Shown here: one piece after another, positions 1 through 33,552 of the stretch
Numbering within the stretch: the first letter of the stretch is position 1
How the letters are laid out: every line of letters begins with the position of its first letter
Assembly (NCBI GenBank): GCA_029006195.1
Contig: JAQXGH010000040.1
Coordinates: 1 to 33,552 of the forward strand
Direction of reading: 5' to 3'
Length of the DNA: 33,552 bases
Source: Bacillota bacterium
Lineage (GTDB): Bacteria > Bacillota > Clostridia > Peptostreptococcales > Anaerovoracaceae
Made by a program: the position numbers and the translations under genes
Notes under the pieces: model-generated
The model's database searches: none
What the model saw: only the letters and a program-made list of their open reading frames with translations
Told to the model about the DNA's origin: nothing

Positions 1-1850
1 TTTCCGTTCCCTTCTCTTCTTGTAGCCGGAACCTCTATCTTCTTCTTGCCGCTGAGGTACTGTCCAGTCATTGACTCAGGGCATGCCTTGATATCCTCTA
101 CGCTGCCTTGTGCTACCAGTCTACCGCCGTGTACACCTGCACCAGGACCTATATCTATGATCTGGTCGGCAGCATACATCGTATCTTCATCGTGTTCTAC
201 GATAATAAGAGTGTTTCCGATATCAGTCAGTTCACGCAAAGACTTCAGAAGCTTCTCATTATCCTTCTGGTGGAGCCCTATACTAGGTTCATCCAGGATA
301 TATGAAACGCCTACTAGCCCCGAACCGATCTGAGTAGCAAGTCTTATTCTCTGTGACTCACCGCCAGAAAGAGTCATTGCAGCTCTGCTTAAAGTCAGAT
401 AATCAAGACCAACGTTTGCCAGGAATCTCAGTCTGCCTTTTATCTCCTTAACAACTTCTTCTGAAATCTTAAGATCAGTTACTGACAGCTTATCAGGAAG
501 TGTATCCAGGAATTCCAGTGCCTGGCTTACTGACAGGTCGCAGAATTCCATAATGTTGATTCCGCCTACTGTAACAGCCAGAAGTTCAGGTCTGAGCTTC
601 TTACCTTCACACGCGCTGCAGGTAGCAACATTCATATACTGCTCCATCTTTCCCTTAATGTACTCGGAGTTTGTCTCTACGTATCTCCTCTCCATATTAG
701 GGATGATGCCTTCGAAAGTATGCTTTCTGTGCTGTACCATTCCTGCCCTGTTTGTATAGTCATAAACAAGCTGTTCATCGCCTGTACCATAAAGGAGCAC
801 CTGCTTGAACTCTTCAGGCAGATCCTTATACGGTAACGTAACATCAGCATCATACTTATCAGCCAATGCCTGTATTACCTGCCAGTAGTAGCTTGTGTAT
901 TCCATTGTAGCGAATGCATTACCAAGTGCCTTATCCGGGATGCTGAGGCTTTGATCTGGAATAAGCAGGTCTGGATCTATCTTCTGTATGAATCCCAGAC
1001 CCTTACATTCAGGACATGCACCAAGCGGGTTATTGAATGAGAACATTCTTGGTTCAAGCTCATCTATGCTTATCCCGTGATCCGGGCAGGCAAGTGATGT
1101 ACTGAAAGTCTTCTCCTCTTCACCGCCATCCTTTGCTACTATTACCTGCACCAGACCTTCACCATGCGCTATGGCGAGCTCACATGCTTCTGAAAGTCTG
1201 GACTCAGAGCCTTCCCTTACTTTGATTCTGTCAACGACGATTTCTATGGTATGCTTATATGTCTTCTCGAGCTTTACTTCCTGCTCATCCAGGAGAACTA
1301 TCTCTCCATCTATTCTGGCTCTTCTGAAGCCTTCTCTCATGATTCTATCGATGATCTTCTCATGCTGGCCCTTTCTCTGTCTGATTACAGGTGCCAGGAT
1401 AGTGAGTCTAGTACCTTCACCTTCGCTCATGAGAAGCTCAACTATCTGGTCAACAGACTGACTTGTTATTTCCTTGCCGCATACCGGGCAGTGAGGAACG
1501 CCTATACGGGCATACATCAGTCTCAGATAGTCGTATATCTCAGTTACAGTTCCTACTGTTGATCTAGGGTTGTGGTTAGTAGTCTTCTGGTCGATAGATA
1601 TAGCTGGTGACAGACCTTCGATGGATTCTACATTTGGCTTTTCCATCTGGCCAAGGAACTGTCTGGCGTAAGACGATAGACTTTCCATATACTTTCTCTG
1701 TCCTTCAGCATATATTGTATCGAATGCTAATGAAGACTTACCTGAACCTGAAAGGCCGGTAAGCACAACCATAGAGTCTCTGGGAATCGTTACATCGACG
1801 CTCTTAAGATTATTCTCTTTAGCACCTTTAATTACTATGTTCTTTCCCAT
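1..1850 (-). CDS. uvrA: Excinuclease ABC subunit A, UvrA (3' end cut by window edge)
   Basis: DNA-damage recognition ATPase of nucleotide excision repair; it loads UvrB onto lesions in the cytoplasm. About 616 residues of an expected ~940 are present: the N-terminal part and the whole first ABC module. Visible are the Walker A GLSGSGKSS near residue 35, the UvrA-typical SYARQFLGQMEKP stretch, a CPVCG knuckle, the LSGGESQRIRL signature with ILDEPSIGLH Walker B, and IIVEHDEDT. The frame stays open to base 1, so the second ABC module lies outside. The ATG at 1848-1850 is preceded by AAGGAGA at good spacing and lies 15 bases after the uvrB stop, so the two genes should be co-transcribed. Nothing looks broken. 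Confidence 0.97.
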   Translation of the reverse strand, partial: MGKNIVIKGAKENNLKSVDVTIPRDSMVVLTGLSGSGKSSLAFDTIYAEGQRKYMESLSSYARQFLGQMEKPNVESIEGLSPAISIDQKTTNHNPRSTVGTVTEIYDYLRLMYARIGVPHCPVCGKEITSQSVDQIVELLMSEGEGTRLTILAPVIRQRKGQHEKIIDRIMREGFRRARIDGEIVLLDEQEVKLEKTYKHTIEIVVDRIKVREGSESRLSEACELAIAHGEGLVQVIVAKDGGEEEKTFSTSLACPDHGISIDELEPRMFSFNNPLGACPECKGLGFIQKIDPDLLIPDQSLSIPDKALGNAFATMEYTSYYWQVIQALADKYDADVTLPYKDLPEEFKQVLLYGTGDEQLVYDYTNRAGMVQHRKHTFEGIIPNMERRYVETNSEYIKGKMEQYMNVATCSACEGKKLRPELLAVTVGGINIMEFCDLSVSQALEFLDTLPDKLSVTDLKISEEVVKEIKGRLRFLANVGLDYLTLSRAAMTLSGGESQRIRLATQIGSGLVGVSYILDEPSIGLHQKDNEKLLKSLRELTDIGNTLIIVEHDEDTMYAADQIIDIGPGAGVHGGRLVAQGSVEDIKACPESMTGQYLSGKKKIEVPATRREGNG

Positions 1851-1865
1851 TAAATATCTCCTTAA

Positions 1866-3863
1866 TTACATATGTGCCTTATATTCAAATACAAGGTCTC
1901 TAAGCTGCGCAGCTCTCTCGAACTGAAGGTCTGCTGCAGCCTGTTTCATTTCTTTTTCCAATTTCGCCACATAATTTGCCAGTTCCTTCTTCGTAAGTTC
2001 CAGCGGGCTTCTTCCTTCCAGGAAAGCATCATATCCTTCTGCTTCCTCAGCTGACTTAGTGGCTTCAATTACAGCTCTGATGCCCTTATTAACACTGTGC
2101 GGTATAATTCCGTGTTCTTCATTGTATTTAGCCTGGATGGATCTTCTTCTGTCTGTTTCATCTATTGCTGCTCTCATGGCCTTACTGATTCCGTCACAGT
2201 ACATGAGAACGCGGCTATCCACATTTCTGGCAGCTCTGCCTATAGTCTGGATCAGTGACGTTTCTGTTCGTAGGAATCCTTCTTTATCAGCATCCAGGAT
2301 AGCAACAAGTGAAACTTCAGGAATATCAAGACCTTCTCTTAAGAGGTTGATACCGATAAGAACATCAAAAATACCAAGTCTAAGGTCACGAATGATTTCC
2401 ATTCTCTCCAGAGTATCTATTTCAGAATGCAGGTATCTTACCTTAATACCTACGCCCTTGAGATAATCCGTCAGACTCTCAGCCATCTTCTTAGTGAGAG
2501 TTGTTACCAGAACTCTTCCGCCCTTTTCAGTTGTCTTGTTTATCTCTCCAATCAGGTGGTCCATCTGATTTTCTGTCGGATGAAGCTCGATTGGCGGATC
2601 CATAAGACCTGTAGGTCTAATAATCTGTTCAGCGGAAACGCCACCTGATTCCTGTCTTTCGTATTCCGCAGGCGTAGCGCTTACGTAAACGATCTGATTT
2701 ATCAGAGAGTTGAATTCTTCAAACTTCAGCGGTCTGTTATCCAGTGCCGAAGGAAGTCTGAATCCAAAGTCTACAAGCGACTGTTTTCTCGCTCTGTCAC
2801 CATTATACATTGCGCGAAGCTGAGGAAGCATAACATGCGACTCGTCAATGATGATAAGGAAGTCATCCGGAATGTAGTCGATGAGTGTATATGGTCTTGA
2901 ACCAGGCTCCAGGCCTACAAGGTGTCTCGAGTAGTTCTCTACGCCCTTGCAAGTACCAACTTCACGAAGCATTTCTACATCGTAACGGGTTCTCTGCTCG
3001 ATACGCTGAGCTTCGATGAGCTTGCCCCTGTCCTTAAACCACTGTATTCTCTCAGCCAGTTCCTCATTGATAGTCTGTGCCGCCCTCTCTATCTGCTCCG
3101 GTGTTGAAACATAGTGTGATGCCGGATAGATGGCAACATGATTTCTAAGTCCCAGTATTTCACCAGTAACAGGATTTATTTCCTTGATAGCATCTATCTC
3201 GTCACCAAAGAGTTCTATTCTAACTGCGTTTTCTGCGCCTGCAGGATGAATGTCTATAGTATCTCCACGCACTCTGAAATTGCCGCGTTCGAATGTCAGG
3301 TCGTTTCTTGTGTACTGGATATCTACCAGTTTTCTCAGAAGCTCCTGTCTATCCTTCTCCATTCCAGGTCTTAATGATATAACCTGATTTTCGTAGTCTA
3401 TAGGGCTACCCAGGCCGTATATGCATGAAACAGAAGCTACTATAATAACATCACGTCTTTCTGAAAGCGCCGCAGTGGCTGAGTGACGCAGCTTCTCAAT
3501 CTCATCATTTATATCTGAATCCTTCTCTATATATGTATCAGTTGAAGCCACATATGCTTCAGGCTGATAGTAATCGTAGTATGAAACAAAGTATTCAACC
3601 GCATTATCAGGGAAGAATTCCTTGAACTCACCGTGAAGCTGAGCAGCCAGCGTCTTATTATGTGAAATTACGAGCGTTGGTTTCTGCACCTTCTCAATGA
3701 GCTTAGCCATAGTGAAAGTCTTACCTGAACCAGTAACGCCCATAAGTGTCTGTGAGCGCTTACCTTCCATTATTCCCTTGGCAAGTTTATCTATGGCCTG
3801 GGGCTGATCCCCCATAGGTTCAAAATCAGAATGAACCACAAATCTCTGCTCTTTGTTATCCAT
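1866..3863 (-). CDS. uvrB: Excinuclease ABC subunit B, UvrB
   Basis: Helicase-like damage-verification subunit of the UvrABC system, 665 residues against ~670 usual. It shows Walker A GVTGSGKT at residues 42-49, the UvrB beta-hairpin region with [10 protein letters not shown], a DESH Walker B, helicase motifs VSATP and QTIGRAARN, and a C-terminal UVR motif around the last 35 residues ([20 protein letters not shown]) that contacts UvrC. Its ATG shares one base with the stop of the upstream M20 hydrolase gene (TAATG junction), implying translational coupling. uvrA follows after a 15-base gap. In many bacteria uvrB and uvrA are neighbours, and SOS control is common, but I saw no clear LexA box in front of this unit. 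Confidence 0.98.
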
Positions 3864-5137
3864 TATTCTTTCTCCATTAATCGCAGGACCATCTTGCAGA
3901 TGAGTTCTACTCCTGTAGCTAAGACGCTTTCGTCAAAATCAAAGTTGGAATTGTGATTAGGAGCGGCGCATTCGCATGGGAGCTGCATGTATAATGCGCT
4001 TCCCACCTTCTCAGCGAAATATGCAAAGTCTTCACTCCCGTTTCCAGTAGCTTCAAGTATCTCTACTTCTACGCCAAGATCCTTAGCCATTTCCACAAGT
4101 TCCTCGCTATTATTCATAACAGGAGCTGCACCCTTAACTTCTATATCAACGCTGCAGCCATGCATTGCAGCGGCACTTTCTGCCACTCTTACAGCGTATT
4201 CTTCTACATATTTATTAGCTTCAGTTGACCCGCCTCTTGTTTCTGCTTCCATATGGACCTGATCACACACAACATTTCGTCCTGTTCCAGCCTTAAGAAT
4301 GCCAACATTGATATGCGTAGGCTCAAGGCCGTATCTAGGGATAGCATGCATGTTCATTATAGCAGTGCTCGCAGCCAGCAGTGCATTGCTTCCGTTCTGA
4401 GGGTCGATACCTGCATGTGCTGCCTTACCGCGAAAATCAAAATCAAGCTTAGTAGTAGCCAAACTGCCTCTGCCATGAGGCGACGTAAGTCTAAGTTTAG
4501 CAGAACTTCCGTTATGAGGGAATATGTGCAGTGCCAAAACGTGGTCCACATCATCCAGGTGTCCTGCAGCTACAATTGATTTAGCACCTCTAACACCTTC
4601 CTCTGCCGGCTGGAAGATAAACTTGATTTTTCCCCTAAGCTCATCTCTATGCTTATATAAGAGTTTGGCAGCAGCTATTCCCATAGCAGTATGACCGTCA
4701 TGTCCGCAGGCATGCATAACTCCGTCAGTTACAGATTTAGGCACAACATCTTGTGTTTCAAAGACTCCAAGCGCATCCATGTCAAACCTGAGTGCAATCA
4801 CCGGTCCCGGACCTAAGTCAAGCGTAAATATGGCGCCTGTAAAGCCGTCTTTAACAAGCTGAAGTATGTCAGGATCTGCACCATTTTTCATGGCCCACTC
4901 CGCATGTCTATCCAGCTCTTCCTTTGATGGAAGCCCCATTCTTGAATCCGCAGCGCAAACATCCTTTCCTAAGATAGCATCTATACCTAGGTCCTTAAGT
5001 TCATTTACTACACAAGATGTTGTGCGCATCTCCATCCAGCCTGGTTCAGCGAATTTATGAAGATCACGTCTCGTCGCTATGATTTCAGGAAGCATTTCCT
5101 GTATTTCTTTGTCTAACCAAAAATATTTTTCTGTCAT
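3863..5137 (-). CDS. M20-family amidohydrolase, AbgA-like (p-aminobenzoyl-glutamate hydrolase type)
   Basis: A 424-residue zinc-dependent peptidase/amidohydrolase of the M20 family, presumably cytoplasmic. The metal-binding HACGHDGHT (142-150), the FQPAEEG glutamate pair (179-180) and a late HNSNFDFDE segment are present. The N-terminal pattern [12 protein letters not shown], then SRMGLP and GFTG, follows the AbgA subunit of p-aminobenzoyl-glutamate hydrolase more closely than generic hippurate or acetyl-diaminopimelate deacylases; an AbgB partner is not visible here. The substrate is therefore inference: folate breakdown products or another N-acyl amino acid. It is the first gene of the unit leading into uvrB, overlapping it by one base. 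No good Shine-Dalgarno is seen before the ATG at 5135-5137, but no better in-frame start exists. Confidence 0.85.
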
Positions 5138-5231
5138 TTTTATCGTTAAAAATTAATCATTTCCCCCAAGTTCTTCTGTTTTCAAGGCCTGTAGGTGTTG
5201 CATACAATTTGTGCCAAAAATTACCTACTAA

Positions 5232-5240
5232 AGTATACCA
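5232..5240 (-). promoter_or_regulatory. Possible extended -10 promoter for the M20-uvrB-uvrA unit
   Basis: Read on the minus strand this is TGGTATACT, an extended -10 (TG-n-TATACT). No convincing -35 lies 17 bases upstream. It would give a leader of roughly 90 bases before the ATG at 5137. It lies back to back with the nrdD promoter. Weak evidence; the motif could be chance in AT-rich DNA. Confidence 0.35.
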
Positions 5241-5249
5241 TATTTAGTA

Positions 5250-5331
5250 TTGAAAGAGGAATCCAAAGATTGTATAATCACTATGGTTTACAAGATATAG
5301 TATTAGAATTTATGGTTCACGCTATATATTG
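5250..5331 (+). promoter_or_regulatory. nrdDG promoter with two NrdR-box-like sites
   Basis: A near-consensus sigma-70 promoter, TTGAAA at 5250-5255 and TATAAT at 5273-5278, has a 17-base spacer. Just downstream lie two matches to the NrdR-box core CWATATATWG: CAAGATATAG at 5291-5300 (one mismatch) and CTATATATTG at 5322-5331 (perfect). They are 31 bases apart, the three-helical-turn spacing typical of paired NrdR boxes. NrdR is the (d)ATP-sensing repressor of ribonucleotide reductase genes, and these boxes precede nrdD, so control by NrdR is a strong inference. The position downstream of the predicted start suggests a block to transcription. No nrdR gene is in the window. The 5138-5438 gap holds nothing else I can name. 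Confidence 0.75.
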
Positions 5332-5438
5332 AAACAAAGGAAAAGAACATTTATGTAGCAATGATTTCAGCAGTTGTAACCACCGGGGTTGCGGGATGTA
5401 CTGGCTGAATTTGGAAATGGAAGGAAGTGTTAGACGGA

Positions 5439-7664
5439 ATGAAAGTAATTAAGAGAAATGGTTCTGAAGTTTTATTTGACATCACTAAGATTATCGCCGC
5501 TGTAACTAAGGCTAACGAAAGTGTTCCGGATGATGCGAAAATGACTGCACTGCAGATCAAGCGTATCGCAGAGAGCGTAGACTTTTCATGTAATAAGATG
5601 AACCATGCTCCTTCCGTTGAAGAAATTCAGGACTTTGTTGAATATCAGATCATGGCTCATGGTGCTTACGAAGTTGCCAAGAGCTACATTACATATAGAT
5701 ACACTAGATCCCTCGTTCGTAAGTCAAATACTACAGACGAGAAGATCTTAAGCCTTATCGAATGCAGCAATGAAGAGGCTAAGCAGGAAAATGCCAATAA
5801 GAACCCTGTAGTTAACTCAACTCAGCGTGACTACATGGCCGGCGAAGTATCAAGAGACCTTACTGAACGTGTACTTCTGCCACTGGATATCGTAGAAGCT
5901 CATAAGAATGGTATCATCCACTTCCATGACAGCGACTACTATGCTCAGCACATGCATAACTGCGACCTGGTTAACCTTGATGACATGCTCCAGAACGGAA
6001 CTGTTATCACAGGCACTCTCATCGAGAGACCGCACAGCTTCTCAACTGCATGTAACATCGCAACACAGATCATTGCACAGGTTGCTTCAAACCAGTACGG
6101 CGGACAGTCTATCAGCCTTACTCACCTGGCTCCTTTCGTTGATGTCAGCAGACAGAAGATCAGGAAGAATGTAATCGAAGAAATGAACCTGGCTGACCTT
6201 GATCTTGATGAAGATAAAATCAACGCTATCGTAGAGAAGCGTGTTAGAGAAGAAATCAGCAAGGGTGTTCAGACTATCCAGTATCAGGTAGTTACACTTC
6301 TTACTACAAACGGACAGGCTCCTTTCATTACAGTATTTATGTATCTGAACGAAGCTCGTAACCAGCGTGAGAAGGACGACCTGGCTCTGATCATCGAGGA
6401 AATGCTCGAGCAGCGTATCCGCGGAGTTAAGAACGAAACAGGTGCATGGGTAACACCTGCCTTCCCTAAGCTCATCTACGTTCTCGAAGAAGATAACGTT
6501 AAGGAAGGTACTAAGTACTGGAATCTCACTAAACTGGCAGCTAAGTGCACAGCTAAGAGAATGGTTCCTGACTACATCTCAGAGAAGAAGATGATCGAAC
6601 TCAAGGGCGGCGACGTTTACGTACCAATGGGCTGCAGATCATTCCTTACTCCTGACAGATTCACAGATGCAGGCGTTGGCAACATCGCTAATGCAGGAAA
6701 CTACGAACCAGGCAAGCACAAGTACTACGGCAGATTCAACCAGGGTGTTGTTACTATCTCACTTCCTGACGTTGCATTATCCTCAGGCGGCAATATTGAG
6801 AGATTCTGGTCTATTTTCGAAGAACGTCTGGAACTCTGTCACAGAGCACTGAGATGTCGTCACGAAAGACTTCTCGGCACTCCATCAGATGTTGCCCCTA
6901 TCCTCTGGCAGTACGGCGCACTGGCTCGTCTTAAGAAGGGCGAACCTATCGACAAGCTCCTCTATGGCGGATACTCAACTCTGTCACTGGGCTACGCAGG
7001 TCTTTATGAATGCGTTAAGTACATGACTGGTAAGAGCCACACAGATCCTTCAGCTACTCCATTCGCTCTGCAGGTAATGCAGAAGATGAACGACAAGTGC
7101 GCTGAATGGAAGGCTAACGAAAACATCGACTACAGTATTTACGGCACTCCAATCGAGTCCACTACTTATAAATTTGCCAAGTGCCTCCACAGAAGATTCG
7201 GAGTCATCGAAGGCATCACAGACAAGAGTTATATCACAAACAGCTATCACGTTCACGTAACTGAAGAAATCAATGCATTCGATAAGCTCGCTTTCGAATC
7301 ACAGTTCCAGGCACTTTCACCTGGCGGCGCTATCAGCTACGTAGAAGTTCCTGACATGCAGCACAACATCGAAGCAGTTCTTTCGATCATGCAGTTCATC
7401 TATGACAACATCATCTATGCTGAACTGAACACTAAGTCAGACTACTGCCAGGAATGCGGATATGATGGCGAAATCGAAATCGTTGAAGAACACGGCAAGC
7501 TTATCTGGAAGTGCCCTAACTGCGGCAACACTAACCAGGATACAATGAACGTAGCACGCCGTACTTGCGGATACATCGGAACAGAGTTCTGGAACCAGGG
7601 ACGTACAGCTGAAATCAAGGAACGTGTTGTACACGTATCACAGAGTTCCATGGACTGCTGCTAG
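5439..7664 (+). CDS. nrdD: Anaerobic ribonucleoside-triphosphate reductase, NrdD (class III)
   Basis: Makes deoxyribonucleotides from ribonucleoside triphosphates without oxygen, using a glycyl radical installed by NrdG. 741 residues from the ATG chosen. The N-terminus (MKVIKRNGSEVLFD) begins an ATP-cone regulatory domain of about 90 residues. The catalytic barrel follows. The C-terminus carries a zinc site (CQECG then CPNCG) and the glycyl-radical motif RRTCGYIG, the radical glycine lying about 30 residues from the end. A GTG at 5427 in the same frame is an alternative start (745 residues), but the AAGGAAG at 5421-5427 is placed to serve the ATG at 5439. nrdG follows after 16 bases. Codon choice is strongly biased, consistent with high expression. 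Confidence 0.97.
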   Translation: MKVIKRNGSEVLFDITKIIAAVTKANESVPDDAKMTALQIKRIAESVDFSCNKMNHAPSVEEIQDFVEYQIMAHGAYEVAKSYITYRYTRSLVRKSNTTDEKILSLIECSNEEAKQENANKNPVVNSTQRDYMAGEVSRDLTERVLLPLDIVEAHKNGIIHFHDSDYYAQHMHNCDLVNLDDMLQNGTVITGTLIERPHSFSTACNIATQIIAQVASNQYGGQSISLTHLAPFVDVSRQKIRKNVIEEMNLADLDLDEDKINAIVEKRVREEISKGVQTIQYQVVTLLTTNGQAPFITVFMYLNEARNQREKDDLALIIEEMLEQRIRGVKNETGAWVTPAFPKLIYVLEEDNVKEGTKYWNLTKLAAKCTAKRMVPDYISEKKMIELKGGDVYVPMGCRSFLTPDRFTDAGVGNIANAGNYEPGKHKYYGRFNQGVVTISLPDVALSSGGNIERFWSIFEERLELCHRALRCRHERLLGTPSDVAPILWQYGALARLKKGEPIDKLLYGGYSTLSLGYAGLYECVKYMTGKSHTDPSATPFALQVMQKMNDKCAEWKANENIDYSIYGTPIESTTYKFAKCLHRRFGVIEGITDKSYITNSYHVHVTEEINAFDKLAFESQFQALSPGGAISYVEVPDMQHNIEAVLSIMQFIYDNIIYAELNTKSDYCQECGYDGEIEIVEEHGKLIWKCPNCGNTNQDTMNVARRTCGYIGTEFWNQGRTAEIKERVVHVSQSSMDCC

Positions 7665-7680
7665 TTAAAGGAGTTACTTA

Positions 7681-8202
7681 ATGCACATCGGGGATATCAA
7701 AACTGCAGACTGCGCTAATGGCATAGGCATGAGAGTTACAATATTTGTCTCAGGCTGCACAAACCATTGCAAGGGCTGCTTCCAACCTGAAACATGGGAC
7801 TTCGAATTCGGCAAGGAATGGACTTCTGAGCATGAAGATTATGTAATATCAGAGCTTTCAAAAAGCTATTACAGCGGCCTCACAATATTGGGCGGTGAAC
7901 CATTTGAACCTTCAAGCCAGGAAGTACTCGTTGGCCTTATCAAGAGAATTCGAGAAGAACTCCCAAACAAGAATATCTGGATGTTTACAGGTAATGTTTA
8001 CGAGAGGGATCTCCTCCCCGGTTGCAGGAAATACACAGATTACACAGATGACATCCTGGACAATATAGACGTCCTGGTTGACGGACCATTTGTAGAATCA
8101 AAAAAGAGCCTGACGCTCAAGTTCAGAGGCTCTTCAAATCAGCGACTTATCGACATGCCGGCTACTAGGGCGGCTGGAGAAGTTATTCTATTAGACTTAT
8201 AA
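7681..8202 (+). CDS. nrdG: Anaerobic ribonucleotide reductase activating protein, NrdG
   Basis: Radical-SAM activase that abstracts hydrogen from the NrdD glycine to generate the glycyl radical. 173 residues, normal for the family. The iron-sulfur cluster motif CTNHCKGC (CxxxCxxC) lies near residue 26-33 and is followed by FQPETWDF. The glycine-rich GGEPF motif that binds S-adenosylmethionine is also visible. The start ATG has AAAGGAG at good spacing. It follows nrdD as its cognate partner in one operon and is closed by the hairpin terminator just after its stop. Confidence 0.97.
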   Translation: MHIGDIKTADCANGIGMRVTIFVSGCTNHCKGCFQPETWDFEFGKEWTSEHEDYVISELSKSYYSGLTILGGEPFEPSSQEVLVGLIKRIREELPNKNIWMFTGNVYERDLLPGCRKYTDYTDDILDNIDVLVDGPFVESKKSLTLKFRGSSNQRLIDMPATRAAGEVILLDL

Positions 8203-8206
8203 TGCT

Positions 8207-8238
8207 AAACTGCACATTGAATGTGCAGTTTTTATTTT
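8207..8238. terminator. Bidirectional terminator between nrdG and bioB
   Basis: An 11-bp perfect stem (AAACTGCACAT / ATGTGCAGTTT) with a 3-base loop is followed on the plus strand by a T-rich run. It sits between two convergent operons. The plus-strand side, for nrdDG, is the stronger. On the other strand it starts immediately after the bioB stop codon. Confidence 0.9.
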
Positions 8239-9197
8239 ATTTTCTTCACTTTTCTTCCCATCCCCACCAGCATCTCGCGGTCTGACCTTATTGTTGCTGA
8301 GGCTACTGTTGTCAGCATATTGCCTGTAATCGTAGCTGATGCACCTGACTCAAATGCCAGCTTACCATCATTTGACATGAGTGCACGTCCTGCCGCCAGA
8401 CGAATATGTGCAGTAGGATTGATGTATCTAAAGAAGGCCACTGTTCTAATGATGTCCTCCTCGCTTAGCTGAGGCAGTCCTTCAAGCGGCGTTCCCTTTA
8501 TAGGCATAAGCGCATTGATAGGAATTGATGCAGCTCCTACTTCTGCCAGGGAAATGGCCATATCCAGCCTGTCTTCCCAGCTTTCTCCCATGCCGATAAT
8601 TCCGCCTGAGCAAACGCCAAGGCCGGCTTCACGCACCTTCTTAAGCATTTCCATCTTCATATCATAAGTATGTGTAGTGCAGATAGATGGAAAATATCTC
8701 TTAGAAGTTTCTATGTTATGGTGGTAGTTTGTAACCCCTGCTTCCTTAAGACGGATCAGCTGCTCAGTATTAAGAAATCCCATGGATGCACAGAGCTTAA
8801 TATCATATGTATCACGCATTGTTTCGAAAGCATGGATGGACTTTTCGAACTCTTCTCCGTCAAGAGCCTTTCCCGAAGTAACGATAGAGAACCTATCTAC
8901 CCCCTCCTCAGCATTGAGCTTACAGAGCTTCAGTATTTCTGATTCCGGCAGGAAATCATAGATTTCGCAGCCTGTATCGTGATGTGCTGACTGCGCACAG
9001 TATTTACAGTCTTCCGGACACCTGCCGCTTCTTCCATTGATGATGGAGCAAAGATCCACATTATCTCCAATAAAATGCTCTCTTATCATATCAGCTCCCT
9101 GACAGAGCTGATCAAGTGAACAGTCAGTAAAGATGCCGAGATTATCATCGCGGCCTATCCTTCTGCCCTCAATTATTTCCTTAGCAAGTTTTATCAT
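8232..9197 (-). CDS. bioB: Biotin synthase, BioB
   Basis: Radical-SAM enzyme that inserts sulfur into dethiobiotin, the last step of biotin synthesis. 321 residues. The CPEDCKYC cluster motif has C60, C64 and C67. YNHN-like HHNIETS and GGIIGMGES match the family. The gene is last in the bioYDAB operon. Its ATG lies inside the end of bioA (17-base overlap), so translation is probably coupled. Its stop touches the shared terminator hairpin. Confidence 0.97.
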   Translation of the reverse strand: MIKLAKEIIEGRRIGRDDNLGIFTDCSLDQLCQGADMIREHFIGDNVDLCSIINGRSGRCPEDCKYCAQSAHHDTGCEIYDFLPESEILKLCKLNAEEGVDRFSIVTSGKALDGEEFEKSIHAFETMRDTYDIKLCASMGFLNTEQLIRLKEAGVTNYHHNIETSKRYFPSICTTHTYDMKMEMLKKVREAGLGVCSGGIIGMGESWEDRLDMAISLAEVGAASIPINALMPIKGTPLEGLPQLSEEDIIRTVAFFRYINPTAHIRLAAGRALMSNDGKLAFESGASATITGNMLTTVASATIRSDREMLVGMGRKVKKIK

Positions 9198-10392
9198 TAA
9201 ACCATCCCTTCATAGTATCTACTACAATTTTGATTTCATCATCTGTTATAACATATGGGAGCATAGTATACATATACTTAAGAAAAGGCTTCACAAAAAC
9301 GCCTCGTTCATATGCGTATTCCTTGAAACCGTCAAGATCCTTAGAATCGAACACTTCAATGCAAAGTGTAGTTCCCATTACTCTCACATCTTTTACTAAA
9401 GGATGAGCAAAACCTTCAGTTTCGCTCCTAAGGAGCGCTTCGATTTCTTTGATCCTATCCATATAGCCGCCTTCATCAAAAAGCTCGATGGAAGCCAGTG
9501 CAGCGCTGGCAGCCAGTGGATTACCCATAAATGTAGGTCCATGCATGAGGGCCTTATCAGGATCATCATCATAAAAAGCATCCCATACCTTCTGGCCTGC
9601 CACAGTTGCAGCCATAGGCAAATGTCCGCCAGTTAAAACCTTGCCCAACACAATTATATCAGGCAGCACTTCATCAGCTACGAATCTATAGCCTGTTCTG
9701 CCGAAACCTGTAGCTACTTCGTCAAATATAAGTATAACGTCATATTCATCGCAGAGCTCTTTCGCGCGCTTAAGGAAGTCAAGGCTATACATAAGCATTC
9801 CTCCAGCACCCTGAAGAAGCGGTTCAACAATAAAGCAGAACAAGTCATTGCCGCGTTCCTCAAACACCTTCTCCAGAGCATCTATTTCAGTAGGAACATG
9901 GAGCACATATGGGCTTTCTCCATATGCCTTTAATATAGCATGGTAATCTTCATCATCACCAGCTTCCATTGTCTTAAATGAATCGCCGTGATATGAATTG
10001 GTTAAGCTAAGAAGAACATTGCGACCTTCATATCCCTTATTCATGTGATACTGAAGCGCCATCTTAATGGCTACCTCAACGCCTATAGAACCCGAATCGG
10101 TAAAGAAAGTGTAGTTAAGATCACCAGGAAGCCAGTTAGCCAGCTTGTCTGCCAGCTTCTGTGCAGGCTCGTGGACAAGTCCGCCGGCAAGCATGATATG
10201 AGAAAACTTCTGCGCCTGATCTACTATAGCCTGTGTGATCTTAGGGTTTTTGTAACCAAAAGCGGTACACCACCATGAAGATATTGTGTCAATCAAGGCC
10301 TTCTCTTCTGTATAAATATATACCCCTTCCGCATCTACAACCTTAAGAGTTTCTTTCATTGTTTTCATCTGTGTATATGGATACCAAATCAT
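9181..10392 (-). CDS. bioA: Adenosylmethionine-8-amino-7-oxononanoate aminotransferase, BioA
   Basis: PLP-dependent enzyme that converts 8-amino-7-oxononanoate (KAPA) to 7,8-diaminopelargonate, normally with S-adenosylmethionine as amino donor. 403 residues, slightly short of the ~430 of the E. coli enzyme. Visible are the family start WYPYTQMK, the tryptophan pair SSWW (39-41), SYHGD (133-137), FDEVATGFGRTG (223-234) and the Schiff-base lysine K251 in LGKVLTGG. A good AAAGGAG site precedes the ATG. It is 11 bases after bioD and overlaps bioB. Confidence 0.96.
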   Translation of the reverse strand: MIWYPYTQMKTMKETLKVVDAEGVYIYTEEKALIDTISSWWCTAFGYKNPKITQAIVDQAQKFSHIMLAGGLVHEPAQKLADKLANWLPGDLNYTFFTDSGSIGVEVAIKMALQYHMNKGYEGRNVLLSLTNSYHGDSFKTMEAGDDEDYHAILKAYGESPYVLHVPTEIDALEKVFEERGNDLFCFIVEPLLQGAGGMLMYSLDFLKRAKELCDEYDVILIFDEVATGFGRTGYRFVADEVLPDIIVLGKVLTGGHLPMAATVAGQKVWDAFYDDDPDKALMHGPTFMGNPLAASAALASIELFDEGGYMDRIKEIEALLRSETEGFAHPLVKDVRVMGTTLCIEVFDSKDLDGFKEYAYERGVFVKPFLKYMYTMLPYVITDDEIKIVVDTMKGWFNDKTC

Positions 10393-10403
10393 TTCTTTCT
10401 CCT

Positions 10404-11090
10404 TTAATCAAACAGAGCTGTCAGAGTATCTTTATCAATATCTATTTCAGTATCTCCTTCCTTAACGCAGGCAATAACAGGAAGCCCTGTCTTCGCTTGA
10501 CACATGAGGAGATTATCTTCTTCCATCTCATTTCCTGGATGCCAGTTATTAAATATAATAGCCTTTACTGGAAGCCCCTGACTTCTCATATAGTGAACCG
10601 TCAGTACAACGCTATTTATAGTGCCAAGTCCGGCATCTGCAATAAGGATGCTGCCAAGATCGAATTCCTTGATGAAATCTTCAAGCCAGATTTCGCTGCC
10701 GTCTTCATATTTGATTGGGCAGAGAATGCCGCCGCTGCCTTCCATAAGGATGTAGTCGTGGGAGTTTGAAGCCTTTGTAAATCCTTCTTTAACAACTTCC
10801 ATTTCTACGAACCCGCCTTCTATTCTTGAAGCCAAATGCGGTGAATATGCCCTCTCGTAAATATATGGGCACATCGCCTCCAGCGGCTGAGGAATGCCGG
10901 ACATAGTCTTAACGCAGAGCGCATCGCCCGGAATCAGATTGCCATCTTCATCTCTATCGTTACCGCTCATCGCAGCCTTATAGTAGCCGGCATCAAGGCC
11001 GTATTCCTTCATGGCCTTGAGCAAAAGCCCCGAAATATATGTTTTACCAACATCTGTACCAGTTCCTGTTACAAATACTTTCTTTGCCAT
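10404..11090 (-). CDS. bioD: Dethiobiotin synthetase, BioD
   Basis: ATP-dependent carboxylase that closes the ureido ring of dethiobiotin from diaminopelargonate and CO2. 228 residues, the usual size. The P-loop GTGTDVGKT spans residues 9-17, K38 sits in YYKAAMSG (family KPVQTG-like), and the MEGSGG motif is near residue 116. It starts two bases after the bioY stop, with AAAGGGG inside the bioY end serving as ribosome-binding site. Confidence 0.96.
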   Translation of the reverse strand: MAKKVFVTGTGTDVGKTYISGLLLKAMKEYGLDAGYYKAAMSGNDRDEDGNLIPGDALCVKTMSGIPQPLEAMCPYIYERAYSPHLASRIEGGFVEMEVVKEGFTKASNSHDYILMEGSGGILCPIKYEDGSEIWLEDFIKEFDLGSILIADAGLGTINSVVLTVHYMRSQGLPVKAIIFNNWHPGNEMEEDNLLMCQAKTGLPVIACVKEGDTEIDIDKDTLTALFD

Positions 11091-11092
11091 AA

Positions 11093-11644
11093 TTACAACC
11101 CCTTTACAACCGGTATAAGTCTCTTACCAAGATATGCGCTTATCAAACAGAGAACTATGTCGCCCGGCACCACCATAATGAAGCAGTACAGGATGAGCGG
11201 CCAAAAGCCAATTGGAGTTCCCAGCACATAATTACAAACAACGTAGTAATATGCCATACCTGTGAGATATACGATTATAAGATTTATGAAATTACAGATC
11301 AGAATCGATCCATATGACAGTCTTTCTTTCTTCTCAAGAAGAGTTCCCTCAACGTAAGTTCCGATAATAAATCCGATTATGTATCCGAAGCTTGGAACCA
11401 GGACATAACCCAGTCCGCCGCCGCTTGAGAACACCGGTACGCCTACAAGACCCAGAATCATATATACGATAACGCTAAGGCTGCCTAACCTGCCGCCCAG
11501 GAAGATCGCCGCCAGCATAGTAAACAGGAACTGTAGCGTAAAGGGCACCACCGGTACCGGAATCTTAATGAAAGCTCCTGCAATTATTAGTGTTACGAAA
11601 AGGCTGCAAACTGCCATTTTGTAAGTTTTGCTCTTGTTCTGCAT
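11093..11644 (-). CDS. bioY: Biotin transporter S component, BioY
   Basis: Membrane substrate-binding subunit of an ECF-type biotin importer, 183 residues with about six hydrophobic segments. Family landmarks include IPVPVVPFTLQ (28-38), the AIFLGGRLG loop and YMILGLVGVPVFSSGGG. No EcfA or EcfT genes are nearby, so it would use a shared energising module or act alone, as reported for some BioY proteins. As the first gene of bioYDAB it links uptake with synthesis under one promoter. Its ATG is preceded by AGAGAGG about 10 bases upstream. Confidence 0.95.
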   Translation of the reverse strand: MQNKSKTYKMAVCSLFVTLIIAGAFIKIPVPVVPFTLQFLFTMLAAIFLGGRLGSLSVIVYMILGLVGVPVFSSGGGLGYVLVPSFGYIIGFIIGTYVEGTLLEKKERLSYGSILICNFINLIIVYLTGMAYYYVVCNYVLGTPIGFWPLILYCFIMVVPGDIVLCLISAYLGKRLIPVVKGL

Positions 11645-11660
11645 AAATAAAATACCTCTC

Positions 11661-11732
11661 TAGTTTACAATCTAGCATCATTAGTTTACATTAACAAGGC
11701 TAGATTGTAAACCACAAGAGGTTAATTGTCTA
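11661..11732 (-). promoter_or_regulatory. Biotin operon promoter and candidate BirA-type operator with three half-sites
   Basis: On the minus strand TAGACA (11727-11732) and TACAAT (11704-11709) form a promoter with a 17-base spacer. Overlapping or just downstream are three copies of the half-site GTTTACA/TGTAAAC: 11663-11669 and 11684-11690 (direct, 21 bp apart, on the plus strand) and 11706-11712 (inverted, covering the -10). The outer two belong to a 16-bp inverted repeat (11661-11676 and 11699-11714, one mismatch, 22-base loop). The half-site sequence equals that of the BirA biotin operator, but the arms point the opposite way from the classical TTGTAAACC...GGTTTACAA. Biotin-responsive repression is inferred. 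Confidence 0.65.
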
Positions 11733-11739
11733 CCATTAT

Positions 11740-13542
11740 TTATTCAGCCAGCTCACCACGTTCGATTTTTTCGGCCATTTCGCTTAAGTATTCCCAGCGA
11801 TCCATCTTCTCCATGAGAAGTTCGTCCAGTTCGTCTTTCTTAGCAGCCAGCTCTGTCAACTTACCTGAATTTGATGCATTGGCCATGATTTCCTGATCCA
11901 GTTCTTCAAGCTGTCTTTCGATATCAGCGATAGTCTCTTCGATAGTCTCGTACTCACGCTTCTCGTTAAAGCTGAACTTGAGCTTCTGCGGCTTACTGTT
12001 ACGTCCATCAGTCTTCTTAGCATCCTTTGATGGAGCAGCTGCAGCCTTCTTCTCATTTTCGGCATCACGCTCATCCTTCTCATTCATATACTTACTGTAA
12101 CCGCCAGTATAGTGACCTATATGACCATTCTCTTCGAAAGCGAAGGTTCTGATTACCAGTCTATCCAGGAAGTATCTATCATGGGATACGATTATAACAG
12201 CTCCAGGGAAGTCATCAAGATAGTCTTCCAGAACTGTCAGCGTATCGATATCAAGATCATTGGTAGGTTCGTCCAGGATCAGGATATTAGGCGCCTTAAT
12301 AAGGATAGAGAGAAGGTAAAGTCTTCTTCTCTCACCGCCTGAGAGCTTACCGATTTTAACTGAATGCATCATAGATGGGAAGAGGAATTTCTCCAGCATC
12401 TGAGATGCCGACAGATATCCATCCTTTGTCTTGATACTTCGAGCGATTTCTTCTATATATTTGATGATTCTAACATCTGGGTCCATCTCTTCTGATTCCT
12501 GTGAGAAGTACCCGATTTTAACAGTTTCACCTGTTTCGATAACGCCGCTATCCGGCTGTACCTGCCCCATGATCATCTTAAGGAGCGTAGTCTTACCGCA
12601 GCCGTTATTACCTACGATACCTATTCTATCGTTTCTTAAAATGTTATAGCTGAAGTTATTTATATATGTTGTGCCTTCGTAACTCTTAGTAATTCCCTTA
12701 AGTTCGATGATTTTCTTACCAAGTCTTGAGCTAAGAGCATCGATTTCCACCTGTGGGTTGTCAAAATCCTGTTTACTGTCAACCAACTGCTGAAAGCGCT
12801 GGATTCTGCCTTTGGCCTTAGTAGTTCTGGCTGGAGCAGTCCATCTGATCCATCTCAGTTCCTTATGGTAAATTGCCGCACGCTTACGCTCGCTGGCCAT
12901 AGCCATTTCCAGTCTTTCTGCCTTTGCAGTCAGATACATATCGTAGTTACCTTCGTATCTGACGAGCTTTCCCTTCTCTATTTCGCAGATGGTATCTGTA
13001 ACTCTTTCCAGGAAGTATCTGTCATGAGTGATCATGAAGAGTGCTCCCTTGTATTCGATGAGCTTTTCCTCCATCCACTCGATGATATCGTTATCCATAT
13101 GGTTGGTAGGTTCGTCCAGGATAAGCAGGTTGGTATCCCTGCACATAACGGCTGCCAGTGCAACACGTTTTCTCTGTCCACCTGAGAGCGTACCCATCTT
13201 CTGCTCATGCATATCCATATGGAGCTTATTGAGCATTGATTTGCAGATGTATTCCTCTGCTTCTCCGTTTACGTATTCCAGCATCTGCTCCAGAACAGTC
13301 TTCTCAGGATCATATTCTGGATTCTGAGGCAGGTATCCGATTCTCAGATCATTACTTCTGAGGATTTCTCCACCTTCTTCTTCCAAAACTCCTGCTATTA
13401 TCTTAAGGAGCGTTGACTTACCGCTGCCGTTAACTCCGACAAGACCTATCTTATCGCCTTCATCTATACTGAGAGAAACATCTTCCAGAAGCTGTTTCTC
13501 CGAAAAACTCTTTTTTATATGTTTAGCTGTAATTAAAACCAT
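11740..13542 (-). CDS. ABC-F family ATPase, Uup-like
   Basis: Soluble twin-ATPase of the ABC-F class, 600 residues, without membrane segments. The first Walker A is GVNGSGKST (residues 36-44) with LSGGQRKRVALA and LILDEPTNHMD. A linker rich in basic residues follows (WIRWTAPARTTKAKGR). The second Walker A is GNNGCGKTT with LSGGERRRLYLL and LILDEPTNDLD. The last ~100 residues form a charged C-terminal extension with a predicted coiled coil, as in Uup. Family members act on the ribosome or, for Uup, also influence DNA transposon excision; resistance-type ABC-F proteins cannot be excluded but the Uup-like tail argues otherwise. Its ATG shares one base with the stop of the upstream HAD-TcdA gene. 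Confidence 0.9.
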   Translation of the reverse strand: MVLITAKHIKKSFSEKQLLEDVSLSIDEGDKIGLVGVNGSGKSTLLKIIAGVLEEEGGEILRSNDLRIGYLPQNPEYDPEKTVLEQMLEYVNGEAEEYICKSMLNKLHMDMHEQKMGTLSGGQRKRVALAAVMCRDTNLLILDEPTNHMDNDIIEWMEEKLIEYKGALFMITHDRYFLERVTDTICEIEKGKLVRYEGNYDMYLTAKAERLEMAMASERKRAAIYHKELRWIRWTAPARTTKAKGRIQRFQQLVDSKQDFDNPQVEIDALSSRLGKKIIELKGITKSYEGTTYINNFSYNILRNDRIGIVGNNGCGKTTLLKMIMGQVQPDSGVIETGETVKIGYFSQESEEMDPDVRIIKYIEEIARSIKTKDGYLSASQMLEKFLFPSMMHSVKIGKLSGGERRRLYLLSILIKAPNILILDEPTNDLDIDTLTVLEDYLDDFPGAVIIVSHDRYFLDRLVIRTFAFEENGHIGHYTGGYSKYMNEKDERDAENEKKAAAAPSKDAKKTDGRNSKPQKLKFSFNEKREYETIEETIADIERQLEELDQEIMANASNSGKLTELAAKKDELDELLMEKMDRWEYLSEMAEKIERGELAE

Positions 13543-14849
13543 TATTTTATTAAATCCTTAATTATTTCCCCTGCAATAATGAGCCCTGAAACGGAAGGTG
13601 CGAAGGCAGTGCTTCCAGGGAGGCTTCTTCTAGTGGTATCCTCTGAAGTGTTTTCCACTGCTTCTACTGGAGGTTCATCAGAATAAACCACCTTGAGGTC
13701 CTTAACGCCCCTCTTCTTCATCTCTCTTCTCATTACCCTAGCCAGAGGACAAACTTCCGTCTTATATATATCTGCCACCTTAAACCTGCTGGCATCCAGC
13801 TTATTGCCCGCTCCCATAGCGCTGATAACGGGAACGTTTGCAGCCTTCGCACGCATGATGAGTTCGATTTTAGCAGCCACTGTATCCACCGCGTCCACAA
13901 CGTAATCATACTGCTCAAACGGGAACTGGTCCGCATTCTCTGGCAGGAAGAAACAGTTGTGAATAGTGACATCTACATCAGGATTGATATCCAGCATTCT
14001 GGCTTTCATAACTTCTGTTTTATACTGACCGATCGTGGATCTTAACGCGATTATCTGTCTATTCAGATTGGTAAGGCTGACTCTATCACTATCAATAAGT
14101 TCAAAGGCGCCTACTCCGCTGCGAACAAGTGCTTCGCATACGTAACCGCCCACTCCTCCTATTCCAAAGACTGCAACCCTGGACTTTTTGAGCTTATCCA
14201 TAGCATCTGCACCCACCAGCATCTGAGTTCTGGAGAACTGATTATCAGATGAAATCCACTCTTCCAGCTGGGCAGCAGCTTCTTCGTGATCTGTAACAAC
14301 TATGCCGTTAAGTCCGCATTCTCTGGCAGCTCTAATGTTATCTTCTCTATCATCAAGGAAGATGCACTTTGACGGCTCTAGTTCATATTCATCTATTATA
14401 GCTTCATAGATAAGGTGATCAGGCTTAATGAGATGGACATCACATGAGAAGATGCCGCCATCCATTAAAGGAATAAAGTCCAGAACTTCAGGATTCTGCT
14501 CTCTCAGATACTTAGACCAGTTCGAAAGAAAGAGCAGTCTATATCCTCTGGCCTTTAAGTCTTCGAGCCAATCCTTAGTGAAGTCATACTGATAAAGAAC
14601 GTTTTTCACCTGGCCCCAGAAATGTCTGATGTCTTCCTCTATCTCAGGATCAGTATCGATAAAAGCCTGCAGGACCTCATCATTAGTCCATACTCCCCTA
14701 TCAAGTTCGTCCCAGATGCCGTTTTCGAAAACAACATCCTTCACTCTAGCTATGCGTTCCTCATCGCCTTCAAAGATGTCCCTAAAAAACTCAGGAAAGT
14801 CATATCCAACCAGAACCTTACCTATATCGAAAATTATTGTGTTAATCAT
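13542..14849 (-). CDS. tcdA: HAD phosphatase fused to TcdA-like tRNA threonylcarbamoyladenosine dehydratase
   Basis: One 435-residue frame holds two enzymes. Residues 1-200 are a HAD subfamily IA phosphatase resembling YihX: nucleophile D8 in FDIGKVL, FLSNWS (107-112), K142 in IKPDH, and acidic pair D166-D167 in IFLDDREDN. From about residue 203 (NQFSRTQMLVG) a full ThiF/E1-like TcdA domain follows: GIGGVGG nucleotide-binding loop (229-235), TNLNRQ, VDAVDTV, GAGNK and ADIYKTEVCPLARVMR. TcdA (CsdL) cyclises t6A37 of tRNA to ct6A. A stand-alone TcdA normally begins close to the QFSRT motif. No start codon sits at the junction, so the fusion looks genuine. Downstream coupling to an ABC-F ATPase also points to translation. 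The HAD substrate is unknown. Confidence 0.9.
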   Translation of the reverse strand: MINTIIFDIGKVLVGYDFPEFFRDIFEGDEERIARVKDVVFENGIWDELDRGVWTNDEVLQAFIDTDPEIEEDIRHFWGQVKNVLYQYDFTKDWLEDLKARGYRLLFLSNWSKYLREQNPEVLDFIPLMDGGIFSCDVHLIKPDHLIYEAIIDEYELEPSKCIFLDDREDNIRAARECGLNGIVVTDHEEAAAQLEEWISSDNQFSRTQMLVGADAMDKLKKSRVAVFGIGGVGGYVCEALVRSGVGAFELIDSDRVSLTNLNRQIIALRSTIGQYKTEVMKARMLDINPDVDVTIHNCFFLPENADQFPFEQYDYVVDAVDTVAAKIELIMRAKAANVPVISAMGAGNKLDASRFKVADIYKTEVCPLARVMRREMKKRGVKDLKVVYSDEPPVEAVENTSEDTTRRSLPGSTAFAPSVSGLIIAGEIIKDLIK

Positions 14850-14885
14850 TGATTACTTTTCTCCTAAAAATAACAATACACAGTA

Positions 14886-14950
14886 ATAATACCTTAATTT
14901 AATTGACCTTTGAATCCCTTTTTACTAAAATGTTTTATGTGCGTGCACAT
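14886..14950. promoter_or_regulatory. Overlapping divergent promoters and a palindrome before the EamA gene
   Basis: On the plus strand TTGACC (14903-14908) and TAAAAT (14926-14931) are 17 bases apart and should drive the EamA gene. On the minus strand TTCAAA (14909-14914) and TATTAT (14886-14891), also 17 apart, could drive the HAD-TcdA unit. The two -35 boxes touch. At the expected plus start site is ATGTGC-GT-GCACAT (14937-14950), a perfect 6-bp inverted repeat that could be an operator. No proteins are known to bind it. Confidence 0.55.
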
Positions 14951-14991
14951 ATCATTTGTAAGGAGATAAGAAATTATTTTAGGAGTTAATA

Positions 14992-15855
14992 ATGAATCTT
15001 AATGAGAAACAAAAGGCTATAATCTGCATAATATGTTCAGCGTTCTTTTTCGCTCTAATGAATATGTTCGTTAGACTTTCAGGGGACCTGCCGTCTATTC
15101 AGAAGAGTTTCTTCAGAAACTTCATTGCAGCCTTTTTCGCTCTCTTTATGATCATTAAATCAGGCCAGGGTGTCCATATTAATAAGAAGAATCTGCCTTG
15201 GTTCATAGGACGTTCAGGTTTCGGCACTATAGGTATCCTCTGCAACTTCTATGCAGTTGACCACCTCCTCCTTTCGGATGCATCGATCCTGAATAAGCTG
15301 TCACCATTCTTCGCTATCATATTCTCATTTTTATTATTAAAAGAAAAAACCACCAAGGTTCAGGCTGCTGCTGTAGCCATCGCTTTCGGTGGTGCTGTAT
15401 TAGTTGTTAAACCGGGCTTTGCCGTTGCAGGCGCCCTTTTCCCATCACTTATAGCCGTATGCGGCGGTCTTTGCGCTGGTATCGCATATACTATGGTTAG
15501 AATACTTGGCCAAAAAGGCGAAAAAGGACCTGTTATCGTCCTTTTCTTCTCTTCATTCTCATGTCTTGTAACTCTGCCATGGCTGATATTCGACTATCAC
15601 CCTATGACAATGGCTCAAATCATTACACTTCTCTGTGCCGGCCTTTCAGCTGCAGGCGGTCAGTTCACTATCACTGCCGCATACACTCACGCTCCGGCAA
15701 AAGAAGTTTCTGTATATGACTACACTCAGATCATCTTCTCCGCAGCACTCGGATTTATATTCTTCGCCCAGATCCCTGATCTTCTCAGCGTAATCGGTTA
15801 CTGCATCATTGCAGGTGTAGCCATCTGGATGTTCATCTATAACAACAGGCGCTAA
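14992..15855 (+). CDS. EamA/DMT-superfamily transporter
   Basis: A 287-residue integral membrane protein with about ten hydrophobic segments in two homologous EamA halves. Typical phrases include ALMNMFVRLSGDLPS near the start, LLLKEKTTKVQ at the end of the first half and FFAQIPDLLSVIGY in the second. Family members export amino acids, nucleosides or other metabolites; the substrate cannot be read from the sequence. The ATG is preceded by AGGAG at a 7-base spacing. It stands alone behind its own promoter and is convergent with the Nudix gene, whose stop codon begins at the very next base. Confidence 0.9.
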   Translation: MNLNEKQKAIICIICSAFFFALMNMFVRLSGDLPSIQKSFFRNFIAAFFALFMIIKSGQGVHINKKNLPWFIGRSGFGTIGILCNFYAVDHLLLSDASILNKLSPFFAIIFSFLLLKEKTTKVQAAAVAIAFGGAVLVVKPGFAVAGALFPSLIAVCGGLCAGIAYTMVRILGQKGEKGPVIVLFFSSFSCLVTLPWLIFDYHPMTMAQIITLLCAGLSAAGGQFTITAAYTHAPAKEVSVYDYTQIIFSAALGFIFFAQIPDLLSVIGYCIIAGVAIWMFIYNNRR

Positions 15856-16317
15856 TTACTTCATAGTAACTGATACCAAATCATCGCCGTGATATTCCAG
15901 ACGCATGTTGATGTCAGGTTCTCCATCCATGATTTTCTGGAGGAATATGCGGTCACCCTCCCAGAGGCTAAGACCCATTACTTCGTCTTTATTTATCCAA
16001 TGCATCACGCCTTCATCGCAGATACTGAAGTCGATGTCAACATCGCCCTCAAGATGTGCAGAGAAAAGATGCATGTTTTCGCTTTCCCACTTATCTGAAA
16101 CGAATTCGATCAGGCCATGATAATGCCATGTTTCAAGTGTCAGGCCTGTCTCTTCGCGAACCTCTCTCAGCATGCATTCTACTGCTGTTTCGCCCTTTTC
16201 GAATTTACCGCCAACACCTATCCACTTACCGGAACTTGGGTCACAAGCCTTCATGCCTCTAAGCATCATCAGATATCTACCTTTATTTTCTATGTAACAA
16301 AGTGTTGTTTCAAACAT
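15856..16317 (-). CDS. Nudix hydrolase, MutT/8-oxo-dGTPase-like
   Basis: A 153-residue cytoplasmic Nudix pyrophosphohydrolase. The Nudix box is perfect: G37, E43, R51-E52, E55-E56, G58 in the GX5EX7REUXEEXGU arrangement. The surrounding sequence (SGKWIGVGGKFEKGE, and later WHYHGLIEFVS) resembles MutT/MTH1-type 8-oxo-dGTP diphosphatases, but Nudix substrates are hard to predict. It follows the HD-GYP gene by 52 bases with no terminator between them, so it may be the last gene of that operon. AGGAAGGGG upstream is the likely ribosome-binding site. Confidence 0.9.
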   Translation of the reverse strand: MFETTLCYIENKGRYLMMLRGMKACDPSSGKWIGVGGKFEKGETAVECMLREVREETGLTLETWHYHGLIEFVSDKWESENMHLFSAHLEGDVDIDFSICDEGVMHWINKDEVMGLSLWEGDRIFLQKIMDGEPDINMRLEYHGDDLVSVTMK

Positions 16318-16369
16318 GAGGCCGCCCCTTCCTAATCTTTTTTATTTAATACTTTGAGTCTCCATTTGA

Positions 16370-18889
16370 TTAAATCTTTCTAGTTACTATTTCTTTTTCT
16401 TCGATCAGCTTAACAAATATTTCTGCAAGCTTAGGATCGAACTGAGTACCTGCACCGTCCTTTATCTGCTGTGCAGCATACTCAATCGAAAGGCCTCTTC
16501 TATAAGGTCTGTCAGTAGTCATAGCATCGAATGAATCGGCAATCGCCAGACATCTAGCTGATACCGGAATATCTTCACCCGCAGTACCTCTAGGATATCC
16601 TCTGCCGTCCCATCTTTCGTGATGACCGATGGCAGCTGGAATAAGGTAATCCATTGAAGGAAGATGTCTGATCATATCGATGGATCCATTTACGTGGCCA
16701 CGCATAATTTCGAATTCCTCGTCAGTGAGCTTGCCTTCCTTCCCCAGGATGTATTCAGGAATGGAAATCTTACCAATGTCATGCAAAAGCCCCGCAGCGT
16801 AAACCATTCTGATCTGGTCATCATTCATGCCGTTGGCTGCAGCCAGAATAGCAGCATACTTCGCTACGTTCTTACTGTGCTGAGCAGTATAGTGGTCCTT
16901 GGCGTCGATGGCAGCGATGAGTGCGAATATAGTCTGTGATGATTCACCCAGAACTGTATTCTTATTCATCTCGATAAGTTTCTCTACCTTCTTACGCAGG
17001 TTGTATGTGATAGAATCGTTGCTCTTGAAAATAACGATATTATCCTTACCTCTGTTCTTAGCTCTGTAAACAGCCAGGTCAGTATTATCGATAAGTTCAG
17101 CGCAAGTTGAAGCTGCATGCGGTGCGACGCAGATGCCGCATGATGCAGTCAGTTTCTTATATGAAGATCTGATACCGAAGCTATTGATCTTAGCTATTTC
17201 TTCCTGAATGTGCAGAGCCATATTCTTAGCCATTCTAGCATCATATTCAGGGAGTATTACAGCGAATACCTTGCCGCTGTATCTGAATGCATAACCATTA
17301 TCGCCAGCTACGTGCTCGATAAGTTTAGCAATTCTCTTAAGAACTTCGTCGCCTTCATTAGCGCCATAGAGCTGGTTGTATAACTTGAAGTCATCAATGT
17401 CTATGAACATAAGTGCCAGATTGTCTCTGTCAGGTCTATCAAACTCCTGCTTGATAACCTTAGTGAAGTATCTATAGTTATAGATCTCAGTCATGGCATC
17501 TGTTCTAGCTTCTCTAGCCACCTGTTCATAGAGGCCTGCATTCTTCATGGCGATAGCGGAAATTGAACCAACTGTTGCCAGGAAGGCCATATCACCTGCT
17601 GTGAACTGGCTGTTCTTTTCTTTCTTTGACATGAGGACAAGACCAACAACTTCATTCTTATCCATAAGTGCCAGGATACAGGCGATATCAAGCTGCTTGA
17701 ACAGGAGCTTTTCGCTATCCCACATTGATAAGTATGAAGGGCTGCTCTCGAAGTCTCTCATAGTGAAACATGTTTCACCCATCTTAGCATAGTCAACGCA
17801 TGGGTTATCATCTCTAAGTGAGAATGATGAAGTAGCCAGTGGACTTGAAACATATCTGAATTTATACTCATTACCTTCATGCAGGCAAATATAAACATTC
17901 TGAGTTGCTATTTCTGACTTGATAGTATCAGACATTGTGGACATTACATTCTGAGTATCCAGAGTCTGTGATACTTCCTGTGAGAAGGATTTGATCAGTC
18001 TGTTCTGCTGTTCTTCTCTAGTGAACATAGCATCGATAAGCTTTCTCAGGAGAACGTAACACAAGGCCGTCATTAATACAGTGCCCAGTACTACAACCGT
18101 AATAGCTATGTCAGTTGGCATATCAACTTTATTTGTCAGGAAACTTACGAACGGATGAACGAAGTTCATTGTTACGAAGAGACATAACAGCACTGAAACG
18201 CAGACTACAGCACCTCTTGAAACCAGGAGAGTGAGTCTGAACATTCTCTTTCTGTAGAGTGACCATACAAGGAATCCCACAGTGATGATACCCGAGAGAG
18301 TATCATATGGGAATGTGTTGTTAGGTATGATCTGAAGCAGATTACCAAGAGCTATGATAATACATCCTGCAGTCATGGAGTTCATTCCAGGTGAACTAGT
18401 TCCAGTCTCCTTCTTCTTATTTCTTATTACCTTAGCAATTGATACTACGATACAAGCGAAGAAAGCATAAGGGATTGCGATTTTCCAGTCCATATTATAG
18501 ACAAATACGGTGCCTGCTTCTGTTTTAATAGGAACAGGAGGCTTAAGTATTACGCCCATAGCTGTAAGCACCAGAATAATAAGGGTGCCTATGGACCATA
18601 CTATCTTAAGGAAACTACCCTTAGTCTTGGTAAATGAGCATACGAATATATACGTAAGTACAGCTATGCAGAACAGCGATAGTATCGATACATAGTACCA
18701 GAAACTAAGCCCTGGATAGATCTGCAGACGCATCAGAATAGAGCCGATAGTCCAAAGCATAAATGACGTGAGAAGCGCAATAAATGCCTTGATTTCTTCG
18801 GTCTTCTTGGCAGCGATAAACGAAATAAAGATTATCGCATATCCGCACATTGCTATTAAGTTGATATAAAGAAAGGGAACATTACTCAT
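16370..18889 (-). CDS. Membrane signalling protein: N-terminal membrane sensor, GAF, degenerate GGDEF, HD-GYP
   Basis: An 839-residue protein. Residues 1-285 contain about eight to nine hydrophobic spans resembling the 7TM sensor region of some histidine kinases. A short helical linker leads to a GAF domain (~300-455), a GGDEF domain (~465-625) and an HD-GYP domain (~650-835). The GGDEF active site is degenerate: the GGDEF pentapeptide reads SGKVF (538-542) and the expected ND after FKLY is NQ, so diguanylate cyclase activity is unlikely. HD-GYP is intact: H703-D704 in LLHDIGK, HHERWDGRGYP (756-766). HD-GYP proteins hydrolyse cyclic di-GMP, so a membrane-controlled phosphodiesterase is likely. 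Its start overlaps the GH3-like gene by 4 bases (ATGA). Confidence 0.92.
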   Translation of the reverse strand: MSNVPFLYINLIAMCGYAIIFISFIAAKKTEEIKAFIALLTSFMLWTIGSILMRLQIYPGLSFWYYVSILSLFCIAVLTYIFVCSFTKTKGSFLKIVWSIGTLIILVLTAMGVILKPPVPIKTEAGTVFVYNMDWKIAIPYAFFACIVVSIAKVIRNKKKETGTSSPGMNSMTAGCIIIALGNLLQIIPNNTFPYDTLSGIITVGFLVWSLYRKRMFRLTLLVSRGAVVCVSVLLCLFVTMNFVHPFVSFLTNKVDMPTDIAITVVVLGTVLMTALCYVLLRKLIDAMFTREEQQNRLIKSFSQEVSQTLDTQNVMSTMSDTIKSEIATQNVYICLHEGNEYKFRYVSSPLATSSFSLRDDNPCVDYAKMGETCFTMRDFESSPSYLSMWDSEKLLFKQLDIACILALMDKNEVVGLVLMSKKEKNSQFTAGDMAFLATVGSISAIAMKNAGLYEQVAREARTDAMTEIYNYRYFTKVIKQEFDRPDRDNLALMFIDIDDFKLYNQLYGANEGDEVLKRIAKLIEHVAGDNGYAFRYSGKVFAVILPEYDARMAKNMALHIQEEIAKINSFGIRSSYKKLTASCGICVAPHAASTCAELIDNTDLAVYRAKNRGKDNIVIFKSNDSITYNLRKKVEKLIEMNKNTVLGESSQTIFALIAAIDAKDHYTAQHSKNVAKYAAILAAANGMNDDQIRMVYAAGLLHDIGKISIPEYILGKEGKLTDEEFEIMRGHVNGSIDMIRHLPSMDYLIPAAIGHHERWDGRGYPRGTAGEDIPVSARCLAIADSFDAMTTDRPYRRGLSIEYAAQQIKDGAGTQFDPKLAEIFVKLIEEKEIVTRKI

Positions 18890-20478
18890 ATCTGATATCT
18901 CAACATTGCGGAAACATCCATCATGCTGGCATTGATCTTAGGCAGCGTGCGGCCTGTTTCTCTGCAAAAGGCTTTCATTGTGCCGTGCTTAAGTACGGTT
19001 ATCTTTAACGGTTCCATATTGAGGAGCTTCTTCAGGTCATCATAATCACTGTCAAATGCCTTGAAGTAAGTTGCCAGGTGTTCAGTAAGAACTCTCTTAC
19101 TAACAACGTCTGACTCCTGTGCGTCCTCTGAGATTTCTATATACATGTGCATATAAGGATTATCATTTCTGTCGAATTCTTTCCTAGCGATCCAATCATC
19201 AATGCCAAGTTTAGATAATCTAACGGTTTCTGCAATAGCAGTTTCGGTGATACGTGTGAAGCTGGCAATATCAATTACGCTAGGGATTCTGTCATAGAAT
19301 GAGAATCTAGGCAGTTCACCTGTTGATGCAGCGCTCACACAGTGATATACATCACCAATTCTATATCTCATGAATGCTCCTCCATGAAGAACACTCAGTA
19401 CTATTTCATAATTCTCACCCTCTGTAACCTCGTTCATGAGTACAGTATTTGGCTTATATGAACGGTCCTTAAGATTCTTAAGGTATTCCTGTTCAGGAAT
19501 GAATTCATAGAAGCAAGCATCAGGGAATAAAGTCATTCCCCTCTTCATGAGTGATTCTGAACCAATGCAAGTAGCTTCAGTACCTGCAGCTATTTCAATA
19601 GGATCGATGCCCCAGGCATTTGTCAGTCTTTCTCTATAGTGACTGGCATCAGTACCCGTACAAACGAAACCCTTAAGCTTAAATACATCCTTAGGATAGA
19701 TAGGTCTGCCTTCCTTCTTAGAAGTGTATTTAGCCTTAATGAATCTGGCAATGAATATAGGTGAAATCGGAGTCTTGCTCTTACCTGATCCGCTGCTTGC
19801 AGAGCCTCCAGTCATATCGCTGAAACTCTCAGTTATATAGTTAGCGACTGCAGCATTTGCGAAAAAGTAGTCAGCTCCACCTGACATTGCCATCTTGAAG
19901 CCTTGCTTGATTCTCTTAGAAAAGCTGCCGATGGAAGCATCGTTACTAGGCAGCCATTCGAAATCAATGGCTTCATCAAGAAGCGACGGAATAAGTCCTG
20001 ACATGTACGGAAGCGGTGCTCCGCCATAAAGAACCCTGTCGCCCTTCTTAACGTTTATCTGTCCCTTCTCCTTAGCCGAAATGAGGATAGTAAGTGCGGA
20101 CAGATTGTGTCTATATGTATCAAGCATGCTTCTGGTATAAGGCGCAACTTTAACAGGCTTAAGACCGCCCTCCCATGTTGTCTGGATCCATATTACAGGT
20201 TCGCCAGGCAGCATGTCCTTACGCTTAGCCAGAAGGATATCCGCATAATCATCATATGTTGTGAGTGGGAAATTGTCTCTGAAGTCGTCAATAGACTTGA
20301 ATTTTTTACCTTTTAACAGACTCTTGCCGAGGCCTGATTCAGACCAAACATTAATCTGTTCAGTCATGAGTCTGTTCTGGATGTTCATATACTCGTCAAT
20401 ATCCAAATCCATGAAACCACAGTATTCCTGCCATAATTGTTTGGAAGAATATTCTTTTAACTGTTGCTGAAATCTCAT
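18886..20478 (-). CDS. GH3-like acyl-acid adenylating ligase (GH3 auxin-responsive family)
   Basis: A 530-residue member of the GH3 fold of acyl-adenylating enzymes; plant GH3 proteins join jasmonate or auxin to amino acids. Matching stretches are FPLTTYDDYADIL (70-82), the phosphate-loop region IQTTWEGGLKP (98-108), the IEIAAGTEATCIGSE segment (295-309) equivalent to the acyl/ATP motif, RYRIGDV (371-377) and FSFYDRIPSVIDIASF. The glycine/serine loop is less canonical than the plant TSSGT form. Substrates are unknown; assigning amidation of a carboxylic acid is family inference. It lies 2 bases after the ICMT-like gene, with AGGGA inside that gene's end as ribosome-binding site, and overlaps the HD-GYP gene. 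Confidence 0.82.
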   Translation of the reverse strand: MRFQQQLKEYSSKQLWQEYCGFMDLDIDEYMNIQNRLMTEQINVWSESGLGKSLLKGKKFKSIDDFRDNFPLTTYDDYADILLAKRKDMLPGEPVIWIQTTWEGGLKPVKVAPYTRSMLDTYRHNLSALTILISAKEKGQINVKKGDRVLYGGAPLPYMSGLIPSLLDEAIDFEWLPSNDASIGSFSKRIKQGFKMAMSGGADYFFANAAVANYITESFSDMTGGSASSGSGKSKTPISPIFIARFIKAKYTSKKEGRPIYPKDVFKLKGFVCTGTDASHYRERLTNAWGIDPIEIAAGTEATCIGSESLMKRGMTLFPDACFYEFIPEQEYLKNLKDRSYKPNTVLMNEVTEGENYEIVLSVLHGGAFMRYRIGDVYHCVSAASTGELPRFSFYDRIPSVIDIASFTRITETAIAETVRLSKLGIDDWIARKEFDRNDNPYMHMYIEISEDAQESDVVSKRVLTEHLATYFKAFDSDYDDLKKLLNMEPLKITVLKHGTMKAFCRETGRTLPKINASMMDVSAMLRYQI

Positions 20479-20480
20479 GG

Positions 20481-21041
20481 TTATTCCCTAAAGTCCTTTA
20501 AGCATTTAGCTATACTACTAGTGCTTGGGATAAGAAATGGAGTGTTTCTCTTATACTCGTCGTAACCGGAAAGAAGTGCCGGGAACACAAGTATATCTTC
20601 AAAGACTATAAGCAGAAAATTCAGTCCGCATAGAATCAAAGCGCCCATGGCTGTCATATGCGTACTCAAGAAAAGACATGCATAAAGCAAAATGAAAAAC
20701 AGTACCCCAGGGTGTCTGCAAAGCGCATACATACGCGTAGTTGTAGCTACCCTGTCATTACCTGACGTGTTATTAGAGTAGGCCTCGTCCATATCGAACG
20801 AAAAGAATAGCGAATAAAATTCTGCCACTAGCATCAGCAGACAAACCAACCAAATCACTACCCTTGCTGCCAAACCAAAACACAGCTCACCGTCACCTCT
20901 AAAGCACTGCCATACAGTGGATACCAGCAGTAATGCGAATCCAACAGGGAAACAAATTTTCAGCCAAGCCTTATTAAGCTTCCAGTCATTAAAATCATTA
21001 ATGAAGAACAGTGCAAAAGCAACGATTCCGGTAATGTACAA
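20481..21041 (-). CDS. Integral-membrane methyltransferase, isoprenylcysteine carboxyl methyltransferase-like
   Basis: A small membrane protein (~186 residues) with about five hydrophobic spans. The C-terminal half has the hallmark of the ICMT/PEMT group that uses S-adenosylmethionine: YALCRHPGVLFF, then two membrane spans, then FEDILVFPALLSGYDEYKRN and TPFLIP (family pattern RHP...E...GxEYxxY...PxxxP). Bacterial relatives methylate varied lipids or carboxylates; the substrate is unknown. No ATG start fits. TTG at 21041 has GGGG 8 bases upstream; TTG at 21047 is in frame but only 2 bases after it. First gene of the GH3/HD-GYP operon. Confidence 0.75.
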   Translation of the reverse strand: MYITGIVAFALFFINDFNDWKLNKAWLKICFPVGFALLLVSTVWQCFRGDGELCFGLAARVVIWLVCLLMLVAEFYSLFFSFDMDEAYSNNTSGNDRVATTTRMYALCRHPGVLFFILLYACLFLSTHMTAMGALILCGLNFLLIVFEDILVFPALLSGYDEYKRNTPFLIPSTSSIAKCLKDFRE

Positions 21042-21083
21042 CTTCAAATCCCCTCTAAAAATTTATACTAATGAGCACATCAT

Positions 21084-21113
21084 ATTATACATCACTAACT
21101 TACAGAATAGCAA
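21084..21113 (-). promoter_or_regulatory. Promoter of the ICMT-like/GH3-like/HD-GYP operon
   Basis: Minus-strand TTGCTA (21108-21113) and TATAAT (21084-21089) have an 18-base spacer. The expected transcript starts about 35 bases before the TTG start codon. A second TATAAA closer to the gene lacks a -35. Confidence 0.6.
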
Positions 21114-21129
21114 GATAATTCAAACACAT

Positions 21130-21160
21130 AAAAAGAGGGCCTAAACCCTCTTTTTTGTTG
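21130..21160. terminator. Terminator of the agmatine deiminase gene
   Basis: AAAAAGAGGG (21130-21139), a 6-base loop and CCCTCTTTTT (21146-21155) form a 10-bp perfect stem flanked by A and T runs on both sides. It lies just past the aguA stop on the minus strand and works in that direction. Confidence 0.88.
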
Positions 21161-21163
21161 ATT

Positions 21164-22261
21164 TTATCCTCTTTTTGGCATCTGCTGTGTGATGCAGTGA
21201 ATGTTACCGCCGCCGTAAACGATTTCTCTAGTAAATACGCCAACAACTTCTCTTTCAGGGAACATTTCTTGAACCTGCTTAATAGCAAGTTCGTCATTAA
21301 CATCGCCATACTGCGGAATAACAACGCCGCCATTTACAATAAGGAAATTCATGTATGATGCGATGCACACTTCACCAGCTTCACGCGGAATAGTGCCTTC
21401 AACATAGTCGATATCTTCCTCGCCAGTATATTTAACAGCTTCCTTAGGAAGATCAAGCTTATGAACCTTAAGTCTTCTGCCCTTAGCATCTGTCTGACGT
21501 AAAAGGAATTCATATGTTTCGTGTGCCACCTTGTAGAACGGATTGTTTTCATCTTCTGTCCAAATACAAGCAACTTCACCAGGTCTAACGAAACAAGCCA
21601 CATCATCGATATGTCCATTAGTTTCGTCCGGATCAATACCATCCTTAACCCAAATTACCTTCTCAGCATTCAGGTATTCCTTCAGCATATCCTCGATTTC
21701 AGTCTTAGTCATGTGCGGATTTCTGCCCTTGCTAAGCAGACACATTTCAGTAGTAAGAACAGTACCTTCGCCATCAACATGAAAAGCACCGCCTTCAAGT
21801 ACGAATCCCTTAGTCTTATATGAATCAACATTTTCAACTTCGCAAAGCTTCTGAGCTACCATTTCATCCTGATCCCATGGGAAGTAAAGGCCATCAACAA
21901 GACCTCCCCAAGCATTGAATTCCCAGTCAACAGCTCTAAGGTCACCTTCATCATTCTTAATAAAAGTAGGACCGCAGTCTCTAACCCAAGCATCATTACT
22001 TGTCATTTCAATTACTCTGATTTCAGGCGGCAGCCTCTTAAGAACATTCTTATACTGTCCAGGACTTGCCAGCATAGTAACCGGTTCAAACTGGCTAATC
22101 GCCATAGCCACATCACCAAAAGCCTTCTGAGCAGGCTTAGCTCCATTTCTCCAATTGTCGTTTCTTTCAGGCCAAAGCATGAATACCTGTTCCTGCTCTT
22201 CGAATTCAGCAGGCATTCTGTATCCGTCAGCCTTAGGTGTTGATTTTAATCTTTTAGCCAT
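21164..22261 (-). CDS. aguA: Agmatine deiminase, AguA
   Basis: Hydrolyses agmatine to N-carbamoylputrescine and ammonia, in a polyamine or energy pathway; cytoplasmic. 365 residues, as usual. The guanidine-modifying-enzyme motifs are intact: NDAWVRDCGPTF (89-100), FVLEGGAFHVDG, TNGHIDDVACF with H217, and the nucleophile C356 in GGGNIHCITQQ. No putrescine carbamoyltransferase, antiporter or carbamate kinase gene is beside it, so the usual agmatine-deiminase operon is not complete here. AGAGAG lies 6 bases before the ATG. It has its own promoter and terminator. Confidence 0.97.
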   Translation of the reverse strand: MAKRLKSTPKADGYRMPAEFEEQEQVFMLWPERNDNWRNGAKPAQKAFGDVAMAISQFEPVTMLASPGQYKNVLKRLPPEIRVIEMTSNDAWVRDCGPTFIKNDEGDLRAVDWEFNAWGGLVDGLYFPWDQDEMVAQKLCEVENVDSYKTKGFVLEGGAFHVDGEGTVLTTEMCLLSKGRNPHMTKTEIEDMLKEYLNAEKVIWVKDGIDPDETNGHIDDVACFVRPGEVACIWTEDENNPFYKVAHETYEFLLRQTDAKGRRLKVHKLDLPKEAVKYTGEEDIDYVEGTIPREAGEVCIASYMNFLIVNGGVVIPQYGDVNDELAIKQVQEMFPEREVVGVFTREIVYGGGNIHCITQQMPKRG

Positions 22262-22307
22262 TTTTTCTCTCCATTTGTTTTTTTGTGTTTTCTCTCCACT
22301 TAATTTA

Positions 22308-22336
22308 TATATACATTATTAACTTGAGGGGCGCAA
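22308..22336 (-). promoter_or_regulatory. Likely aguA promoter
   Basis: Minus-strand TTGCGC (22331-22336) and TATATA (22308-22313) are separated by 17 bases. The leader to the aguA ATG would be about 40 bases and contains GGAGAGAAAA twice, the second copy being the ribosome-binding site. Moderately supported; the AT-rich context offers other -10 choices. Confidence 0.5.
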
Positions 22337-22400
22337 GACACTTATTTGCTTTCTATTTGTTATTTGCAAGTGGTTGAAATGGCGCATAGAACCTCGGTAT

Positions 22401-22471
22401 GAGCCAAAGTAGACCAAAAGTTTATATAGGGTGTACTTTAGTCTACTATCTAAAACAATCTACTTTGGCTC
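22401..22471. repeat. 13-bp perfect inverted repeat with a nested third copy, upstream of aguA
   Basis: GAGCCAAAGTAGA (22401-22413) and TCTACTTTGGCTC (22459-22471) are exact reverse complements 45 bases apart. Inside the loop, GTCTACT (22441-22447) is also complementary to AGTAGAC at 22408-22414, so the left arm can pair with either partner. It is not followed by a T run on either strand and lies between the upstream gene's terminator and the aguA promoter. It could be a regulator site or alternative RNA structure; function unknown. Confidence 0.6.
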
Positions 22472-22476
22472 TTAAA

Positions 22477-22510
22477 TAAAAAACTGCCGCACCTTTAATC
22501 AGTGCAGCAG
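22477..22510 (-). terminator. Terminator of the 171-residue hypothetical gene
   Basis: On the minus strand CTGCTGCAC (22502-22510) pairs with GTGCGGCAG (22484-22492), 9 bp with one G-U pair, followed directly by TTTTTTATTT. It lies 17 bases past the stop codon of the 22528-23043 gene. Confidence 0.85.
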
Positions 22511-22527
22511 CTTGAAAATACATTCTT

Positions 22528-23043
22528 CTATTTAGCTGGTGGCAGCTCCTTAGCCCAGTGGTAAAGATTTACCATAGCATCTACTCTTTCGAGATAGAAC
22601 TTAGAGCCAGTAGTGTGTTCGAATCTGTGTCTCAGCACCTTCTTATCCTTATACCAACCTTCTGGCGGCTCTACATCAATAGCAGCAGATAATTCAATAA
22701 AGGCATCCGGCTCAACTTCATTGATCAGAATAACCTTTCTTCTATTCTTCTTAGCAGGCTGAATATCAATGCAGCCATGATAGCACATTGTATCTGCAAA
22801 GAACTGCTTCAGTTCAGCATCAGTCATCTCATTATCCTGTGAAACAAGGCATTCACCTTCAACCTTCAGTCCGATATGACCAATTGAACTCTTAGTAACG
22901 CTATATCCCTTCTTCATAAGCGCACAAACTGCAGGAGCTATCAGTTCTTCACATTCAAAGAAATCATACTTCTTCTGGTTACCAACTTCTTCCTTAGGTG
23001 CGTCTACGAAAATTGTGTAATCTACTTTTCTTATATATGCCAT
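22528..23043 (-). CDS. Hypothetical protein, 171 residues
   Basis: I do not recognise this protein. It is soluble in appearance: no signal peptide or membrane span, mixed alpha/beta pattern, acidic in the middle and basic near residues 100-105. Five cysteines occur, two of them in DTMCYHGCIDIQ. The gene looks real: clear AAGGAAG ribosome-binding site, ATG start, its own terminator, and codon use like its neighbours. It is flanked by the tandem repeat array upstream and agmatine deiminase downstream, which suggest nothing specific about function. Confidence 0.8.
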   Translation of the reverse strand: MAYIRKVDYTIFVDAPKEEVGNQKKYDFFECEELIAPAVCALMKKGYSVTKSSIGHIGLKVEGECLVSQDNEMTDAELKQFFADTMCYHGCIDIQPAKKNRRKVILINEVEPDAFIELSAAIDVEPPEGWYKDKKVLRHRFEHTTGSKFYLERVDAMVNLYHWAKELPPAK

Positions 23044-23076
23044 AATATCACTCTTCCTTTATCTAATACTTATACT

Positions 23077-23106
23077 AATGTATCATATTAAGGCTACTTA
23101 TGGCAA
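23077..23106 (-). promoter_or_regulatory. Weak candidate promoter for the hypothetical gene
   Basis: Minus-strand TTGCCA (23101-23106) and TACATT (23077-23082) with an 18-base spacer, about 35 bases before the ATG. Other AT-rich hexamers nearby could serve instead. Confidence 0.35.
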
Positions 23107-23198
23107 TTATTAATGTGCATTTCCTTATTTTAATATGCATCAGGTTTATAAGCGGTGCGGTTAAGATCGACCAGGCGCTTATGTTAGTCGAGAAGCGC

Positions 23199-23390
23199 CA
23201 GGTGTGATGGATTGCCCTATTTTCTCTATTTCCGTCACACTTCGGCAGCGCCCGCTCAAATCAGCAGCACTCAGGTGTGACGGATTGCTCTCTTTTTGCT
23301 ATTTCCGTCACACCTCGCGGGCGCCCACGCAAGCAGACAGCACTCAGGTGTGACGGATTGCCCGCTTTTTTCTATTTCCGTCACACCTCG
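23199..23390. repeat. Three tandem 73-bp repeats, each with a 12-bp hairpin
   Basis: A 46-bp unit recurs at 23199-23244, 23272-23317 and 23345-23390, exactly 73 bases apart, with 27-base spacers that also resemble each other and end in AGCACT. Each unit carries AGGTGTGACGGA and its reverse complement TCCGTCACACCT around a pyrimidine-rich 22-base loop. Copy 1 differs at two stem positions, both giving G-U type pairs in one strand. Flanking small hairpins are GGCGCTT/AAGCGCC (23174-23199) and GGCGAGCGC/GCGCTCGCC (23394-23415). The stretch is richer in GC than its surroundings. 23044-23471 contains no convincing gene. It resembles no insertion sequence or CRISPR array that I know. Confidence 0.85.
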
Positions 23391-23425
23391 ACAGGCGAGC
23401 GCCCACGCGCTCGCCGCCCCGCCTC

Positions 23426-23464
23426 AAAAAACAAAAAACACCGAGAACAATTTCTCAGTGTTTT
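23426..23464 (-). terminator. Terminator after tRNA-Asp
   Basis: On the minus strand AAAACACTGAGAA (23452-23464) pairs with TTCTCGGTGTTTT (23435-23447), with one G-U pair and a 4-base loop, followed by TTGTTTTTTG. It starts 8 bases after the tRNA CCA end. Confidence 0.88.
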
Positions 23465-23471
23465 CATAATT

Positions 23472-23548
23472 TGGCGATCCGGAACGGGCTCGAACCGTCG
23501 ACCTCCAGCGTGACAGGCTGGCATTCTAACCAACTGAACTACCGGACC
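23472..23548 (-). tRNA. tRNA-Asp (anticodon GTC)
   Basis: A 77-base cloverleaf on the minus strand. The acceptor GGTCCGG pairs with CCGGATC (one G-T pair), the D arm contains AGTTGGTTAGA, the anticodon arm is CCAGC-CTGTCAC-GCTGG with GTC in the middle, and the T arm is GACGG-TTCGAGC-CCGTT. Discriminator G and an encoded CCA end complete it. The sequence is close to standard bacterial tRNA-Asp. It stands alone with its own promoter and terminator. Confidence 0.97.
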
Positions 23549-23580
23549 GCATTGCCTCGCTTAGTGCAGCGCGCTCAATT

Positions 23581-23609
23581 ATATTAGCATAGCATACTGC
23601 CTAATGCAA
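23581..23609 (-). promoter_or_regulatory. tRNA-Asp promoter
   Basis: Minus-strand TTGCAT (23604-23609) and TAATAT (23581-23586) have a 17-base spacer and lie about 33 bases before the mature tRNA 5' end, a normal distance for a tRNA promoter. Confidence 0.65.
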
Positions 23610-23661
23610 GGCCTTTTATAACATTTTTTCTACAAATTTCTATATTTTTATAATTACCCCC

Positions 23662-23704
23662 TAACGCTGTACGTCAGCTGTCTGTAAGCTGTCCGTCAGC
23701 GTTA
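23662..23704. repeat. Inverted and direct repeats at the end of the TetR gene
   Basis: TAACGCTG (23662-23669) and CAGCGTTA (23697-23704) are perfect reverse complements. Between them GCTGTACGTCAGC and GCTGTCCGTCAGC are near-identical direct repeats. The right arm includes the TetR stop codon. There is no T run afterwards on the minus strand, so it is not a standard terminator. Confidence 0.6.
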
Positions 23705-24319
23705 CCCCTGCAACTTAGCTCTAAACTCAGGGTTAAGAAAATGATACTTATCATCGTCCTTCGCCTTAAGACCAGTAACCAGAGTCTGAGCCATCTCGCT
23801 AAGCATAGAATCCAGCTGCTCTTCAGTGAAATCCACCGCGCCGATCCTATACATAGAAGCGATGCCATGAGCGTAAAGCATCAGATTGTCAAACATCCAC
23901 GAAGCCTGCTCTTCAAGTATATCAAACGTCCAGGAAATCACCTTAATGACTTCTTCTTTGTTGCCTTCACTTTCCAGCACACTTTCGTATGAAGGACCGC
24001 TTCCCTGCTTCATGAACACAACTTCATAAAGCTCAGGCTCATCTTTGGCGAATTTCAAAAGCTGCAAACCGTAGCTTTTGAATGCTCTTTCACCCTCCAG
24101 GCCGGCTAAAACGTACTCTTTATATATGGACTTTGCCTTCGCGACAACCTCAGCCGTCAGCTCATCCATTGTTTTGAAATGAGTGAAAATCGGACGGGTT
24201 GAAGTTCCCAGCTTGGCAGCAAGTTCGCGAGCCGTTAAGGCATCAAGACCATTTTCTCTTACAACTTCTAAAGCCAGTTCAACTATTTGTTCACTACTGA
24301 ATTTCGTCTTCGGTGGCAT
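23702..24319 (-). CDS. TetR/AcrR-family transcriptional regulator
   Basis: About 205 residues. The N-terminal ~60 residues form a TetR helix-turn-helix: IVELALEVVRENGLDALTAR, ELAAKLGTSTRPIFTHFKTMDEL. The C-terminal ligand domain is of a type I cannot assign to a ligand. The start ATG at 24319 has AAGGGGG 8 bases upstream; the ATG at 24325 is too close to that site. The gene overlaps the end of the polymer-forming membrane protein gene, so the two are one unit. Palindromes near the promoter of that unit are the natural candidates for its operator, implying autoregulation. Confidence 0.92.
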   Translation of the reverse strand: MPPKTKFSSEQIVELALEVVRENGLDALTARELAAKLGTSTRPIFTHFKTMDELTAEVVAKAKSIYKEYVLAGLEGERAFKSYGLQLLKFAKDEPELYEVVFMKQGSGPSYESVLESEGNKEEVIKVISWTFDILEEQASWMFDNLMLYAHGIASMYRIGAVDFTEEQLDSMLSEMAQTLVTGLKAKDDDKYHFLNPEFRAKLQG

Positions 24320-25445
24320 ATACATAACCCCCTTCTTCTAACAGATTTTCTTTATCCTTTTTAATATATTTCGCGTAGAAAGTCATTGTAAAGTATCCGA
24401 TGATAAATAATACTGTTGCCAGCTTTACGATTCCTCCAACGTATGGGATTTCGCGGAGAATCAGGAGAACTACAACTCCGATGATAGTGCTGCCCCAAGC
24501 ATTCATCTTAGGAACCAGCTTGCCAAATACAGCCTGGCCAGCTGCTGCGCCTGCGAATGGTACAGAAACCATAAGCATGATAGTGTAAATCACTCCTAAA
24601 ATCAGTGAAAGCGGAATACCGATCACAGTTATGAGCAGAATAAGTGAGGCTACAGGAATGCAGATCATTGCTATAGCGCCGGTGCCAGCCATCTTTCCAG
24701 GCTTTGTCATCATGAGATCACCTGCATCTTCAACTGGCTTTTTGAAGAAGAGTCTCATAGCCAGCCAAATGAGAATCGATGCCAGAAACCACCAAATCGC
24801 AAAACCGTGACCTGAGCCAGAGGATGCTTCATCCGCACTAACTTCATCTGATTCAGTTACTATATCATAATTCAGCGCTCCGACCTTAGCACCTTCGGCA
24901 ATAATAGGTTCGCTACCTAAATTACCTTTTACAGTGCCAGTAATAATAGCGCCTTCTTGAATCGATAAAGTATCAGAATTTATGATTAAGTCTCCATCGA
25001 TTTTACCGGAAATAATTGCATCAGCTGCATTCACATGCAGGCACTTTGCCTGGCCATCGAATAATACGTCCTTACCAAAGAAGTAACCAGTATCGAGCTT
25101 ACAGTCATTAAATCTAATGGTTTGCGCTGCGATTGAAGCATTTCTACTAATATCCACATCTGTGAAATCCACTGACTGACATGCTATTCTGGCTGCGCCA
25201 TCTACCTTACCATTTGTAACAGTAATATTTTGTCCTGCCATAACCATATCATAACCGATATTGAAATTTGACTTCTCGAAGTCGTTTCCAACCCAGTAAA
25301 GATCCTTGGAAACTTTATCAACCGGCATATCTTCTACAAGGGTAACATTGCCTGATGAGTCTGTAGTAGCCGCCATTGCAACCGAAGTGGTTATTCCAAA
25401 AGCTACAAGCATTACAACACATAAACTTACAATTATTTTTTTCAT
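24294..25445 (-). CDS. Secreted/membrane protein with polymer-forming (bactofilin-like) beta repeats and C-terminal membrane spans
   Basis: 383 residues from the chosen ATG at 25443-25445, preceded by GGAGG 9 bases upstream; the longer open frame to 25544 adds an unlikely N-terminus. A signal peptide (MKKIIVSLCVVMLVAFG... ending AMAA) is followed by ~190 residues of short beta-strand repeats such as ISGKIDGDLIINSD and IITGTVKGNLG, like the polymer-forming bactofilin-type domain. A serine/glycine linker leads to about four to five hydrophobic spans and a short charged tail. The repeats would lie outside the membrane. Envelope function is inferred; the protein is not a known named gene. It overlaps the TetR gene by 26 bases. 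Confidence 0.78.
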   Translation of the reverse strand: MKKIIVSLCVVMLVAFGITTSVAMAATTDSSGNVTLVEDMPVDKVSKDLYWVGNDFEKSNFNIGYDMVMAGQNITVTNGKVDGAARIACQSVDFTDVDISRNASIAAQTIRFNDCKLDTGYFFGKDVLFDGQAKCLHVNAADAIISGKIDGDLIINSDTLSIQEGAIITGTVKGNLGSEPIIAEGAKVGALNYDIVTESDEVSADEASSGSGHGFAIWWFLASILIWLAMRLFFKKPVEDAGDLMMTKPGKMAGTGAIAMICIPVASLILLITVIGIPLSLILGVIYTIMLMVSVPFAGAAAGQAVFGKLVPKMNAWGSTIIGVVVLLILREIPYVGGIVKLATVLFIIGYFTMTFYAKYIKKDKENLLEEGGYVYATEDEIQ

Positions 25446-25473
25446 TACTTTTTCCTCCAGTTTTCCAGCTTTC

Positions 25474-25537
25474 GTTATGCAACATCTGTTGCATAACATC
25501 TGTAACCATATGTTAACACATTCATGGATAATGTCAA
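25474..25537 (-). promoter_or_regulatory. Promoter and palindromic operator of the membrane protein/TetR unit
   Basis: A perfect -35 TTGACA lies at 25532-25537 (minus strand), with a weak -10 (ACATAT or AACATA) around 25508-25514. A perfect 10-bp inverted repeat GTTATGCAAC-ATCT-GTTGCATAAC occupies 25474-25497, between the expected start site and the ribosome-binding site. A second, imperfect 18-bp palindrome TGTAACCATATGTTAACA covers the -10 at 25501-25518. Such sites fit dimeric TetR-type repressors; assignment to the adjacent TetR is inference. Confidence 0.7.
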
Positions 25538-25545
25538 CACACAAA

Positions 25546-25583
25546 CAAAAAAAGAAGCGCCGCCACTTGGCGATGCCCCTTTT
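25546..25583 (-). terminator. Terminator of the parvulin gene
   Basis: On the minus strand GCATCGCC pairs with GGCGGCGC around an AAGT loop (one mismatch, one G-U), extended outward by GGG/AAAA against TTCTTTT, and followed by a run of T. It lies 36 bases past the parvulin stop and before the next promoter. Confidence 0.75.
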
Positions 25584-25619
25584 GCTACATGTTCTACGCG
25601 TTCTTGTTACCTACTAAAA

Positions 25620-26345
25620 TTACAGGTACTTTGCTCTGAGTTCTGCACACTTAGCCTGGTAAGTCTTATCCTGTTCTGCCAGGATTGCAGCCTGCATTAC
25701 CTGATTCTTAACTGCTTCGTATTCAGCTTCCTTAGCTTCTGACTTAGCTGTTACAACGATGAGGTGCTGACCGAACTGAGTCTGTACAGGTCCGATAAGC
25801 TGATCTACTTCAGCACTGAATACTGCCTGATCAAATTCTGGAACCATCTGTCCAGGTGAGAACTGACCAAGGTCTCCGCCCTTTTCCTTTGATGGGCAGC
25901 TTGAATGTTCTCTAGCAGCGTCTTCGAAACTGATTTCGCCTGCTTCGATCTTAGCCTTGAGTTCGTTAGCCTTTTCTTCTGAATCTACTAAGATGTGCTT
26001 AGCGTTTGCAGTTGGCTTAGTCATGTATTCAGCCTTATGTTCTTCGAAGTATGCCTTAGCATCGTCTTCTGTTACGTTGATGTCTCTTAAAACCTGAGTC
26101 ATACCGAGCTGGCTCAGAATATCTCTTCTAGCTGCTGCCATTGTGATCTTGAATTCGTCACTTTCTTCGAGACCGCTTTCTTCAGCAAGAACTGCGAATA
26201 AAGCGATTTCTTCCAGTCTCTTCTCACACTGTTCTCTGAATTCAGGCATCTGAGCATACATCTGCTGTTCCTGAGGCAGTCTAGCGATAAAAGTCTGTAA
26301 ATCTACATCTGAAATTTCGAAATTTCCAATCTTCTTAGTTTCCAT
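25620..26345 (-). CDS. Peptidyl-prolyl cis-trans isomerase, parvulin (PpiC) type, cytosolic
   Basis: 241 residues. Residues 1-110 form a helical SurA/PrsA-like N-terminal domain, and 112-205 the rotamase domain: ANAKHILVDSEEKA, HSSCPSKEKGGDLGQFSPG, MVPEFDQAVF and FGQHLIVV. A short charged helix ends the protein. Unlike PrsA there is no signal peptide or lipobox, so it should act in the cytoplasm as a folding helper. GGAGA precedes the ATG at 26345. It is a single-gene unit with its own promoter and terminator. Confidence 0.93.
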   Translation of the reverse strand: METKKIGNFEISDVDLQTFIARLPQEQQMYAQMPEFREQCEKRLEEIALFAVLAEESGLEESDEFKITMAAARRDILSQLGMTQVLRDINVTEDDAKAYFEEHKAEYMTKPTANAKHILVDSEEKANELKAKIEAGEISFEDAAREHSSCPSKEKGGDLGQFSPGQMVPEFDQAVFSAEVDQLIGPVQTQFGQHLIVVTAKSEAKEAEYEAVKNQVMQAAILAEQDKTYQAKCAELRAKYL

Positions 26346-26371
26346 TTAATTTCTCCTATACTAATTAACTC

Positions 26372-26421
26372 ATGCGTTACGCATCAAAAGACATTGTATC
26401 CGAAAAAACTAGTTATTTCAA
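26372..26421 (-). promoter_or_regulatory. Parvulin gene promoter with palindrome
   Basis: Minus-strand TTGAAA (26416-26421) and TACAAT (26393-26398) are 17 bases apart. Directly at the expected start site is ATGCGT-T-ACGCAT (26372-26384), a perfect 13-base palindrome that may be an operator. Confidence 0.7.
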
Positions 26422-26537
26422 TGGTTTAGTCAGCATATATATGCTTTTTAAGATACTTAATGAAAGCATCTTATCTTTTATAGCAGCACTTGCAATCCGT
26501 TTGATGTTCTGACAAATAAGACCTCAAATGAATAATC

Positions 26538-26566
26538 TATAAAATAGGCTGGTAATTGATATTACC
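26538..26566 (+). promoter_or_regulatory. Possible -10 and palindrome before the second EamA gene
   Basis: TATAAAAT at 26538-26545 could be a -10 but lacks a good -35. GGTAAT-TGAT-ATTACC (26551-26566), a perfect 6-bp inverted repeat, follows. Nothing else is recognisable in the 26346-26628 gap beyond the parvulin promoter. Confidence 0.35.
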
Positions 26567-26628
26567 GCCCATTTTATGCTAATATCAACTAGTTGAATTA
26601 GTTGGAAAAAGAACATCAAATCAAAAAA

Positions 26629-27525
26629 ATGACTCAAAAAAAGGACAAAACACTTTATTACATCATGGCCATCATGGCAGGCGTTTTTTATGGGCTGGCT
26701 GGCCCCTTCACTCGCGTGCTTATGGATGGCGGACTTGACAATTTCACATTATGCCTTCAGAAGAATGTGTATGCACTGGTTATATATTTTGTCGTGCTGC
26801 TTATCACCGATAAGAGCAAGTTCAGGATAAAACTTCAAGACATTTGGGTTTTGGCACTCAATGGGTTAATTGGGATAGCCGGCGTGGGACTGACGCTTTA
26901 TGTGGCCTTTAAGCATCTTACATTGTCCTTTGCGACCGTGCTCCTATGCATGGCTCCAGTATTCGTACTGATTTTCTCCGCCATATTCTTTAAGGAGGCA
27001 GTTACCAGGGCCAAGCTGGGCTGCTGCATTGCTGCAGTCTTTGGATGCTATATGGTATCAAATATGCCTGGAATCATGACCGGCGCCAGCGTTTCATTTA
27101 TCGGACTTATTGCGGGCATCGGTTCTGCGCTTTGCTACGCAGGACTCAGCCTCTTTAGCAAAGAAGCAACTCGCCGCGGATATACGGCTCTTACAGTCAA
27201 CTTTTATAGTTTCATATTCTCAGCGCTTTTGCTCCTGCCTTTTTCGCATATCGGCCAAATAGTCACATATGCCAGCTCCCAGCCGCTGACTCACAACCTG
27301 GTGCTCATCGGCAACGCAGTCTGCATTACCTTCATTCCGTATATGCTGCAGACAACGAGCCTTCAGCACATCGAGGCGAGCAAAGTCTCCATACTGGGCT
27401 CCGCAGAGCCTGTGTCGGCAATGATTTTTGGCCTCATTTTCTTCGCCGAAGTGCCAACTCTGGTAATGATCGCAGGAATGTTCATTGTAATCTTCGCGCT
27501 CTTTATTGTTAGCAAACCGCAGTAA
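26629..27525 (+). CDS. EamA/DMT-superfamily transporter
   Basis: About 298 residues with ten predicted membrane spans in two EamA repeats: GVFYGLAGPFTRVLMDGG near the start, FFKEAVTRAKLGC after the first half, and LGSAEPVSAMIFGLIFFAEVPTL in the second. Substrate unknown. No start has a good Shine-Dalgarno; the ATG at 26629 is preferred over the in-frame TTG at 26602. It is only moderately similar to the EamA protein at 14992-15855, so a recent duplication is unlikely. It converges on the DUF554 gene with a 77-base gap lacking a clear terminator. Confidence 0.88.
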   Translation: MTQKKDKTLYYIMAIMAGVFYGLAGPFTRVLMDGGLDNFTLCLQKNVYALVIYFVVLLITDKSKFRIKLQDIWVLALNGLIGIAGVGLTLYVAFKHLTLSFATVLLCMAPVFVLIFSAIFFKEAVTRAKLGCCIAAVFGCYMVSNMPGIMTGASVSFIGLIAGIGSALCYAGLSLFSKEATRRGYTALTVNFYSFIFSALLLLPFSHIGQIVTYASSQPLTHNLVLIGNAVCITFIPYMLQTTSLQHIEASKVSILGSAEPVSAMIFGLIFFAEVPTLVMIAGMFIVIFALFIVSKPQ

Positions 27526-27602
27526 TCTGAACATCTCTACGTTTGGCAGCTGTATCAAATATTATTTTAATCAGTTCGTCTTTGCTACCAAAGTTAGTAA
27601 AA

Positions 27603-28325
27603 TTAAAACCAAGGTATAAATGCCGCTATGACGGCGAATACCAAAGCCGGTAGGACATTTGCCACCCTTATGGTCTTCGGCCAGACAAGATTTACGCCTA
27701 CACACAGGATAAGCACGTTGCCGACAAGCGAAATGTTATCAAGTGCAGCTGTTGTCATTATAGGTGCTATGAGTCTGGCACATACTGTGAAAAAGCCCTG
27801 GAAAACGCCAACGGAAATTGCCGAGAATATGCAGCCTTTGCCCATTGAAGCTGTCATCATGATTATGATTATGAAGTCCAGTATAGCCTTTGTAAATAAT
27901 GTATTATGATCACCCTCTATGCCGTCCTGAATTGAGCCGATTATTGCCATGGCCCCTACGCACACTGTGAGTGATGCTGTTACGAATGCGTCGATGAAGC
28001 GGGTATCGCCCTGGTTTCCTGACTTGACCTTAAGCCACGCACCGAACGTCTCGAACTTACTGTCGAGGTCGATAATCTCGCCAAAGAAAGCTCCAAGAGC
28101 CAGCGAAATAACCATCATCATTACGCCCTTTGTCTCGATACCGGTATCTGTTACTACCAGCATCTTAGCCATTACAGTGCCCAAAGCCATCATCATGCAG
28201 GCGAAGCCCAGCGTCTTGATTATCGTCTCCTGGTAGCGTTCTTTAATGGCCTTTCTAAATACCAGCCCGATCAGCCCACCGACTACGATCGCAGACACAT
28301 TAACTATTGTTCCTAAACCTATCAA
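27603..28325 (-). CDS. DUF554 family membrane protein
   Basis: A 240-residue protein with about seven hydrophobic spans and the DUF554 (YdfK-like) N-terminus MIGLGTIVNVSAIVVGGLIG. Other family patches are GAFFGEIIDLD and DAFVTASLTVCVGAMAIIGSI. Function of the family is unknown; transport is often guessed. The start codon is TTG at 28323-28325, supported by the conserved N-terminus and a GGAGA site upstream. It overlaps the stop of the glycerate kinase gene by four bases (TTGA), so it is translated from the same message. Confidence 0.9.
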   Translation of the reverse strand: MIGLGTIVNVSAIVVGGLIGLVFRKAIKERYQETIIKTLGFACMMMALGTVMAKMLVVTDTGIETKGVMMMVISLALGAFFGEIIDLDSKFETFGAWLKVKSGNQGDTRFIDAFVTASLTVCVGAMAIIGSIQDGIEGDHNTLFTKAILDFIIIIMMTASMGKGCIFSAISVGVFQGFFTVCARLIAPIMTTAALDNISLVGNVLILCVGVNLVWPKTIRVANVLPALVFAVIAAFIPWF

Positions 28326-29422
28326 TTCCCTATCTCCTTAGAAAGGTCGATCATGGTCCTCCTCAGATCTTCCCTGCAATTAGCAGAGATCTCAGCCATG
28401 TTTCTTCTTCCCTTCGATGTTTCATAAATCCTGCAGATGCCTATAGCCTCCCCATTACTAATTTCACTGGCTCCGCATACTGCAATAACAGGCACCCCCG
28501 CTGCGCCTGCACGTGAAGTTACGCCTGAAACCACCTTGCCTCCGAGGCTCTGTGAATCCAGCCTTCCTTCACCTGTAATTACCAGATCAGCTCCATCAAG
28601 AAGTTGGTCAAATCCTATAATATCAAGAATATAGTCTATTCCGCGCTTAAGGCTTGCCCCAAGAAAAGCCACGCTTCCAGCGCCCATTCCGCCTGCAGCT
28701 CCGCCGCCAGGTATCTGGCTGACGTCTACCCCAAGCTCACGTTTTATAATATTCGCAAAGGCTACAAGATTCTCATCAAGCACCTTAACCTGATCTGGGC
28801 TAGCGCCCTTTTGAGGTGCGAATACGTAAGCTGCGCCGCTTGCTCCATAAAGCGGATTAGTTATGTCACACATGCAGCTGATCTCAGCTCCAAGTGCAGG
28901 CCCTCTCTCGATTCGCTTAACCTTATCAAGATTTCCGCCTGCCGGAATGAAACACTGCCCTGCTTCATTATAAAATTTAGTTCCCAGTGCGGCTGCCATC
29001 CCTGCTCCGCAGTCATTTGTCACACTGCCGCCAAGGCCCAGTAGAATTTTCCTGCATCCTGAATCGATCGCATGCTTAATAAGCTGCCCAACGCCATATG
29101 TCGATGCGATCATCGGGTCTCTCCTGCTGTTAGAAACAATGCCGGCAACTGCCGCCATCTCAATTACGGCGAAATCATCAAAACGGCCATAAAAACCTGC
29201 CATCTCAGTTCCGAAAGCATCGCATACCGGAACGTGGACCAGCTGGCCCTTTAATGCACCCAAAAAACAGCTAACCGTTCCTTCGCCTCCATCAGCGATA
29301 GGACGTTTAACTACCTGACAGCCAGGAAATTCACTCTCTAGCACCTGTGCTTCTATGTCACAAACTTCTTTTGAACTAAGCGTTCCTTTGAACGAGTCCG
29401 ATATCAAAATAATCTTTTTCAT
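28322..29422 (-). CDS. Glycerate kinase (GarK/GlxK type)
   Basis: Phosphorylates glycerate, in this family usually at the 2 position, feeding glycolysis. 366 residues. The N-terminus ISDSFKGTLSS, RPIADGGEGTV, GLGGSVTNDCGAGMAAALG, PGGGAAGGMGAG and VITGEGRLDSQSLGGKV all match. The start ATG at 29420-29422 has no Shine-Dalgarno; instead TATACT sits 9 bases upstream, so the message may be leaderless. A TTG start 21 bases upstream is possible but overlaps this box. DUF554 follows with a four-base overlap. No glyoxylate-pathway genes are nearby. Confidence 0.95.
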   Translation of the reverse strand: MKKIILISDSFKGTLSSKEVCDIEAQVLESEFPGCQVVKRPIADGGEGTVSCFLGALKGQLVHVPVCDAFGTEMAGFYGRFDDFAVIEMAAVAGIVSNSRRDPMIASTYGVGQLIKHAIDSGCRKILLGLGGSVTNDCGAGMAAALGTKFYNEAGQCFIPAGGNLDKVKRIERGPALGAEISCMCDITNPLYGASGAAYVFAPQKGASPDQVKVLDENLVAFANIIKRELGVDVSQIPGGGAAGGMGAGSVAFLGASLKRGIDYILDIIGFDQLLDGADLVITGEGRLDSQSLGGKVVSGVTSRAGAAGVPVIAVCGASEISNGEAIGICRIYETSKGRRNMAEISANCREDLRRTMIDLSKEIGN

Positions 29423-29458
29423 AACGTAATTAGTATACCCCAAACTATTGATTTTTAG

Positions 29459-29464
29459 TATAAT
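29459..29464 (+). promoter_or_regulatory. Candidate -10 for the MATE gene
   Basis: TATAAT 30 bases before the MATE start. No good -35 is found 17 bases upstream. It lies back to back with the TATACT box of the glycerate kinase gene. Confidence 0.4.
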
Positions 29465-29493
29465 TATTTGATAAGGCTGATAAGGGGTTTTTT

Positions 29494-30819
29494 ATGAAAG
29501 ACATGACAACCGGTTCGCCGGCTAAACATATAATTAAATTTGCAATTCCGATACTTCTCGGCAATATGCTTCAGCTTACATATAACCTGGCTGATACGAG
29601 AATAATCGGATCTTTTCTTGGCGATAGTGCGCTGGCTGCTGTAGGCGCAACTACTGTTCTCAGCATGCTGTACCTGGGCTTTATGATAGGCCTTGTAAAC
29701 GGCTTCGCCATGATCACCGCCAGATTCTTCGGCAGTAAGGACATGCAGAGCGTTAGAGTTTCGTTTCTTACAGCCTTTGCACTGGGAATCGCTACTATGA
29801 TAGTTTTCGCGGTTTTGACTTTGGTCTTCCTGGGTCCGATCATGAGTTTTCTCAATGTACCGGATGATCTGAGGCCTGAAGCTGCGGCATACATTAGGAT
29901 AATAATCGCAGGGCTTATAATCAGCGTTACCTATAACGTTCTTTTGGCATCGGCCAGGGCTATCGGCGATAGCTTCACGCCGCTTCTGACTTTATTCCTG
30001 TCAGTTGGGCTCAACATTACAGGCGACATTCTGATGATAGGCGTGATCGGCACTGGCGTTTGGGGCGCTGCCGCTGCTACTATCGCATCGCAGTTTATCA
30101 CTATGATCATCTGCGCCATATATATTCTTAAGAAGTACGAGTTCTATAGAATCAAGCGCAGCGATTTTCATCTTATGAGTTACGTAATGGCAAAGGACAT
30201 GATGCTTACCGGCATTTCCATGGGCCTTATGAACTCTCTCATAGGTTTCGGCTCGCTGATACTCCAGACTGCCATCAATGGTCTGGGCGCTTCATACATA
30301 GTTGCTCAGAGCGCAGCCCGCAGGATTACCGATGTTCTTATGACTATTTTTGTTGCTATCGGTAACACTATGGCGACTTTCTGCAGCCAGAACTTTGGCG
30401 CAGGCAAATATGACCGCATCATGCAGGGCATGCGTGCAGGATACATTATCACTAGTGTTTGGTGCATTTTTGTTATCCTTATCGTTTATACGCTGGCCCC
30501 TGCCATGATACAGTTGATCACAGGATCAAGCGATCAGATAATGATCGATGCGGCTACACTTTATTTAAGAATAGACAGCATTCTCTATGTTCTCGTTGCG
30601 ATCATCTTCGTTCAGAGATATTCGCTGCAGTCCGTTGGCGACCGCATTACTCCGCTGATTTCAAGCGGCATAGAGATGGCAGGCAAGATAATATTAACTG
30701 TTACTTTGGTCCGCGCCTTAGGCTACTTCGGTGTTATCCTAGTTGAGCCTATCGTATGGATCGTTATGATAATTCCACTGATTTGGAAGGTGAGGAAATG
30801 GGAAAAGCAAGTAAAGTAA
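29494..30819 (+). CDS. MATE family efflux transporter
   Basis: A 441-residue membrane protein with about twelve hydrophobic spans. The MATE pattern is clear: GSPAKHIIKFAIPILLGN at the start, NLADTRIIGSFLGDSALAAVG, and the mirrored second half with SQNFGAGKYDRI. Members export cationic drugs or metabolites using sodium or proton gradients; the exact substrate cannot be read. AAGGGG lies 6 bases before the ATG. The HAD gene overlaps its 3' end by 22 bases. Confidence 0.95.
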   Translation: MKDMTTGSPAKHIIKFAIPILLGNMLQLTYNLADTRIIGSFLGDSALAAVGATTVLSMLYLGFMIGLVNGFAMITARFFGSKDMQSVRVSFLTAFALGIATMIVFAVLTLVFLGPIMSFLNVPDDLRPEAAAYIRIIIAGLIISVTYNVLLASARAIGDSFTPLLTLFLSVGLNITGDILMIGVIGTGVWGAAAATIASQFITMIICAIYILKKYEFYRIKRSDFHLMSYVMAKDMMLTGISMGLMNSLIGFGSLILQTAINGLGASYIVAQSAARRITDVLMTIFVAIGNTMATFCSQNFGAGKYDRIMQGMRAGYIITSVWCIFVILIVYTLAPAMIQLITGSSDQIMIDAATLYLRIDSILYVLVAIIFVQRYSLQSVGDRITPLISSGIEMAGKIILTVTLVRALGYFGVILVEPIVWIVMIIPLIWKVRKWEKQVK

Positions 30820-31589
30820 TATTTTTTGATGTTGACGGAACTTTATTCAGACATGACTGCAGGGTTCCGGCAAGCACTGTAGAGGCTATTAATAAATGTG
30901 CCGAAAACGGCCACTACATTTTTCTCTGCACAGGCAGAGGTGCCAGCACTATACCTAAAGAAGTAAGGGACCTCCCTCTTCACGGCGAGATCTGCTCATG
31001 CGGTACATACGTATCATTATATGACCAGGTTATAGTCAATAGAGGTGTGGAAGGTGCTGACTGTGATAAGATTTTGAAGATTTTGCACGACCTTAAGTGT
31101 CCTTCATTTGTTGAAAATCCGGATTATTTCTATTACGATCCAGATTATCTGCCTGAGGGTTTCCACAAGGTTATCGACACTATGCATGCTAACTATCCGG
31201 GCAAATTCCGCCCTATCGATATGCTGCCTGCCAGAATCAATAAGATGACCGGCTACCCTGAGGACAAGGCTCTGATTCCTCAGATAATAGAGGCTCTGTC
31301 CCCTTGGTTCGATGTTATCGTTCACGAAGAGTATTCATACATCGAGATAACTGTCCGCGGGTTTACTAAGGGCACTGGCGTTCATGCGGTTTTAGATGCG
31401 CTTGATATTCACCGCTCAAATGCTTATGGCTTCGGCGATTCTGCCAACGATATTCCTATGCTCGATGAAGTTGGCTACGGTATCGTAATGGGAGATGCTC
31501 CTCAGGCGCTTAAAGATAAGTACATCGAAACAGATTCACTTTATGCTGATGGCATAGCTAATGCGCTTAAGCGTTTCGGGCTTATATGA
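30798..31589 (+). CDS. Cof-type HAD-superfamily phosphatase
   Basis: A cytoplasmic sugar-phosphate-type phosphatase, ~263 residues. Motif I FFDVDGTLF near residue 9, motif II FLCTGRG, motif III lysine in RGFTKGTGV, and motif IV GFGDSANDIPML are intact, and the type IIB cap lies between. The start ATG at 30798 has AAGGTGAGG upstream and lies inside the end of the MATE gene. The longer frame to 30756 is the less likely start. Probably co-transcribed with the MATE gene; substrate unknown. Confidence 0.92.
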   Translation: MGKASKVIFFDVDGTLFRHDCRVPASTVEAINKCAENGHYIFLCTGRGASTIPKEVRDLPLHGEICSCGTYVSLYDQVIVNRGVEGADCDKILKILHDLKCPSFVENPDYFYYDPDYLPEGFHKVIDTMHANYPGKFRPIDMLPARINKMTGYPEDKALIPQIIEALSPWFDVIVHEEYSYIEITVRGFTKGTGVHAVLDALDIHRSNAYGFGDSANDIPMLDEVGYGIVMGDAPQALKDKYIETDSLYADGIANALKRFGLI

Positions 31590-31595
31590 TATAAT
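31587..31595 (+). promoter_or_regulatory. Extended -10 before the HerA-like gene
   Basis: TGATATAAT has the extended -10 form TG-n-TATAAT; only a poor -35 is upstream. It overlaps the HAD stop region and gives a leader of about 35 bases. Confidence 0.5.
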
Positions 31596-31634
31596 GGGTA
31601 AAAGTTTGTAATTCCTAGATTAGAGGTGAAATTT

Positions 31635-33224
31635 ATGATTGATAACAACCAGATTTATTTCGCTAGAAAGGGCAGTGAAGCAGGACTTGGCGATAAGCTT
31701 TATCTTAACCCTAAGATGGCTAACAGACACGGTTTCATCTGCGGTGCTACAGGTACTGGTAAGACTGTAACTCTGAAGGTTTTAGCCGAATCATTCTCAG
31801 CTATCGGAACTCCGGTTTTCGTTGCTGACGTTAAGGGCGACGTTGTTGGCCTGTCACAGCCAGGCGCTGATAACGAGAAGATGCAGGAAAGAATCGCTCG
31901 TTTTGAGATCGGTGATACTTTTAAGTATCAGGGCTACCCTGTTCACCTCTTCGACGTTTTCGGTGAGAAAGGCATTCCGCTCAGAACTACTATTTCTGAA
32001 ATGGGACCTCAGCTCCTGTCACAGATTCTGGAACTGAACGAGACTCAGAGCTCACTGCTTTCAGTTGTATTCCAGATTGCAGACGACAATGGTCTTCTGA
32101 TCCACGACATTAAGGACCTTAAGGCAGTTCTCCAGTTTGTAACTGACAACGCTGCTGACTATGAAACTGATTACGGCCACATCGCTAAGGCTTCTGTTAC
32201 TACTATCATCCGCTCGATAGTTGCCCTTGAAGGCGAAGGCGCAAATGCTTTCTTTGGCGACCCTGCTATCGATATCAATGATTTCGTTGCCACTACAGAA
32301 GATGGCCGCGGCGTTATCAACATTCTTTCATCCGAAAGCTTAATAAATAAACCGAAGTTATATTCAGCATTTATGCTTTACCTGCTTTCAGAGCTTTTCG
32401 AAGTTATGCCGGAAGTCGGCAATCTGGATAAGCCTAAGATCGTCTTCATCTTTGACGAAGCTCACCTGCTCTTTAACAATGCCCCTAAGGCTCTGCAGGA
32501 TAAGATCGAGCAGGTTATCAAGCTCATAAGATCAAAGGGCATCGGCATTTATTTCGTAACTCAGAACCCTTCAGATATTCCTGATGCAGTTCTGTCACAG
32601 CTGGGCAATAAGATCGAGCATGCACTCCGCGCTTTCACACCAGGCGAACAGAAAGGCCTGAAGGCTGCAGCTAATGCTTTCCGCACTAACCCTGAGTTCG
32701 ATACTCTAGAGCTACTCCAGAATCTAGGTACTGGTGAAGCGGTAGTTTCACTTCTCGACGAGAAAGGCATCCCTGGCATTTCAGAGCACGCTTACATCCT
32801 GCCACCAGAAAGCTTAATGGCTTCAATCACTGACGGCGACCGCGAAGCCCTGATCAAGTCCTGCCCTCTCAATGAAAAGTACGCAGAAACTATCGACCCA
32901 GAGTCAGCATACGAAGTGCTGGCAGCAGCTAAGGAAGAAAAGGCTGAAGCAGAAGAGAAGGCTGCGAAGAAGACTGAGGTTGCGAAGAAATCCGAAAAGA
33001 AATCCGGCAAATCCGGCTCATCAGTAACTAAGAAAGAAACAAAGAAAAAGAGCACTATCAGCAAAGAAACCGAAAAGGTTTTCAGAACCGCTTCCGGAAC
33101 TATCGGCCGTGAAATCGGCAAATCCGTAGGCGAAAAGGTGCTCGGCAAGAAAGGCAAAACTCTGGGCGGCAACGTAGGCGCACAGATTGCGAGAAGCTTG
33201 CTGGGAACTATTATGAAGAGATAG
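31635..33224 (+). CDS. HerA-like ATPase, DUF853 (YjgR) family
   Basis: 529 residues from the ATG at 31635 (AGAGGTG 6 bases upstream; a GTG at 31626 overlaps that site and is unlikely). The P-loop is GATGTGKT near residue 37-44, Walker B IVFIFDEAH, sensor YFVTQNPSDIP and the arginine-containing GNKIEHALRAFTPGEQKG. The tail of about 90 residues is lysine/alanine/glutamate rich and ends in a glycine-rich segment, as in other DUF853 proteins. The family is related to the DNA translocase HerA; its cellular role is poorly known. A strong terminator follows. Confidence 0.9.
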   Translation: MIDNNQIYFARKGSEAGLGDKLYLNPKMANRHGFICGATGTGKTVTLKVLAESFSAIGTPVFVADVKGDVVGLSQPGADNEKMQERIARFEIGDTFKYQGYPVHLFDVFGEKGIPLRTTISEMGPQLLSQILELNETQSSLLSVVFQIADDNGLLIHDIKDLKAVLQFVTDNAADYETDYGHIAKASVTTIIRSIVALEGEGANAFFGDPAIDINDFVATTEDGRGVINILSSESLINKPKLYSAFMLYLLSELFEVMPEVGNLDKPKIVFIFDEAHLLFNNAPKALQDKIEQVIKLIRSKGIGIYFVTQNPSDIPDAVLSQLGNKIEHALRAFTPGEQKGLKAAANAFRTNPEFDTLELLQNLGTGEAVVSLLDEKGIPGISEHAYILPPESLMASITDGDREALIKSCPLNEKYAETIDPESAYEVLAAAKEEKAEAEEKAAKKTEVAKKSEKKSGKSGSSVTKKETKKKSTISKETEKVFRTASGTIGREIGKSVGEKVLGKKGKTLGGNVGAQIARSLLGTIMKR

Positions 33225-33235
33225 TTGTGATTTGG

Positions 33236-33264
33236 CCTAAGTGCCATGTTCCATGGCACTTAGG
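33236..33264. repeat. 13-bp perfect hairpin after the HerA-like gene
   Basis: CCTAAGTGCCATG, loop TTC, CATGGCACTTAGG. No T run follows, so it is not a classical terminator by itself. It stands 15 bases before the true terminator. Confidence 0.7.
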
Positions 33265-33278
33265 TTACTGATAATGCG

Positions 33279-33309
33279 AAAAAAATGTCCGCTTTTGCGG
33301 ATATTTTTT
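33279..33309. terminator. Bidirectional terminator
   Basis: A run of A, ATGTCCGC (33285-33292), loop TTTT and GCGGATAT (33297-33304), with one G-U pair, then T6. It closes the HerA-like gene and, read the other way, can stop transcripts from the insertion sequence. Confidence 0.9.
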
Positions 33310-33312
33310 AAT

Positions 33313-33552
33313 GGTTCTTCACGGATTTCTCGTGGATTGGTTACGGGTAGCAGGTAATGACAAGTACTTTATCATCGTAAAAAAGTGCTCGTCATTACGG
33401 TATCCATAGCCAATCCTCTTTGCAACTTTGATTTTGTTGTTGAAGCCCTCAAGCTTACCCGTACTGATGTTATGTTGGGCATGCGCGATCAAACCAGGCA
33501 GCCTCTTTTCTTTGAGCTTAGCAAATTTCTGCAACTGAGGTATACCGCTCTG
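33313..33552 (-). mobile_element. 3' end of an ISL3-family insertion sequence (cut by window edge)
   Basis: The transposase fragment below defines it. A GGTTCTTCACGG sequence at 33313, six bases outside the transposase stop, resembles the GGTTCTT/GGCTCTT-type terminal inverted repeat of ISL3 elements, so the element probably ends here. The other end and any target duplication are outside the window. Confidence 0.65.
33319..33552 (-). CDS. ISL3-family transposase, C-terminal part (open at window edge)
   Basis: About 77 C-terminal residues are visible. EGFNNKIKVAKRIGYGYRN and NDEHFFTMIKY match the end of DDE transposases of the ISL3 (IS204/IS1001/IS1165) family, including the catalytic glutamate of the DDE triad in the EGFNNKIK segment. 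The frame continues without stop to the window edge, so nothing shows whether the whole gene is intact. It is oriented toward the HerA-like gene, separated by a terminator. Confidence 0.88.
   Translation of the reverse strand, partial: QSGIPQLQKFAKLKEKRLPGLIAHAQHNISTGKLEGFNNKIKVAKRIGYGYRNDEHFFTMIKYLSLPATRNQSTRNP

Follow-up and report, generated by a model that had tools for sequence, protein, structure and literature searches.

Layout of the locus

The window—the whole 33,552-nucleotide stretch of DNA analysed here—contains a cassette of three minus-strand genes, given by the open reading frame (ORF) list in the order ICMT-like, GH3-like and sensor. The first ORF (20481–21047), predicted to encode an integral membrane methyltransferase of the ICMT fold, comprises 188 amino acids from its first TTG at 21047, a mechanical start call; read by eye, an in-frame TTG at 21041, located 8 nt after AGAGGGG, is the likelier start and would yield 186 amino acids. 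A 2-nt gap (20479–20480) separates this gene from that of a GH3-fold acyl acid amido synthetase-like enzyme (18886–20478; 530 amino acids), whose stop overlaps by 4 nt (18886–18889) with the gene for a sensor-output protein of 839 amino acids and 7TM-GAF-GGDEF-HD-GYP architecture (16370–18889). These coordinates bear out the preliminary description of three genes running in one direction with a two-base gap and a four-base overlap.

The same description had invoked a single promoter, for which one candidate (a 10/12 match) lies at 21113–21084. Promoter-like sites were no commoner in the window than in shuffled sequence (18 versus 17.0 ± 4.3), and because their number equals chance the promoter cannot count as evidence. 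A terminator-like hairpin (21130–21155), listed on both strands, lies between the operon and an agmatine deiminase gene. On the opposite flank, 52 nt 3′ of the sensor gene, a Nudix hydrolase is encoded (15856–16317, minus strand; Pfam 3.6e-15), with no intervening terminator in the hairpin listing of the window. This arrangement agrees with the earlier account, whereas membership of the Nudix gene in the cassette had to be dropped: tblastn (E ≤ 1e-3) returned no match to it in any of 80 related loci.

Conservation and inheritance of the cassette

The cassette recurs in the same gene order across Clostridia, from the gut as well as from the environment (for example Parasporobacterium paucivorans), and in some deeper members of the phylum. 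A pattern scan gave 129 relatives, of which the 80 best matches make up the related loci; more distant relatives are therefore under-sampled. Among these best 80 of 129, the methyltransferase gene lies upstream of the GH3 gene in 79 and the sensor gene downstream of it in 79, the remaining locus being cut by a contig end in each case. The co-occurrence of the three families in this order, a check proposed in the preliminary description, was confirmed, with the strand likewise kept, in 92 of the 93 loci with all three profile matches. In the exception (L038) the contig stops 118 bases past the GH3 gene, and the sensor-profile match is another GGDEF gene. Counts over 96 loci refer to the window, the 80 relatives, 14 further loci and one solo sensor—a set that may include near-duplicates, with two loci (L017 and L018) stemming from one MAG. 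GH3-to-sensor spacing was exactly −4 in 20 of 74 loci; gap sizes across loci are rough, as start codons were called mechanically.

At the level of the phylum, 11 of 398 genomes contain the GH3 subfamily, and exactly these 11 contain the methyltransferase subfamily. Such a co-occurrence would arise by chance with a probability of ~1e-21 by genome and ~6e-17 by genus, if the two were independent. The distribution is patchy, with the cassette present in 7 of 392 genomes of the class and 12 of 49 of the genus. No fourth gene was generally conserved beside it among 73 loci; a further GGDEF-domain gene directly upstream of the methyltransferase gene was rejected as a general member, being limited to nine of them (L038, L048, L052, L058, L065, L077, L085, L087 and L088). 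Plasmid carriage was likewise discarded (no match in a plasmid collection at E ≤ 1e-3), as was a defence system, the PADLOC matches being confined to weak cross-hits of Cas3-HD on the HD domain.

GH3 and sensor trees, each from a short ('quick') search, are congruent, and three lineages of the cassette occur within a single genus. For these two reasons, the cassette seems to move between lineages as a unit. The preliminary description had allowed that the families might regularly stand apart in related genomes, with the overlap a local accident; the cassette withstood this test, which turned up a single enzyme-free sensor, in genome G774. No credible enzyme remnants were found beside the solo sensor of locus L183, and solo receptors occur in other signalling systems. 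That the three genes are neighbours without a functional link has little in its favour other than this sensor and the patchy distribution; set against the conserved order, the matching phyletic pattern, the congruent trees and a natural fusion of ICMT and GH3 in one ORF (locus L037), such an accident is scarcely credible.

The two enzymes and the sensor-output protein

Evidence from profiles and structure supports the GH3-like protein as a predicted amide synthetase of the GH3 fold. The GH3_M model matches it with 54 bits (cut-off 23.6) and matches all 36 of 36 members, while the GH3 N- and C-terminal models stay under the cut-off in the window protein (20.6 and 20.5 versus 23.6) and reach E ≤ 0.01 in 30 and 22 of the 36 members, respectively. 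In the predicted structure, VIA-align 2 found the GH3 fold over the whole length. Nucleotide motif I (TTWEGGLKPVK; 20149–20181, minus strand) is unusual and departs from the consensus (S/T)SGTxxGxxK, yet T-[TA]-W-E-x-G is found in 88 of 95 GH3 proteins, the others having TTWKGG (four) or TSGK (three deep members). Motif II (AGTE; 19576–19587, minus strand) and motif III (RYRIGD; 19351–19368, minus strand), matched by eye to published reference motifs (PMC12493201), are present as AGTE/GGTE and RYRxGD in 95 of 95. Motif counts here and below were made with regular expressions, with the motif I misses and four GGDEF misses read by eye.

For the methyltransferase, the predicted structure contains the fold of the ICMT/sterol-reductase superfamily and thus supports a predicted ICMT fold. 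The curated Pfam ICMT model had no match in the window protein; at E ≤ 0.1, Pfam assigned ICMT to 8, PEMT to 7 and DUF1295 to 6 of 33 members, with a best value of 1.6e-4. An RHP motif (H112) and D151, candidates for the histidine and acidic residue that contact SAM, are invariant in 56 aligned rows, and D151 stands where RhlM has E162, a correspondence that a weak alignment (E 0.02) suggests. The substrates of ICMT proper are prenylated proteins, and the two enzymes might act on a membrane protein, or on the sensor, in place of making a free small molecule. The overlap of the GH3 and sensor genes in the window and their congruent trees would suit such a role; characterised GH3 enzymes, however, use free acids and amino acids, and we regard protein modification as very unlikely.

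The third protein, which the preliminary description had called a membrane GAF/HD-GYP protein, starts with a membrane sensor region (18047–18865, minus strand) of eight hydropathy peaks. HisKA_7TM (PF16927) matches this region in 28 of 35 members at E ≤ 0.01, the window member having no match at 0.1. The GAF domain (17540–17944, minus strand) stands, at an E of 0.0021 that is below the cut-off in the window member; the GAF model found most often is present in 16 of 35 sensor members. The HD-GYP domain (16427–16918, minus strand) stands too, with HDIGK and HHERWDGRGYP intact. Overlooked between them was a GGDEF domain (17042–17506, minus strand; Pfam 5.9e-36, residues 462–616), in which a degenerate SGKVF (17264–17278) departs from the GG[DE]EF signature of diguanylate cyclases. 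Lysine occupies the third position of the signature in 79 of the 89 assessable loci (from the set of 96), and the ten others read GGEEF (four), GGDEF (three), SGEEF, NGDEF and NGDKF. In seven deep members the GGDEF domain is intact and accompanied by an I-site-like RxxD; in most others it is degenerate.

HD-GYP residues (HD...HHExxDGxGYP) are kept in 86 of 96 loci, and eight others are cut by contig ends. The remaining two, L037 and L140, have swapped their outputs: the L037 sensor keeps its 7TM-GAF part and ends in a HisKA-HATPase-receiver module, that is, a hybrid histidine kinase, while L140 combines the sensor part with an intact GGDEF and is missing the HD-GYP domain. Thus the output varies whereas the enzymes and the sensor remain together, favouring as our best reading that the enzymes make a hydrophobic acyl compound to which the membrane protein responds.

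A possible acyl signal and its alternatives

We infer the substrates, the methylation of the GH3 product, the recognition of the ligand and the direction of the response as follows. The soluble GH3-like enzyme would activate an acyl acid with ATP and form an amide between it and an amino acid or a comparable amine, and the membrane-bound ICMT-like enzyme would methylate the free carboxylate of the resulting amphiphile. The product, a neutral methyl ester of an N-acyl amino acid or a closely related compound, might exit the cell or partition into the membrane; the 7TM-GAF part would bind it and govern its own output domain—usually an HD-GYP phosphodiesterase lowering c-di-GMP, with the GGDEF domain turned regulatory. 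In the window organism, c-di-GMP would act via riboswitches, one of them before a large surface adhesin-like gene. We give an even chance to a self-contained chemical-signalling cassette of this kind, in which GH3 and ICMT make the product and the 7TM protein senses it. Candidate synthase and candidate receptor genes are encoded together and co-inherited, as is looked for in quorum sensing; their roles as synthase and receptor in such a set are putative.

In the genome of the window itself, two c-di-GMP-I riboswitches are present, and 64 nt separate the end of one from a gene for a SpaA/Cna_B/collagen-binding protein; no PilZ effector was found in this genome, which is 85% complete. In L042, a c-di-GMP-I riboswitch lies directly before the cassette. 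General riboswitch control was rejected, since among 67 relatives and the window—searched over upstream DNA of differing length—only L042 has a direct leader; in five other loci a c-di-GMP riboswitch (or GGC variant) lies elsewhere than directly before the cassette.

The leader in L042 would suit an envelope-lipid pathway with feedback, in which the joint product of GH3 and ICMT is a methylated amino lipid with a structural role in the membrane, no signal passes between cells, and the 7TM protein reads the lipid level or membrane state and conveys it to c-di-GMP and a surface lifestyle. The nearest characterised bacterial case that we found points the same way: in the OlsH-OlsG-OlsI operon of Singulisphaera acidiphila, the GH3-like OlsH acts in N-acyl ornithine synthesis, its product is a membrane amino lipid, and its gene adjoins that of the methyltransferase OlsG (PMC12493201, accessible part). 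OlsG, however, is an ornithine lipid N-methyltransferase, the accessible part of that report mentions no sensor gene (PMC12493201), and the OlsH model (NF052613, NCBIfam) gives the window protein only 22.9 bits against a cut-off of 620, with 10 of 36 members matching at E ≤ 0.01 (best 4.9e-7). Moreover, core lipid genes would not be as patchy as the cassette, acyltransferase-like clusters are not a generally conserved feature of its surroundings, and retention of the sensor with the enzymes as outputs swap is more typical of signalling. We thus consider a structural lipid distinctly less probable than a signal.

Alternatively, the sensor might detect an amphiphilic acid from outside (host, diet or a rival bacterium), which the enzymes would conjugate and methylate into an inactive form. 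Conjugation by plant GH3 enzymes can render hormones inactive, several carriers bear gut or faecal labels, and the patchy distribution with signs of transfer would fit. Yet the cassette also occurs in a groundwater genome (L057) and in one labelled digester (L037); it acts through c-di-GMP turnover or a hybrid kinase and has neither a regulator nor a transporter as a generally conserved neighbour, making such detoxification or quenching unlikely.

Returning to a sensed acyl product, individual parts have precedents, OlsH with its adjoining methyltransferase gene included, and no description of a system joining GH3, ICMT and HD-GYP was found in searches of the open-licence PMC literature. RhlM, described as an ICMT-family rhamnolipid carboxyl methyltransferase, resembles the ICMT-like enzyme as a membrane enzyme that caps a lipid carboxylate and is encoded within the lipid's own synthesis cluster; it differs in serving rhamnolipid synthesis in Burkholderia-like bacteria, with no sensor gene mentioned in the accessible part of the source (PMC11069360). 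PhcB-PhcS of Ralstonia, likened here by description, pairs a fatty-acid methyl ester signal made by a methyltransferase with a sensor, which is a histidine kinase, and the accessible parts name no GH3 (PMC8578825, PMC11960443). NAMEs, the product class predicted for the cassette, have no part in AHL-mediated signalling according to an abstract, and the accessible part of the source names no genes for their biosynthesis. The parallel to plant hormones drawn in the preliminary description extends only as far as the whole-length fold shared with JAR1 (4epl) and GH3.12 (4epm); these differ in motif I and show 14–16% identity, and beyond the fold the closest bacterial case is OlsH, whose cut-off the window protein failed. 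RpfF-RpfC-RpfG (DSF), again likened by description, ties an acyl signal to an HD-GYP phosphodiesterase, but has a crotonase-fold synthase and a sensor kinase and HD-GYP that are separate proteins.

Most cell–cell signals described from Gram-positive anaerobes are peptides. With the balance tipped slightly against it, we tentatively propose a non-peptide autoinducer system of a new class in Clostridia: a carboxyl-capped N-acyl amino acid made by the GH3 and ICMT enzymes, a 7TM receptor with interchangeable outputs (c-di-GMP or phosphorelay), carriage as a mobile unit, and solo receptors listening in. If true, this would bring small-molecule signalling into view in Lachnospiraceae, Oscillospiraceae and their relatives, supply a ligand for an orphan class of 7TM sensors, and assign to bacterial GH3 and ICMT proteins a role that can be tested and that is tied to c-di-GMP and surface adhesion. 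The natural output swaps also make the cassette sensor a candidate modular receptor.

A compact gene set with conserved order

The cassette occupies the minus strand as three tightly packed open reading frames, encoding a small membrane protein (the methyltransferase gene; 20481–21047), a 530-aa GH3-like protein (18886–20478; Pfam GH3_M, 1.9e-14) and an 839-aa membrane sensor protein (16370–18889). As read in a preliminary description of the sequence, a 2-nt gap precedes the GH3 gene, which overlaps the sensor gene by 4 nt; a terminator-like hairpin (21130–21155) marks the upstream border. The HD-GYP-type domain ascribed to the third protein was recovered (HD_5, 5e-41), together with a GGDEF domain (5.9e-36) that had gone unnamed. 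The single promoter previously invoked carries no weight as evidence, since such promoter-like sites are no commoner than expected by chance, and the Nudix gene, while indeed located 52 nt beyond the sensor gene, lacks a match in the related loci (tblastn, 80 loci) and hence drops out as a cassette partner.

A pattern scan of one genome from each of 84,980 species returned 129 GH3 relatives, from which we kept the best 80; class was resolved for 69 of these, all Clostridia, leaving 11 without a resolved class. Among these best 80 of 129, tblastn placed a methyltransferase upstream of GH3 in 79 loci (the exception, L023, begins within GH3) and a sensor downstream in 79 (L038 stops 118 bases past GH3). 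We then assembled 96 loci: the window, the 80 relatives, 14 further loci and one solo sensor. Profiles matched GH3 in 95, the methyltransferase in 93 (missing in L023 and L061, each at the start of its contig, and in L183, the solo locus) and the sensor in all 96. The preliminary description had allowed for the families lying regularly apart or having no conserved neighbourhood; instead, all three profiles co-occurred in 93 of the 96 loci, with order and strand kept in 92 of the 93 (exception: L038).

No fourth gene was generally conserved, the commonest neighbour cluster reaching 9/73 loci two places upstream of GH3 and 3/69 two places downstream. The upstream cluster (in L038, L048, L052, L058, L065, L077, L085, L087, and L088) consists of further same-strand GGDEF-domain genes directly upstream of the methyltransferase, so some lineages carry an additional c-di-GMP gene beside the cassette. 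Individual loci showed peculiarities. L096, a contig filed as viral (IMG/VR UViG_2744054950_000006), contains all three genes in order, and could represent prophage cargo or misfiled host DNA. In the single-contig genome of L121, the sensor gene is split over two overlapping frames (9321–11911) and may thus be broken or shifted. Elsewhere in the window, a 435-aa protein (13542–14849, minus strand) joins a HAD hydrolase domain (residues 2–179) to a ThiF/TcdA-like domain (207–431), a possible tRNA-modification fusion, and ORFs of 416 and 171 aa (24294–25544 and 22528–23043, minus strand) had no Pfam family at E ≤ 0.001.

Co-occurrence and descent

Across 398 genomes drawn phylum-wide, the GH3 subfamily was present in 11 (E ≤ 1e-30). 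Strong methyltransferase matches (E ≤ 4.3e-30) were confined to the same 11, with weak ones (E ≥ 2.9e-11) in 11 further genomes; the 7TM-GAF profile matched strongly in 12 (E ≤ 4.2e-62), namely the 11 GH3 carriers and G774, and weakly in seven (E ≥ 2.9e-20). The chance of the GH3 and methyltransferase genomes coinciding is ~1e-21 by genome and 6e-17 by genus, assuming independence, an assumption that kinship weakens. G774 encodes a solo cassette-type sensor (L183, 7744–10299, minus strand), with no GH3 match in the genome at E ≤ 10, no cassette-type methyltransferase found there, and no cassette enzyme within the 19 kb examined.

Clostridia-wide, GH3 matched in 18 of 392 genomes at 1e-10 and was of cassette type (E ≤ 2.4e-192) in only seven. 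The weak matches mapped to 13 places, including two in cassette-bearing genomes; these are ordinary GH3s, and tblastn matched none of the cassette partners within ~1.5 kb of them. The window's own genus had GH3 matches in 13 of 49 genomes, 12 of cassette type. Small orders and one class around three other carriers yielded 2/13, 3/8, and 4/16 genomes, partners being present wherever flanking DNA sufficed.

In a short tree search on 57 proteins, a long branch (support 100) separated 48 cassette GH3s from nine ordinary bacterial GH3s. GH3 and sensor trees built from 46 cassettes, excluding L037 and L140, agreed on 27 of 43 splits, against a mean of 0.19 and a maximum of 2 in shuffles; no well-supported split of one tree contradicted one of the other. 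The window's genus fell in three places: the window's group of six rows (support 100); beside Butyricicoccus and Pygmaiobacter loci (98 and 96); and, as L009 (same sequence as L041), within a 25-row set (97) with Lachnospiraceae and Eubacteriaceae among its nearest rows. Given the shared splits and scattered genus, the cassette appears to be transferred whole from one lineage to another.

Sensor architecture and proposed chemistry

Two loci depart from the standard output. In L037, from an Oscillospiraceae MAG, methyltransferase and GH3 are fused in one 725-aa ORF, and the third gene retains the 7TM-GAF half followed by C-terminal HisKA, HATPase, and receiver domains; that of L140 encodes 7TM, GAF, and an intact GGDEF without HD-GYP. 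The enzymes therefore travel with the sensor half while output varies. Of 96 loci, 86 preserve the HD-GYP residues; eight others are truncated where the contig stops, and the remaining two are L037 and L140. The third letter of the GGDEF signature is Lys in 79 of 89 assessable sequences, and seven deep members have, as read by eye, GGDEF or GGEEF with RxxD five residues ahead. Judged from this motif pattern and established knowledge, the protein looks like a two-way enzyme turned mainly phosphodiesterase. Mean column identity was 0.47 for 7TM, 0.49 for GAF, 0.61 for GGDEF, and 0.71 for HD-GYP; that the 7TM part varies most is what a sensor would be expected to show, yet does not prove ligand choice.

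GH3 enzymes form amides with amino acids. In the cassette, the amide bond would leave an amphiphile bearing a free carboxylate, the type of group on which ICMT-family enzymes act and which the ICMT-like protein would methylate; we predict an N-acyl amino acid methyl ester or a related compound as the product, and the 7TM-GAF protein would be its natural receptor. We infer each chemical step. Published accounts describe OlsH as forming amides from fatty acids and ornithine, its gene adjoining a methyltransferase gene (PMC12493201), and RhlM as methylating the rhamnolipid carboxylate (PMC11069360); N-acyl amino acid methyl esters are known from Roseovarius, resemble AHLs, and are reported to play no part in AHL signalling there (PMC11580390). 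The window's GH3 falls below the OlsH family cut-off. The cassette would work like PhcB-PhcS, which is reported to pair a methyl ester signal with a sensor kinase, or like RpfF-RpfC-RpfG. Among the open-licence papers that it listed, our literature search found no description of a GH3/ICMT/sensor set, and we file the cassette as a synthase-plus-receptor kind built from families without an earlier tie in the literature found.

Connection to c-di-GMP

In Parasporobacterium (L042), a c-di-GMP-I riboswitch (60.6 bits; 9265–9349) ends 69 nt ahead of the methyltransferase ATG (9419), and a predicted hairpin bearing a run of U comes after the riboswitch. Among 67 relatives and the window, no other such riboswitch stood directly ahead of a cassette; c-di-GMP-I-type riboswitches lie elsewhere in five more loci (L052, L053, L058, L060, and L085). 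A different RNA, OLE (426 bits), lies ~0.75 kb downstream of the sensor gene in L095 (11786–12427).

The window's genome has two c-di-GMP-I riboswitches, and no PilZ protein was found in it. One riboswitch (L187, 762–845) precedes a masked stretch and, by eye, panB/panC-like genes. The other (L188, 764–852) ends 64 nt before a very large surface protein gene (917–6199), whose product spans at least 1761 aa and contains SpaA, Cna_B, and collagen-binding domains. Shifts in c-di-GMP thus plausibly feed through to this organism's surface adhesion.
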